A stretch of 51,201 nucleotides of DNA from contig JAFQGF010000047.1 of NCBI GenBank assembly GCA_017415555.1, positions 1-51,201 of the forward strand. Reading direction: 5' to 3'. Within the stretch, counting starts at the first letter, position 1, and every line of letters starts with the position of its first letter. The position numbers were made by a program, and so were the translations under genes. Below are positions 1-51,201 of this stretch, piece after piece. Origin of the DNA: Akkermansia sp. (GTDB lineage Bacteria > Verrucomicrobiota > Verrucomicrobiia > Verrucomicrobiales > Akkermansiaceae). Below the pieces are notes generated by a model. That model was not told the DNA's origin, did not search any database, and saw only the letters and a list, made by a program, of their open reading frames with translations.

Positions 1-27
1 AACCCATATAAGAGCATACATGCAAAG

Positions 28-49
28 CCCCCTGATTTGCACCAGGGGG
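28..49 (+). terminator. weak hairpin near window start, possible terminator of an upstream gene
   Basis: CCCCCTG at 28-34 pairs with CAGGGGG at 43-49 around an 8-base loop. The following bases are only moderately T-rich, so this may be a terminator of a gene outside the window or just a hairpin ahead of the lipoprotein gene. Confidence 0.3.
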
Positions 50-167
50 ATCTATTTGCAAAAAACGGCTGATGATTTTCGCTATCCTTTGATATAGGTA
101 TGCTCTACTTTTGGGAGCTTACCTATTTTGGACAGCTATGGCCGTTGTATGCTATGCTGATGGCGCT

Positions 168-812
168 ATGAATAAAGTTATATGTTATGTCCTTTTTCCT
201 GTTTACATGCTATTGGCGTCCTGCGTGTGCCAGGTACAGACGTCCGAAGCAATCGCTCTGCACGGGCAGGAATGCGAGGGCGTGATTATACCCGGCTGGG
301 GAAAGTGCAAACCGGAGTTCTACCAGGCCGGAGACAAGACGTATGTGAAAGGTTTCCGTACCCGACTGGAGCGAGTGAATACGGAACTCGCCTGGTACCA
401 GTGCCCCAGCAACCGGGAGGAATACATGCCGGTGGAAGGTGCGGAGCGTGTGCCGGTTTATGTGGATGTAAAGGGGGATGTAAGCTGTTATCCGGCCGAT
501 GAATTTCTGACAGCGCTGCCCGACGGCGCCACACCCGGAATTACTACGGTGACTACGGTGCCGTTCATGTCCTATATGAAATACAGCCCGATGGATGCCG
601 AGCATCCGGACCCTGTTGTTTGTCTTACTCCCATGCAGGCGAATGACCGCGCCTGGTATACAACGCCGCTTTCCTGGCTTAGCTTCATCGTGGTGGATGT
701 CCCCGCAACGATAGTGGCTTCCTCCTTTGGCGTGGTGTACACTATGCTGTCTCCGGATGAGTCCTTCTTCATGCAGTATGATGATTGGGGCTATACACCC
801 AGAGCAGAGTAG
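168..812 (+). CDS. small lipoprotein, family member A, function unknown
   Basis: About 214 residues. The chosen start gives a classic lipoprotein signal (MNK, hydrophobic stretch, lipobox LASC with the cysteine near residue 19); the longer in-frame start at 111 would bury this signal, so it is not preferred. No known domain is recognised. The mature part has an early FYQAGDKTYVKGF segment and ends with a hydrophobic stretch near WLSFIVVDVPATIVASS that could be membrane-associated. The same two landmarks recur in the lipoproteins at 23963-24601 and 35604-36209, so the three look like distant paralogues. It is convergent with priA, with only 14 bases between the two stops. Export as a lipoprotein is well supported; function is unknown. 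Confidence 0.75.
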   Translation: MNKVICYVLFPVYMLLASCVCQVQTSEAIALHGQECEGVIIPGWGKCKPEFYQAGDKTYVKGFRTRLERVNTELAWYQCPSNREEYMPVEGAERVPVYVDVKGDVSCYPADEFLTALPDGATPGITTVTTVPFMSYMKYSPMDAEHPDPVVCLTPMQANDRAWYTTPLSWLSFIVVDVPATIVASSFGVVYTMLSPDESFFMQYDDWGYTPRAE

Positions 813-826
813 TAGAATCTTACAGA

Positions 827-3079
827 TTACATAAAACTGTAGGCATCAATATCCAGCGTGATGGTAATATCCTCTCCGGCGTTGAGACGGGTAATTTCGC
901 GCGAAACAATGTCGGCAATGGTACGGGCACTCAGGGCATTGATGGTACATTGAAAGCGGAATTGCCCGTGAGCCTTGGCGATAGGTGCCGGGGCAGGCTC
1001 TGTGATTTCCACGCCCGGGGGGAGAAGAGCCGTAAGGCGTTTGTGCAGAGTTCGTAAGGAGAAGTCTGCCAGTTCTTCCCGTGGAGAACGTACAGTGAGG
1101 ACCGCCAGGTGGCGGAATGGGGGAAAGTTGAATTGCTGACGCAGCCCCAGTTCGTTTTCTGCAAAGCCGTCCGTATCGTGTCGGCGGGCGTATTGAATGG
1201 CTGCAGCATGCGGTGTATAGGTCTGAATGATGACTTCGCCGTCTATATCTCCGCGTCCGGCTCGACCGGCCACCTGTGTGAGCAGCTGGAATGTGCGCTC
1301 CGCAGCTCGGGGGTCGGGGATGCAGAGTCCTAAATCCGCGTTCAGCACACCTACCAGGGTGACGCCGGGGAAGTCCAGCCCCTTGGATATCATCTGCGTA
1401 CCCAGCAGTATATCAATGCGGTGCGCTCGGAAATCTGCCAGGATGTCGCGCAGAGCATTTTTGCGGGCCGTCACATCGGCATCTACGCGTTGCAGGCGAG
1501 CCTTGGGGAAGCAGTTGCGCAGCACTCGCTCCACTTTCTGAGTGCCGTAACCTTCCAGCAGGATGTTGTTCTCCCGGCACTCCGGGCAGCGGCGTGGTAC
1601 GACCGTGCGGAAGCCGCAGAGGTGGCAGATAAGGCGGTTCTCTGTGGCGTGATAGGTGAGGGGCAGGGCGCAGTGCTCGCAGGTGACAACGTGACCGCAA
1701 TCCGGGCATTGCAGGGCGCGGGCAAAGCCGCGGCGGTTCAGCAGCAGGATGGTCTGCTCTCCTTTGTTCAGGCGGTCCTCAATGGCCATACGCAGGCGTT
1801 CGGAGAGGATGCCGAGGTTGCGCTTGTCCTTAGGCTCGCTGCGCATGTCCAGCACGCGGGTAAGGGGCAGGCGCTGGCCGTCCGCTCGTTTATCCATGCG
1901 CAGCATATTGTATTTGCCGCAGTTGACGTTGTGCAGGCTCTCCAGCGATGGGGTGGCGGAGCCCAGCACGACCGTGGCTCCTTCCATACGGGCTCGCAGC
2001 ACGGCGAGATCGCGCCCATGGTAACGGGGGGCGTTTTCCTGTTTGTAGGAGGAATCGTGTTCCTCGTCCACAATGATGAGCCCCAGCTTCTGCACCGGTG
2101 CAAAGAGGGCGGAGCGAGGGCCGATGGCGATGCGGGCCCGGCCGCGGTGGATAGCGTGCCATTCGTCAAAGCGTTCGCCATCACTCATGGCGCTGTGTAG
2201 GATGGCCACCGCCCCCGGTGTGTCCGCAAAGCGGCTCTTGAAACGCGCCATGGTCTGCGGCGTGAGAGATATTTCCGGCACGAGGATGAGCACGCCGCGC
2301 CCGCTTTTCATCACGTGAGCTGCGGCTTGCAGGTACACCTCCGTTTTGCCTGAGCCGGTAACACCCTGCAGCAGCAGAGGCTTGCTGTCTGCGCTATCAC
2401 AGGCCGCTATAATTTTTTCCAGTGCTGCGGCCTGTTCCTCGTTCAGCTCCAGCGGGGAAGATTGCGCAAACTCTTCATTACCGGCGGGGTCACGGTGCAC
2501 TGCTTCTTCTTCTATGCGTATATAACCCTTGGCTTCCAGTGAGCGGCATGCAGGCAGCGAGGCAGTGCCTCCCAGGTCCGCCAGTGGTTCGCGCTTGTTC
2601 TCTCCATTGTGGAGGTAGCGCAGAATAGAGGCCTGGCGCGGTGCGCGGGCATTGATTTTGTTGAGCGTATCATCATCCGGCCATTTGAGCAGTACTGCCA
2701 CCTTGCGAGTTTTTTCCTCGTGGCGTTCCCGGCGCACCGGCTCCGGGACAATGCAGCGTATCATCTGCTCCACCGGCACGGCGTAATAGCGTGCGGCCCA
2801 TTCGGCCATATCCATCAGCACCGGGCTTACTGCCGGCGTGTCATCGATGAGCCGCGTAAGTGGTTTGAGGCGGTGGCCCCATTCTGCATCCGGCGCCACA
2901 AGATTGATAACAGTGCCGGTGGTGGAGCGACTGCGCAGCGGCACTTCCACCCGGCTGCCTCGGGTCACTCCCTGCATGGACTCCGGAATGGAATAATCCA
3001 GCACCATATCATTCAGGCCGTCCACCAGCACACGGGCTGCAGGGCGTGGGGTTTCTTCCTGAAAGAGGGCCTGTTGCAT
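827..3079 (-). CDS. priA: primosomal protein N', replication restart helicase PriA
   Basis: 750 residues, normal for PriA, the 3'-to-5' DNA helicase that reloads the replisome at collapsed forks. Visible parts are the N-terminal DNA-binding domain (first ~110 residues), a superfamily 2 helicase core with Walker A GVTGSGKT at about 239-246 and Walker B DEEH at 338-341, and the PriA zinc-binding insert with paired cysteines (CPDC, CEHC, CHLC, CPEC) at roughly 450-510. The C-terminal helicase motifs with QVAGRAGR are present. It follows khpA by 21 bases on the same strand and is probably co-transcribed from the promoter upstream of khpA. All family hallmarks are intact. Confidence 0.97.
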   Translation of the reverse strand: MQQALFQEETPRPAARVLVDGLNDMVLDYSIPESMQGVTRGSRVEVPLRSRSTTGTVINLVAPDAEWGHRLKPLTRLIDDTPAVSPVLMDMAEWAARYYAVPVEQMIRCIVPEPVRRERHEEKTRKVAVLLKWPDDDTLNKINARAPRQASILRYLHNGENKREPLADLGGTASLPACRSLEAKGYIRIEEEAVHRDPAGNEEFAQSSPLELNEEQAAALEKIIAACDSADSKPLLLQGVTGSGKTEVYLQAAAHVMKSGRGVLILVPEISLTPQTMARFKSRFADTPGAVAILHSAMSDGERFDEWHAIHRGRARIAIGPRSALFAPVQKLGLIIVDEEHDSSYKQENAPRYHGRDLAVLRARMEGATVVLGSATPSLESLHNVNCGKYNMLRMDKRADGQRLPLTRVLDMRSEPKDKRNLGILSERLRMAIEDRLNKGEQTILLLNRRGFARALQCPDCGHVVTCEHCALPLTYHATENRLICHLCGFRTVVPRRCPECRENNILLEGYGTQKVERVLRNCFPKARLQRVDADVTARKNALRDILADFRAHRIDILLGTQMISKGLDFPGVTLVGVLNADLGLCIPDPRAAERTFQLLTQVAGRAGRGDIDGEVIIQTYTPHAAAIQYARRHDTDGFAENELGLRQQFNFPPFRHLAVLTVRSPREELADFSLRTLHKRLTALLPPGVEITEPAPAPIAKAHGQFRFQCTINALSARTIADIVSREITRLNAGEDITITLDIDAYSFM

Positions 3080-3100
3080 GGGCCGTTCGGGGCTGGAGCG

Positions 3101-3394
3101 TCAGCTTTCTTCTTCCAGCTCTTCGCGCGAAAGAATATGTACCACCACCTTGACGCCTGCTTTTTCTCCCGCCGCTTTGGCAAGGGAGCGTATGGCAGAG
3201 GCTGTCATGCCGTTGCGGCCAATGATGCGGGGGATATCTCCCGGTTCCAGCACCAGACGGAAACGCAGCATATCCCCCTCTTCGCTGGAACCCACGCGTA
3301 GTTGCGCTTTGTCCGGATATTTAATGAGGGGGCTGACCACAGCCAGAAGGTACTTGCCTATGGATTCAATAATCTGTTGCATGGCGGCTGTCAT
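3101..3394 (-). CDS. khpA: KH-domain RNA-binding protein, KhpA family
   Basis: 97 residues from the ATG at 3394, or 93 from the ATG at 3382. It is a single KH domain with the RNA-contacting GxxG loop seen as IIGRNGMT, followed by the helix AIRSLAKAAGEKAG. KhpA proteins bind RNA, usually as a dimer with KhpB, and affect ribosome assembly or small-RNA function in other bacteria. Family alignment would favour the inner ATG, because homologues begin just before the first helix. The promoter position makes the outer ATG possible with a leader of only about 5 bases. It is the first gene of a khpA-priA unit. Confidence 0.85.
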   Translation of the reverse strand: MTAAMQQIIESIGKYLLAVVSPLIKYPDKAQLRVGSSEEGDMLRFRLVLEPGDIPRIIGRNGMTASAIRSLAKAAGEKAGVKVVVHILSREELEEES

Positions 3395-3405
3395 TTCTGT
3401 GCTAT

Positions 3406-3434
3406 ATATTATGCAAATTACTCCCCCCTGTCAA
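3406..3434 (-). promoter_or_regulatory. promoter of khpA-priA
   Basis: On the minus strand the -35 TTGACA (3434-3429) and -10 TAATAT (3411-3406) are separated by 17 bases. The -10 ends 11 bases before the ATG at 3394, so the predicted leader is very short. Confidence 0.7.
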
Positions 3435-3552
3435 GCGCACAGCAAGACACCCCGGGACAATCGCATTTGAATTATGACACGCGAGCCGACCGGAGCAAAG
3501 GCCTGTCAACTCATGCAAGCGAATGCGAGGAGATAGTAGACTGCTTTAGTGT

Positions 3553-5766
3553 TCAGTTTGTTTTGTTTTTTATGGTGTCTCGGAGAATCTTTTCGGCCAG
3601 CTTCATAATGTTACCCTGCGGGCTGTGGAGCAGGGGCAAATCGGCTGTCTTGAAGCCCTTTTCAATTTTCTCCAGACTGCTATTGCGTTCAGTGGCGTGT
3701 TCGACAGCTTCGCCGTTGTTTTCGGTTGTGCCGCGGATAATCTCAGTTTTCTCTGTAGCTTGGCCTGCCAGTTCCATGCAGCGAGCCCGGAAGAAGGTTT
3801 GCCAGCGCGGGAGGTAGTAATGCTCGAGCATTTCGGCAAACTGGCGGTGCGCGTAGTCATTGAGTACGCCGATTTCCGGGCTCCAGGTGGAAATGAGTTG
3901 GCGCAGAGCCTGTTCCATAGCCCTCTTGTCTTCGGGGGTGGCACCACGCCCGCGTGCGCCATCAATGAATCGGCCCAGCAGGTGGTATTCTGTGGTTGCC
4001 TGCACGGCAGCGCAGTCGCGGATGAGCTGCAGGAACTCTTCGCTCTCCTGGCGGAACGCTCGGGCATCCTTTCTATCGAATGCCTGTTTGCACCTGGGCA
4101 GGCAGGCACGCGCCCTATCTGACAATACCTGGCGGCAGAGGTCTGCGAGGTCGTGGCGGAAGGTGGGCAGCTCCGTCAGTTTGCGGCCTGCCGCCTTGCC
4201 AGCCTCCAGGTAGAGCTTGGCAGCGTCGACAATATCCTGCGGCTTGTAGTACATACCCGGTGCGGCCCAGGTGGAAGCCTTGCGGGCATTGAGGTTGGGG
4301 CGGGCGCACATGATGTTCTCCAGACTGCCTTCGCGGCGTTTGTCCGGTGTGAAGATGCCGGCCGCCAGCAGATGCAGAGCTCGGTGCAGGCGCTCGTCTG
4401 TGCTACCATAGCGGTTTCGGGTATAGTTGCGGATGTAGTCCGTGCGGTCAATCCGGCCCGGCGTGTTCATGCGGGTCCAGACAAGTTCGTAGAAGAAGGG
4501 ACTTGTCTCCAGCCCCTCGGATATCATGCCGATGCCGATAGCATTGCTGGTCTCTGTGGTGAGGTTTTCGAGCACATCCATGCCGCCGAACATTCCATGT
4601 TTGCCGCCAAAGTTGGATAGCTCGCACCATACAAAGGGGCGGCCGGCGTAGTTGAAATTCACCTGGGCTTTGGGTGTGAGGTCTTTTTGCAGCGCCAGAA
4701 TGATGGTGTTCTGCGGGTCGGTACCGGAGAGAAGCCGTGGGTCGGGGTTATGCCCCCAGGCCTGCAGAAGCCATTTACTGCCGGGGGAAGCGGCCTGCAT
4801 GGCTTTCTGTACGCAGCGGGCTGCTTCGTCCAGAGCGGTGTTGCCCTTGCGCCCGCCTTCGTGGAAGAGGTCGCCGCCGTATGCTTTGGCCGTTGTGCCG
4901 TAAACAGCATGCAGGTGCTTGTACCACAGGGCTGCTATGTCTGCAAAGGCGGGGCTTGTGGGTTGCAGCACGCAGGGGCGGGGATATCCGCACCAGCGCC
5001 CCTGGGGCAGCAGTTTGCCGTTGAGCCCCTCCTGCGGAAAGTCGTGGGGAAGAAAGCCTACATAGCCTTGCAGCACGGGTTCCATCCCGAGGGATTTCAT
5101 GCGCTCCACCATGAAGCGGCCCAGCTCTGCCTCGCTGTCGATGAGTGACTGGCTTACCGGGCCACCTTCGCCTTCCATGTTGCCCATGTTCCACCAGGCC
5201 GAATAGCAGGGATTCGGAATGAATTGGCGGATTTTTTCTGCGGGGTAATCCAGCTCGCTGAGAACATTCTGCCAGACTTTTTCCAGACCGGAGGTCACCA
5301 GCACATATTGCACACCGTTGAGGGCCAGGAGGTCCAGTTCTCGTTCCCAGCGCGCTTTGTCCCAGGCGGCGGTGGTGTAGCTGAGCGTACAGTAGTTGAA
5401 GGCGTAATTGAAGGGACGGGCATTGGGTACCACGACCTTTCGTGTGGGGATGACGAATTGAGCGGCACTGCTGTTATCGCCATTCCAGGAGAAATGCACA
5501 TGCGCCATGTTTCTCAGGTAATAACCATAGGCGCGGATGCATTCCCGCACATTGGCTGCGGAGATGACAAGGCGGCGCCCCTTGCCTTCTATGACTGGGG
5601 ATGCTAGCTCCGGGGCGAGGCGGAAAACAATATGGGCGGCAAACTGTGGTGTGACACGTTTTACCAGAGCGTTTGCCGGTGCAACGGCCGGCTCTGCCGG
5701 CGATTCGTATCCTGCCAGCGGCAGGCATAAGGTGGAAAGAAAGAGCGCGTTTAGGTATGTCTTCAT
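3553..5766 (-). CDS. secreted alpha-N-acetylglucosaminidase, glycoside hydrolase family 89
   Basis: 737 residues from the ATG at 5766, which gives a clear signal peptide (MKTYLNALFLSTLCLPLAG); the in-frame ATG at 5781 adds five residues that spoil it. GH89 enzymes release terminal alpha-linked GlcNAc, as in gastric-type mucin O-glycans and heparan sulfate. Family landmarks are the NMEGEGGP segment, YGGDLFHEGG and GMISEGLETSPFFYEL. By analogy with human NAGLU, Glu303 (in FHEGG) is the likely acid/base and Glu417 (in SEGLE) the likely nucleophile. An N-terminal alpha/beta domain precedes the barrel and the C-terminus is helical. No carbohydrate-binding module is visible. Upstream is a terminator, so it probably has its own promoter, which I could not place. 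Family assignment is strong; the natural substrate is inferred. Confidence 0.93.
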   Translation of the reverse strand: MKTYLNALFLSTLCLPLAGYESPAEPAVAPANALVKRVTPQFAAHIVFRLAPELASPVIEGKGRRLVISAANVRECIRAYGYYLRNMAHVHFSWNGDNSSAAQFVIPTRKVVVPNARPFNYAFNYCTLSYTTAAWDKARWERELDLLALNGVQYVLVTSGLEKVWQNVLSELDYPAEKIRQFIPNPCYSAWWNMGNMEGEGGPVSQSLIDSEAELGRFMVERMKSLGMEPVLQGYVGFLPHDFPQEGLNGKLLPQGRWCGYPRPCVLQPTSPAFADIAALWYKHLHAVYGTTAKAYGGDLFHEGGRKGNTALDEAARCVQKAMQAASPGSKWLLQAWGHNPDPRLLSGTDPQNTIILALQKDLTPKAQVNFNYAGRPFVWCELSNFGGKHGMFGGMDVLENLTTETSNAIGIGMISEGLETSPFFYELVWTRMNTPGRIDRTDYIRNYTRNRYGSTDERLHRALHLLAAGIFTPDKRREGSLENIMCARPNLNARKASTWAAPGMYYKPQDIVDAAKLYLEAGKAAGRKLTELPTFRHDLADLCRQVLSDRARACLPRCKQAFDRKDARAFRQESEEFLQLIRDCAAVQATTEYHLLGRFIDGARGRGATPEDKRAMEQALRQLISTWSPEIGVLNDYAHRQFAEMLEHYYLPRWQTFFRARCMELAGQATEKTEIIRGTTENNGEAVEHATERNSSLEKIEKGFKTADLPLLHSPQGNIMKLAEKILRDTIKNKTN

Positions 5767-5770
5767 AGCT

Positions 5771-5810
5771 AAAAAATGCACCCGTATCTGTCTTTGGCGG
5801 ATACGGGTGC
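5771..5810 (-). terminator. rho-independent terminator after the secretion cluster
   Basis: A perfect 11-bp stem (5800-5810 with 5778-5788, arms GATACGGGTGC and its complement) with an 11-base loop, followed on the minus strand by six T residues (5776-5771). It ends transcription coming from the pseudopilin gene, five bases before the GH89 start. Confidence 0.85.
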
Positions 5811-5846
5811 GGGAGTAAGGGGTGATTATCCGGTATGCTGTGTGTG

Positions 5847-6506
5847 TTACCAGACCTGGATGTTGGACACGTTGTCGCTATTCTCGGCGTCCTTTGTCAG
5901 GCCATCTCCTTTGCCATCCGGTCCGAGGGAGAAGATGTCAAAGTCGGGGTTGATACCCATACCGGTTTTGCCGTCTTCATCCATCACTTCACAGCCGAGG
6001 CGGTAGCGGTAGGGCTGATTCCAGGGGTCGATGATAGCATAGCGCTTGCCTTTGATGCGCTTGCCCTTGGAATCCTTGCCGTTTACCTTGACTTTGATGC
6101 AGGGGATACCTTCTTCTCTCTCCTTGGACTTGGTGTTCTCGATGACGATGAGCTGCTCGCAGTATGGCATTCTCGTGCTGCCATTCTCATCTTTATCGGG
6201 ATTCCCATCGCTGTCCCAGTCGCAGTAGAGTGCCGAGTAGAGGATGGTGGAACTCACGGCATCGCCCTTGCCATACGGCAGGATGTCACCATTGTCCGAG
6301 CGATAGGCATTCATTCCCTGAGCAAGCATGCCCACATGGGATTGAGCCAGAGTATTCATCTGCTTGCTGTCTACCCAGCCTTTGGCTTGCCAGCCCAAGG
6401 CAGCAAGACCTGCCAGAATAGCAATGGCTACGAGTACCTCTATCAGGGTGAACCCTTTGCGGGTACAGTTGTTAAGGAGTTTCATGTCGCTCTGCAGGGT
6501 GTGCAT
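5847..6506 (-). CDS. type II secretion major pseudopilin, GspG-like
   Basis: 219 residues with a prepilin leader: positively charged CTRKG followed by FTLIEVLVAIAILAGLAAL, with cleavage expected after Gly18 and the conserved Glu at mature position 5. The C-terminal half carries a GspG signature: DPWNQPYRYR, then DFDIFSLGPDGKGDG, then NVSNIQVW. In GspG this region binds calcium and stabilises the pseudopilus. The ATG shares its first base with the TAA of the upstream gspF/pilC gene (TAATG), which suggests coupled translation; an inner ATG at 6485 would also leave a usable leader. It lies just downstream of the platform protein and two assembly ATPases, and a terminator follows. No prepilin peptidase or secretin is in the window. 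Confidence 0.88.
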   Translation of the reverse strand: MHTLQSDMKLLNNCTRKGFTLIEVLVAIAILAGLAALGWQAKGWVDSKQMNTLAQSHVGMLAQGMNAYRSDNGDILPYGKGDAVSSTILYSALYCDWDSDGNPDKDENGSTRMPYCEQLIVIENTKSKEREEGIPCIKVKVNGKDSKGKRIKGKRYAIIDPWNQPYRYRLGCEVMDEDGKTGMGINPDFDIFSLGPDGKGDGLTKDAENSDNVSNIQVW

Positions 6507-7798
6507 TACACGCTTTCCATAATCTTCATCATCGGCATGAACATGGCGAGCACGATACCACCCACCACAACAGCGAGGAAGACAATCATGAGCGGCTCAA
6601 GCATGGCTGTCAGTGCGGTCACGCTGTTGTCCACTTCTTCATCATATACCTCGGCTACCTTCATGAGCATGTCTGGCAGCTGACCGGTTTCCTCACCCAC
6701 GTCCACCATGGAAATCATCATGGGCGGGAAGATGTTGTTGGCAGAGCTCATGGGGGTTACGATGGATTCACCTTCGCGTACGGAATCATGAATCTTGTTC
6801 ACCGCATCGGCCACGATGATGTTGCCGGCTGTGTCTCGGGTAATCATGAGAGCCTGCAAAATCGGTACACCGGAGGATACCAGGGTGCCGAAGGTACGGG
6901 AGAAACGTGCAACGGCATTCACGCGGGCAAGATGTCCCAGCTTGGGAACCTTGAGGGTAAAGGCATCCATGGCACGAGCGCCCTTGGGGGTACGCTTCCA
7001 TACGCTGAGACCTGCAATGGCGGCAATCAGAATGCCGATGAATACTACGGCATTGGGTACGAAGGGAATAAGGCTGTCTGCCATGCAATTATCCGAGAAG
7101 CTGAACACGAATTCGGAGAGAGCCGGCAGCTCCATGTTCTGGCCTTCAAACATTTCCTTAAACTTGGGCACGATAACAAGCATCAGGAAGATAAGAATAC
7201 CCACGGCAATAACCATGATGATGAGCGGATACACCATGGCCGAAGATACCTTACCGCGCAGTTTGTTGGCCTTTTCCTGGTATTCGGCAAGGCGGTTGAG
7301 CACGACTTCCAGCACACCGCCAATCTCACCGGCCTTCACCATGTTGACGAAGAGGCGGTTGAACATCTTAGGATAGGCAGAGAGAGCCTCTGAGAAAGTG
7401 GAACCACCCTGTACGGATTCGCCAATGGCGCCAATGGTGGCACGAAGATTGGGATTTGGCTCCTGCTTGTTGAGCACATTGAGGCTTTGAAGCAGCGGCA
7501 GACCGGCATCGATGAGGGTGGCAAGCTGACGGGTGAATACCATGAGCTCCTTCTGGCTCACGCTGCCGCCGGCCTTGCCGCTCTTCTTGGCGGCATCACC
7601 TTTCTTGCCCTTGGCTCCCTTTTTCTTAACTTCCTTGGCAGCGGAGGGTTTGGCTCCCTTGGCTGCTTCTTCGCATTCGCGAAGCAGCAGACCCTGGGAA
7701 CGAATCATCTCGGCGGCAGCCATTTTGCTGTCGGCCGTGATGATGCCGGTCTTCTCTACGCCGTTCTGATCCAGCGCGGTATATTTGAAATTAGGCAT
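6506..7798 (-). CDS. type II secretion / type IV pilus inner-membrane platform protein, GspF/PilC family
   Basis: 430 residues, slightly longer than the usual ~400. After a short N-terminal FKYTALDQNG module there is an unusual Lys/Ala-rich linker (about residues 46-78, with KEVKKKGAKGKKGD), then two copies of the T2SF helical domain. These are marked by FTRQLATLIDAGLPLLQSL and FSRTFGTLVSSGVPILQAL. Three hydrophobic segments lie near 200-220, 250-270 and at the C-terminus. The protein anchors the assembly ATPase to the inner membrane and moves pseudopilin subunits. It has its own promoter in the 77-bp gap after the ATPase gene and is translationally coupled to the GspG-like gene. The charged linker is the only odd feature. 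Confidence 0.93.
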   Translation of the reverse strand: MPNFKYTALDQNGVEKTGIITADSKMAAAEMIRSQGLLLRECEEAAKGAKPSAAKEVKKKGAKGKKGDAAKKSGKAGGSVSQKELMVFTRQLATLIDAGLPLLQSLNVLNKQEPNPNLRATIGAIGESVQGGSTFSEALSAYPKMFNRLFVNMVKAGEIGGVLEVVLNRLAEYQEKANKLRGKVSSAMVYPLIIMVIAVGILIFLMLVIVPKFKEMFEGQNMELPALSEFVFSFSDNCMADSLIPFVPNAVVFIGILIAAIAGLSVWKRTPKGARAMDAFTLKVPKLGHLARVNAVARFSRTFGTLVSSGVPILQALMITRDTAGNIIVADAVNKIHDSVREGESIVTPMSSANNIFPPMMISMVDVGEETGQLPDMLMKVAEVYDEEVDNSVTALTAMLEPLMIVFLAVVVGGIVLAMFMPMMKIMESV

Positions 7799-7841
7799 AA
7801 TGATTGGTGTAAGTTTGCGGAAAATTGATAATTACGTATAA

Positions 7842-7870
7842 AAAATAGCAGATACGAGAGGCGGCGTCAA
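7842..7870 (-). promoter_or_regulatory. promoter of the gspF-gspG pair
   Basis: On the minus strand TTGACG (7870-7865) and TATTTT (7847-7842) are 17 bases apart, in the gap between the downstream ATPase gene and the platform gene. The -10 is imperfect. Confidence 0.5.
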
Positions 7871-7875
7871 GCTAA

Positions 7876-9543
7876 TTAAGTGTACTTAAGCACTTCTTCG
7901 ATGGTGGTGTTACCCTCAAAGATGTTCTGGATGCCGTCTTCGCGCAGCGTCGTCATGCCCAGCTCTATAGCCTTCTGACGCAGGACGATGGAAGGCACGT
8001 TCTGGGTGATGAGGTCGCGGATGGGGTCGGAGGCATTGAGCAACTCGTGGATGCCTTTACGTCCCTTGTAGCCGGTATTGGCGCACTTGTCGCAGCGGGC
8101 ACCGGTGTAGAACTGCTGCTGCCCGAGGAGTGCAGGATTGATGCCCAGCTGATTGAGCAGCGTGTTGGAGGGTTTGTAAGCTGTCTTGCAGTAGGGGCAG
8201 ATGGTACGCACCAGTCGCTGTGCCAACACACCAAGGATTGTGGCGGAGAGCAGGAAGGGCTGTACGCCCATGTCCACAAATCGGGTTACGGCACCGGCAG
8301 CGTCGTTCGTGTGCAGTGTGGAGAGCACCAGGTGACCGGTAAGAGCGGCCTGAATGGCAATCTGTGCGGTGTCCTGGTCACGAATTTCGCCCACCAGAAT
8401 GCGATCCGGGTCCTGACGCAGGAAGGCGCGCAGTACGCGGGGGAAAGTAACGCCGATGGCCTCATTGATGGGTACCTGCACAATGCCGTCGATATCGTAT
8501 TCCACCGGGTCTTCGGCTGTGAGAATCTTAGTGTCGACGGTGTTGATCTCGCGCAGAGCTGCATAGAGGGTGGTTGTCTTACCGGAACCGGTGGGACCCG
8601 TCACGACGAAAATGCCGTTGGGCTTGTTAACCGTGTCGACGATGTACTCATGAAGCTTGGGAGAGAGGTTGAGGTTATCGAGGTTAAGGCTCACGCTGTT
8701 GCGGTCGAGCACACGCATTACCACAGATTCACCATACTGGGTGGGCAGGGAGTTCACACGCATGTCCACGCCGCCTTTACCCATCTTCATTACGATACGA
8801 CCATCCTGCGGCACACGGCGTTCGGCGATGTTCATACCGGCCATCACCTTCACACGGGAGATGATGGGGTTGGCCAGATAGGCAGGCGGGGGAGCCATTT
8901 CGTAAAGAGCGCCATCTACTCGATAGCGGATTTTGAACTCTTTCTCGAAGGGCTCGAGGTGAATATCGGAGGCTTTTTCCTTTACAGCCTGTTCGATAAC
9001 AAGGTTGACAAACTTGATAATGGGTGCTGCATTGGCTTCTTCCGAACCATCGCTGCTGCCTACGCTCATGCCGTCCAGCTCTCCAAGCAGGTCGCCCATG
9101 GCGGCATCCGCGCCACCATAGAACTCGCTCACACGGGCTCGCACCTCGTAGTCCGCCGCCACATACAGGTAGATGTCCTGATTGGTAGCAATGCGCAGGT
9201 CGTCAATCGTCTGAGGATTCAGCGGGTCTTCCAGACAGACGTAGAGGCCTTCCCCCTCGCGGTATTCTATGGGCAGAGCCCCAAGCATGCGGGCCTGGGG
9301 AGCCGGTATCATCGCCAGCAATTCATCCGAGGGGACAAAGCCCTCCAGGGAGATGAACTGCGCGCCGACTTCGGTGGCGATAACGCTCCAGAAGTCCTCC
9401 GGTCCACCGATGACTCCGAAGTCTATCATGGTTTCCCAGAGTTCCTTGCCGCTGTTGGACATTTCCTCCTTCACGTCCCTGGCAAGGGACTTGTCCATGA
9501 TGCCGTTGTTGATGAAAACCTCAAGTGCAACGTTCGTATCCAT
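7876..9543 (-). CDS. type II secretion / type IV pilus assembly ATPase, GspE/PilB family (copy 1)
   Basis: 555 residues. The N-terminal ~150 residues form the MshEN-type domain that docks to the platform. The C-terminal motor has Walker A GPTGSGKTTT at about 316-325, the Asp box TAEDPVEY at 342-349, Walker B RILVGEIRD at 381-389 and the His box GHLVLSTLHT at 403-412. A tetracysteine zinc site is present (Cys449, Cys452, Cys484, Cys487), which is typical of GspE/PilB extension ATPases and absent from PilT retraction ATPases. It hydrolyses ATP in the cytoplasm to drive pseudopilus growth. It is 42 bases downstream of a second, similar ATPase; see the finding on twin motors. Confidence 0.93.
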   Translation of the reverse strand: MDTNVALEVFINNGIMDKSLARDVKEEMSNSGKELWETMIDFGVIGGPEDFWSVIATEVGAQFISLEGFVPSDELLAMIPAPQARMLGALPIEYREGEGLYVCLEDPLNPQTIDDLRIATNQDIYLYVAADYEVRARVSEFYGGADAAMGDLLGELDGMSVGSSDGSEEANAAPIIKFVNLVIEQAVKEKASDIHLEPFEKEFKIRYRVDGALYEMAPPPAYLANPIISRVKVMAGMNIAERRVPQDGRIVMKMGKGGVDMRVNSLPTQYGESVVMRVLDRNSVSLNLDNLNLSPKLHEYIVDTVNKPNGIFVVTGPTGSGKTTTLYAALREINTVDTKILTAEDPVEYDIDGIVQVPINEAIGVTFPRVLRAFLRQDPDRILVGEIRDQDTAQIAIQAALTGHLVLSTLHTNDAAGAVTRFVDMGVQPFLLSATILGVLAQRLVRTICPYCKTAYKPSNTLLNQLGINPALLGQQQFYTGARCDKCANTGYKGRKGIHELLNASDPIRDLITQNVPSIVLRQKAIELGMTTLREDGIQNIFEGNTTIEEVLKYT

Positions 9544-9585
9544 ACAAAAAATCAGAAAAAGGTTTAGTTTTTATAGATTCGGGTA

Positions 9586-11211
9586 TCAGCTGGCATCGCC
9601 TGTGGTGACGCGGATGACTTCCTCGGCTGTGGTGCGCCCGGCCAATACCTTGCGGATGCCGTCCTCGCGCAGTGTGCGCATGCCGAGCTCGCGAGCTCTC
9701 TTTCGCAGCTGTGCCGAGGTGAGGTTGGAGTTGATGAGACCACGAACGTCGTCTGTGACCTGGAAAATCTCGAAGATGCCCATACGGCCACGCATGCCCT
9801 TGCCCTTGCACTTGTCGCAGCCACCGGGGGTGGCGACCATGACCGGGCGGTTGATGTCGATGCCGAGTGTTCGAGCCTCTTTTTCTGTGAGACGGCCTTC
9901 CTGCTTGCAGTTGGCGCAGAGGCTGCGGCAGAGGCGCTGCGCCATGACGGCACGCACGGCTGATGCAATGAGGAAGCGGTCTACGCCCATATCTGCCAGA
10001 CGAGCAACGGAGGAGGGGGCGTCATTGGTGTGAAGGGTGGAAAGGACGAGGTGACCCGTCATGGCGGCCTGAATGGCAATGCCGGCGGTTTCCCCGTCTC
10101 GAATTTCACCTATCATGATGATGTTGGGAGCCTGACGGAGCATGGCTCGGAGGGCTGCTGCGAAGGTCATGCCGATTTCCGTGCGAATCATCACCTGGTT
10201 AATGCCGGCCATTTCGTATTCCACGGGGTCTTCTGCCGTGATAATCTTCTTGTCGGGGCGGTTCAGGTGGTTCAGGCAGGCGTAAAGTGTTGTTGTCTTA
10301 CCGGAACCGGTGGGACCGGTCACCAGAATCACGCCGTCCGGCAGGGTGACGAGACGGTCAAAGGTGGCTTCGTCATCGGAAAGGAAGCCCAGCTGCGGCA
10401 GACCAAGCGCCAGAGCGGACTTATCCAGAATACGCATAACAACGGATTCTCCATGATTGGTGGGCACCGTGCTTACACGGAGATCGATGTGATTGCCATC
10501 GCGTAGGTCGAGCTCGATTCGTCCGTCCTGCGGCACTCGCTTCTCTGCAATGCTCATGGTGGTGCTCATCACCTTCAGTCGGGCTACAATAGGCCCCAGC
10601 AGCTTCTTGGGGTGATTGGCAACTTCCACCAGTCGGCCATCCACACGGAAGCGGATGCGGACGCGGTCTTCCATGGGCTCGATGTGTATATCAGAGGTAC
10701 GCATCTCGTGTGCTTCATTGAACATGTTGTCTACCAGTTCAATGATGGGAGCCTCGCTGTCTCCCTTGGCGTAGGTCTTTTTCTCCGGGTAATATTTGGC
10801 AATCGCCTTCTGCAGCCCGGCCTCTGACGCCACAAAGAAGGTAATCTCTCTGCCAAGGAACTGGGGCAGGCTGTCGAGCGTCTCCATGGCAAAGGGGTCA
10901 GATATGGCAACCTGCAGGGAATACCCATCGTCCCCGATAGGCAGGAAGCCCACGCGGCGGGCCAGCTCGCCGTTTACACTGGCTATGATGTTGGGATCCA
11001 CCTCAAAGGCGCTGAGATCCACGTACTCCATGGCGGAGTTGTAGGCGGCTACCTGGGCAATGTATTCTGCCGTCAGGTATTCGTTCTTAATGAGGTAATC
11101 AATGACGCTGTCTACCGGTGAGAGCTCCGCCCGAACGGAATCGAGCGTGCCGGAGTCAATAGCTCCGGCCTCCATCAGCAAATCGAGGAGATAATTTTCG
11201 TTTGAGTACAC
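9586..11211 (-). CDS. type II secretion / type IV pilus assembly ATPase, GspE/PilB family (copy 2)
   Basis: 541 residues with the same architecture as the neighbouring copy: N-terminal MshEN-like domain, Walker A GPTGSGKTTT at about 299-308, Asp box TAEDPVEY at 325-332, Walker B IIMIGEIRD, His box GHLVLSTLHT at 386-395, and a zinc tetracysteine (Cys432, Cys435, Cys465, Cys468). Both copies look catalytically intact, so this is not a decaying duplicate. The start codon is GTG at 11211. A promoter and a hairpin-containing leader of roughly 60 bases precede it, which makes this the first gene of the ATPase-ATPase-GspF-GspG cluster. Whether the two ATPases serve one machine or two cannot be told from sequence. 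Confidence 0.92.
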   Translation of the reverse strand: MYSNENYLLDLLMEAGAIDSGTLDSVRAELSPVDSVIDYLIKNEYLTAEYIAQVAAYNSAMEYVDLSAFEVDPNIIASVNGELARRVGFLPIGDDGYSLQVAISDPFAMETLDSLPQFLGREITFFVASEAGLQKAIAKYYPEKKTYAKGDSEAPIIELVDNMFNEAHEMRTSDIHIEPMEDRVRIRFRVDGRLVEVANHPKKLLGPIVARLKVMSTTMSIAEKRVPQDGRIELDLRDGNHIDLRVSTVPTNHGESVVMRILDKSALALGLPQLGFLSDDEATFDRLVTLPDGVILVTGPTGSGKTTTLYACLNHLNRPDKKIITAEDPVEYEMAGINQVMIRTEIGMTFAAALRAMLRQAPNIIMIGEIRDGETAGIAIQAAMTGHLVLSTLHTNDAPSSVARLADMGVDRFLIASAVRAVMAQRLCRSLCANCKQEGRLTEKEARTLGIDINRPVMVATPGGCDKCKGKGMRGRMGIFEIFQVTDDVRGLINSNLTSAQLRKRARELGMRTLREDGIRKVLAGRTTAEEVIRVTTGDAS

Positions 11212-11245
11212 GGGATGGAATGTAGGTGAAATATTTCGCGACGCG

Positions 11246-11304
11246 GGTACGGTGAGAGACCCGTACCTGTTTTCTAATCTACACTATAATGGCCTTGCCG
11301 TCAA
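11246..11304 (-). promoter_or_regulatory. promoter and hairpin leader of the secretion ATPase cluster
   Basis: On the minus strand TTGACG (11304-11299) and TAGATT (11281-11276) are 17 bases apart. The leader then contains a 7-bp perfect hairpin, GGTACGG (11267-11261) with CCGTACC (11252-11246), before the GTG start at 11211. The hairpin may be structural or regulatory. Confidence 0.55.
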
Positions 11305-11340
11305 TCTTACTTTTAAAAAAAACGAGAATTTTACCATTTT

Positions 11341-12369
11341 TCAGAGGGTGGAGAGGTCGATGATGTCTACTACGGCACCGGGAGAAGTCATGGAAACGCT
11401 CTCTACGATGCCCCCGGGATTGCAGTAGGCTGTGAGCTCTCCACGGTTGCGAAGCAGGTATTGCACGGTGCAGCGGCCTCCTTTTTCGGTATAAACCGCG
11501 GTCGGTCTCCCCAGGGCCTCAGAGAGTTCCTGGCGGCTCATGCCGCGGCGTAGTCTGGCTTTTGCCTCAACGGCATCGGGGCGAGCTTCATCTATGGCTG
11601 CCAGTTTTCTGAGGTGTCCGGCAGGGGTGAATTGTCTGAGTGCGGCGGCTGCGGCTGCCTGGAGTTCTCTGGCTTGTGTGGCACTGAGTCGCATGCGGCG
11701 GGATTTGAATCGAGTGGGCAGCTTGGTGGGGGCTGTGCCGGTGAGGGCGGAATAGATAACACAGGCGGCCAGATAGCTGCCGGCTTCTGTGGGGTGAGAG
11801 AGGTCATCGGTATGGAGCTGTTTTCCTAGTTTCCTGGAATACCAGAGTTGCCAGGCTTCTCCAACCGGGGCAACTTCGGTGTTATTCCGGACTGCGGCTT
11901 CGCAATATGTGCGGCTTGTTGCCTCCTGCATGGCTGTCTGCAGGCGGATTTTTCCGTTCATTTCTGCTGCATGTGCCCAGGTAAGGAAGAGCATGACTTT
12001 TGTTCCCTTGGCCGAGGCCAGGTCTGCCCATTGTTTCACGGCAGTTAATGTATTGTCCGGATTATAGGCCGGGGTCTGGCTCTGATCCTGCAGAATGACC
12101 CAGTCGTAACCTCCATTTGCCAGCAACTTGCGTGCACGAGCATGCTGTGGCGTGTTCAGGAACCCCTGCAGGCTCATGGCTCCGGCTGTGTGGGAATCCA
12201 CCTGCATGGGGACTTTCTTTTCGTCTGCCATGGCTTGTACCAGTCCCGGCAGGTCATTGCAGTACGTATAGCTGTTGCCAATGAAAAGCACGCGCAGGGG
12301 GGCTCCGACCGCAGAGCAGGTGAGGCTCAGCAGGAGTACCAGCAGCAGGAGTGGGCTACGATGAGGCAT
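11341..12369 (-). CDS. secreted SGNH-type hydrolase with a BamE-like C-terminal domain
   Basis: 342 residues from the ATG at 12369, chosen because it gives a signal peptide (MPHRSPLLLLVLLLSLTCSAVGA). The N-terminal domain has the SGNH nucleophile block VLFIGNSYTYCNDL, the WVILQDQSQTP block and the catalytic Asp/His block TDDLSHPTEAG. This resembles the DUF4886/GDSL-like esterases, which deacylate carbohydrates or lipids. After an Ala-rich helix the C-terminal ~75 residues (RRGMSRQELSEALGRPTAVY onward) resemble the SmpA/OmlA (BamE) fold, which suggests a cell-envelope location. It is the last gene of a MarR-pgeF-fau-SGNH run, 14 bases after fau. The substrate is unknown. Confidence 0.8.
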   Translation of the reverse strand: MPHRSPLLLLVLLLSLTCSAVGAPLRVLFIGNSYTYCNDLPGLVQAMADEKKVPMQVDSHTAGAMSLQGFLNTPQHARARKLLANGGYDWVILQDQSQTPAYNPDNTLTAVKQWADLASAKGTKVMLFLTWAHAAEMNGKIRLQTAMQEATSRTYCEAAVRNNTEVAPVGEAWQLWYSRKLGKQLHTDDLSHPTEAGSYLAACVIYSALTGTAPTKLPTRFKSRRMRLSATQARELQAAAAAALRQFTPAGHLRKLAAIDEARPDAVEAKARLRRGMSRQELSEALGRPTAVYTEKGGRCTVQYLLRNRGELTAYCNPGGIVESVSMTSPGAVVDIIDLSTL

Positions 12370-12383
12370 GGGAAAGGTATGAT

Positions 12384-12932
12384 TCAGGGGGTGATGAGGT
12401 GGGGAATGCGAAGGTCGTGCGATTCTGTGGGAATATCGCTGACGAGTTGTTCGGGGTAGATGGCGGCTACCTTGATGGCGCCCGGGCATAGGGGCAGATA
12501 GCGGTCGTAGTAGCCGCCGCCATATCCCAGGCGTGTGCCGTCCGGCGAGAATGCCACACCAGGCACGATGATGAGGTGCAGCTGTTGTGGGGGGATGACG
12601 GGCAGCTCCGGCAGCGGGGTGGGGATTCCCATGGCACCGGGGCGGAGTTGAAGCTCGCTGTTGGTCACCAGGTGAAATTGCATGCTGCCGCCTTTCCCGC
12701 AGCGAGGGAAGGCATAATGGTGTTGCGGATATTCATGCAGCAGGGGCAGCAAATCCACCTCGTGTGGAAGTGCCGCGTAAATGGCTACATTGAGCGGCTC
12801 CGGGCCGGACAGCATATCCCGCAGCCCGGAACGCAGAGCGGCAGAGCGGCTGGTACGCAGCTCTGCCGGAATCGCCCGGAGCCGTGCCTGCATTTGCCGG
12901 CGGAGCTCCTGTTTTTCTGCAACTGTATTCAT
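12384..12932 (-). CDS. fau: 5-formyltetrahydrofolate cyclo-ligase
   Basis: 182 residues, the normal size. The enzyme converts 5-formyl-THF to 5,10-methenyl-THF with ATP and returns a stored folate to the one-carbon pool. Signatures are the N-terminal ELRRQMQARL helix (ATP contact), VPGVAFSPDG and the strongly conserved LGYGGGYYDRYL loop. The ATG directly abuts the stop codon of pgeF, so the two are almost certainly co-translated. No Shine-Dalgarno sequence precedes it. Confidence 0.95.
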   Translation of the reverse strand: MNTVAEKQELRRQMQARLRAIPAELRTSRSAALRSGLRDMLSGPEPLNVAIYAALPHEVDLLPLLHEYPQHHYAFPRCGKGGSMQFHLVTNSELQLRPGAMGIPTPLPELPVIPPQQLHLIIVPGVAFSPDGTRLGYGGGYYDRYLPLCPGAIKVAAIYPEQLVSDIPTESHDLRIPHLITP

Positions 12933-13607
12933 TTATTCGGGTTTACGACCGAAAAGAGCGAGCATGCGTCCGGTTTTACCTTTCTCTACGCGGTAGGAGT
13001 AGAAGGTATCTAGGTCTGCTGCGGTATCCAGTTCACTGTCCAGGATATTTTCCGGAGCCAGCCCGGCCTCTGCCAACTGGGCTTTGATGGCTGTGGGTAT
13101 GTCTACCTCATAGTGCGGGGGGCGTATGCAGGGGGAGATGACCGCAATGCAATTCTGAGCCTGTACTCCCAATGTTTTACGCATGGCGCGCAGCAGCTCG
13201 CCTACAATGTTCTGTTGGGTGCCAAGTTTGCCGGAATGAACGAGGCCGCGGCAGCCGGTCTCCGGGTCGTATACCCAGACAGCAGCGCAGTCCGCGACAT
13301 AGATACCCAGGCAGCAGTCGGCCTTGCCGCCGCAGAAGAGCCCATCCACGCCTTCCACCGGGAAGGAGCAGCCGATGTCGCCCACCAATGCCACTTTGTT
13401 GCCATGTACCTGCTGTGCCCGGCGGAGCATTTTGGGTGCAATGCCTCCCTCTGCCAGCACCTGTTCATGCACGGGGGTGAGGGCAGAGATGACGGTGGCT
13501 CGGTCTGTCGTGAGTTCTATCCCCGGAATGCGGGTGATGAAGCGGGCGAAGTTGTCGGGGTATGCGTTGAGGCGTTCCAGGTACGCGGGGCTGTAGGCGT
13601 TGCTCAT
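12933..13607 (-). CDS. pgeF: PgeF/YfiH family multicopper-fold protein (peptidoglycan editing factor / purine nucleoside phosphorylase family)
   Basis: 224 residues, slightly short for the family. The metal-site motifs are recognisable: QQVHGNKV, an ADC motif in YVADCAAVWV, and HSGKLGTQQNIV in place of the common HAGWRG. The ending has ISPCIRPPHYEVD. Members hydrolyse misincorporated residues during peptidoglycan synthesis in E. coli and act as purine nucleoside phosphorylase/adenosine deaminase in the LACC1 branch. The HSGKLG variation means the activity should not be assumed. The gene lies 33 bases downstream of the MarR gene and abuts fau. Confidence 0.88.
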   Translation of the reverse strand: MSNAYSPAYLERLNAYPDNFARFITRIPGIELTTDRATVISALTPVHEQVLAEGGIAPKMLRRAQQVHGNKVALVGDIGCSFPVEGVDGLFCGGKADCCLGIYVADCAAVWVYDPETGCRGLVHSGKLGTQQNIVGELLRAMRKTLGVQAQNCIAVISPCIRPPHYEVDIPTAIKAQLAEAGLAPENILDSELDTAADLDTFYSYRVEKGKTGRMLALFGRKPE

Positions 13608-13640
13608 ATGTGTCTAGTTAGAAAATATACGTGGCGGCGC

Positions 13641-14105
13641 TTAGTGCGCGGAGGTGGATTTGGTGCGGCGGGAAATCACGTTGCGGGCGCGGCCTGTGCG
13701 CTCGGCATTGTCCTCCTGGGACATGAGGTTCGCGAGGTCTCGGGCGATGCTGCCGCGCATGCGCTCAATGAGGTCCAGCCCCTGCTGGGTAATGCGCACC
13801 ATAATCTTACGGCGATCAGCAGCTGCGGTGAATCGCTTGAGGTGACCAAGCTCCTGCAGTTTATCCACCATGCCGGTGGCAGCTGCAGTGGAGTGCCCCA
13901 TCATTCGGGCGATGCTGCTCATGGAGAGACTTTCTTCCTCGGCAAGATAGGTCAGTAGGAAAAACTGCGGATAGGAAATCTTATCCTGCGTGAGTTCCGG
14001 AGAGAGCTTCAGAATACAGTTGCGCTGGGAGAAGAGCACAAAATCTGCCAGTTGCCGGGCTTCATCGGCACTGATGTTCGGTTTGCTGGAAAGAGTGGGT
14101 TTCAT
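13641..14105 (-). CDS. MarR-family transcriptional regulator
   Basis: 154 residues. The winged-helix core runs from about residue 30 to 125. The recognition-helix region is SSIARMMGHSTAAATGMVDKLQELGHLKRF, and the wing has the typical DRR in AAADRRKIMVRIT. N- and C-terminal helices would form the dimer. MarR proteins usually repress their own operon until a small molecule binds. Here a 16-bp near-palindrome overlaps the gene's -10 box, fitting autoregulation. It heads a run with pgeF, fau and the SGNH hydrolase, so that run is the best candidate regulon. The inducer is unknown. Confidence 0.9.
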   Translation of the reverse strand: MKPTLSSKPNISADEARQLADFVLFSQRNCILKLSPELTQDKISYPQFFLLTYLAEEESLSMSSIARMMGHSTAAATGMVDKLQELGHLKRFTAAADRRKIMVRITQQGLDLIERMRGSIARDLANLMSQEDNAERTGRARNVISRRTKSTSAH

Positions 14106-14126
14106 ATTGGTGTAAGAAGTGTTTCG

Positions 14127-14163
14127 GTAATCTCGATATTACGGTTTTGCTGACATTTTGCAA
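14127..14163 (-). promoter_or_regulatory. marR promoter with overlapping palindromic operator
   Basis: On the minus strand TTGCAA (14163-14158) and TAATAT (14141-14136) are 16 bases apart. The 16-base segment 14127-14142 is a near-perfect palindrome (14 of 16 positions symmetric) that covers the whole -10 box, as expected for a dimeric repressor site. The leader to the ATG is about 24 bases. Confidence 0.65.
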
Positions 14164-14287
14164 GCACAAAATTTCTACGCTCCGGCTGCCGGAATGGTGC
14201 TCTTCTTACTCTTTCCGGGAATGTAGCACGCTTTTGAAAGAAGGGGTACTACATCTTGTGGTTGGTGGGGTAAAAAATATTTTTGTC

Positions 14288-14683
14288 TTAATTTGTTGTG
14301 GGGGCAATGCGGAGGACATCCCGGAGCTCCGGAGAGAGCAGATTCTCATTCATCAGCCGGTCGATATGAGCCCGTATGGCTTCCCAGAGCATTTGGAAAT
14401 CCTGCACATTGCGCGCGATGGTGATATCCTCCTGCAGGGTTGAGTCCGGGAGTGCAAGCTGTTTCTGCTTAATGGCCTCTGCTTGTTTTGCTAGCTCTCG
14501 GAAGGTTGGCAGGGCTTCCTTCACGCTCTCGGCGTCCCGGCAGGAATTGAGCGCCAGTTCCGTGTCGGAAAGCAGGGCAATGACTTCCTTTGCCAAGCTT
14601 TGATGCGTGTCCGGGGTGTCCTGCGCAGCGGCACAGGAAAGAGCTGTGGAAATGATTAATGCACTGAGAATAATGTGTTTCAT
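14288..14683 (-). CDS. small secreted helical protein, unknown function
   Basis: 131 residues with a signal peptide (MKHIILSALIISTALSCAAAQ). A lipobox reading at LSC is possible, but an AxA-type cleavage fits better. The mature part is predicted to be almost entirely helical and charged, with no cysteines, catalytic motifs or recognised domain. It begins 19 bases after the stop of the membrane-protein gene at 14703-15449, and both lie downstream of valS, so they may share the valS transcript. I do not recognise the family. Confidence 0.7.
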   Translation of the reverse strand: MKHIILSALIISTALSCAAAQDTPDTHQSLAKEVIALLSDTELALNSCRDAESVKEALPTFRELAKQAEAIKQKQLALPDSTLQEDITIARNVQDFQMLWEAIRAHIDRLMNENLLSPELRDVLRIAPTTN

Positions 14684-14702
14684 GGTGGGCTGCAGTGGGT
14701 GT

Positions 14703-15449
14703 TCAGTGGCGCTTGCGGCGGCGGAAAATACTTTGCGGGGTGCCGCATGCCGGGCAGTGGAACCATAGAAAGAGCAGTATGTGCAGAGCCGTACTCAGGG
14801 GGGTACCCAGCAGGGGCCATTTGTGTGCATAGCGACTATAGGCGAAGCCCCGCTTTGTGATGTAGCGTACCTTGCAGACGGTACAGACAGTGCCGGTGCA
14901 TACCACAAAATACAGTACGGGAGGAAGTGCCAGGGCGGTGAGTACCAGGGCCGCATTGTCTGTCGGCAGCAGGCCGATGTAGAGCATGGTCGGCACAATG
15001 AGCCAGGCTGCGCAATCCAGGTAAAAAAGCACAACGAGCAGAGCGGATAAGTAAGTGCGCACCGGCTGTCTGCTAGGAATACAGTGAGACTTCGAGTAGC
15101 GGCGGTCAATTTTTGACTTTGCCCGGGGGGGGCTGCTGAGCGGCATATCTCCCGAGGCCGGGGTATTTGTAGCCGGGCTCGCGGGCTGATTCAGCCGGCT
15201 CTGCTGCGGTGTTTCGGTGGTCTCGGCAGGTGCTCCCATCTGCTCAGTCGCAATACGGAAGATGGCTTGCAGGCGTTCTTGCGTAAGCGCCGCCATTTCT
15301 TCCGGGAAAAACTCGCGGGCTCGCTCTGCATCCACACACAGCGCAGAGAAGCGGCAGGTGGCCAGCTGTGCGGCTTTGGTAATGCCGCAGATGGCCAGTG
15401 CCCGCTGCTCTGCTTCACATAGTGTGGATATGTAATCCTGAGTGTTCAC
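14703..15449 (-). CDS. membrane protein with CxxC pairs, unknown function
   Basis: 248 residues from a GTG start, ten bases after the valS stop. The N-terminal ~65 residues are a helical soluble domain (AEQRALAICGITKAAQL onward), then there is a Pro/Ser/Thr-rich linker. The C-terminal half has about three hydrophobic segments. Two CxxC pairs, CTVC and CPAC, lie on either side of the last membrane segment and could bind zinc or form disulfides. The tail is very basic (FRRRKRH). No known family is recognised. Close spacing on both sides supports co-transcription with valS. Confidence 0.7.
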   Translation of the reverse strand: MNTQDYISTLCEAEQRALAICGITKAAQLATCRFSALCVDAERAREFFPEEMAALTQERLQAIFRIATEQMGAPAETTETPQQSRLNQPASPATNTPASGDMPLSSPPRAKSKIDRRYSKSHCIPSRQPVRTYLSALLVVLFYLDCAAWLIVPTMLYIGLLPTDNAALVLTALALPPVLYFVVCTGTVCTVCKVRYITKRGFAYSRYAHKWPLLGTPLSTALHILLFLWFHCPACGTPQSIFRRRKRH

Positions 15450-15459
15450 CGCTGCTGCA

Positions 15460-18135
15460 TCAGGAGAGTGCGGCCAGCATGGATTCCAGCTGAGCCTTCT
15501 TGTTTTCCCACTCGGTCAGGCGAGCGCGTTCCTGCTCCACCACGGCAGCCGGGGCGCGATCCACAAAGGAGGCGTTGCCCAACTTGGCATTGCTCTTGGC
15601 GATTTCCTTGGTGATTTTTTCCAGTTCCTTACCAATGCGGCTGCGCTCTGCTTCCACATCCACCAGACCTTCCAGCGGAAGGAAGAGCTCGCCGAAGGGG
15701 GTGAGTGCGGTGGGCGTACCCTTGGGGGCATCGTAAGCAGCATCCGGCGTGGCGCTCTTAGCTCCTGCCAGCAGAGCCAGACGAGCCATCAAATCATCGC
15801 TCAGCGGCAGGGTGGCGGGCTTCACCACGAAGCTCACGTTCTTGTTGGTGGCAAGGTTATACTCTGCCTTAAGGTTACGGGCTCGGTTGGCGGTCTCGTA
15901 CAGAGCCGTGGAGAGGGCGCGGGCTTTGGAGATGTCCGTATCGCTCAGGCCGGCCAGCAAACTCTGAGCCTGGGGCAGCGGGGTGCTCATGAGGGGCAGG
16001 CCGTTGTTGCGGGCGGCAAAACCCAGGCTCTGCCACAACTCCTCGGCAATGTGCGGCATGATGGGAGCCAACAGTGCCAGATAGTGGCGCAGCACAGTAT
16101 CGATGGTGTGGAGCGTGGCGTTTTTCACTGCGGGGTCACCACCACGCAGGTCGTTCTTGACTGCCTCCAGGAAGAGGGAGCAATATTCATTCCAGAAGAA
16201 GGAGTAGAGTGCCTGGGTGTAGGTGTTGAACTCATACTTGCTGAGAGCCTCTGCCACGGTGGCATGAAGTTCCTTGAGCTTGGCAAGGATGTCGATGTGT
16301 ACCGGTGCGAACTTGGGCGCCTCCGTTCCGGCCTCACCCTGCATCATGCGGAAGCGGGCTGCGTTGTAGAGTTTGTTGGCAAAATTCTTGCCTTCCTCAA
16401 TCTGTTTCTCGTCGAACTTAACGTCAGTGCCGGTGGGGGCAATACGCATAAGCCCGAAGCGAAGTCCGTCTGCGCCGTAGTGGGCAATAAGGTCGAGCGG
16501 GTCGGGGCTGTTGCCCAGACTCTTGCTCATCTTGCGGCCTTGCAGGTCGCGCACGATGGAAGTGAAGAATACATTGCCGAAGGGTTTCTTGCCGTCTGCA
16601 AAGCGGTAGCCGGCCATTATCATGCGTGCTACCCAGAAGAAGATGATGTCCGGGCCGGTCACCAGGTCGCTGGTGGGGTAGAACTTGGCGCGGCACTCAT
16701 CATCCATGGTGGCGAAAGGCCACAGCCAGCTGGAGAACCAGGTGTCCAGCGCGTCCTCATCCTGTACCCAATTCTCCGGGTCGGCCGGGGGCTCTACGCC
16801 CACATAGATGTCGCCGGCGGCGGCGTCTGCTTCGTCCAGCTTGGTAGCTTCCTGCAGCTCGGCTGCCTTCTCCTTGCGGTACCACACGGGGATGCGGTGC
16901 CCCCACCACAGCTGGCGGGAGATGCACCAGTCCTGAATACCTTCCAGCCAGTGTGCATAGGTCTTGGCCCAGTGAGCGGGGCGGAATACGATTTCGCCGT
17001 TAGCCACGGCATCCGCAGCTTCCTGCACACAGGGGTACTTCAGGAACCATTGCATGCTCAGGCGCGGCTCGATGGGTACATGGGAGCGCTCGCTCATGCC
17101 AACGTTATTCTCGTAGTCCTCTACCTTCTCCAGCAGCCCCTTGGCTTCGATGAGCTCAATAGACTTGTCGCGGGCCACAAAGCGCTCCAGCCCATGCAGC
17201 TCGGGGCAGTCGGGGCAGTTGATGTGACCATCCGCCGTGAGAATATCGATGATTTCCAGCCCGTGTTTCATGCCAACCTCAAAGTCCGTGCGGTCGTGAG
17301 CCGGGGTAATTTTGAGGGCACCGGTACCGAAGCCGATTTCCACGTGCTCATCGGCAATGATGGGGATTTCCGTCTCCACGAGCGGGCGGATAACGGTCTT
17401 GCCTATCAGGTGGCTGAAGCGCGGGTCGTTGGGGTTAACAGCCACGGCTACATCAGCCATGATTGTTTCCGGGCGGGTGGTGGATACCAGCAGCTGGCCA
17501 TTGCCGTCTGCCAGCTTGTAGCGGATGGTGTAAAGCTTGCTTCGGGAGGGCGTCATGATTACCTCCTCATCAGAAAGAGCCGTGCGGAGCACGGGATCCC
17601 AGTTCACCATGCGGCGTCCGCGGTAGATAAGCCCCTCCTTAAACAGCTCGGTGAACACGCGGGCTACCTCCGGGGCGTACACGTTGTCCATGGTGAAACG
17701 CTCGCGTTCCCAGTCGCAGGAGCAACCAAGGCGCTTGAGCTGATTGATGATGATGCCGCCGTGTTTATCTTTCCACTCCCACACCATCTTCATGAAGTCT
17801 TCTCGTCCCACATCATAGCGGGTGCGGGGGGGATTCTCCTTAGCCAGTTCTTTTTCCACTCGGGCCTGGGTGGCGATGCCGGCGTGGTCGGTGCCGGGCA
17901 GCCAGAGCACTTCTTTGCCCTCCTGGCGGGCACGGCGTACCAGAATGTCCTGAATCGTGTTGTTGAGCACATGGCCCATGTGCAGCACACCTGTCACATT
18001 GGGCGGGGGGATTACAATGCTGTATGCCGGCTTGTCGGAATGCGGGTCTGCGTGGAAGCAACCCTCTGACATCCAGCGGTTCTGCCATTTTTCTTCAACA
18101 ACGGTCGGTTCGTAAGCCTTGGGCAATTCAGTCAT
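15460..18135 (-). CDS. valS: valine--tRNA ligase
   Basis: 891 residues from the ATG at 18135; a longer in-frame start at 18174 would run into the promoter. This is a class I aminoacyl-tRNA synthetase that charges tRNA-Val. HIGH-type signature HMGH at 52-55 (in NVTGVLHMGHV), editing domain (CP1) at roughly 150-340, KMSKS at 535-539, anticodon-binding helical domain, and the C-terminal ValS coiled-coil arm at the end. The length and order are standard. The -10 box ends ten bases before the ATG, so the predicted leader is only a few bases. Two small genes follow closely. Confidence 0.98.
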   Translation of the reverse strand: MTELPKAYEPTVVEEKWQNRWMSEGCFHADPHSDKPAYSIVIPPPNVTGVLHMGHVLNNTIQDILVRRARQEGKEVLWLPGTDHAGIATQARVEKELAKENPPRTRYDVGREDFMKMVWEWKDKHGGIIINQLKRLGCSCDWERERFTMDNVYAPEVARVFTELFKEGLIYRGRRMVNWDPVLRTALSDEEVIMTPSRSKLYTIRYKLADGNGQLLVSTTRPETIMADVAVAVNPNDPRFSHLIGKTVIRPLVETEIPIIADEHVEIGFGTGALKITPAHDRTDFEVGMKHGLEIIDILTADGHINCPDCPELHGLERFVARDKSIELIEAKGLLEKVEDYENNVGMSERSHVPIEPRLSMQWFLKYPCVQEAADAVANGEIVFRPAHWAKTYAHWLEGIQDWCISRQLWWGHRIPVWYRKEKAAELQEATKLDEADAAAGDIYVGVEPPADPENWVQDEDALDTWFSSWLWPFATMDDECRAKFYPTSDLVTGPDIIFFWVARMIMAGYRFADGKKPFGNVFFTSIVRDLQGRKMSKSLGNSPDPLDLIAHYGADGLRFGLMRIAPTGTDVKFDEKQIEEGKNFANKLYNAARFRMMQGEAGTEAPKFAPVHIDILAKLKELHATVAEALSKYEFNTYTQALYSFFWNEYCSLFLEAVKNDLRGGDPAVKNATLHTIDTVLRHYLALLAPIMPHIAEELWQSLGFAARNNGLPLMSTPLPQAQSLLAGLSDTDISKARALSTALYETANRARNLKAEYNLATNKNVSFVVKPATLPLSDDLMARLALLAGAKSATPDAAYDAPKGTPTALTPFGELFLPLEGLVDVEAERSRIGKELEKITKEIAKSNAKLGNASFVDRAPAAVVEQERARLTEWENKKAQLESMLAALS

Positions 18136-18145
18136 GACGCGCGGC

Positions 18146-18174
18146 AGTATACCCCATTGACTTCTCTTGTGCAA
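18146..18174 (-). promoter_or_regulatory. promoter of valS
   Basis: On the minus strand TTGCAC (18174-18169) and TATACT (18151-18146) are 17 bases apart. The -10 ends ten bases before the start codon. Confidence 0.7.
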
Positions 18175-18346
18175 GCTTTTTATCCGTTATGACAGCGCAA
18201 ACTCATTTGAAGAATGACGAGTTGCGGAAGTGTGAATTTCGGTTTGAGCTGCTGCCTGACCCTCATGTCGAAGGAGGCCATAGTCGATGGAACGTGGCTA
18301 ATAAAAATCTTTGCAGAAAAAACAAAAAGTGGTAAAAATCCTTTAT

Positions 18347-19351
18347 ATGCCTACTACTACCACATCAGATACGGATAACACTCCCAACGAACAGGATAAG
18401 CAAGCCTTATATTCTCTCTTCCTGGAATTTCTCCGCACCATGGGCAGTGTAGAAAAAATTGTCCAGTCTGCGGAGGTATACAGTTCCCTCCAGCGCTCCC
18501 GTCTGTCGCGTTTTCCGATGTGTTTTGAATACGCCACGTTCGGCAAGGTCTTGCGGGACAGTCTGGCGGCACGTCGGCACCGGCGTCCCAGCACATTGAG
18601 CGACCTGCGTTCCTATTCTTCGCGTATCTTGCGTTTTTCCGGCTGGCAGGAGAAGGAGCTTCGCAGTATAACGCGCTCGGATTGCAGAGATTTGCTGAAT
18701 GCATATTTCGGCCGCAGCCCGCATATCTTCAGTAAGGCTCGTATTATACTTCACAGCGTTTTTTCCTACGGGGTAAGGCATGGGTATTGCGAATATAATC
18801 CGGTGGACGGAATAGAGTCTCGCCCTATACATGAAGAACCTGTGAGCATTCTGACCTTGAAAGATATACGCGCACTGCTGAAAGCAACGGAAGAGCTGGA
18901 GCTGCAGGATATGGATGCAGCCATGCGGCTCATGTTGTGGTGTGGTATTCGCCCGGGAGAGGTGCAGCGATTGCGCTGGCGAGATATCGACCGCCGGGAG
19001 AACTGTGTCTACATCGATTGTCGCGCAAGTAAAACCGGTGGTGCCAGAGCTGTACCCTTGCGTGGAGGAGCCCGCAAACTCCGCTCCATAAACCGCCCGC
19101 CCAATGAATATATTGCCCCGCGTAACTGGATGCGACAGTGGGCAAATCTGCGTCGCCGTGCCGGGCTGCGGGAATGGCAGAGGGACGCCATGCGACATTC
19201 GTTTGCCAGCTACCACCTTAAATACTTTCATAATTTGTACCTTCTGCAGGAAGAAATGGGGCATCGGGATTCAACTCTCCTGCGTACGCGCTATCTCAAC
19301 CTGAGGAATCTCAGCACGACCTCGGCTCAGATTTTTTTCAAAATGGAATGA
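18347..19351 (+). CDS. tyrosine recombinase / phage-type integrase
   Basis: 334 residues from the ATG at 18347; a TTG at 18311 would add 12. An N-terminal SAM-like DNA-binding domain (about 60-155) is followed by the catalytic domain. Active-site residues visible are Arg202 (GIRPGEV), Lys229 (SKTGG), Arg283, His306 (MGHRDS) and nucleophile Tyr316 (TRYLNL). In box II the first His of the usual HxxR is Asp280 (DAMRHSF), a substitution found in integrases of this type. It lies alone between valS and prfA with no obvious phage genes, att repeats or tRNA, so it could be a remnant of an integrated element or a chromosomal recombinase. No Shine-Dalgarno sequence or clear promoter was found. Confidence 0.88.
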   Translation: MPTTTTSDTDNTPNEQDKQALYSLFLEFLRTMGSVEKIVQSAEVYSSLQRSRLSRFPMCFEYATFGKVLRDSLAARRHRRPSTLSDLRSYSSRILRFSGWQEKELRSITRSDCRDLLNAYFGRSPHIFSKARIILHSVFSYGVRHGYCEYNPVDGIESRPIHEEPVSILTLKDIRALLKATEELELQDMDAAMRLMLWCGIRPGEVQRLRWRDIDRRENCVYIDCRASKTGGARAVPLRGGARKLRSINRPPNEYIAPRNWMRQWANLRRRAGLREWQRDAMRHSFASYHLKYFHNLYLLQEEMGHRDSTLLRTRYLNLRNLSTTSAQIFFKME

Positions 19352-19404
19352 GCTTTGCCGCTTGGACATCTCATCGCAGAGCAGGGGGCGAACGCACTTT
19401 GGGC

Positions 19405-19433
19405 TTGCGGGGCAGGGCTATTGGCGCTAGAAT
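19405..19433 (+). promoter_or_regulatory. promoter of prfA-prmC
   Basis: TTGCGG (19405-19410) and TAGAAT (19428-19433) are 17 bases apart. The -10 ends 11 bases before the prfA ATG at 19445. Confidence 0.6.
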
Positions 19434-19444
19434 GGGGGTGTACA

Positions 19445-20518
19445 ATGGATTACGCACCGCTGATAGAAAAACGCCGGGTACGCCTGGCCGAACTGGAGGC
19501 TGCCATTTCGGCACCGGATTTGTTTGACGACCGTTCCCGCGCAGAGGAAATTATGCGCGAGCACCGCCGTACCCAGGAATTGCTACACTGCTGGGAGGAG
19601 CTCTGCGCCGCTCTGCAGCACCGCGAGGAAGCAACGGAACTCTCTGCCGGCGAGGATGCAGAGATGGCTGAAATGGCGGCGTTGGAGCTGGAGGAACTCA
19701 CCCCCCGCATTGCTCGATTGGAAGAAACGGTGCAATACAGCCTGCTGCCTCGGGATGCCACGGAGGAGCGTGACGCGATTGTGGAAATACGCGCCGGTAC
19801 CGGTGGCGATGAGGCTGCCCTCTTTGCCGGTAATCTGCTGGGCATGTACCAGCGCTATGCAGAAAGCCGAGGCTGGCGTATGGAGGTGCTGGACGCCAGC
19901 CCTAACGACATCGGAGGCTTTAAGGAGGTGACCGCCCGTATCAGCGGAGAAGAGGTGTTCCGTTTCCTTAAATACGAGAGCGGGGTACACCGGGTACAGC
20001 GTGTGCCTGCCACGGAAACCCAAGGCCGCATTCATACTTCCACCGCCACGGTGGCCGTGCTGCCGGAGGCTGAGGAGGTGGACGTGGAAATCCGCCCGGA
20101 GGATTTGCGCATCGAGACCTGCCGGGCAGGTGGTGCCGGAGGCCAGCATGTGAACCGGACGGAATCTGCTGTGCAGATTTTCCACTTGCCCACGGGCATT
20201 ATGGTGCGCTGTGAGGATGGACGCTCCCAGCTCAAGAACAAGGAAACAGGGCTGCGTATTCTCCGCGCCCGCCTTTTCGAAATGAAGCAGCGCGAAGCTC
20301 AGCAGAACTATTCCGCCCAGCGCCGAGCTCTCATAGGCTCCGGTGGGCGTGAGGAAAAAATTCGTACCTACAACTTCCCCCAGAATCGACTTACCGACCA
20401 CCGCATAGGCTACACCGCCTATAATCTGGATATTGTGGTGAACAGTGGAGCACTGGATGACATCATCTCCCATATGCAGCATGCTGAAATGCAGGAGCGC
20501 ATGGATGAACTCAAATAA
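19445..20518 (+). CDS. prfA: peptide chain release factor 1
   Basis: 357 residues from the ATG at 19445; an in-frame ORF extension back to 19355 would cross the promoter and is not conserved. RF1 ends translation at UAA and UAG. The stop-codon recognition tripeptide is PAT at 188-190 (in RVPATETQGRIHTS), and the GGQ peptidyl-hydrolysis motif is at 232-234 (AGGAGGQHVNRT). N-terminal helical domain and C-terminal RF1 landmarks are intact. prmC, which methylates the GGQ glutamine, follows 11 bases later. Confidence 0.97.
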   Translation: MDYAPLIEKRRVRLAELEAAISAPDLFDDRSRAEEIMREHRRTQELLHCWEELCAALQHREEATELSAGEDAEMAEMAALELEELTPRIARLEETVQYSLLPRDATEERDAIVEIRAGTGGDEAALFAGNLLGMYQRYAESRGWRMEVLDASPNDIGGFKEVTARISGEEVFRFLKYESGVHRVQRVPATETQGRIHTSTATVAVLPEAEEVDVEIRPEDLRIETCRAGGAGGQHVNRTESAVQIFHLPTGIMVRCEDGRSQLKNKETGLRILRARLFEMKQREAQQNYSAQRRALIGSGGREEKIRTYNFPQNRLTDHRIGYTAYNLDIVVNSGALDDIISHMQHAEMQERMDELK

Positions 20519-20529
20519 CCCCGCACACC

Positions 20530-21447
20530 ATGAAAACCATACAGGATATCCTGACAAGCGGTACGGCATACCTGGAAGCCCGGGGGGTGGAGGGGGCGCG
20601 TCATTCCATGCAAAGCCTGCTGGTGCATGTGCTGGGTAAAAACAAGACCTGGCTCTACCTGCACTACGATGACCCGCTGAGCGAGGAGCAACTGGCCCCT
20701 CTGCGAGAGTTGCTGCGCGAGCGCGGTAAGGGGGTGCCTCTGCAGCATTTGCTGGGTAGCACCGAGTTCTACCGCCGCGAGTTCCGCACGGATGCCCGCG
20801 CCCTCATTCCCCGCCCGGAAACGGAAGAGCTGGTGGAAATGGCACTCAGTATGGCTTCCCGCAAAGAAGGGATGCGCGTGCTGGATATGGGCTGTGGCTC
20901 CGGTATTATTGGTATCACTCTGGCACTGGAGCTGGCAAACTTTCACCCAGAGGTGGTGATGGCGGATATTTCCGAGGCTGCTCTGTCCCTCACTCTGGAA
21001 AACGCTACGGCACTGGGTGCAAAAGTCCGCACATATCGTAGCAATCTTTTTGCTGCATGGCTGCCGGATGAACACAATGCCGTGGTGCCGCCCACGGGGT
21101 TCATGCTCGTATTGGCCAATCTGCCGTACGTGCCCGATGGCGAACAGGTGGCTGCTGAGGTGGCGCACGACCCCGCTAACGCTCTCTACGGTGGACCGGA
21201 TGGTCTGGATATTGTGCGTCGATTTCTGGCCGAGGCTCGCCCGCATCTTGCCCCCGACTGCCTTGTTATGCTGGAGGTGGGACATGACCAGGGGGAGGCT
21301 ACCCGCACCATTATGCAGGAGCTTGGCTACATCAATACCCGCGTGCTGAAGGATATGAGCGGTAAAGCCCGCTTCCCCATGGGGTATGCCGCAGCAGATT
21401 TCATGCCGCGCATGCAGGAACCGGTGACGGATACAGTTCATGAGTGA
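20530..21447 (+). CDS. prmC: release factor glutamine N5-methyltransferase
   Basis: 305 residues. It methylates the Gln of the GGQ motif in RF1 and RF2 using S-adenosylmethionine. The N-terminal helical domain is followed by LGSTEFYRREF and LIPRPETEELVE, the SAM-binding VLDMGCGSGIIG at about 117-128, and the substrate motif. That motif reads NLPY at 197-200 rather than the usual NPPY; the asparagine and tyrosine that matter for chemistry are kept. It follows prfA, the usual partner. The next gene overlaps its end by eight bases. Confidence 0.95.
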   Translation: MKTIQDILTSGTAYLEARGVEGARHSMQSLLVHVLGKNKTWLYLHYDDPLSEEQLAPLRELLRERGKGVPLQHLLGSTEFYRREFRTDARALIPRPETEELVEMALSMASRKEGMRVLDMGCGSGIIGITLALELANFHPEVVMADISEAALSLTLENATALGAKVRTYRSNLFAAWLPDEHNAVVPPTGFMLVLANLPYVPDGEQVAAEVAHDPANALYGGPDGLDIVRRFLAEARPHLAPDCLVMLEVGHDQGEATRTIMQELGYINTRVLKDMSGKARFPMGYAAADFMPRMQEPVTDTVHE

Positions 21448-22057
21448 GGAATGGCTTATCTACCCGGTGCTGCGACGTGTCGTGAGCCGCTTGGCAGAAA
21501 TCAGTGGTGGAATCCTGATTTCAACCATAATGGGATTAGCTGGGATTCTGTTATTCTTTCTGGGGGTGGGCTCTCTGGGGGGAGTTCTCGTTGCTACCTC
21601 GAACATCATCTTCATGCTCTATCTGCCACTGCTGGCACTGCTTCTGCTCTGGTGCCATGAGGTGCTGCTGGCCGGGCAGGGGATGGTGTTCTCGCGTTTT
21701 TTGCTGTGTTTCAGTCTCTTTTTAAGTCTGCTCATGATAGTGTGCGGGGTGTATGCTTTCTTCACCCGGCAGCCACTGTTGGTTCGTCAGGGGGAAGTTC
21801 CCTTCATGCTGTGGGGCGTGCTGTTTTTTTCCTTTCTGCTGAACCTGGGAAACATGGCGGCCGCTCCGCTTCGTTGGAAGTGGCTGTTGGGGACTCATCT
21901 GCTAATGGTGTTGCTGGTGTTGCTTTTCCGTTCACCGGAACTGATGCTTCTGTGTGAAATCTGCAAATTCTTCTGCGTCGTGACCGGCTTTCCCCTGATG
22001 CTTCGGTTGAAACGTATGGCTCCGCACATCGTTTCCATGCCGGAGCCGATAAAATAA
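21440..22057 (+). CDS. polytopic membrane protein, unknown function
   Basis: 205 residues with about five or six hydrophobic segments and short polar loops, rich in Leu and Phe. No enzymatic motif or known family is recognised. It begins eight bases inside prmC, so it is translationally coupled and part of the prfA-prmC unit. The position may simply reflect operon packing and does not show a link to translation termination. Confidence 0.75.
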   Translation: MSEEWLIYPVLRRVVSRLAEISGGILISTIMGLAGILLFFLGVGSLGGVLVATSNIIFMLYLPLLALLLLWCHEVLLAGQGMVFSRFLLCFSLFLSLLMIVCGVYAFFTRQPLLVRQGEVPFMLWGVLFFSFLLNLGNMAAAPLRWKWLLGTHLLMVLLVLLFRSPELMLLCEICKFFCVVTGFPLMLRLKRMAPHIVSMPEPIK

Positions 22058-22133
22058 AATCTCCGAGCCGTTTTTCAGAGATACGTGCTTCTTCTGACTA
22101 GGAGTCAGTCTGCGCCGGTGCCACAGAAATAGC

Positions 22134-22162
22134 TTGACTCCGGTCGGTCAAACGACTAGAAT
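22134..22162 (+). promoter_or_regulatory. promoter of the GH109 gene
   Basis: TTGACT (22134-22139) and TAGAAT (22157-22162) are 17 bases apart. The predicted leader is about 70 bases, longer than at most genes here. A small palindrome CTGACT/AGTCAG lies just upstream at 22094-22108. Confidence 0.75.
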
Positions 22163-22238
22163 AGCGCGAACAGAAAGTGTGGCGCTGCCTGTAAGCATTG
22201 CGGCCGCTGTAACACCTTCTAGAACACATACAATCAAT

Positions 22239-23873
22239 ATGAAACTGAACAAAATAATGGCTTTGGCTTTTGCGGTTCTCTTTGCCGCAGGTGGCCTGAA
22301 TGCTCAGTCGCTGTCGCCTGATACCAAGACGCATTGGGACAAGGGAACTCTCGTTGTTGAGACTCCCGCCCGTCCGGAGGGGCAGCAGCATGTCATTGGT
22401 CTCAAGACTCCTGCGCTGAAGACCGTACGTGTCGCTTTCGTTGGTCTGGGTATGCGTGGCTCGAGTGCCATCCCCCGCTTTACCCACATCCCCGGTGTTG
22501 AGATAGTTGCTCTGTGCGACTATGAGAAGGAGCGCGCTGAGAAGTGCCAGAAGAGTCTGCGCCAGGTAGGTCTGGCACCTGCCTCTATTTACTACGGTCC
22601 CAAGGGATATGAGGAACTCTGCAAGCGTCCCGATATTGACCTCGTCTACATCGCTACAGACTGGGATCACCACTTCCCTGTGGCCAAGTGCGCTCTGGAG
22701 AACGGCAAGCACGCTGCTATCGAGGTGCCTAGTGCCATGAATCTGCAGCAGTGCTGGGAGCTGGTGAACCTCTCCGAGAAGAACCGTAAGCACTGCATGA
22801 TTCTGGAGAACTGCTGCTACGACTGGTTTGAACTCGATGCTCTCAACATGGCTCAGAATGGGCTGCTGGGTGAGGTGCTCTATGCCAAGGGGGCATACAT
22901 CCACAACCTCGACCCGTTCTGGGGTGAGTATTGGGTGAACCCCGCCAATGACCCCGACAAGCTCGGCTGGCGCCTTAAGTACAACAAGGAGAACCGCGGC
23001 GATGTGTATGCTACACACGGTCTTGGCCCTGTGGCTCAGGTGATGAATATTCACCGAGGCGACCGCTTTAAGACCCTGGTGGCCATGGATACCAAGTCCG
23101 TCCACGGTAAGGAATTGGTGGAGAAGAAGACCGGCAAGCCCTGCACAAGCTTCCGCAACGGCGACCACACCACCACCCTCATGCGTACGGAGAATGGTAA
23201 GGTAGTGGAGATTCAGCACAATGTGATGAACCCCCAGCCCTACAACCGCCTTTTCCAGCTGAATGGTACCCGCGGCTTCGTGAACAAGTATCCGGTGGAA
23301 GGTCTGGCTTTTGACGCCGCCCAGCTGGAGGCCAATGGGGCGGCTCCGAATCATGAGGACCTCAACTCCCACGAATTCATGCCGGAGGAGGAGGCCAAGG
23401 CCCTGCGTGAGCGCTATCGCCACCCCATCATTAAGAAGTTCGGCGAGATGGCTGAGAAGGTAGGTGGCCATGGTGGTATGGACTTCTTCATGGACGTGCG
23501 CATGGTGTACTGCCTGCAGCATGGTCTGCCCCTCGATATGGATGTGTACGACATGGCCGAGTGGTGCTGCCTGGCTGAGCTGGGCTCCCTCTCCATGGAC
23601 AATGGTAACTGCGCTGTATCCTTCCCGGATTTCACCCGCGGGTACTGGAACCTGGTGGATGGCTATAAGCACGCATGGGCTACTGCCGAGCAGGAGGCTG
23701 CTGTGAATGAGGCTGCCGAGACCTACACTAATGGTCAGAAGGCTGCTGTGCAGGCCTTCGACCTGTGGAACCTCTACGATGCTGCTCAGGCCGCTACCGG
23801 CGAGGCTAAGGAGGCTGCTACGAAGGCCTACGAGGAGGCTGCAGCCAAGGCTCGTGCTATCTACAATAACTGA
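22239..23873 (+). CDS. GH109-type alpha-N-acetylgalactosaminidase, Gfo/Idh/MocA fold, exported
   Basis: 544 residues from the ATG at 22239, with a signal peptide (MKLNKIMALAFAVLFAAGGLNAQ). The Rossmann domain starts with RVAFVGLGMRGSSAIPRF, a dinucleotide-binding loop, and then VEIVALCDYEKERA. GH109 enzymes use a tightly bound NAD+ to remove terminal alpha-GalNAc, for example from blood-group A antigens and mucin glycans. Family-like segments are CMILENCCYDWFELDAL, NLDPFWGEYW and HGLPLDMDVYDMAEWC. The C-terminus is an Ala/Glu-rich helix. Own promoter and a strong terminator make this a single-gene unit. Fold is certain; GH109 rather than another secreted oxidoreductase is very likely. It complements the GH89 enzyme. 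Confidence 0.9.
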   Translation: MKLNKIMALAFAVLFAAGGLNAQSLSPDTKTHWDKGTLVVETPARPEGQQHVIGLKTPALKTVRVAFVGLGMRGSSAIPRFTHIPGVEIVALCDYEKERAEKCQKSLRQVGLAPASIYYGPKGYEELCKRPDIDLVYIATDWDHHFPVAKCALENGKHAAIEVPSAMNLQQCWELVNLSEKNRKHCMILENCCYDWFELDALNMAQNGLLGEVLYAKGAYIHNLDPFWGEYWVNPANDPDKLGWRLKYNKENRGDVYATHGLGPVAQVMNIHRGDRFKTLVAMDTKSVHGKELVEKKTGKPCTSFRNGDHTTTLMRTENGKVVEIQHNVMNPQPYNRLFQLNGTRGFVNKYPVEGLAFDAAQLEANGAAPNHEDLNSHEFMPEEEAKALRERYRHPIIKKFGEMAEKVGGHGGMDFFMDVRMVYCLQHGLPLDMDVYDMAEWCCLAELGSLSMDNGNCAVSFPDFTRGYWNLVDGYKHAWATAEQEAAVNEAAETYTNGQKAAVQAFDLWNLYDAAQAATGEAKEAATKAYEEAAAKARAIYNN

Positions 23874-23899
23874 TAGCACAGCATCCATTCCCCTTAATC

Positions 23900-23939
23900 G
23901 CTCTGCCTCCGATTTTCTGATTGGAGGCAGAGCTTTTTT
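23900..23939 (+). terminator. strong rho-independent terminator after the GH109 gene
   Basis: A perfect 11-bp stem, GCTCTGCCTCC (23900-23910) with its complement at 23923-23933, a 12-base loop and then six T residues (23934-23939). Confidence 0.95.
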
Positions 23940-23962
23940 GCGGGGCGATATACCCAACTGCC

Positions 23963-24601
23963 ATGAAATGGATTTTCGGTAAACTTGCTCTTGTCTGTAC
24001 AGCACTTTGCCTGTCGGCTTGTACTGTGGTCAGTGTATCTTCTCAATCGTTTGTCGATTCTGTCGGCGTTGAGCACTACGACATAGGGCAGCAGGATATT
24101 TACGAGATTTACCGCCACAACGGCGCTTACTATGCGCGCGTACCTTTGCTGATTAAACCGGCAACCGCCGGTAGTCTTATTTCGGTGGAAACACTCAGCA
24201 TCAGCTCAGAGGGGGCGTACCACAGATTTTCCTATCCCGCGCATCAGTGGCCTAGGGGCCAAGTGCTCGGCACGGTATATGTGAAAGTTCAGCTCCGCCG
24301 GTGGAATCCTCAATACAAGACGTATGAAGATGTGGGCTCTCCGAACTCTGAAACAGCTCCCCCTGTGTTCAACGCCGCCGATTTAGCCGACCGCAAACCC
24401 ATTTTGCGCATCGCCCGAACGGCTGAGGGCGCAAAATATCGCTTTGACTGGGATTATGGCGGTAAGCTGTATGAGGACAAACGCAGCAACCTCCACTATG
24501 CTCTCTACCCGGTGCAGGCTGTTTGTCTGCTGCTTGATGCTTCGCTTTCCATCGCACTGACTCCTGTCGCGATTTTGCTTTATGACCTGGGCCCATTGTA
24601 G
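23963..24601 (+). CDS. small lipoprotein, family member B, function unknown
   Basis: 212 residues from the ATG at 23963, which follows the GH109 terminator. Signal MKWIFGKLALVCTALCLSAC has a clear lipobox LSAC. The mature part has EIYRHNGAYYARVPLLIKP early, and near the end a tyrosine-rich NLHYALYPVQ segment followed by a hydrophobic stretch (AVCLLLDASLSIALTPVAILLY). These landmarks match the lipoproteins at 168-812 and 35604-36209. No enzyme motif is seen. With only 23 bases after the terminator, its promoter must be very close, overlap the terminator, or depend on read-through. Confidence 0.75.
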   Translation: MKWIFGKLALVCTALCLSACTVVSVSSQSFVDSVGVEHYDIGQQDIYEIYRHNGAYYARVPLLIKPATAGSLISVETLSISSEGAYHRFSYPAHQWPRGQVLGTVYVKVQLRRWNPQYKTYEDVGSPNSETAPPVFNAADLADRKPILRIARTAEGAKYRFDWDYGGKLYEDKRSNLHYALYPVQAVCLLLDASLSIALTPVAILLYDLGPL

Positions 24602-24671
24602 GCCGGTGAGGGTGAAATCGTAAATATCCTGTAGATTTTTTAGAATCTTTATAAAATTTGTCTGTTTCTAC

Positions 24672-24700
24672 TTGACTCCGGGGAGGAAAACAGTTAGTAT
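24672..24700 (+). promoter_or_regulatory. promoter of pflB
   Basis: TTGACT (24672-24677) and TAGTAT (24695-24700) are 17 bases apart; predicted leader about 44 bases. A 12-base segment TTAACTCGTAAT at 24727-24738 recurs in the purQ leader on the other strand. Confidence 0.7.
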
Positions 24701-24750
24701 CGGTATACGGAAAAGAATCCGACAATTTAACTCGTAATATCACAGAATTT

Positions 24751-27000
24751 ATGACTACTGAAACAGAAACACCGGTGAATCCCTGGGTGGGATTTAAGGG
24801 CGGCGTATGGACAGAGTCCATCAACGTACGCGATTTCATTCAGCAGAACTACACCCCCTACGAGGGCGATGGTTCGTTCCTTGCAGGTCCTACAACCCGC
24901 ACCAATGACTTGTGGGATGAGGTGAAGGACCTCATGAAGAAAGAGATTGATGCCGGTGGTCTGCTTGATGCCGACACCGAGGTTGTATCCACCATCGTAT
25001 CCCACGCTCCCGGTTACATCGATAAGGAGAAGGAGCAGATTGTGGGTCTGCAGACAGATGCTCCGCTGAAGCGTGCTCTCATGCCCTTCGGCGGTCTTCG
25101 TATGGCACAGAAGGCTTTGGAATCCTACGGCTTGCAGATGTGCCCGCACACGGCTGAGTTCTTCGGTCGCATTCGCAAGACTCACAATGAGGGCGTGTTT
25201 GATGCCTACACCAGCGATATTCGTGCCGCTCGTTCTGCCGGTATCATCACCGGTCTGCCCGATGCCTATGGCCGTGGGCGCATCATCGGTGACTATCGCC
25301 GAGTTGCTCTCTATGGCACGGATAAGCTCATCGCTGCCCGCCGCAAGGATTTGAAGGAGCGCGAAGCCGGGGTGCTGACCGATTCCCTCATCCGCCTGCG
25401 TGAGGAAATGAACGAGCAGATTCGTGCTCTGGATGAACTTGCCCGCATGGGGCAGAGCTACGGCTGCGACCTGAGCCGCCCTGCTCAGAACTCCCGCGAG
25501 GCTGTGCAGTGGACCTACCTTGGCTACCTGGCTGCCGTGAAGGAGCAGAACGGCGCCGCTATGTCCCTGGGCCGCGTGTCTACTTTCCTGGATATCTACT
25601 TTGAGCGCGATCTTGCCAACGGCACCATCACGGAATCTGAGATTCAGGAGCTCATGGACCATTTTGTGATGAAGCTTCGTATGGTTCGCTTCATTCGTAC
25701 CCCCGAGTACAACAGCCTGTTCTCCGGCGACCCCACCTGGGTAACGGAATCCATCGGCGGTATGGGCGAGGACGGTCGCACACTGGTGACCCGCAGCTCC
25801 TTCCGTATGCTGCAGACTCTCTACAACCTGGGGCCTGCACCTGAGCCGAACCTCACCGTGCTGTGGGCACAGGGGCTGCCCGAGGGCTTCAAGAAGTTCT
25901 GCGCCAAGGTTTCCATCGAGACTTCCTCCGTGCAGTATGAGAACGATGACCTGATGCGCCCGTACTGGGGCGATGACTACGGCATTGCCTGCTGTGTGTC
26001 CGCCATGCGTATCGGCAAGCAGATGCAGTTCTTCGGCGCTCGCGCCAACCTGGCCAAGTGCCTCCTCTACGCCCTCAACGGCGGTATGGACGAGGTGAAG
26101 GGCAAGCAGGTGACTCCCGTAGCCCCGCGCTACGAGGGTGAGTACCTGGAGTACGACAAGGTGATGGAGCTCTTCAGCAATATGCAGGACTGGCTCGCCA
26201 AGACCTATGTGGATGCCCTCAATATCATCCACTACATGCACGACAAGTATTGCTACGAGCGCATTGAGATGGCTCTGCACGACCCCGAGATTCTGCGCAC
26301 GATGGCCTGCGGTATCGCCGGTCTGTCCGTGGCGGCTGACTCTCTGTCCGCCATTAAGTACGCCAAGGTGAAGGCTATCCGCAACGAGGAGGGGCTCATC
26401 GTGGACTTCGAGACCGAGGGCGAGTTCCCCTGCTACGGCAACAACGACCCGCGCGTGGACGACATCGCCTGCGACCTTGTTACCAACTTCATGAACAAGA
26501 TTCGCAAGCTGCACACCTACCGCGACTCTCTGCCCACGCAGTCCGTGCTTACCATTACCTCCAACGTGGTATACGGCAAGAAGACCGGCAACACTCCCGA
26601 CGGTCGCCGCGCCGGTGAGCCCTTCGCCCCGGGTGCCAACCCCATGCACGGCCGCGATAAGAACGGCTCTGTGGCTTCCATGCTCTCCGTGGCCAAGCTC
26701 AACTACGACGACAGCCAGGACGGTATCTCCTACACCTTCTCTATCGTACCCGGTGCGCTGGGCAAGGAGGACGAGGAGCGCCGCACCAAGCTTGTAAGCC
26801 TGCTGGATGCCTATTTCGCCGCCACCGGTCACCACATCAACGTGAACGTGTTGGAGCGCGAGACTCTCATCGATGCCATGGAGCACCCCGAGAAGTACCC
26901 GCAGCTTACCATCCGCGTGTCCGGCTACGCCGTGAACTTCATTAAGCTCACGCCCGAGCAGCAGCGCGAGGTAATCTCCCGTACGTTCCACACAAAGTAA
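24751..27000 (+). CDS. pflB: formate C-acetyltransferase (pyruvate formate-lyase)
   Basis: 749 residues, close to E. coli PflB. It converts pyruvate and CoA to acetyl-CoA and formate under anaerobic conditions using a glycyl radical. The catalytic cysteine pair is Cys414-Cys415 ([10 protein letters not shown]), and the radical glycine is Gly725 in RVSGYAVNF near the C-terminus. The start is [12 protein letters not shown], with no Shine-Dalgarno sequence. The activating enzyme gene follows after a 150-bp gap that holds a long hairpin. Codon use is strongly biased to C-ending codons in the second half, as expected for a highly expressed gene. Confidence 0.98.
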
Positions 27001-27150
27001 AATACGAAGGACGAGGTACGAAGTACGAATTTTAAAATAAGGCTCGCTGTGAGCTCGCAGGGTTTTCGGCTCAGCCGTCCCCTGCGAGCGCAGCGAGCCG
27101 AACTTCAGACTTCGACCTTCGGAATTCGTCTTTCGTACTTTCAAAACTTT
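27001..27150 (+). repeat. long palindromic intergenic element between pflB and pflA
   Basis: Arms at 27041-27062 and 27080-27099 are almost perfectly complementary (GGCTCGCTG...GCTCGCAGGG), and a smaller hairpin CGGCT/AGCCG sits inside (27067-27077). Outside the core, TACGAA-rich segments (27003-27030 and about 27110-27140) are also roughly inverted. It resembles REP-type or MITE-derived palindromes. Its place inside a two-gene unit suggests an effect on mRNA stability or on the PflB:PflA ratio. The two ORFs that run through it lack coding features. Confidence 0.75.
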
Positions 27151-27909
27151 ATGCCGCTTTCCGCTTCCACCCCCTCTCCTCTTGGCCTTGTTCACTCGGT
27201 CGAGTCCTGTGGTACGGTAGATGGGCCGGGAGTGCGCTTTGTACTTTTTCTCAGCGGCTGCAGTCTGCGCTGCCGCTATTGCCATAACCCCGATACCTCC
27301 TTTGTGCGCCGCGGCAAGGAACGCTCTGCAGAGGATGTGCTCGAGGAAATCAGCCGCTATGCCGCCTTCATGAAGGCGGCGGGCGGTGGGGTGACTATCA
27401 GCGGGGGGGACCCGCTGTTCCAGCCGCACTTTACCCGCGCTATTCTGCGGGGCTGCAAAGAGCAGGGGCTACATACCTGCATCGATACCTCCGGCCATCT
27501 GGGCGTGAATGTTGATGACGCTATGCTGGCCGATATTGACCTGGTGCTGTTGGATATCAAAGCCTGGAATCCCGAGGTGTATCAATCTCTCGTGAAGCAG
27601 CCGCTCCAACCCACTCTCGATTTTGCTGAGCGTCTGGCTGCTGCCGGTAAGCCCGTGTGGCTGCGCTATGTGCTGGTACCCGGAATCACCGATAATCCGG
27701 CAGACGTCGAAAAGCTGGCTCGCTATGCTGCGGGACTCGGCAATGTACAGCGCGTGGATGTGCTGCCGTTCCACCAGATTGGCCGCTATAAATGGGAAGA
27801 ACTTGGTCTTGACTACACTCTTGCGGATGTCGAGCCCCCCGAGCAGGCTCTCACCGACTCCATCCGCTCCATTTTCCGCGCCAACGGCTTCGCTGATTGC
27901 ACGTATTGA
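27151..27909 (+). CDS. pflA: pyruvate formate-lyase activating enzyme (radical SAM)
   Basis: 252 residues from the ATG at 27151, which lies just after the palindromic element. The radical SAM cluster motif CSLRCRYC (Cys37, Cys41, Cys44) binds a 4Fe-4S cluster; reduced SAM cleavage then makes the glycyl radical on PflB. The upstream SVESCGTVDGPGVRFVLF block and downstream TISGGDPLFQPHF and DTSGH blocks are characteristic of PflA. It directly follows pflB. It is convergent with the AAA ATPase gene, with 18 bases between, and no terminator is visible there. Confidence 0.97.
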   Translation: MPLSASTPSPLGLVHSVESCGTVDGPGVRFVLFLSGCSLRCRYCHNPDTSFVRRGKERSAEDVLEEISRYAAFMKAAGGGVTISGGDPLFQPHFTRAILRGCKEQGLHTCIDTSGHLGVNVDDAMLADIDLVLLDIKAWNPEVYQSLVKQPLQPTLDFAERLAAAGKPVWLRYVLVPGITDNPADVEKLARYAAGLGNVQRVDVLPFHQIGRYKWEELGLDYTLADVEPPEQALTDSIRSIFRANGFADCTY

Positions 27910-27927
27910 AAAGCTTGCGCGTGAACT

Positions 27928-29316
27928 TTAGGAGAGGCTGGTCGTTGCCCTTTTATTTTCGCGTTTATACAGGGGGGGCTGCTGACTACTGCATATTTTA
28001 GCTATTTGCGAAATGCTGTAGAGAGGGATGTCCAGCAGGGTGGTTGTGGTTACTCCTTCTGTCGAAAGTTCTGAGAGCTTGTAGTCGTTCATCGAGCTGC
28101 GCACAGCAAGTTTGGGGGTGTAACGTCGACAGAAGTTTAGCAGGCTTTTGGCTTTCGTGTTGGTTTCGGCCTTGACTTCGACGGGGACAATGTTCATGCC
28201 GTTTTGAAAGATGAAATCAATTTCAGAACGGGAACTGTCTGATTGCCAATAGTGTGGGGAAATATCGCATTTTGCCCGCATTTCCTGCTGTACATATTGT
28301 TCGGTAAGTGCCCCCTTGAACTCGCGGAAAATGGCGTTTTTTTCCAGAATAACGGAGATATCCAATCCGGATTTTGCTCCCAGCAGGCCAACGTCGAGGA
28401 AATAGAGCTTGAAGGCGCCGTCTCTGTAGGCGGCTATGGGGAGTGCAGCTTCGTTAATGCGGTGTACTTGGTATATTAATCCTGCTCGTAGTAACCAATC
28501 CATGGCGTCTTCAAGATCTCTTGCACGCATATTTTTCTGTACGTCATTGTATACAAAACGTTTGTTCTCCTTTGCCAGTTGGTGTGGGACAGATTCCCAC
28601 AGCAGAGATACTTTTGCCGCCAGCAATTTGGGAACATGCTTGCTGAAGTCATTTGAATAGTTGGAGAGTATTTCGTTCTGTACTTCTCGGACTGCGTTAA
28701 AATCTTGTGTGTCAACGTAAGTTTTGACTGCCTCAGGCATACCACCGACATAGTAATATATTTTCAGCTGGTGCTCAAAGCGATTGGCAAACAGCTGTAT
28801 GCTTTTCCAATTGCATTGGTCGAGCATTTCTGTGTCTGTTTCGTAACCATTGGCATTCAGAAATTCGCGAAAACTCATAGGGTAGAGAGTCATCGTGTTG
28901 ACTTTACCAACAGGAAATCCTGTACCGTAGTGCTGCTGCACACCCAGCAGAGACCCGGCAGCCATGACGTGTAGTTCCGGTAAATCCTCACAGAAGTACT
29001 TAAGTGATGTAAGTGCGGCCGGACATTCCTGAATTTCGTCCAGTATCAACAGGGTTTTTCCGGGTGTTATCTTATGACGGACTTCTGCCTGCAGATGCAG
29101 CAGTAACTCCTCTATGTTGTAGTCGCTGGTTTCGAATATAGTCCTCATGCGTTCGTTGCGATCAAAGCGTATGTAGGCCACATGTTTGAAGTGCTTCTCT
29201 CCGAAATGCCGCATCAGCCAGGTCTTGCCTACCTGACGCGCTCCTAGCAGCAGCAATGGCTTGCGGCCTGGATTTTGATGCCATTTAAGCAACGCATTTT
29301 CGCTCTCTCGTTTCAT
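27928..29316 (-). CDS. AAA-family ATPase with DUF4143 C-terminal domain
   Basis: 462 residues. Walker A is GARQVGKTW at about 26-34 and Walker B is LLILDEIQECP at about 88-98; the sensor region AAGSLLGV follows. The C-terminal half matches the DUF4143 pattern, including a PD-(D/E)XK-like block seen as SEIDFIFQNGMNIVPVEVKAE. These are widespread, horizontally mobile ATPases of unresolved role in gut bacteria, sometimes linked to toxin-antitoxin or defence contexts. Unlike nearly every other gene here it has a strong Shine-Dalgarno sequence (AAGGAG) and a consensus TATAAT box, and its base composition is more AT-rich, all suggesting transfer. A tandem 33-bp repeat array sits immediately upstream. 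Confidence 0.9.
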   Translation of the reverse strand: MKRESENALLKWHQNPGRKPLLLLGARQVGKTWLMRHFGEKHFKHVAYIRFDRNERMRTIFETSDYNIEELLLHLQAEVRHKITPGKTLLILDEIQECPAALTSLKYFCEDLPELHVMAAGSLLGVQQHYGTGFPVGKVNTMTLYPMSFREFLNANGYETDTEMLDQCNWKSIQLFANRFEHQLKIYYYVGGMPEAVKTYVDTQDFNAVREVQNEILSNYSNDFSKHVPKLLAAKVSLLWESVPHQLAKENKRFVYNDVQKNMRARDLEDAMDWLLRAGLIYQVHRINEAALPIAAYRDGAFKLYFLDVGLLGAKSGLDISVILEKNAIFREFKGALTEQYVQQEMRAKCDISPHYWQSDSSRSEIDFIFQNGMNIVPVEVKAETNTKAKSLLNFCRRYTPKLAVRSSMNDYKLSELSTEGVTTTTLLDIPLYSISQIAKICSSQQPPLYKRENKRATTSLS

Positions 29317-29324
29317 ACAAAAAT

Positions 29325-29364
29325 CTCCTTTCCTGAATTATACTGAAAATTCAATCTATTGCAA
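29325..29364 (-). promoter_or_regulatory. promoter and Shine-Dalgarno of the AAA/DUF4143 gene
   Basis: On the minus strand TTGCAA (29364-29359) and TATAAT (29342-29337) are 16 bases apart. AAGGAG (29330-29325) lies 8 bases before the ATG at 29316. This is one of the few convincing Shine-Dalgarno sites in the window. Confidence 0.8.
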
Positions 29365-29373
29365 GCTTTTTAC

Positions 29374-29472
29374 ACGAAAATGTAGGGAATAATGGCACAA
29401 ACTTGAACGAAAATGTAGGGAATAATGGCCAAATCTTGCACGAAAACGGCAGGAAAGTGAGGGCTCAGACAT
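29374..29472. repeat. tandem repeat array, three units of 33 bp, upstream of the AAA ATPase gene
   Basis: Units begin at 29374, 29407 and 29440. The first 23 bases of units 1 and 2 are identical; unit 3 keeps ACGAAAA and a GGAAA core but is degenerate. The array starts ten bases upstream of the -35 box of the ATPase gene and lies between that gene and the divergent ankyrin operon. Since 33 is a multiple of three, a minus-strand frame reads through it as an 11-residue repeat (IIPYI), but that frame overlaps the ankyrin gene and has no coding signs. Confidence 0.85.
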
Positions 29473-29607
29473 TTTTGTTGTCGTCCTGTGAGGATGCCGT
29501 CATGGGTATAGCCATTGCCATTCAGATTTGTGCTACGGGATGACAATAAAAAATATCGAAAAGTGTCGAAAAAAAATCCACGAGAAACGCCTATACGGGT
29601 ATAGAGC

Positions 29608-31536
29608 ATGAAAAACACGAAATTAAGACACCTGATTCTTCTTTCTCTGGCGGTGGCTGTGCTGTCGGGCGCCTGTACCAGTGTGGAAAAGACACCTCCG
29701 GCACATTGGGAAATGATGCAACGCGCCGATAGGCCCGAGGTTGCTGCGTACAACGATGAAGAGCGTTTTCGACAGTTGCTGGTGGAGCACCCGGAGCTGG
29801 TGAACAGGATTGAGAACTACAGTGGCAGGTGCTATAAGACGGTGTTGCAAGCGGCCGCGATGACGGGGCAGGTGGAGAAGGTGAAGGCTTTGCTGGCCGC
29901 CGGCGCTCAGGTGAATTTGAGAGTTGACGGCGGATTCACGCCACTAATGTTTGCTGCGTGGTATGGGCATACGGAAGTAGTCAGAATCCTGCTGAATGCC
30001 GGTGCTGAGCCGGATGCAAGTTCTGCCCGGAAGAGACCGCCTACTCAGTATGTTCTGAAGGACGGAGAGTGGCCGCTGGCGGATGAAAGCACAGTGGGGA
30101 TGACTGCTCTGCATTTTGCTGCCGGACGTGGGCATGCAGAAATTGTGAGCCTTCTTGGTCGGGGCGGGGCTTCGCTCAATCTGGTGCCGGAAAAGGATAG
30201 TATTGCCTATTCTCCGCTGGAGCTGGCCGTGCTGTCCAAATCTCCCTCCACGGTAAAGGCTTTGCTGGCCGCAGGGGCGAACCCGAATGTGGAGATTCCC
30301 TTGTACCTGGCTGTGCGACTGCAGCAGCCGGAACTTGTGCGTCTTCTGCTGGCAGGGGGCGCCGTCCCGGACGGAGCGAAGAAAGATACCCCGCCTCCGC
30401 TTGTGCTGGCCGCCTCGGAGAATTCGCTCGGGCTCGTGAGGCAGTTACTCGCTGCCGGGGCAGATGTGAACGCCGCGAACCCGATTGATGGCGGCACGGC
30501 CTGGCACTATGCTCATATTTATGGTCATAAGGCGGTGGCAAAAGTGCTGCTGGCAGCGGGGGCTTCGACTGAATGGCCGGAGAAAGGGGCCAGACTGCTC
30601 TATATTGCATCGAAACTGGGGCGTATTGATATCGTGAAAGAGTTGCTTGCCCGCGGTGCAGATGTCAATGCAAAACTACCGGAAACAGAGGAGACACCCC
30701 TGATGGTGGCTGCTTTGAAAGGGCAGGTTGAGGTGGCGAAATTGCTCCTTTCTGTCGGGGCAAATCCCCGTGCCGAGAGTGCAGACGGGCATACAGCTCT
30801 GCATGCGGCTGCTCACCAGGGGCATTCTGAGATTGTAAAGATGTTGTTGGCCGCCGGGGCTGATGTGAATGCCGATAATGCTCCGGATGACTATACTCCG
30901 CTTTTGTATGCTTCCCGCGCCGGGCGCTCGGAGGTGGTGAAACTTCTGTTGGCCGCCGGGGCAGATATTGAGGCTGAGCTGGACAAGGATGGGCAGACTC
31001 CCCTTTGGCTGGCTGCTTTGAATGACCACGCTGACACGATACGCGTGCTCATGACCGCAGGCGCAGATTCCACTCACCCTTGCACATGGCTGGAGACGAC
31101 CCCTCTCATGGTGGCGGCACACCAGGCTAAACCGGCTGCCGTGAAGGCTTTACTGGAATGCGGTGCAGATGTCAATTTGGTGAATGTCAGGTCCTATTGG
31201 CGGGGAACCCCCGATCAATCTGCCCTGTCTCTTGCCTGTGATTGGGGTAGCGGTGGCGCCAGAGAACAACATGTGGAAATTGTGAAACTCCTGCTGGCCG
31301 CCGGTGCTGATACGGTACTATCTCCGGAACGCACTGCTGTGGACGACCAGCCGGTATATGGAGCGTTTATTAATGGACACACGACAGGGGATTTAACCCT
31401 GCTGCGCATGCTGCTGGAAGCCGGGGGGAGCCGAGGTATTGAGGCACCTCTGCGGGAAAAAGTGCAGAAAGTTTGGGAAGAGTCCCCATTCAGGGGAGCG
31501 GCCGAGGATATGATAATGCAATACACCAAACCTTGA
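29608..31536 (+). CDS. ankyrin-repeat lipoprotein
   Basis: 642 residues. The signal is MKNTKLRHLILLSLAVAVLSGAC with lipobox LSGAC, so the protein is probably anchored in the periplasm or outer membrane. From about residue 70 to the end it consists of about 15 ankyrin repeats, most ending in LLLAAGADVNA or a close variant. Ankyrin arrays bind proteins; the partner is unknown. Three small membrane-protein genes follow with gaps of 4, 11 and 13 bases, so the four are probably one operon. A second, larger ankyrin protein is at 40535-42763. A possible -10 (TATACG or TATAGA) is close to the start, but no good -35 was found. Confidence 0.88.
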   Translation: MKNTKLRHLILLSLAVAVLSGACTSVEKTPPAHWEMMQRADRPEVAAYNDEERFRQLLVEHPELVNRIENYSGRCYKTVLQAAAMTGQVEKVKALLAAGAQVNLRVDGGFTPLMFAAWYGHTEVVRILLNAGAEPDASSARKRPPTQYVLKDGEWPLADESTVGMTALHFAAGRGHAEIVSLLGRGGASLNLVPEKDSIAYSPLELAVLSKSPSTVKALLAAGANPNVEIPLYLAVRLQQPELVRLLLAGGAVPDGAKKDTPPPLVLAASENSLGLVRQLLAAGADVNAANPIDGGTAWHYAHIYGHKAVAKVLLAAGASTEWPEKGARLLYIASKLGRIDIVKELLARGADVNAKLPETEETPLMVAALKGQVEVAKLLLSVGANPRAESADGHTALHAAAHQGHSEIVKMLLAAGADVNADNAPDDYTPLLYASRAGRSEVVKLLLAAGADIEAELDKDGQTPLWLAALNDHADTIRVLMTAGADSTHPCTWLETTPLMVAAHQAKPAAVKALLECGADVNLVNVRSYWRGTPDQSALSLACDWGSGGAREQHVEIVKLLLAAGADTVLSPERTAVDDQPVYGAFINGHTTGDLTLLRMLLEAGGSRGIEAPLREKVQKVWEESPFRGAAEDMIMQYTKP

Positions 31537-31540
31537 TGCT

Positions 31541-31897
31541 ATGATGTATACTGGTTTCTGGACGTCGCTGTTGGTAGGCTGCCTCCTTGTCTTTACTGCC
31601 ATATACGGGGCATATTACCTGCTGGGGCGCAAGACTTGTACTCAGCCGCAAATTCTGCGAGCCTCAGCAGCTGTGCTGGCTGTGGCTCTGATGTGTGCCG
31701 TACTGGCTGAGTGCATTGAGGATGTGCCGGATAGCATCTCGGCTCCGGTTTCCCTGGTCATGGCACAGATGTATGGCAAGATGTTACTGGGGTTCAGCTC
31801 GGGACGTTCCTGGGCGGCGGCCGGGGTGTTTGTACTATTTCAACTGCTGATGTTTATCCCCTTGTTTTTTGTAATCTTTGGTGGTATTCTTCCGTAA
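31541..31897 (+). CDS. small membrane protein of the ankyrin operon
   Basis: 118 residues starting with two consecutive ATG codons, four bases after the ankyrin stop. Three hydrophobic segments (about 5-27, 40-62 and 88-112) with short loops; no motif or family recognised. Its close placement suggests it works with the ankyrin lipoprotein, which is inference. Confidence 0.7.
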   Translation: MMYTGFWTSLLVGCLLVFTAIYGAYYLLGRKTCTQPQILRASAAVLAVALMCAVLAECIEDVPDSISAPVSLVMAQMYGKMLLGFSSGRSWAAAGVFVLFQLLMFIPLFFVIFGGILP

Positions 31898-31908
31898 ACA
31901 ATATATGT

Positions 31909-32289
31909 ATGTTCTGGTTATTCCTTAGTTTGCTGATTATTGCTGCGTTGTCCTGGGGGGTGGAATTTTTGTGTTCGTGGGTTGTCTTTATCGTGCTCTC
32001 TCCGGCGCCAGCGGAGCGAAAGAACATCAACCTCGCCGCTCAGCGGACCGCTCTGGTGCTTCCGCTTTGTCTCGCGCTGGATTTTGCTGTGTCCTGCTTT
32101 CTGGGGGTACATACAATCGGGCTTCTTTCCTTGCTGTTGGTGGTGAGTCTGGTGCCCGTGGTTACTTATATTTTCCTCCGTCGATACGTCCGCTTTTCCA
32201 GGGGGAGAGCCTTCTGTGCAGCCGTGCTTCTGGAGGTGCTGAATGTCCTGTTGCTCACCGGCGGTACTTGTTTCAGTCTGATTGTATAA
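31909..32289 (+). CDS. small membrane protein of the ankyrin operon
   Basis: 126 residues, beginning 11 bases after the previous stop. Four hydrophobic segments, with a short charged loop APAERKNINLAAQR after the first pair and a basic loop RRYVRFSRGR. The N-terminus MFWLFLSLLIIAALSWGVEFL looks like a membrane anchor. No family is recognised. Confidence 0.65.
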   Translation: MFWLFLSLLIIAALSWGVEFLCSWVVFIVLSPAPAERKNINLAAQRTALVLPLCLALDFAVSCFLGVHTIGLLSLLLVVSLVPVVTYIFLRRYVRFSRGRAFCAAVLLEVLNVLLLTGGTCFSLIV

Positions 32290-32302
32290 AATGAAATGCT
32301 GA

Positions 32303-32782
32303 TTGGCAGCTGCGTTTGTATACCTCCTGTTACTGGGGCTTTTCACTTGGCTTCATTCGCTGTTCTTGGTGAGCGGTGCAGGGTGCATGTATGCCTTACT
32401 TGCAGCAGGCGGCGTTGCTGTTCTGCTGGCGGTGTGGGGCTTGCTCCGACATCCGGGCGGTCCGCTGTTATCTGTAGCGTTTCTTGCCGGAGTTGCCCTC
32501 TCTCTGTTTGCCTGGGCTCTGGCCGGAGAGCAGCTGGCCTCCCGTGTTGTTCATGTTTCTCCGCCGGATATAACGGTGTACGTCTATGCAACGGATGATG
32601 GCGGGCTCTGTTACAGCCTGGCAGAACCACCACCCGACAGGCGGGGGCAAGCCGTATCGTTTTCTCCACATTTCCCCCATCGTTTCCCCATGCTGGCGCT
32701 CTTCGGTGGCCTCTGCTTTGTGACCAGCGCCTTCGGGTGTCGCCAATACCGGAAATGGGCAGAGTTAGTGCATATGAAATAA
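32303..32782 (+). CDS. small membrane protein of the ankyrin operon, start uncertain
   Basis: 159 residues if it begins at the TTG at 32303, 13 bases after the previous stop; an ATG inside the frame (residue 28) would remove the first membrane segment. Three N-terminal hydrophobic segments are followed by an exposed region with PPDITVYVYATDDG and DRRGQAVSFSP, then one more membrane segment and a short tail. A short ATG-AAA-TGC-TGA reading just upstream may allow coupled initiation. The start codon is the weakest part of the call. Confidence 0.55.
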   Translation: MAAAFVYLLLLGLFTWLHSLFLVSGAGCMYALLAAGGVAVLLAVWGLLRHPGGPLLSVAFLAGVALSLFAWALAGEQLASRVVHVSPPDITVYVYATDDGGLCYSLAEPPPDRRGQAVSFSPHFPHRFPMLALFGGLCFVTSAFGCRQYRKWAELVHMK

Positions 32783-32793
32783 GTTGTTCGTTG

Positions 32794-33179
32794 AATTGAA
32801 ATTGGACGGGGTGTTGCGAGCCGTCAGGCGAGCCTAATTAAGAGCCTCGCCGCATGGCGAGGCGGGATAAAGTAGCCACGGTGTGGAGTGAGCAACGCGA
32901 ACGAAACCCGTGGGAATAGCGAAAAAAACAAACCGAACCCCACCGGATGGTGGGGTGGCATAAAGCGATGCTAAACATTGAAGCATGGGCATTTCCGTCT
33001 TCGCACTTCGTGCTACGCCGTGACAGGATGCCACCCCTCCTTGCGTCGGGGTTCCCATATTTATACGTCTCCACCCCAGGGCTGAAGCCCTGGGCTACCA
33101 TATGCCGCCTCGCCGTTCGGCGAGGCTCTCAATTAGGCTCGCCTGCGGCTCGCATGTCAGTTCGCCCAATTTCAATTTG
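32794..33179. mobile_element. non-coding palindromic element with inverted terminal repeats, copy 1
   Basis: The gene-free stretch 32783-33259 is mostly this element. Its left end (32794-32876) and right end (33098-33179) are inverted copies of about 80 bases, both containing GAGCC..AGGCGAGCCTAATT and a GCCTCGCC/GGCGAGGC hairpin. Nested inside are a CCCCACC/GGTGGGG hairpin and inverted ATGCCACCCC/GGGTGGCAT segments, so the whole could fold as one long imperfect cruciform. No transposase is present. Short ORFs across it have no coding signs. A second copy lies at 40163-40510. It looks like a MITE or a structured repeat family. Confidence 0.8.
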
Positions 33180-33259
33180 TAGAGCCGATTGTCAACAACG
33201 CCATCGCCTCCGAAATCGTGTAAACAATCGGAGTCTATATCATTATCGGCCGTGTGGGC

Positions 33260-33874
33260 TTACCTCACAAAGTGCGTCCAGGCACGGGGCTCATCGAGGG
33301 TGGGGTGAGCGGGTCCTTGCGCGATGCACTGCATGAGCCAGGCCAGGTTACGGCCGAGGTTGCGCATGGTCTGGCAGCCCTCCGGGTCCATTTGGACTTC
33401 ACCGGGGCGCATGCCGTAAATCATGTTCCAGTAGAAGGAGCTGACAAGCGGCTGGTTGTTGTAGGTGATGTATTTGTTGAGCCTGTCGAGTGTGGTGGAG
33501 GCGCCACCGCGACGAGCCACGGCGACGGTGGCGCCGGGCTTGTAGGCCAGCTTGCTGCCGGCGGAGTAATACAGGCGGTCGAGCAGGGCGCAGAGTGAGC
33601 CATTGGGGCCGGCAAAGTAGGTGGGGCTGCCGATGACGATGGCGTCAATCTCATCCAGCTTGTCGTAAATCGTGTTGTAGAGCTCATCCCCCATGCCGCA
33701 GCGGCCGGTTTTCAGGCAACGTCGGCAACCAATGCAGCCTTGCACGGCCTTGGTGCCAATCTGGATGATTTCCGCCTCCGCGCCGCCTGCACGAAGCCCC
33801 TCTGCTACCATGCTGAGTGCGTGAAATGTGTTGCCTGCGGCGTTCGGACTGCCATTGATGAGAAGAGCTTTCAT
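33260..33874 (-). CDS. flavodoxin-fold NAD(P)H-dependent FMN reductase family protein
   Basis: 204 residues from the ATG at 33874. The flavin phosphate loop is SPNAAGNTFHAL near residue 9, followed by a cysteine cluster GCIGCRRCLKTGRC at about 49-62, and the isoalloxazine-contact loop GSPTYFAGPNGSLCALLDR. The Cys pattern is common in flavodoxin-like FMN reductases and may hold an iron-sulfur cluster or be redox-active. It is cytoplasmic and probably reduces quinones, nitro compounds or metals; the substrate is not evident. It is divergent from the SNase gene and has its own promoter. Confidence 0.85.
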   Translation of the reverse strand: MKALLINGSPNAAGNTFHALSMVAEGLRAGGAEAEIIQIGTKAVQGCIGCRRCLKTGRCGMGDELYNTIYDKLDEIDAIVIGSPTYFAGPNGSLCALLDRLYYSAGSKLAYKPGATVAVARRGGASTTLDRLNKYITYNNQPLVSSFYWNMIYGMRPGEVQMDPEGCQTMRNLGRNLAWLMQCIAQGPAHPTLDEPRAWTHFVR

Positions 33875-33882
33875 ACGTTGCG

Positions 33883-33949
33883 AGCTTAGCACGGAAAATG
33901 AGTTTCTGCAAGAAAAAAGCTTTGCAAATCATGGGGTGTCTGTTATACT
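33883..33949. promoter_or_regulatory. divergent promoters of the FMN reductase and SNase genes
   Basis: Minus strand: TTGCAG (33911-33906) and TAAGCT (33888-33883), spacing 17, with the -10 ending eight bases before the reductase ATG. Plus strand: TTGCAA (33922-33927) and TATACT (33944-33949), spacing 16, leading to the SNase gene after about 31 bases of leader. Confidence 0.6.
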
Positions 33950-33986
33950 CAGCTCGTTCTCCCTCTCTCTGATATCACCCATCATC

Positions 33987-34955
33987 ATGAAGCGTTTGTT
34001 TGCATTTATTCTGTTATTATTCGGCATACACGAAGCTCCGGCTGAGGTGTTGCGGGGGCGTTGCAGTTATGTGCAGGATGGCGACTCGCTCAAGTTTGTG
34101 CAGCAGGGGCATAGTGAGGAGGTGCGCGTGCGCTTGTACGGTATCGATGCGCCGGAAAAGAATCAGGAGTTTTCCGGGCAGAGCCGCAAGAAGCTGGAGA
34201 AACTTACCCGCGGCAAGAAGATTCGCCTGGAGGTGGTGGAGAAAGACCAGTATGGCCGCTATGTGGCTAAGGTGTATGTGGGTAAGACCTATGTGAACCT
34301 GGAGATGGTGAAGGCCGGCCTTGCCTGGCATTATGATTTTCACGCAGATGAGAAGGCTGATTCTGACCTGGCTCAGGCAGAGGAGGCAGCCCGCAACGCT
34401 CGCAAGGGGGTGTGGAGCAGTGATACTGTCGTGAATCCTCGCGAACATCGCCGCACGCATGGTACAGTGCATTCGGAGCCGGTGGAGCAGAGTGCCGAGG
34501 AGCCGTCTGCCACCCCCGTACATCGAAAATCGGCACACGAAGCAAAGGCGGAGTTCCCGACTTTCCCGGCAGGAGCCCAGGTGTTATACGGAGTGTGCAG
34601 GCACGTGCAGGATGGGGATTCTCTGCGCCTGGTGGAAGAGGGCGCTGCAGCGGACACCATCATTCAGCTGCATGGGGTGGATGCTCCGGAGCGCTATATG
34701 CCGTATGCGGAGGAAGCCCGTGCTCTGGCAAAAAAATTGGCAGAGAAGCAGCAGATTGCCGTGGTTGTGGAGACTGTAGACCGTTACGGACGTACCGTGG
34801 GTCGTGTCTATGTAGGGAATACGTGTCTGAATGAGCAGCTTATCCGTGCCGGGGTTGCCCGCTGCCATGGTAAATACGCTGACCCGGTGAGAGATGCTGA
34901 CCTGTGGGCGGCTCAACAGGCCGCGCAGGAAGCACGGGTCGGGCTCTGGAAATAA
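33987..34955 (+). CDS. secreted double-domain staphylococcal-nuclease-like protein
   Basis: 322 residues from the ATG at 33987. Signal peptide MKRLFAFILLLFGIHEAPA, then two SNase (thermonuclease) domains, about 22-145 and 190-322, joined by a His/Glu/Pro-rich linker. Domain 1 keeps the calcium and catalytic residues: Asp31/Asp33 (DGDS), Arg49, Asp54, Glu57 (RLYGIDAPE) and Arg91 (YGR). In domain 2 the residue matching the first catalytic arginine is Gln227 (IIQLHGVDAPE), while Asp232, Glu235 and Arg269 remain. So domain 1 should be an active, calcium-dependent DNA/RNA nuclease and domain 2 is probably impaired, perhaps binding nucleic acid. The host role (nutrient scavenging, biofilm DNA) is inference. 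Confidence 0.88.
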   Translation: MKRLFAFILLLFGIHEAPAEVLRGRCSYVQDGDSLKFVQQGHSEEVRVRLYGIDAPEKNQEFSGQSRKKLEKLTRGKKIRLEVVEKDQYGRYVAKVYVGKTYVNLEMVKAGLAWHYDFHADEKADSDLAQAEEAARNARKGVWSSDTVVNPREHRRTHGTVHSEPVEQSAEEPSATPVHRKSAHEAKAEFPTFPAGAQVLYGVCRHVQDGDSLRLVEEGAAADTIIQLHGVDAPERYMPYAEEARALAKKLAEKQQIAVVVETVDRYGRTVGRVYVGNTCLNEQLIRAGVARCHGKYADPVRDADLWAAQQAAQEARVGLWK

Positions 34956-34988
34956 TTTTCTTTTTTTGTGTGTGCCGTCGGAATATTC

Positions 34989-35016
34989 TTGCTTTTTTGT
35001 GGGAAATAGGCATACT
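34989..35016 (+). promoter_or_regulatory. promoter of the second flavin reductase gene
   Basis: TTGCTT (34989-34994) and CATACT (35011-35016) are 16 bases apart, about 19 bases of leader before the ATG at 35043. The elements are less close to consensus than others here. Confidence 0.45.
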
Positions 35017-35042
35017 TTGAGTAGAAAGCACCATTTCTCACC

Positions 35043-35576
35043 ATGAAAAACATCCTTATCGTATCCGGGCACACGGACATGGACGACTCCGTGGCAAACA
35101 AGACAATCCTCAACGCGCTGGCTGAAAAACTTCCCCAGAGCCGTATCGTCTACCTTGACCGCCTGTACACTCACAAACCCATTGATGTGGCGACAGAGCA
35201 GGCAAATCTGGAGTGGGCAGATACCATTGTGCTGCAATTCCCTGTGTTCTGGTTTTCCATGCCTTCGCTTTTGCACCGGTGGATGGAGGAGGTGTTTCTG
35301 CATGGCTTCTCGCATGGCTCCACGGGTGACAAGCTGCGCGGCAAGACTCTGGTGCTTTCCTACACCACGGGCGCCCCGGCTGATTGTATGAATTGGGATG
35401 ACTTCTTCGGCTTTATCCGTGGGGCTTGTCAGTTCACTGGTATGAACTACGGCGGTACCGTGCATACCGGAAGCGTCTCATACAATATGCGCCAGGATTC
35501 CGGTATGATGGAGGCCATTACACAGAGCGCTCAGCAGCACGCGGAGCGCCTGGTGGCGCATCTCAACGCGCTGTGA
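35043..35576 (+). CDS. flavodoxin-fold NAD(P)H oxidoreductase (KefF/MdaB-like)
   Basis: 177 residues. The N-terminal SGHTDMDDSVANK loop matches the flavin-binding loop of the NQO1/KefF group. The characteristic LQFPVFWFSMPSLLHRWMEEVF segment and a YTTGAP loop near residue 103 are present. Such proteins reduce quinones and electrophiles with NAD(P)H; some gate KefC potassium channels, but no kef gene is nearby. It is a second, unrelated-subfamily flavin reductase within 2 kb. A hairpin follows that is shared with the convergent lipoprotein gene. Confidence 0.88.
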   Translation: MKNILIVSGHTDMDDSVANKTILNALAEKLPQSRIVYLDRLYTHKPIDVATEQANLEWADTIVLQFPVFWFSMPSLLHRWMEEVFLHGFSHGSTGDKLRGKTLVLSYTTGAPADCMNWDDFFGFIRGACQFTGMNYGGTVHTGSVSYNMRQDSGMMEAITQSAQQHAERLVAHLNAL

Positions 35577-35579
35577 GGT

Positions 35580-35606
35580 TGAGCACCGGCACCATTGCGG
35601 TGCTCA
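35580..35606. terminator. hairpin between convergent genes, possible bidirectional terminator
   Basis: TGAGCACCG (35580-35588) pairs perfectly with CGGTGCTCA (35598-35606) around a 9-base loop. One arm overlaps the stop codon of the minus-strand lipoprotein gene. T-tracts are weak on both sides. Confidence 0.5.
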
Positions 35607-36209
35607 GGGATTTGTTGCAGGCTGTGGGGCTTTTTGCTCCGCAGCCTGTTGTTGCTGAGCTCTGAAGGGTGCGCAGACGATGAAGTCGATACCTCCAACG
35701 GGAAGCTCGGCTACGCTGATGACGGCATCTGCCACAAATACGAGCGGTACTGTTGGCAACACATACCAGGCATTGGAACTCAGACGGCGCGTGCTTTTAT
35801 CTACCTGGTGTTCGTGGTAGAAATAGGCGGAAACGGGGGCGCTGTGTGTGGGCGTACCATCAAGCGGACGCCATGCGGCGCCTTCCTTCAGCGTGGCGAA
35901 CTTGCCTCCCTTTATCGCATCGTTATGGAGCTGCACCTCATGGTAGACCATGGCCCCGCGCGTGCCGGGAATTTCGCGCCACTGGTAAACATTGCCCTTG
36001 ATGGGGTCGAGATGCATGGACGTCGGGAGCTCCCGAAATTGGGCGCGAAAGCCGCGTACATAGTGCCTGCCCCTGTGCAGATAACAGGTGCCGGGAGAAT
36101 CGAGCACGATTCCATCGTGCTTGTACGCATATTCCCAGACATGGCGGTGCGCTATGCGGCATGAGCTGAGCAGTACGCCAAGCAACAGCAGGGGAAAGAG
36201 CCTTTTCAT
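35604..36209 (-). CDS. small lipoprotein, family member C, encoded directly after cydB
   Basis: 201 residues, starting three bases after the cydB stop, so it is almost certainly part of the DUF4492-cydA-cydB operon. Signal MKRLFPLLLLGVLLSSC has lipobox LSSC. The mature part begins with YLHRGRHYVRGFRAQF and has a late AWYVLPTVPLVFVADAVISV hydrophobic stretch, then a Gln/Pro/Ala-rich tail. These landmarks match the lipoproteins at 168-812 (member A) and 23963-24601 (member B). No heme- or metal-binding motif (no CxxCH) is seen. A role in bd-oxidase assembly is suggested only by position. Confidence 0.78.
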   Translation of the reverse strand: MKRLFPLLLLGVLLSSCRIAHRHVWEYAYKHDGIVLDSPGTCYLHRGRHYVRGFRAQFRELPTSMHLDPIKGNVYQWREIPGTRGAMVYHEVQLHNDAIKGGKFATLKEGAAWRPLDGTPTHSAPVSAYFYHEHQVDKSTRRLSSNAWYVLPTVPLVFVADAVISVAELPVGGIDFIVCAPFRAQQQQAAEQKAPQPATNP

Positions 36210-36212
36210 CCC

Positions 36213-37346
36213 TCAGTGTCCTTCTTCTGTTTCCTCGGGGGTGATAGGCTTACAATCCAGTGCCCTCCATGCCCAGGCGATGTAGGCCAGGACGAAGGGG
36301 ATGATGAAGGATACATAGGTCATGGTCCGCAGGGTGAAGAGGCTGGAGCTGCTGTTGGCGATAGTGAGCGAGCTTTGCAGTCCCACGCGGGAGGGGTAAT
36401 AGGCCGTGTTGTTCCACCCGGCGCAGAGCAGTAGAGCCAGCACCACCAGCACACTACCCGCACCCGCCGGCCAGATGGCACGCCGCCATCCCCGCAGCCC
36501 CATCACCATTCCGGTGAGCACCAGCACCACACCCACCAGCAGCAGTGCCAGTACAGCAGGCATGGCCAGCAGGTTGTGCAGGTATTTGTATTCCTCCATA
36601 TACACGTAGCCATCCTCCGGCAGTACGGCGTAGCCATAGCCGCACAGCCAACGCAGCAGCCAGGTGAGGAAGAAGAGCAGGAAGAAACCGCTTTCCATAC
36701 CCAGACGGCGGCGGCAGTTGCTACGCAGTGCTTCATCGCCGATGCTGTTCATGAAGTACAGGCAGGCGAGCACGCGGGTGAGCAGTAGCACGCTCATACC
36801 CAGCAGGAGATTCTGCGGCACAAAGGCCGCCTCCAACCCATGCAGCGGGTTGACCCAGTGGGAGATGACAGGCATGGCCGTGTTGGTAACTGCCGCTTTG
36901 TCCACCACAAACTCAGCTCCCGTAAAGAAGGTGCCCACAGCGGTGCCGATGAGTAAGGGACCCAATATGCCGTTGAGCAGCAGGAAGATGCGGTAGGTGG
37001 TGGTACCTAGCACGTTGCCGTTTCTGAGCTGGAATTCGTAGGAGACGGCCTGCACCACAAAGCAGAGCAGAATGAGCACCCACACCCAGTAGGCTCCGCC
37101 GAAGCTCGTGCTGTAGAACAGAGGGAAGGAGGCAAAAAATGCTCCGCCGAAGGTGACGAGCGTGGTGAAGGTAAGCTCCCACTTGCGGCCTGTGGCCAGC
37201 AGCAGCATGCGGCGCTGCTCTTCAGTGCGCCCCAGTGTCCAGATGAGGGATTGCCCGCCCTGCACGAACATAAGGAAAACCAGCAGGGCGCCCAGCAGGG
37301 ATACGAGGAACCACCAGTAGTGTTGCAGTAATGAGATGTCGTTCAT
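36213..37346 (-). CDS. cydB: cytochrome d ubiquinol oxidase subunit II
   Basis: 377 residues with eight or nine predicted membrane segments, standard for CydB. It pairs with CydA to form cytochrome bd, an inner-membrane quinol oxidase with very high oxygen affinity. The N-terminal WWFLVSLLGALLVFLMFVQGGQSL segment is typical. It follows cydA by three bases. In an anaerobic fermenter this oxidase removes traces of oxygen and can support growth at nanomolar oxygen. Confidence 0.95.
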   Translation of the reverse strand: MNDISLLQHYWWFLVSLLGALLVFLMFVQGGQSLIWTLGRTEEQRRMLLLATGRKWELTFTTLVTFGGAFFASFPLFYSTSFGGAYWVWVLILLCFVVQAVSYEFQLRNGNVLGTTTYRIFLLLNGILGPLLIGTAVGTFFTGAEFVVDKAAVTNTAMPVISHWVNPLHGLEAAFVPQNLLLGMSVLLLTRVLACLYFMNSIGDEALRSNCRRRLGMESGFFLLFFLTWLLRWLCGYGYAVLPEDGYVYMEEYKYLHNLLAMPAVLALLLVGVVLVLTGMVMGLRGWRRAIWPAGAGSVLVVLALLLCAGWNNTAYYPSRVGLQSSLTIANSSSSLFTLRTMTYVSFIIPFVLAYIAWAWRALDCKPITPEETEEGH

Positions 37347-37349
37347 GGC

Positions 37350-38906
37350 TTATGCTGTGGGGTTATCGGTTTCGGGGCCGGCGGCGATGGCTTTTGTCAT
37401 GATGCTCAGCTCCGCTACCAGCAGCAGGGTGAAGAGCACAAGGAAGATGAAGAAGGTCGTCTGCACGGAGCTGACATCCAGGCGTGAAATGGCCGCAACA
37501 TTCGGCAGCAGCCCTTGGATGGCCCAGGGCTGGCGTCCTACCTCGGCCACCACCCAGCCCGCCTGGCTGGCTACCCAGGCCAGCGGTATCGTCAGCACCA
37601 CCACCCATAGCGCCCATTTCCACTGTGTCCAGCGCGGTAGCCACTTGCAGGCAATCAGCAGCCCTGCAAACAGCGCAATGAAGTAGCCGCCCAGTATGAC
37701 CATGATGCGGAAGCTGTAGAAGGTAAGCGGCACGCTGGGAACCAGTTCCGCAGGGTTGCTCAGGTAGCCGTAGCCGAAGTAGGCAAAATTGTCCCGCAGC
37801 TCGGCCAGCGCGGCGGATTTTGCCGATTCATCCTTGGCCTTGCGGTAGGCGGCCAGGGCGGCTATGGCCTTGCGCCCGCGCGCCATTTTTTCCTCGGCGG
37901 GCAGGGCGGTGCTGCCATCGGGCAGGGGATAGCCGCCCTCCAGCAGGTTACGGATGCCCGGCACATAGCCGTCCGTTTCGTGCGTGGCCAGCAGGGAGAG
38001 CGCGTAGGGCATTTCGATATGGAAGAGGAACTTACTCTGCTCGCTCGGCGCGGCCCAGTCGGCACCCGGGCGCAGCAGGCCGCCCAGCACAAGCCCCTGT
38101 TCGCGGCCGCCTTCATAAAGCCCCTCGGCGGCAGCGAGTTTCATGGGTTGGTATTGGGCGATGTCGCGCCCGCTTTGGTGGCCGGTGTGGGCGGTGATGA
38201 GGGCAGCCGCCAACCCGAACCATGCGGCTACCTTGATGCTGGCCAGCGCAAACTCGCGGTGCCGGCCGCGCAGCAGGTACCAGCAACTTACGCCCACTGC
38301 AAACACGGCGCCCAATACCCACGAGCTCGACACCGTGTGGCAGAACTTCACCACAGCCACGGGCGAGAACGCCACTGCCGCAAAATCCACCATCTCATTG
38401 CGTACTGTATCGGGGTTGAACTCCATGCCCACGGGGTGTTGCATCCAGGCGTTGGCTACCAGAATCCACCACGCCGAGAGCGTGGCGCCAATGATGGTGA
38501 GCCAAGTGGAGGCCAGGTGCGCGCGCTTGCTCACCTTATTCCACCCGAAGTACATGACGGCGATGAACGTACTCTCCATAAAGAAAGCCACAATGCCCTC
38601 GATGGCGAGCGGTGCACCGAAGATATCGCCCACAAACCAGCTGTAGTTGCTCCAGTTGGTGCCGAACTCGAACTCCAGGATGATGCCTGTGGCTACACCC
38701 ATGGCGAAGTTGATGCCGAAGAGCTTCATCCAGAAGCGCGCTGTCTGCTTCCAGAACTCGCGCCCCGTGCGCACATACAGAGTTTCCATAATGGCCATGA
38801 TGACGCCCAGCCCCAGTGTGAGCGGTACAAAAAGCCAGTGGTACATGGCCGTGAGCGCAAACTGCGCACGCGACCAATCAACGAGTGTGGTATCAATCGG
38901 TTCCAT
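37350..38906 (-). CDS. cydA: cytochrome d ubiquinol oxidase subunit I
   Basis: 518 residues. CydA carries the three hemes (b558, b595, d) and the quinol site. Family landmarks are WSRAQFALTAMYHWLFVPLTLGL at the N-terminus (first heme histidine in the MYHW segment), the GRQPW motif at 457-461, and a periplasmic Q-loop region with a charged segment around 280-380 (EEKMARGRKAIAAL). Its ATG lies inside the end of the DUF4492 gene (14-base overlap), so the two are translationally coupled; cydB follows at once. Confidence 0.97.
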   Translation of the reverse strand: MEPIDTTLVDWSRAQFALTAMYHWLFVPLTLGLGVIMAIMETLYVRTGREFWKQTARFWMKLFGINFAMGVATGIILEFEFGTNWSNYSWFVGDIFGAPLAIEGIVAFFMESTFIAVMYFGWNKVSKRAHLASTWLTIIGATLSAWWILVANAWMQHPVGMEFNPDTVRNEMVDFAAVAFSPVAVVKFCHTVSSSWVLGAVFAVGVSCWYLLRGRHREFALASIKVAAWFGLAAALITAHTGHQSGRDIAQYQPMKLAAAEGLYEGGREQGLVLGGLLRPGADWAAPSEQSKFLFHIEMPYALSLLATHETDGYVPGIRNLLEGGYPLPDGSTALPAEEKMARGRKAIAALAAYRKAKDESAKSAALAELRDNFAYFGYGYLSNPAELVPSVPLTFYSFRIMVILGGYFIALFAGLLIACKWLPRWTQWKWALWVVVLTIPLAWVASQAGWVVAEVGRQPWAIQGLLPNVAAISRLDVSSVQTTFFIFLVLFTLLLVAELSIMTKAIAAGPETDNPTA

Positions 38907-39120
38907 GGTGTGTTTCTGTTGTGGCGCGGTCTGTCAGCTCGGTGGCAACACTTGCCTCCTTCTCGCTCTCATCCCCTTGCAGGTATGCCGGGAAGAAAAA
39001 TGCCTTCAGTACCGCAAACATAATGAAAAGTTTAAGCAGAATAATGCCCCAGAGCGTGCGCCCCAGCGTCATGCTGCGGAACCCTTCCAGATAAAATCTC
39101 ACAATTCTGCCGATAAGCAT
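38893..39120 (-). CDS. DUF4492 small membrane protein upstream of cydA
   Basis: 75 residues. The N-terminal 45 residues match the DUF4492 pattern: a basic amphipathic start, FRSMTLGRTLWGIILLKLFIMFAVLKAFFFP with one membrane helix, then a polar tail. DUF4492 genes commonly sit beside cydAB in Bacteroidota and relatives, which suggests a small accessory subunit or assembly factor similar in role to CydX, though that is inference. It overlaps cydA by 14 bases and is the first gene of the operon. Its promoter ends six bases before the ATG, predicting a leaderless message. Confidence 0.85.
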   Translation of the reverse strand: MLIGRIVRFYLEGFRSMTLGRTLWGIILLKLFIMFAVLKAFFFPAYLQGDESEKEASVATELTDRATTETHHGTD

Positions 39121-39126
39121 ACTGTT

Positions 39127-39154
39127 ATCATAGCTTTTTTACGCCCGATGGCAA
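39127..39154 (-). promoter_or_regulatory. promoter of the cyd operon, leaderless arrangement
   Basis: On the minus strand TTGCCA (39154-39149) and TATGAT (39132-39127) are 16 bases apart, and only six bases separate the -10 from the DUF4492 ATG. Confidence 0.65.
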
Positions 39155-39265
39155 GCACATTGTGTGTTTTTACGAAAATAATCATAAACGGGGCACCTCG
39201 AAAAACTCGCTCAATGGCAATTTGTGGTGGAAGTTCCTCTGTCTGGTTTTTAGAGATTTCATAAC

Positions 39266-39293
39266 TTGACATGCGGTGGGGCTGTGCTATAGT
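39266..39293 (+). promoter_or_regulatory. promoter overlapping an apparent leaderless GTG start
   Basis: TTGACA (39266-39271) and TATAGT (39288-39293) are 16 bases apart, close to perfect consensus. Transcription would start about at 39300, the first base of the GTG codon. Confidence 0.75.
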
Positions 39294-39299
39294 GTGTGC

Positions 39300-40055
39300 G
39301 TGGATTCGGATATCGAGCTTTACCTGTTTTATGATGATGATTTTCCGCTGGCACTGCCACCGCCCTACGATGAAGTTGAGGTAGAGGCTTGCAGTGCCTG
39401 CTTGGGGTATTGTGAAGATATGGAGGCGTTGAACTGCGAGCTTGCGCGTGCCGGGCGAGTGCTGGAGCAGGTGCAGGGGCAAGGGCTTGTGCTGAGTGTG
39501 TATCGTTGGGAACGCCTGGCTGTTGCGGATGATACGGCGGTGCGCCTGAGCCCAGCGTTGCTGCGGCAGATGCAGGCGCGCGGGTGTGGCCTGGACTATT
39601 CGTTTTATGTTAGCCATCCTCGAAAATCGAGATTCCGCGAGGTCACAAGCTTTTTCATGCTCTCTTTTCCTGCCGGCGGGGCTCTCGCCGGGGTGCCGGA
39701 GAATATACCGTGGCTATTTGCCGGCGAGTACCGCAGAGAGCGCTTTGTGCTGACTCCCTTTACTTCGGTGCTGGCAGACTACCTGGCCTGTCTTGCTAAG
39801 CAGGGGGACTCATTGCCCGCGCTGAGAATCGATTATTTTTCGGAGGGCTCCCTCGTCATTTGGTATATGACGGCTGAGGACGAAATCCGCTCACTGGGCT
39901 CCCTCGGCTGCAATGTCGAACTTCGCGTTCATCCTGCCATGCTTCTGCCGAAGGGCGATGCGCTCGCTCCGCTGTTCCGCTACCTCATGCGCAGCGCCGT
40001 CTGGCGCGAGCGCCTTACCCTCCCTCCCGGCTATGCCGAGGTGGAGGAAAATTGA
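39300..40055 (+). CDS. hypothetical protein with a likely leaderless mRNA
   Basis: 251 residues from the GTG at 39300, chosen because the near-consensus promoter ends six bases earlier; the longer frame from a GTG at 39276 would lie inside the promoter. No signal peptide or membrane segment is evident, and the protein is acidic at the N-terminus (YDDDFP, YDEVEVEACSACLGYCED). No domain is recognised. Three cysteines cluster early. The composition is GC-rich and similar to neighbours, so there is no sign of recent transfer. It is divergent from the cyd operon and followed by a repeat element. Confidence 0.75.
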   Translation: MDSDIELYLFYDDDFPLALPPPYDEVEVEACSACLGYCEDMEALNCELARAGRVLEQVQGQGLVLSVYRWERLAVADDTAVRLSPALLRQMQARGCGLDYSFYVSHPRKSRFREVTSFFMLSFPAGGALAGVPENIPWLFAGEYRRERFVLTPFTSVLADYLACLAKQGDSLPALRIDYFSEGSLVIWYMTAEDEIRSLGSLGCNVELRVHPAMLLPKGDALAPLFRYLMRSAVWRERLTLPPGYAEVEEN

Positions 40056-40070
40056 CGCCTTTTCGGAAAC

Positions 40071-40122
40071 TCCCTTGGGTTTTTGCAACACTAAGCGCAA
40101 AAAGTCCCTTGGGTTTTTGCAA
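40071..40122. repeat. 18-bp direct repeat, period 34
   Basis: TCCCTTGGGTTTTTGCAA occurs at 40071-40088 and again, identical, at 40105-40122, just downstream of the stop at 40055. Two copies only. It may be a regulatory site, a recombination scar or a relic of an insertion. Confidence 0.7.
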
Positions 40123-40162
40123 ATTGCTATTGACAACGCGTTGGAATAATTAGGAAAACCGC

Positions 40163-40510
40163 CAATTTGGCGAACTGACATGCGAGCCTTCAGGCGAGCC
40201 ATATTAAGAGCCTCGCCGCATGGCGAGGCGGCATAAAATAGCCACGGGTGGAGTGAGCAACGCGAACGAAACCCGTGGGAAAGGCAAAAAAACAAAGAGA
40301 ACCCCACCGGATGGTGGGGTGGCACAAAGCAATGCTACATATTGAAGCCTAGGCATTATGCCACCCCTCCTTTCGTCGGGGTTCGTATTGATTTTTTGCG
40401 TTATTCCCACGGTTCCGCCGCTATCGCGGCTTTACCGTGGGCTATCATATGCCGCCTCGCCATGCGGCGAGGCTCACAAATTCCGCTCGCTTTGCTCTGT
40501 CGAATTCCCT
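40163..40510. mobile_element. non-coding palindromic element, copy 2
   Basis: The gene-free stretch 40056-40534 holds this second copy. Its left end (about 40163-40245) matches the copy-1 right end inverted, including GGCGAACTGACATGCGAGCC. The interior shares with copy 1 the GGAGTGAGCAACGCGAACGA segment and the CCCCACCGGATGGTGGGG hairpin. The right end keeps GCCGCCTCGCC but then diverges, so this copy looks partly decayed. Boundaries are approximate. Confidence 0.75.
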
Positions 40511-40534
40511 GCTCCCGACATCATTCCAATGCGC

Positions 40535-42763
40535 TTACAGGAAGGGGTTTGATTCCTGGCTTACATAGCCGGTATTCGGGGTTGTCGGCTTTCTGGGGGG
40601 TGGGGCAACCCCGGAAGGCAATGGAGCTGGTAGTTCTTCGGCCCCGATGAGCAAGCGCAGGATTTCCCGGTGAGACTTGGCCTTATCACTGCTTTTGAGG
40701 CAATCTGCTGCGAATTGTGCGGCTGTTTTGCCAGCCGGGTATGTGTCGGCACAAGGGTGGGTGCCATCTGAGCCCATGCTGAGAAGGTAGCGCACCATGT
40801 CCACATTTGCCCCGTAAATGCAACGCCGCCAGATGACGCTTAGTTGCCGGGTGGAAAGGCTGTTGAAGGGGACACCCAGGCGGCAGAGGGTGCGGGCTGC
40901 TTCCACATGTCCGTTCTCGAGTGCCAGATAGAGCGGGCTGCGTCCTTGTTTGTCGGTATCCGTCAGGGAGACTCCTTTTTCTGCCAGACGATTCAGGATG
41001 GCTGTGTGGCCATGTTGGGCGGCATAATGCACAGCCGTGCTCATTTCTTTTGGGGTGGATGAGAGAGAGAGTAGTCGTTCAAATACACTGTATTCTCCCC
41101 ATATTGCGGCATGCTCCAGGGTAGTCTTGTTCATGCTGGAGCCGTTTGCTCCGGCGCCGTAATCCATCAGCAGATGGGCTATCTCACGATTCTGTGCTCT
41201 TACGGCATCGGCAAGGGCATCGGCACCGTGACGGGGAATATCCGCACCTGATTCTATGAGGATTCGAATTGTGCTGGTGTGCTCTTTCCCGGTAGCGGTT
41301 TTCAGGGCAAGTCCGTTGTAGAAGTTGACATCCCCACCCTGCGAAATCAGGAAGCGTACCATGGCGTCATTGCCGTGAAATGCGGCCGTCCCCAGCAGCC
41401 TGTTAACAGTAGTATTCTCATTATCGCTGGGGCCGTAGTGGGGCAGCAGCCAGGTGTATATCTCCGGTGTGGAGTAGGCAGCAGCGGTCTCCGGAAGGCT
41501 TTCCGAGGGATAGGCCATTTCCCGGGGATTGGCTCCGGCCGCCAGCAGAAGCTCTGCGATGTCCTGCCGATTCCGGCTGACGGCCAGATGCAGCGGGGGC
41601 AGTTGTTGGTCAAAGATACCCTTTTTCCGGGGGCCTCTGTTCGGGTTGGCTCCCAGTTCCAGCAGAAGTTTTGCAGCCTCGTAGTGGCCGCCTTCTATGG
41701 CGTAATGCAGGGCGGTGGCACCGCTGGTGGCTATGGCTGTGGCGTCGGCTCCTTGTGCTGCCAGGTGGCGTATCAGCTCACAGTGCCCTCCCATGGCGGC
41801 ATACATGAGCATCGTTTCTTTATGGCAGTTAGCATCGGCCTCTATTCCACCCTTGCTGACAATAAGCCTGTAGAGCCGCAAGTTGCCTTGGTAGGCAGCA
41901 GCCATGAGGGCTGTAGTGCCCGACTTGGAGCGCAAGGTGACATCTGCTCCTGCGTGGATGAGCTTTTCTGCCATGCTGAGGCGTCCGTTCACGATGCTGC
42001 GTATCAGGGCACTCCGCCCGTCATCTCCCACGGCATTGATGTTTGCCCCGGCGGCCAGCAGGAGGTCCACAATGTCTGAAAACCCACGCTCAGCCGCTGC
42101 CATGAGAACGGGGCCTTTCTTTGTTTTTTTGCCAAAGCCCGGTGCCGGGAATTTTCCCCGGGCGTTTGCCGGGGCTCCGGCAGCCAGAAGCTGCCGTACG
42201 TAGTCGGCACGTCCGGCAAGTGTCGCTTTCAGGATGGCATTGCTGTTGGGGGGTGTTCCTTTCTCCAGCAGGAGGTTCACCATCTCATCATGCCTTCCCA
42301 TGATGGCATGTACCAGGGCTTCGCTATCCGGCTTTGCTCCGGCTGCCAGCAGAAGCCGGGCGCATTTGGTGTGACCTCCCATCACAGCGTATAAAAGAGG
42401 GGAGATGCCTTTGCCTGGCTCGGTTTTTGCCCCGGCGTTCAAAAGGCTTTCCACGATATCGACCCGGCCGAAACGCGAGGCAATTTGCAGGGCTGTTTGT
42501 TGCTGCCGACTGAGCAGCTCTGCCGGCACTCCGGCCTGAATGCAACGGAGCGCCAGGGGAAGGTCACCTTTATTCAGAGCCTCGTGGCATACCTGAGAAA
42601 GGCGTTTCAGCTCTTGTTCCCGGGCTATGCGTTGCTCTTCGGCAATAACCTGTTGGTAGTGGCGTAAAATAGCTGCTCTTCCTTGCTGTAGAATGTCTTG
42701 TTGTGGTGTGGCCTGGGCGGTGGAGAAGGCTGCCAGAAGCGGTAGAAAGCGTGAGGAAAACAT
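40535..42763 (-). CDS. large secreted ankyrin-repeat protein
   Basis: 742 residues from the ATG at 42763. A signal peptide is likely (MFSSRFLPLLAAFSTAQA), followed by a Gln/Arg-rich helix (about 30-60). Most of the rest consists of ankyrin repeats (roughly 15-18), many containing LLLAAGA and ending in Pro-rich sequence (LPSGVAPPPRKPTTP). The chosen start is six bases after the -10 box; a longer in-frame ATG at 42832 lies upstream of the promoter and is rejected. It is not a lipoprotein, unlike the other ankyrin protein at 29608-31536. The binding partner is unknown. Confidence 0.85.
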   Translation of the reverse strand: MFSSRFLPLLAAFSTAQATPQQDILQQGRAAILRHYQQVIAEEQRIAREQELKRLSQVCHEALNKGDLPLALRCIQAGVPAELLSRQQQTALQIASRFGRVDIVESLLNAGAKTEPGKGISPLLYAVMGGHTKCARLLLAAGAKPDSEALVHAIMGRHDEMVNLLLEKGTPPNSNAILKATLAGRADYVRQLLAAGAPANARGKFPAPGFGKKTKKGPVLMAAAERGFSDIVDLLLAAGANINAVGDDGRSALIRSIVNGRLSMAEKLIHAGADVTLRSKSGTTALMAAAYQGNLRLYRLIVSKGGIEADANCHKETMLMYAAMGGHCELIRHLAAQGADATAIATSGATALHYAIEGGHYEAAKLLLELGANPNRGPRKKGIFDQQLPPLHLAVSRNRQDIAELLLAAGANPREMAYPSESLPETAAAYSTPEIYTWLLPHYGPSDNENTTVNRLLGTAAFHGNDAMVRFLISQGGDVNFYNGLALKTATGKEHTSTIRILIESGADIPRHGADALADAVRAQNREIAHLLMDYGAGANGSSMNKTTLEHAAIWGEYSVFERLLSLSSTPKEMSTAVHYAAQHGHTAILNRLAEKGVSLTDTDKQGRSPLYLALENGHVEAARTLCRLGVPFNSLSTRQLSVIWRRCIYGANVDMVRYLLSMGSDGTHPCADTYPAGKTAAQFAADCLKSSDKAKSHREILRLLIGAEELPAPLPSGVAPPPRKPTTPNTGYVSQESNPFL

Positions 42764-42769
42764 GCCCGT

Positions 42770-42798
42770 AGCATAGCACTGCCGCATTCGCCCGTCAA
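42770..42798 (-). promoter_or_regulatory. promoter of the large ankyrin gene, leaderless arrangement
   Basis: On the minus strand TTGACG (42798-42793) and TATGCT (42775-42770) are 17 bases apart; six bases separate the -10 from the ATG at 42763. Confidence 0.7.
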
Positions 42799-42816
42799 GG
42801 CATATTTTGCCGGCAG

Positions 42817-42851
42817 AAGAGAAAGCCCCCACCTAACGAACAGGCGGGGGC
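42817..42851 (-). terminator. rho-independent terminator of the pur operon
   Basis: GCCCCCGCCT (42851-42842 on the minus strand) pairs with AGGTGGGGGC (42834-42825), with one G-T wobble and a 7-base loop, followed by a T-rich tract. It lies 27 bases after the purQ stop. Confidence 0.85.
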
Positions 42852-42878
42852 CAAGGGAAATCGGTGCAAGTGCGCGAC

Positions 42879-43586
42879 TTACTTCAGAGCATCGAAGGCG
42901 CCCTTGAAGAAGTAGTAGCCCCAGCCCCAATCGGGGTCGCCGGACCAATCGGGGTCGTAGTGGTGGCGGGGCTTCAGGAAGCGCTCCGGGTGGGGCATGA
43001 GGCCCATGGCGCGGCCGGTGGGGTCCTGCAGGCCTGCGATGCGCAGCTCGGAGCCGTTGTGGTTGTCAGCGTACTGCAGGGCAACGCAGCCGTTCTCGAG
43101 GTACTTCTGGGCGTCGCCGGGTTCGCAGACGAGGCGGCCTTCCGCGTGGGCGGAGGGGAGCTCGAAGTTCTCGGGCAGGTAGGTGGTGAAGGGGCAGTTC
43201 GGAGCCACCTTCACGAGCTTGTCCCACATGCACTCAAAGCGCTCGCTCTTGTTCCAGATGAGGGAAGCCTTGGGCAGGATGCCCAGCTTGGTCAGAATCT
43301 GGAAGCCGTTGCAGATGCCGAAGAGGAAGCCGCCGTTGGCGTGGTGCTTCTGCAGGGCATCGCCCAGGAAGCGCTCTGTCTCCAGCTGAGCCAGACGACC
43401 GCTCATCACATAGTCGCCATAGGAGAAGCCGCCGGAGAATACAACGAGCTGAGCCTTGGCCACATGCTGGGGCGTAGCCGTGGCAATGGGCTGCACCTGG
43501 GTGGTGAAACCGGCGGCGCGCAGGGCGCGCTCGGTCTCCACGTCGCAGTTGGTGCCGGGGTATTTGAGAAGTAATGCGTGAGGCAT
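42879..43586 (-). CDS. purQ: phosphoribosylformylglycinamidine synthase, glutaminase subunit
   Basis: 235 residues, class I glutamine amidotransferase. The catalytic Cys is Cys92 in FGICNGFQ, with the His/Glu of LMPHPERF near residue 205. It supplies ammonia to PurL through PurS in de novo purine synthesis. It is the last gene of a purC-purS-purL-purQ run; the gap before it (38 bases) contains short ACGAATT-type repeats. The C-terminus DWGWGYYFFKGAFDALK is typical of the group that uses the small PurL. Confidence 0.96.
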   Translation of the reverse strand: MPHALLLKYPGTNCDVETERALRAAGFTTQVQPIATATPQHVAKAQLVVFSGGFSYGDYVMSGRLAQLETERFLGDALQKHHANGGFLFGICNGFQILTKLGILPKASLIWNKSERFECMWDKLVKVAPNCPFTTYLPENFELPSAHAEGRLVCEPGDAQKYLENGCVALQYADNHNGSELRIAGLQDPTGRAMGLMPHPERFLKPRHHYDPDWSGDPDWGWGYYFFKGAFDALK

Positions 43587-43624
43587 AGTAAAATTACGAG
43601 TTAAGAGTTACGAATTACGTGTTA
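43587..43624. repeat. short TTACGAATT-type repeat in the purL-purQ gap
   Basis: The gap contains ATTACGAGTTAA and GTTACGAATTACG, near-copies of one another in tandem. Similar TACGAA/ATTCGT sequences occur in the pflB leader (24727-24738), at both edges of the pflB-pflA element and in the gap before purL (about 46021-46045), so this looks like a dispersed short intergenic repeat. Confidence 0.5.
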
Positions 43625-46018
43625 TTAATAGAAGGGCGTTAATCCGTTCTTCCAGATGCTCTTCAGCTCGGCCACCTCTGCCTGCAGGACGGTGCTGCCC
43701 TTGGCGGTGATAGTGAGCTTGCCGTCGGTGGTGGCGGAGCCGATGCGGGCGCAGGGGGTGCCGGCCATGGCGGCGGCAAAGTCATCTGCCAGGTCCTCAT
43801 CCACCTCCACCAGGAAGCGACCGGTGCTTTCTGCGAAGCAGGGCACGGCGTTGTTCTGCCAGCCACCCACGGTGGGCAGCTTGTCGAGGTCGATGCAGAT
43901 GCCGCCCTTGCCGGAGAAAGCCATCTCGGCTGCGGCTACGGCCAGACCACCTTCGGATAGGTCGTGGGCGGAGAGCACCAGCCCCTGGGTGAGTGCCTTG
44001 CTGTAGTACTGCTTGTACACCTCGAAGTTAGCGGTGCAGTCTGTCTGGGGTACCTTGCAGTCCTTCACGCCCTTAATGCGGGCGTAGACGGAGGCTCCCA
44101 TCTCGTCCTCGGTGTTGCCAACAATGAAGACGGCGCTGTTGTTGCGGCGCAGGCTGGCGCCACGCACATGCTCAGGCTCTTCCACCACACCGAAGCCGGA
44201 GCAGAGGAAGGTGACGGGGATGTTCACGGGGCCGTCCTCGGTCTCAAAGTAGTTGTAGAAGCTGTCCTTGCCGGATACATAGGGTGCACCGTATGCCAGA
44301 GCGGCGGTGCGGATGCCCTTGGCGCACTCCACGATGCGCCCCAGCTCGCTGGGGCATTCCGGGTTGCCCATGCAGAAGTTGTCCAGCAGGGCAATCTTCT
44401 CGGGGTTGGTGCCGGCCAGTACCAGCTGGCGCACAGTCTCATCCACCGTTCCGGTGCCCATGGCGTAGGGGTCGGTCTTACCCCACTCGGGCAGAATGGC
44501 CAGAGCGAGGGACATGAGCTTGTCGGAGCCATCGATGTCGATGACGGAGGCATCCTGCGGGGCGTCGGCGGAGGCTCCGGCGAGGGGCTTCAGCACGGTA
44601 TTGCCTTGCACCTCGTGGTCGTACTCGCGGATGATGGGCTCGCGGGAAACGATGGCGAAGTCGCCGAATACCTGCTTGAGGTCGGCGGTCAGGTTGCTGT
44701 CGTCCAGAGCCACTCCCTGCATGGCAGGACAGGGGGTGAAGGTGGAGGTGAGGTACTTGGTGGGAGCATCGTGCAACTTGGAGTTGTCCATCTCCACCAC
44801 CAGCTCACCATTGTGCCATACACGCAGCACGCCGCTGTCATTGGATTCACCCAGTACGGTCATTTCCGTCTGGAATGTGTTGGCCAGGTTCTGTAGCTCG
44901 TCTAGGTTTTCGGGCTTCACTGCCAGCACCATGCGCTCCTGAGACTCAGAGAGGAAAATCTGCCATGAGAGCATGCCGGTTTCCTTGAGCGGGGCGCGCT
45001 CCAAGTACAGGTTGCCGCCTGTCTCGGAAAGCATTTCACCTGCGGCGGAGGAGAAACCACCAGCGCCGCAGTCGGTCACGAACTCGATGAGGCCGCGCTC
45101 GCGGGCTTCCAGAATGACGTCGAGCGTCTTCTTCTCTTCAATGGGGTTACCAATCTGCACAGCCTGCTGGTCCTCGGTGGCGGATTCCTCGCCCATGGCG
45201 GCGGAGGAGAAGGTGGCACCGTGGAGACCGTCTTTACCGGTGCGGCCGCCAATGACAACTACGGCCAGTCCGGGTTTCATTTCTTTGGCTATGTCCTTCT
45301 GGGGAATCACGCCTGCCGTGCCGCAGAATACGAGCGGGTTGTAAATGTAGGTCGGGTCGAACTGAATGGCACCGCTGGTGGTGGGGATACCCATACGGTT
45401 GCCGTAGTCGCGCACGCCGTGTACCACGCCGCGCATAATGCCCAGGGGGTGAATGATGTTGTGGCCTTCCACCATGCTCTGCGGGGTATCGGGGGCGCCG
45501 AAGCAGAAGACGTCCAGGTTAGCGATGGGCTTGGCACCCTTGCCGGCACCCAGAATGTCGCGAATCACGCCGCCGAGGCCGGTGTTGGCTCCGGCGTAGG
45601 GCTCGATGGCGCTGGGGTGATTGTGTGTCTCGGCCTTCAGGCAGACGGAGAGCTCGTCGTCCAGCTTAATGAAGCCGGCATTGTCCACAAAGCAGCTGAG
45701 CACAAAACCCGGCTTCTGCGCCATAATCTCCTTGGACGGGCGCTGAATGAAGGTCTTGTACATGCTGTTAATCTCCTCCGTCTCACCATTCACGGTATGC
45801 TGAATGGTGGCGGCAAAGATGCGGTGTTTGCAGTGCTCGGACCAGGTCTGGGCGATTACCTCCAGTTCCACGTCGGTGGGCTCGCGGTCAATCTCGTTGA
45901 AAATCTGCTGCACGACCAGCATATCCTCCGTGGAGAGGGAAAGCTTCATGTCCTGGCTCAGCTTGGTCAGCTCTGCCTCGCTCAGGTTACGAACAGGTAT
46001 GTGTCGGTATGTTGCCAT
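43625..46018 (-). CDS. purL: phosphoribosylformylglycinamidine synthase subunit, small-type PurL
   Basis: 797 residues, the small PurL that needs separate PurS and PurQ partners, a little longer than the usual ~730. It catalyses ATP-dependent conversion of FGAR to FGAM. Landmarks are TWSEHCKHR near residue 78-86, AETHNHPSAIEPYAGANTG, GGRTGKDGLHGATFSS and the C-terminal ALTQGLVLSAHDLSEGGLA. The purS-like gene lies 31 bases upstream and purQ 38 bases downstream. Confidence 0.96.
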   Translation of the reverse strand: MATYRHIPVRNLSEAELTKLSQDMKLSLSTEDMLVVQQIFNEIDREPTDVELEVIAQTWSEHCKHRIFAATIQHTVNGETEEINSMYKTFIQRPSKEIMAQKPGFVLSCFVDNAGFIKLDDELSVCLKAETHNHPSAIEPYAGANTGLGGVIRDILGAGKGAKPIANLDVFCFGAPDTPQSMVEGHNIIHPLGIMRGVVHGVRDYGNRMGIPTTSGAIQFDPTYIYNPLVFCGTAGVIPQKDIAKEMKPGLAVVVIGGRTGKDGLHGATFSSAAMGEESATEDQQAVQIGNPIEEKKTLDVILEARERGLIEFVTDCGAGGFSSAAGEMLSETGGNLYLERAPLKETGMLSWQIFLSESQERMVLAVKPENLDELQNLANTFQTEMTVLGESNDSGVLRVWHNGELVVEMDNSKLHDAPTKYLTSTFTPCPAMQGVALDDSNLTADLKQVFGDFAIVSREPIIREYDHEVQGNTVLKPLAGASADAPQDASVIDIDGSDKLMSLALAILPEWGKTDPYAMGTGTVDETVRQLVLAGTNPEKIALLDNFCMGNPECPSELGRIVECAKGIRTAALAYGAPYVSGKDSFYNYFETEDGPVNIPVTFLCSGFGVVEEPEHVRGASLRRNNSAVFIVGNTEDEMGASVYARIKGVKDCKVPQTDCTANFEVYKQYYSKALTQGLVLSAHDLSEGGLAVAAAEMAFSGKGGICIDLDKLPTVGGWQNNAVPCFAESTGRFLVEVDEDLADDFAAAMAGTPCARIGSATTDGKLTITAKGSTVLQAEVAELKSIWKNGLTPFY

Positions 46019-46049
46019 AATCTATACTTCGTAATTTGTAGTTAGTCCC

Positions 46050-46499
46050 TTATTTGACGCTCCAGGTGTGGATGGCGGGGTTGCATACATCGTTGCAGAA
46101 GCGGGCGGCGAGTGCCTCCTTGTCGCCATTGCCGAAGATGTATATCTTCTGCGTGATAGTGAGGGCAGAGATGCTGAAGGCCAGCCCCTTGCGGCCGGAA
46201 TAGTTGGTCAGGATAGCTTCCTTCTCCAGATCCAGAGCACCTTTCTTAATGCCATAGGAGATGCAGAAGAGCTCGCCTTCCAGCGCGGGTGTTCCGCCTT
46301 CCTCAACCTTCTGGGAGATGGGGTCTACCAGCACGCGGCGCATATAGTCCGCGGCTGCTTCGATGTCGCCCTCGCACTCTACGGTGTAAAGACGGGTGTG
46401 GTTGTAGGTCAGCGCATCGCTGATGGGGGTGTAGAGCAGCTTGTTCGCGTCTGTAGCGGACTGGAAGCGGCTGAATACCTCAAATGTAAGTGTTGCCAT
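46050..46499 (-). CDS. purS: PurS-like protein with two tandem PurS-type domains
   Basis: 149 residues from the ATG at 46499; typical PurS has about 80-90. Two halves each show the PurS pattern of a beta-strand, a helix and a (D/N)P-I turn: RLYTVECEGDIEAAADYMRRV...DPIS at about 36-65, and KIYIFGNGDKEALAARFCNDVCNPAI at about 118-144. PurS normally works as a dimer that bridges PurQ and PurL; here the dimer seems to be covalently fused, as in the N-terminal domain of large single-chain PurL. The position, purC upstream and purL downstream, supports the call. The similarity is by eye and remote. Confidence 0.7.
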   Translation of the reverse strand: MATLTFEVFSRFQSATDANKLLYTPISDALTYNHTRLYTVECEGDIEAAADYMRRVLVDPISQKVEEGGTPALEGELFCISYGIKKGALDLEKEAILTNYSGRKGLAFSISALTITQKIYIFGNGDKEALAARFCNDVCNPAIHTWSVK

Positions 46500-46554
46500 A
46501 AAGTTGAAAAGGGCCACCGCACAGTGTCGCACGGTGGCCGTAAATGATTCTGTG

Positions 46555-47259
46555 TTACTTGCTCAGGCGCTCCAGCACCTCGGCGTAGGATTCCATGAAC
46601 TCGCCCAGCCCCTGGCGGAAGCGATCCTTGTCCATCTTTTTGCCGGTGGCCACGTCCCACAGGCGGCAGGTGTCCGGGGAAATCTCGTCGGCCAGCACAA
46701 TGCAGCTCGGGTCTTCGGCCAGACGTCCCAGCTCAATCTTAAAGTCGATAAGGCGCAGGTTGGCCTTCAGGAAGAACTCGCAGAGTGTCTCGTTCACCAG
46801 CAGGGCCATTTTCTTGATGGCGGCGCACTCCTCTTCGGTGGCGGCGCCCATCTCGCGGGCGTAGTCGTCGTTGATGAAGGGGTCACCCAGGCTGTCATCC
46901 TTGTAGGAGAACTCAACAATGGGCTTCTTGAAGGCTGTGCCCTCGGCCACACCCATGCGCTTGGAGAAGCTGCCGGCGGCTACGTTGCGCACGATGACCT
47001 CCAGAGGAATGATGGATACCTTCTTTACCAGCAGGTTGATGTCGTCCACATCGTCCACGAGATGTGTTGCCACGCCCTTGGCCTCCAGCATGCGGTAAAT
47101 AATGAGAGTGATGGCCTTGTTGAAGCGGCCCTTGTTCTCGAAGTCTTCCTTCTTGACGCCGTTGAATGCAGTGGCGGAGTCCTTGTACTCCATGCGCAGT
47201 ACATTGGGGTCATCTGTTGTGAACAGTCTCTTGGCTTTGCCTTCGTAAATCGGTTCCAT
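46555..47259 (-). CDS. purC: SAICAR synthase
   Basis: 234 residues, standard. It joins aspartate to CAIR with ATP in purine synthesis. Landmarks are IYEGKAKRLFTTDDP at the N-terminus, VRNVAAGSFSKRMG, LIDFKIELGRL and DEISPDTCRLWD. It heads the purC-purS-purL-purQ operon, with a promoter about 40 bases upstream of the leader start. No purine riboswitch or PurR-like box is visible in the short leader. Confidence 0.97.
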   Translation of the reverse strand: MEPIYEGKAKRLFTTDDPNVLRMEYKDSATAFNGVKKEDFENKGRFNKAITLIIYRMLEAKGVATHLVDDVDDINLLVKKVSIIPLEVIVRNVAAGSFSKRMGVAEGTAFKKPIVEFSYKDDSLGDPFINDDYAREMGAATEEECAAIKKMALLVNETLCEFFLKANLRLIDFKIELGRLAEDPSCIVLADEISPDTCRLWDVATGKKMDKDRFRQGLGEFMESYAEVLERLSK

Positions 47260-47298
47260 GATATTATCTGCGAGGGGTTGTGATTACACCTCACCCCC

Positions 47299-47326
47299 AA
47301 TATACCTGAACAGGAAGCTTTGTCAA
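47299..47326 (-). promoter_or_regulatory. promoter of the pur operon
   Basis: On the minus strand TTGACA (47326-47321) and TATATT (47304-47299) are 16 bases apart; leader about 33 bases. Confidence 0.75.
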
Positions 47327-47451
47327 GCCTAAAAACCAGATTCGCAGAGCCGGAATGTAGATTCATTCAACTTTCCGTTTTATCCCTCATGCATTGATTT
47401 GGGGTGATTATGGCAATGCCGGATAAAAACAGCTGCTGTATTGAAAATGGG

Positions 47452-47479
47452 TTGCAAAAAATGGGGGATTGTGTAAATT
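47452..47479 (+). promoter_or_regulatory. promoter of the sigma-factor operon
   Basis: TTGCAA (47452-47457) and TAAATT (47474-47479) are 16 bases apart; the -10 ends nine bases before the ATG at 47489. A GGAAG between them could act as a weak Shine-Dalgarno if the message has any leader. Confidence 0.5.
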
Positions 47480-47488
47480 GGAAGCGGT

Positions 47489-48028
47489 ATGGGGAACAGG
47501 CAGAAAATCGCAGAACAATGCATCGGCTGGTTTCAGCAGGAGCATGCCCGCCTGTTGGCCTACCTTTCCACCTGTATGCCGGGGGTGGAGGACTCCGAGC
47601 TGCTGCTGACGCTCACATCTCAGCGAGTCCTCCGCGCAGTGGAGCACGGTCTCCTGTCAGCGGATGCGGATACCCTGACGCGCTACACCATGCGCCTCCT
47701 ATACCGCGCGGCCGGCAATGCTCTGCGGGAACAGTCCCGCCGCCACGCACGCGAGGCGCAATACTGCCGCGAACTGTACGCTGATGGGCTTGTGCCCCAC
47801 ATGCTCCGGGAGGATGCAGACGATTCGCAGCTGGCTGTTCGCCGTGCTGTGCTCTGCCTCCCGCAGGAGCAGAGCCAGCTCATCATTCTCCATCTCTGGC
47901 AGGAACTCACGTTCAGCCAGATTGCCTCCGTTCTGCATCTCCCGCTTTCCACGGTGAAAAGCCGCTACCGGGTCGCTATCCAACGCCTGGAACAAATCCT
48001 GAAACCTCACTTCGATATTCCATCATGA
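47489..48028 (+). CDS. ECF-type RNA polymerase sigma factor
   Basis: 179 residues. Region 2 is weakly conserved (about 20-95, with TRYTMRLLYRAAGNALREQSR), while region 4 is clear: LPQEQSQLIILHLWQELTFSQIASVLHLPLSTVKSRYRVAIQRL, a helix-turn-helix that reads the -35 element. No extra C-terminal domain. The next gene overlaps by four bases (ATGA) and encodes a single-span membrane protein, the usual anti-sigma arrangement; a PDZ protein follows in the same way. The promoter regulated by this factor is not known. Confidence 0.85.
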   Translation: MGNRQKIAEQCIGWFQQEHARLLAYLSTCMPGVEDSELLLTLTSQRVLRAVEHGLLSADADTLTRYTMRLLYRAAGNALREQSRRHAREAQYCRELYADGLVPHMLREDADDSQLAVRRAVLCLPQEQSQLIILHLWQELTFSQIASVLHLPLSTVKSRYRVAIQRLEQILKPHFDIPS

Positions 48029-48384
48029 AACAGGAAAATCTCACCCCATTGGAACAACTCATCCGCTCAGCCGCTCCGCGTGTGCAGGTAGATGAGGCCA
48101 TGAGCTCCCGCCTGGAGAAAAGTCTACGCGCAGCGTCTGTGTCGCGCCATCGGCGGAGCGTACGGTGGTGGCATGGTGCCGCCGCTGTCGCCATGCTTGT
48201 CCTGCTGGCTGTGGCCGGGGGGGTGCTGTATGAGCCGGAGCCCCCGGCTGCTCCCTGCTATGTGGGGCGCATCAGTGCCGAGGCAGTAGAGCCTATCCTG
48301 GCACCGTACGAAGTTCGCAACGGTATGAGCTACGGCATCGTTGCCGGGGAATATGAAGTTGTCATCGCTGATGTCGCCTTATGA
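48025..48384 (+). CDS. probable anti-sigma factor, single-span membrane protein
   Basis: 119 residues, starting inside the sigma gene. Residues ~1-48 are a cytosolic helical domain, then one membrane segment (about 50-70, AAVAMLVLLAVAGGVL) and a periplasmic part with ILAPYEVRNGMSYGIVAGEYEVVIAD. No zinc-binding HxxxCxxC motif is present, so if it is an anti-sigma it is not of the ZAS class. The call rests on position, overlap and topology rather than on recognisable sequence. Confidence 0.55.
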   Translation: MKQENLTPLEQLIRSAAPRVQVDEAMSSRLEKSLRAASVSRHRRSVRWWHGAAAVAMLVLLAVAGGVLYEPEPPAAPCYVGRISAEAVEPILAPYEVRNGMSYGIVAGEYEVVIADVAL

Positions 48385-49127
48385 ACAGAGTCTTCCATAT
48401 CCTGGCGCTCCTGGCTTTCCTTATCACCTCTGCCGCGCCGGCAGAAGAATGGTGGGAGGATGAGGCAGAAGAGCGTATCCCCATTGTTTCCCGCGTTATC
48501 TTCGGTGTGCGTTCGCGGGCTCTGACGCAACAGGAACAGCTGCACTATGGCCTCTCCGGCTCACAGGGAGGGCTTCTTCTCACCGCCGTGGAGCCGGAAA
48601 GTCCGGCTGCAGGTGCCGGTATGCAGGCCGGGGATGTGCTGCTCGCTATCAATGGGGTGCCTTTTCATACCCCGGCAGATTTGCAATTGTATCTCAGCAG
48701 ACAGCAGGCCGGGCAGCGGCTGCATCCTGTTCTGCTTCGCAACAGCAAGAAGGTGTTCTGCTCCGCCACGCTCCGAGCTCGCCCGCAACCCGTTGTGGTG
48801 GGGTATGCGCGTCCCGTCAATCATGCGGGTGTCAGGGAGGGGCTGCTCGCGTTGCAATGCCGCCTGGCATACCATCTGGCCCAATGTCCCCATAGTCAAC
48901 AGGAGGCTCGCCAATGTGCAGCAGATATCCGACGCTTCATGGTCATCAGCCCTCAAACCTCCCTGCGCCTTTCTTATCGCGATTCCGTCGGCCCCATCAG
49001 CATCGACTGCAAGGCTACTCACTTCTCAATCCGGGCCGGTGAGCACTCCCTGCGACTCGACTCCTCTCAGGACGAGCTCCCACCCCACTTGCGGGAACGC
49101 CTGATACGCCTTTCCCGGAAAAATTAA
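48381..49127 (+). CDS. exported PDZ-domain protein
   Basis: 248 residues, overlapping the previous gene by four bases. A signal peptide is present (MNRVFHILALLAFLITSAAPA). A PDZ domain covers about 45-130: GLSGSQGGLLLTAV, then AGMQAGDVLLAINGVPFHTPADL. The C-terminal ~110 residues show no protease motif, so unlike DegS it has no catalytic domain of its own. In the operon with a sigma factor and probable anti-sigma, it may sense envelope proteins through the PDZ domain, which is inference. The final part has a repeated Arg/Ser-rich strand pattern. Confidence 0.75.
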   Translation: MNRVFHILALLAFLITSAAPAEEWWEDEAEERIPIVSRVIFGVRSRALTQQEQLHYGLSGSQGGLLLTAVEPESPAAGAGMQAGDVLLAINGVPFHTPADLQLYLSRQQAGQRLHPVLLRNSKKVFCSATLRARPQPVVVGYARPVNHAGVREGLLALQCRLAYHLAQCPHSQQEARQCAADIRRFMVISPQTSLRLSYRDSVGPISIDCKATHFSIRAGEHSLRLDSSQDELPPHLRERLIRLSRKN

Positions 49128-49246
49128 TCTTTTTTTCAACTTTTTTCATTTTTTTTCGCCCTTTTGGTCTTTCGGCGGTGATATATTTATAGAAAGTAGC
49201 CACTTCCAGCGGCGTTTTTCGGAAAAATTACCACCACCAGACAGAC

Positions 49247-49969
49247 ATGAAAACTCCACCTTACACCAAATGGTTCGATGCCGAGGATGCTTCCATTCAG
49301 CCACGTTCAATTGGTGTCTTTTTGGCGAGCGGGCGGTTTATCGATAACGCCGGGCCTCCCTCCGAGCCAGAGCTGGCTCTGGTGTACTATAACTACCGCC
49401 ACTATAATCCGACCGATGGCAGATGGCTGGGACGGGACTCTATAGAGGAAAGAGGTGATTATAACTTGTATTGCTTTGTTGATAATTCTGCAACTTGTTT
49501 TACGGATATTAGAGGTAATGAGTTTTGTTGTGATAAATGCTCAAGAATCGGTGTTTTGAAGGCTGACGTATTAATAACTATCACTTCAGATTTTGGGTCT
49601 CCGGAAGTAGCTGATGGCTTTAACAAGTTTTCTACAGGATTCAATTATGCACTTAATTATTCAGAAAAAGTATTTCCACCTATAAAAATAGTATCGAATA
49701 TATATACTTCAACTGTGGAATCTGCCTCAAAGTTTCTAAATAACCGCTATCAAATTTCTCGTGATAAGCGCTGGGTTGTTCATGGTAAAATAAAATATAC
49801 AGTATGCGAAATAAAAAAATGTTGGTTGTTCTGGGAGCGTAAAGATGTAACTGACAAAGAGACTAAGTGGGTACATTCTGGATACATACTGCCTGATAAA
49901 TATGGGGATGCTGAGTGGGAAGTGAAAAGGAAGCTGCAAAAAGAACTTAAAACAATAGAAGGGGTTTGA
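49247..49969 (+). CDS. orphan RHS core end with variable AT-rich C-terminal tip
   Basis: 240 residues. Residues ~45-85 hold the RHS-core end signature (LVYYNYRHYNPTDGRWLGRDSI, ending in NLYCFVDNSATCFTDIRGNEF), normally found just before the toxin tip of a much longer RHS protein. There is no long RHS repeat region before it, so this is an orphan or truncated tip. From about 49460 the base composition falls sharply (49501-49560 has 20 G+C in 60) compared with the surrounding genome. The tip (about 85-240) has several cysteines (CCDKC, CEIKKC) and no motif I recognise, so the toxic activity, if any, is unknown. A weak promoter may lie near 49165-49195. The following lipoprotein gene is the candidate immunity gene. 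Confidence 0.75.
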   Translation: MKTPPYTKWFDAEDASIQPRSIGVFLASGRFIDNAGPPSEPELALVYYNYRHYNPTDGRWLGRDSIEERGDYNLYCFVDNSATCFTDIRGNEFCCDKCSRIGVLKADVLITITSDFGSPEVADGFNKFSTGFNYALNYSEKVFPPIKIVSNIYTSTVESASKFLNNRYQISRDKRWVVHGKIKYTVCEIKKCWLFWERKDVTDKETKWVHSGYILPDKYGDAEWEVKRKLQKELKTIEGV

Positions 49970-49973
49970 TTAT

Positions 49974-50711
49974 ATGAACATAGTGAATAGAGTCTTATTT
50001 ATTGGTATTATCGCCCTGTTGGTTTCTTGTAAAAGGAGCAGTGATTTCAGAGTTGTGAACCTTTCTGATGAAGATTGGGAAAAGTTAGAACCTTTCGAAG
50101 CTACGGAAATTATCTTTAAGGATATAAATCAATTGCTAAGAAAATATAAAGAGTGCCCAAACATGCGCCCTCCGGAAGATAAAATGCAGCTCTTTTACGA
50201 AAGACAGCTGGAAAATTATCGTTTTTATATGCCGGGAGAGAACGATCAAATTGCATCACCACTGATCACAAGAGAAGAACCTCAATGCTTAACAGAAAAA
50301 GAAAGTCGAGAAAAACTACATTTACTTTTGGCTTGGACTGAGGGAGAACTATTACAATATCGGCCCTACATCCTTAATGATAAATTAGAAAATTGTTTTA
50401 ATTTTATTGGATTGGAGGCTAACTTAGATGGAGTGGTGACAGTTTTGCAGACAGATACAACAAGCAAAACAGCAACACAAAATATTATATTGTTGGAGAT
50501 ACTGAGAGTATTGGCAGAGTGGGATAGCAAGGGAGATGCAAAATTGTATTGGTGGAACTTTAAAGAAAAACAATCTCTGTTGTATATAACTCCCCATACA
50601 GCAACGATTTTTTATGAAAATTCTCAGGGAAAAATTGAATTTATCTTCTGTATACAAAGGGAATACTATCTAAACAAAAAGATAGAGTGTAAAGATGAGA
50701 ATATTGGGTAA
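49974..50711 (+). CDS. candidate immunity lipoprotein for the orphan RHS tip
   Basis: 245 residues, starting four bases after the tip gene. Signal MNIVNRVLFIGIIALLVSC has lipobox LVSC. The mature part is AT-rich coded, acidic and helical, with no recognised domain. Its AT-rich composition matches the tip but not the RHS fragment that follows, and the boundary near 50700 is sharp (50701-50760 has 36 G+C in 60). Position directly after a polymorphic tip is the usual place for an immunity gene; an envelope location would fit a toxin acting outside the cytoplasm. This is inference from context. The next RHS frame overlaps its last 17 bases. Confidence 0.6.
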   Translation: MNIVNRVLFIGIIALLVSCKRSSDFRVVNLSDEDWEKLEPFEATEIIFKDINQLLRKYKECPNMRPPEDKMQLFYERQLENYRFYMPGENDQIASPLITREEPQCLTEKESREKLHLLLAWTEGELLQYRPYILNDKLENCFNFIGLEANLDGVVTVLQTDTTSKTATQNIILLEILRVLAEWDSKGDAKLYWWNFKEKQSLLYITPHTATIFYENSQGKIEFIFCIQREYYLNKKIECKDENIG

Positions 50712-51201
50712 CAACGGCTCGGTGCAGCAGACGGTCAGCACCGGCTATGGTGAGGACGGGCGTATTGTCTCCGCAGGTTTTGTATATGGCGGGGCGCAGA
50801 AGCTCTTCACCTATTCCTATCTGTCCGGTTCCCATCTGCTGCAGTCGCTGGTGAAGCCCAATAACATGACGCTTACGCTCAGTTATGAGGACAAGCGCGA
50901 CCTGCTCATCGGCATGCTCTACAAGCGCAGCAATACGCAGGTGGCAAGCCGTTCCTACACTTATGATACACTTGGTCGCCCCACCTCCCGCGGCACAACG
51001 CGCGATGGACAGAGCGTGAGCGATTCCTTTGCCTACAATAACCGCAGCGAGCTGACTTCTGCCACTGTCTCCGGCGAGAGCTATGCCTACGATTACGATA
51101 ACATCGGCAATCGCGAGACTGCTCAGGAAGCCGCAGAGACTGTAACTGCCTATGCAACAAACAGTCTGAATCAGTACACCGCCATCGGGGACTTCGTGCC
51201 G
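50695..51201 (+). CDS. RHS repeat protein fragment, runs off the window end
   Basis: The frame from the ATG at 50695 is open to the last base (169 codons), so the gene is 3'-truncated by the window. It encodes YD-type RHS repeats: STGYGEDGRIVS, FTYSYLSGSH, RSYTYDTLGRPTSRG, YAYDYDNIGNRE and NSLNQYTAIGD. The GC-rich sequence begins abruptly inside the end of the preceding AT-rich gene, so the first five residues are probably accidental and the true RHS homology starts near 50710. It may be a displaced RHS core that carries its own tip beyond the window, or a fragment left by recombination. Confidence 0.7.
   Translation, partial: MRILGNNGSVQQTVSTGYGEDGRIVSAGFVYGGAQKLFTYSYLSGSHLLQSLVKPNNMTLTLSYEDKRDLLIGMLYKRSNTQVASRSYTYDTLGRPTSRGTTRDGQSVSDSFAYNNRSELTSATVSGESYAYDYDNIGNRETAQEAAETVTAYATNSLNQYTAIGDFVP

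Follow-up and report, generated by a model that had tools for sequence, protein, structure and literature searches.

Genes whose start codon adjoins a promoter

The window, by which we mean the whole stretch of 51,201 nucleotides of Akkermansia sp. DNA that was analysed, contains three transcription units in which the -10 box lies six bases before the start codon, and all three were found exactly as the sequence-only reading had described them. The features are as follows, the gap being the number of bases between the -10 box and the start codon.

39266..39293, + strand: promoter TTGACA-N16-TATAGT (-35 at 39266-39271, -10 at 39288-39293) of the gene starting at 39300
39300..40055, + strand: gene for an uncharacterised protein of 251 aa, GTG start, gap 6
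39127..39154, - strand: promoter TTGCCA-N16-TATGAT of DUF4492-cydAB (-35 at 39154-39149, -10 at 39132-39127), start at 39120
38902..39120, - strand: DUF4492 protein (PF14899), ATG start, gap 6, upstream of cydAB
37350..38906, - strand: cydA (PF01654); cydAB spans 36213..38906
36213..37346, - strand: cydB (PF02322)
42770..42798, - strand: promoter TTGACG-N17-TATGCT of the ankyrin gene (-35 at 42798-42793, -10 at 42775-42770), start at 42763
40535..42763, - strand: ankyrin-repeat protein (PF12796), ATG start, gap 6

The protein encoded at 39300 has no match in Pfam at E 0.001, and matches to it were found in 7 of the 75 other genomes of the genus that were searched. The usual distance from the -10 box of a sigma-70 promoter to the transcription start is 7 nt, and hence a gap of six would place the transcription start on the first base of the codon. 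With merely six bases between the -10 box and the start, none of the three genes has a Shine-Dalgarno (SD) motif 5-12 nt before the start and within a leader. Their spacing is that of leaderless genes, in which the -10 box lies 6-7 nt before the start and +1 falls on or beside it, and the class as a whole peaks at this distance.

The sequence-only reading had added five genes with wider gaps:

15460..18135, - strand: valS, -10 box TATACT, gap 10 before ATG
19445..20518, + strand: prfA, TAGAAT, gap 11 before ATG
3101..3394, - strand: khpA, TTGACA-N17-TAATAT, gap 11
47489..48028, + strand: protein with sigma-70 region 4 (PF08281), weak TAAATT, gap 9
33260..33874, - strand: FMN reductase-like protein (PF03358, domain match from residue 1), weak TAAGCT, gap 8

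The gaps of 8 to 11 were confirmed, but all five exceed the 6-7 nt of strictly leaderless genes, and two of the five promoters are weak, each box of the 33874 promoter matching at only 3 of 6 positions. The term near-leaderless fits these genes better; their predicted leaders would be about 2-5 nt long. For valS, 30 genomes were compared, and in 29 of them the best-scoring box has a gap of 8-10.

Promoter-to-start distances across the genus

The geometry with a gap of six is a genus-wide signal, far above chance. In the genome from which the window comes, the pattern TTGNCN-N15..18-TATNNT-N6-RTG has 23 matches versus 4 for the reversed pattern, one of the 23 being counted double because contig C48 repeats positions 42783-51201 of the window at 99.99% identity. 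Counting TTGAC...TATNNT-gap-ATG in 20 congeners gave 195 matches at gaps 6-7, 41 at gaps 4-5 and 61 at gaps 20-21, and a reversed-pattern control gave 15 versus the 195. The corresponding numbers for the window's own genome are 14, 1 and 4 (the ankyrin promoter is included twice in the 14), and those for the whole genome G004 are 6, 4 and 2. No excess at gaps 6-7 over gaps 20-21 is seen in G131 (7, 2 and 7) or G147 (4, 1 and 5), both among the 20 congeners. Pattern counts also suggest that the same geometry occurs in some other families of Verrucomicrobiota.

A home-made codon-usage gene finder called only 481 genes in 727 kb, and it was replaced by a profile that requires no gene finder and by start codons fixed by conservation. 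The profile pools the own genome with G088 and G227 (1,371 kb) and covers 858 two-box sites with a score of at least 9 of 12, downstream of which ATGs opening at least 70 codons were counted. Against a background of 5.69 per gap, the numbers of ATGs at gaps 0 to 5 are 5, 2, 2, 5, 4 and 2, i.e., below background, and those at gaps 6 to 10 are 35, 23, 12, 24 and 14, corresponding to 6.1-fold, 4.0-fold and 4.2-fold over background at gaps 6, 7 and 9, respectively. The absence of an excess at distance 6, named beforehand as the outcome that would speak against leaderless genes, therefore did not occur in these three genomes, and the excess at gaps 6 and 7 together with the deficit at gaps 0-5 argues for the view that multiple genes are leaderless. 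The sharp peak at 6 that had been named as support is there in the sense that the lower edge is abrupt and the maximum lies at gap 6, but gaps 7 and 9-10 are also raised. The leaderless reading does not account for the peak at gap 9 or for the dip at gap 8. It should be noted that G088 and G227 were picked for their richness in the gap 6-7 geometry in an earlier pattern count; G004, which was not so picked, shows a weaker excess (2.7x at gaps 6-7, from 5 ATGs). By codon, the excess at gaps 6-7 is 5.1x for ATG, 2.4x for GTG and 1.2x for TTG, with none for CTG, which is the order expected if +1 is a purine, so that AUG and GUG but not UUG are favoured. At a looser score of 8 these values are 3.3x, 1.5x and 1.3x, again with none for CTG.

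Conserved starts, orthologues and alternative explanations

When 258 start codons were set by protein conservation alone, blind to promoters, 32 had a two-box promoter at gap 6-10, whereas 200 shuffles gave a mean of 2.1 and a maximum of 7; two of the 258 had such a promoter at gaps 0-5. The own genome contributes 97 of these starts, 12 of them with such a promoter, where shuffling gave a mean of 0.9 and at most 6. The 32 near-leaderless starts comprise 30 ATG, 2 GTG and no TTG. As expected of leaderless genes, near promoters are found at operon-first genes (22/161) rather than internal ones (1/46), with 9/48 at unclassified genes, the neighbours having been called with the home-made gene finder, which is known to miss genes. 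Among 142 ortholog pairs, 28 have a near promoter, and both sides have one in only 7 of the 28 at the strict score, with about 2 expected by chance.

The three units of the window leave footprints in their orthologues. The orthologue of 39300 in G227 (L230) has TTGACA and TATGAT with a spacer of 16 and a gap of 6, and the GTG at 39300 corresponds to an ATG at the aligned place in L230, L231 and L237. The DUF4492 homologues of the genus have a gap of 6 in L230, L003, L001 and L002, the last with an in-frame stop at codon 5, and a gap of 8 in L004 and L006 (2/6). The ankyrin orthologue in G022 has identical boxes and the identical six-base gap.

Given that six-base spacing of the -10 box exceeds chance expectation by a wide margin in the genus, it is likely that the messages of 39300, 39120 and 42763 have the start codon at their very 5' end and lack a leader, a reading to which we assign a probability of about 0.87. 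The start codons are predictions, and some frames offer alternatives, such as the GTG at 39276 upstream of 39300, so that the codon next to the promoter might not be the true start and translation might begin at a downstream codon of an ordinary leadered mRNA. We regard this as improbable, since 73% of the ATGs at gaps 6-7 open at least 70 codons, as against 37% at gaps 25-60, and since the promoter-blind starts show the same peak. In addition, the start codon is kept at the place aligned with 39300 in the three orthologues mentioned above, and in L232 the start and the promoter are both shifted two codons further upstream; the DUF4492 alignments within the genus begin at residue 1, and conserved starts have no surplus of SD-like motifs ahead of them.

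Several promoters per gene are common, and some 40 nt before its start the L231 orthologue of 39300 has an extra TATAAT, a possible further promoter. The -10 boxes at the start codons might accordingly be incidental, with a second, unseen promoter upstream giving a normal leader, but incidental boxes would not yield an excess at gaps 6-7 over gaps 4-5 and 20-21, and the boxes and their spacing recur in orthologues; we consider this slightly less probable than a misplaced start. Chance is the explanation to which we give the least credence, and very little at that. It is true that -10-like hexamers are AT-rich and frequent upstream of genes, that a lone box is weak evidence, and that a TANNNT profile on the 481-gene set rose only broadly at gaps 6-11, within the shuffled maximum. 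Against it stand the shuffles of the conserved starts, the reversed pattern in the 20 congeners and a 250 kb sample of E. coli, in which 112 sites had no such ATG at gaps 6-7, where about 0.8 would be expected, nor had 509 looser sites, where about 4 would be. The shuffles thus speak against chance for the class, while any one gene might yet owe its spacing to coincidence.

Shine-Dalgarno signals and known leaderless systems

SD-like 4-mers precede 25 of the 258 conserved starts, no more than in the control window, which has them for 29 of the 258; the comparison in E. coli gave 25/42 starts versus 2/42. Only 1 of the 32 near-leaderless starts has such a 4-mer. The anti-SD of the 16S rRNA is intact wherever it was read in the genus, which is in G004, G017 and G035, because a 16S search found none in G000, G001, G002, G024 and G026. 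Loss of bS21 was ruled out, the protein being present in 8 of 8 genomes. A pyrimidine at -1 is not fully explained as a mere YR transcription rule, as 40 of 46 operon-internal starts share it, and a Kozak-like R(-3)/Y(-1) context was not clearly separable from codon bias (in-frame internal ATGs 35-41%, starts 46-55%).

By analogy with other leaderless mRNAs, a 5'-terminal AUG or GUG may be taken directly by a ribosome carrying the initiator tRNA, and the genes with gaps of 8-11 probably follow the same route. At roughly one gene in ten of the genus, the promoter would thus also act as the signal for translation initiation. A more far-reaching view is that the promoter has replaced the SD as the start-site signal in Akkermansia: SD use would be gone despite an intact anti-SD, about a tenth of the genes would be leaderless or near-leaderless (valS genus-wide included), a Bacteroidota-like cyd operon, possibly acquired by transfer, would have come under a leaderless promoter here, and the same geometry would have arisen in several further families of Verrucomicrobiota. 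We offer this view tentatively and consider it rather more likely to be wrong than right.

Leaderless transcripts were described as little known in this phylum. This agrees with a computational survey of 2011, whose positive groups, as far as its accessible part lists them, include no Verrucomicrobia (PMC3160421), but Cappable-seq had already assigned 10% of the TSS of A. muciniphila to leaderless transcripts, at annotated start codons, with 886 high-confidence positions (PMC4782308), the sole experimental report for Verrucomicrobiota that our literature search found. In the accessible part of that report, the organism, probably of the same genus, has TSS at start codons, -35 and TATAAT-like elements and a YR start motif; it is a mouse-gut species, and the result was measured and given as one percentage, whereas our evidence comes from sequence, concerns another species and follows the geometry through congeners and orthologues. 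Named Akkermansia loci do not match the stretches of the genus compared here closely, reaching about 85% DNA identity at best, and it is CydA that points to Akkermansia as the probable genus. Since leaderless transcription has been reported for A. muciniphila, the genus-wide pattern extends a known kind. As a gut genus, Akkermansia has received much study. Should roughly one in ten of its genes prove leaderless or near-leaderless, with SD motifs carrying no signal in the genus, SD-based expression constructs and gene-start annotation will mislead there, and gene starts could be re-called from promoter positions. The genus would also be a case of an intact anti-SD without detectable SD use, in which the means of initiation at leadered and at operon-internal genes becomes testable.

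The TA-like signal of Actinobacteria and Deinococcus-Thermus is similar in that a -10 box (TANNNT/TATAAT) lies at the start codon without an SD in a sizeable minority of genes, with shares of around 20% and 40% according to the part of the survey available (PMC3160421). It differs in that Verrucomicrobia are not among the positives given there, and in that conserved starts here have no SD-like excess. Another likeness is to the SD-scarce genomes of Bacteroidota and Akkermansia, which in the accessible text keep the 16S CCUCC and have few SD:anti-SD interactions, 4% in A. glycaniphila (PMC10783764). A difference lies at DUF4492: among its loci outside the genus, mostly from Bacteroidota, a box at gap 6-10 is rare (6/71 loci, over 128 candidate starts), versus 5/5 in the genus.

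Promoter-start units of the window and their orthologues

Three genes of the window had been proposed as leaderless in the sequence-only reading, with a -10 box ending six bases before the start codon (gap 6), and on re-reading, all three promoter-start units match the window sequence exactly. DUF4492-cyd and the uncharacterised 39300 gene are divergent and have one 179-bp intergenic region in common, and the third unit is the promoter of an ankyrin-repeat gene. The units are most likely standard sigma-70-type promoters abutting start codons, and the mRNAs are therefore predicted to lack a leader at gaps 6-7 and to carry one of 2-5 nt at gaps 8-11. By analogy with other leaderless systems, the 5'-terminal codon would be recognised directly.

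Genes considered
36213-39120, minus strand: DUF4492-cydAB, start at 39120, gap 6
39300, plus strand: uncharacterised gene, GTG start, gap 6
42763, minus strand: ankyrin-repeat gene, gap 6
18135, minus strand: valS, gap 10

The 39300 gene has matches in seven of the 75 other genomes of the genus. Its footprints, with boxes read by eye, come from the four loci whose N-terminus aligned at 56% identity or more; four others were left out: L234, which aligned at 35% and has GATACT instead of TAnnnT six bases ahead of an upstream ATG; L235 and L236, whose N-termini did not match; and L233, a C-terminal fragment.

Promoter-to-start gaps at orthologous loci
39300 gene, L230: gap 6, ATG replaces GTG
39300 gene, L231 and L237: gap 7, ATG
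39300 gene, L232: gap 6, start and promoter both two codons further upstream
DUF4492, L230, L003, L001 (GTG) and L002: gap 6
DUF4492, L004 and L006: gap 8

A DUF4492 homologue is contained in 76 of 80 cyd loci. Two-box promoters (-35 and -10 hexamers) lie at gaps 6-10 of a candidate start in all five genus loci with DUF4492. The 71 non-genus loci, most of them from Bacteroidota, offered 128 candidate starts, and six of these loci have such a promoter: in five the codon is TTG or GTG, and in the sixth it is an ATG located 11 codons upstream. Inspected by eye, the Bacteroidota loci show true leaders together with elements resembling TAnnTTTG, the Bacteroidota promoter motif. In L002 the aligned frame stops at codon 5 with the promoter geometry retained, which may reflect a pseudogene, a sequencing error or a different start. 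Outside the genus, the nearest relatives of DUF4492-cydAB are in Bacteroidota (CydA as high as 67%, with L019 at 69%), and one Puniceicoccales locus, L039, has CydA at 61%; horizontal transfer is possible.

Among 76 genomes searched, the ankyrin gene was found in one other, G022, where the -35 box, the -10 box and the six-base stretch are identical and the spacer has four changes. For valS, we compared the sequences preceding the gene at the 30 closest loci from 76 genomes (L253-L282, own included). Of these loci, 29 have their highest-scoring box at gap 8-10, although two of these boxes score just 7/12 and that of L267 ties with one at gap 22; in the thirtieth, L276, the best box is at gap 15 and a weaker one at 10. 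The block from the -10 box to the ATG is strongly conserved, often CGCGCGTC, and G+C-rich, which we regard as reminiscent of stringently controlled promoters.

Distance from promoter to start codon

The sequence-only reading had also proposed tabulating this distance genome-wide and comparing it with shuffled upstream sequences. The source genome (G000; 65 contigs, 2.02 Mb, 79% complete) was sampled by rule, taking the window and up to the first 20 kb of contigs C1-C45 (C7 to 13.7 kb), 727 kb in all, and pooled with 377 kb of G088 and 267 kb of G227, two congeners selected for richness in the geometry in pattern counts. Fifteen of 20 stretches picked earlier were excluded from every count because they had been selected for containing matches. 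At 858 sites with a two-box score of at least 9/12, ATGs opening at least 70 codons numbered 5, 2, 2, 5, 4 and 2 at gaps 0-5, then 35, 23, 12, 24 and 14 at gaps 6-10, and 7, 15 and 10 at gaps 11-13, against a background of 5.69 per gap. The maximum thus lies at gap 6, where the 35 ATGs include the window's DUF4492 and ankyrin genes. The abrupt lower edge is what would be expected if transcription began at a constant distance of 7 nt downstream of the -10 box, since a nearer codon would be incompletely transcribed. The profile peaks at gaps 6, 7 and 9; the dip at 8 is clearest in G000 (15, 10, 5 and 16 at gaps 6-9). Enrichment was 2.4-fold for GTG and 1.2-fold for TTG, with none for CTG. In G004, a congener not selected for richness, the excess is smaller, at 2.7-fold from 5 ATGs; G026, of another family, has two ATGs at gap 6, but only 56 sites. 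In 250 kb of E. coli, no ATG opening 70 codons lay at gaps 6-7 of 112 sites (~0.8 expected) or of 509 looser sites (~4 expected).

Starts were also placed blind to promoters, where protein conservation begins, using reciprocal best hits among four genus samples (G004, G088, G227 and G000; 320 pairs, 150 without shadow frames, two of them without an aligned start). A promoter scoring at least 8/12 lies at gaps 6-10 of 32 of the 258 starts preceded by 60 nt of sequence (13, 8, 2, 6 and 4 by gap, one start having two), and gaps 0-5 hold only two; 200 dinucleotide shuffles averaged 2.1 and reached 7 at most. As orthologues are not independent, the figure for G000 alone is safer: 12 of 97 starts versus a shuffled mean of 0.9 and maximum of 6. 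Both starts could be read in 142 pairs; at least one member has a near promoter in 28 of these, and both members do in seven (~2 expected by chance). By position, with three starts lacking 100 nt dropped, near promoters precede 22/161 operon-first, 1/46 internal and 9/48 unclassified starts. The 32 starts are 30 ATG and two GTG, and 30 directly follow a pyrimidine. Start codons of G000 and its congeners are preceded by a pyrimidine, including 40 of 46 operon-internal starts, and often have a purine at -3; codon bias accounts for part of this context. The genes behind near promoters are of varied function: eight of ten gap 6-7 genes tested have a Pfam match, including HlyD-type, Bax1-I, AMP-binding enzyme, quinolinate phosphoribosyltransferase and sulfatase.

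Shine-Dalgarno signals and earlier reports

SD-like 4-mers show no excess at the conserved starts (25/258, versus 29/258 in a control window); in E. coli they occur at 25/42 starts versus 2/42 in the control (42 of 48 CDS used). The 16S 3' end, GGATCACCTCCTTT, carries an intact anti-SD CCTCC in three copies each of the congeners G004 and G017, despite the lack of SD excess in the genus samples; the G000 contigs contain no 16S. A 2024 survey describes Akkermansia as SD-scarce with a conserved CCUCC (PMC10783764).

Leaderless transcription is already known in the genus: a Cappable-seq study of A. muciniphila reported 10% of transcription starts at annotated start codons, from 886 high-confidence positions (PMC4782308). 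The sequence-only reading called leaderless mRNAs little described in the phylum, which fits a 2011 genome survey whose groups with leaderless genes include no Verrucomicrobia (PMC3160421); the literature searched yielded no further experimental report for the phylum. Nor did we find in print how widely the phenomenon extends across the genus, the footprints at orthologous loci, near-leaderless valS or pattern counts elsewhere.

Pattern counts in the genus and phylum

The pattern TTGNCN-N15..18-TATNNT-N6-RTG occurs 23 times in the whole of G000, versus four for the reversed pattern; one match is a duplicate, because contig C48 repeats the window end (42783-51201, 99.99% identity), being either a redundant assembly contig or a very recent duplication. 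A stricter pattern (TTGAC...TATNNT...ATG) was counted in three gap classes (6-7 / 4-5 / 20-21), each time in one common set of 240 genomes from the phylum. It gave 14 / 1 / 4 in G000 and 195 / 41 / 61 in 20 other genus members (15 at gap 6-7 for the reversed pattern); two of these 20, G131 and G147, show no excess of gap 6-7 over 20-21.

Outside the genus, counts were 3 / 2 / 2 in three genomes of the same family, 17 / 11 / 6 in six from a single further family of the order, 62 / 30 / 34 in 49 of the class and 1307 / 782 / 746 in 161 of other classes. Among the latter the excess is carried by families f24 (94 / 17 / 14), f35 (81 / 14 / 30), f27 (27 / 4 / 6), f48 (24 / 2 / 6) and f57 (14 / 1 / 0), and is not seen in f23 (95 / 104 / 80), f34 (45 / 47 / 36), f36 (17 / 24 / 14) or f56 (10 / 22 / 17). 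As many families are represented by just one or two genomes, and the counts made no use of gene models, this uneven distribution is a lead only.

The organism is probably an Akkermansia, judging from CydA, whose closest relatives in named genomes are Akkermansia sp. MAGs from roe deer (85% protein identity) and sheep rectum (83%) and an Akkermansiaceae MAG (also 83%). The genus of the genome searches, g1, is called Akkermansia by inference from these relatives, and its DNA reaches only ~85% at best against named Akkermansia loci. Between the 39300 and ankyrin genes, intergenic positions 40160-40480 contain, by eye, several inverted repeats (arms CCTCGCC/GGCGAGG, CCACGGG/CCCGTGG and CCCCACC/GGTGGGG), and TCCCTTGGGTTTTTGCAA is present twice at ~40069-40122.
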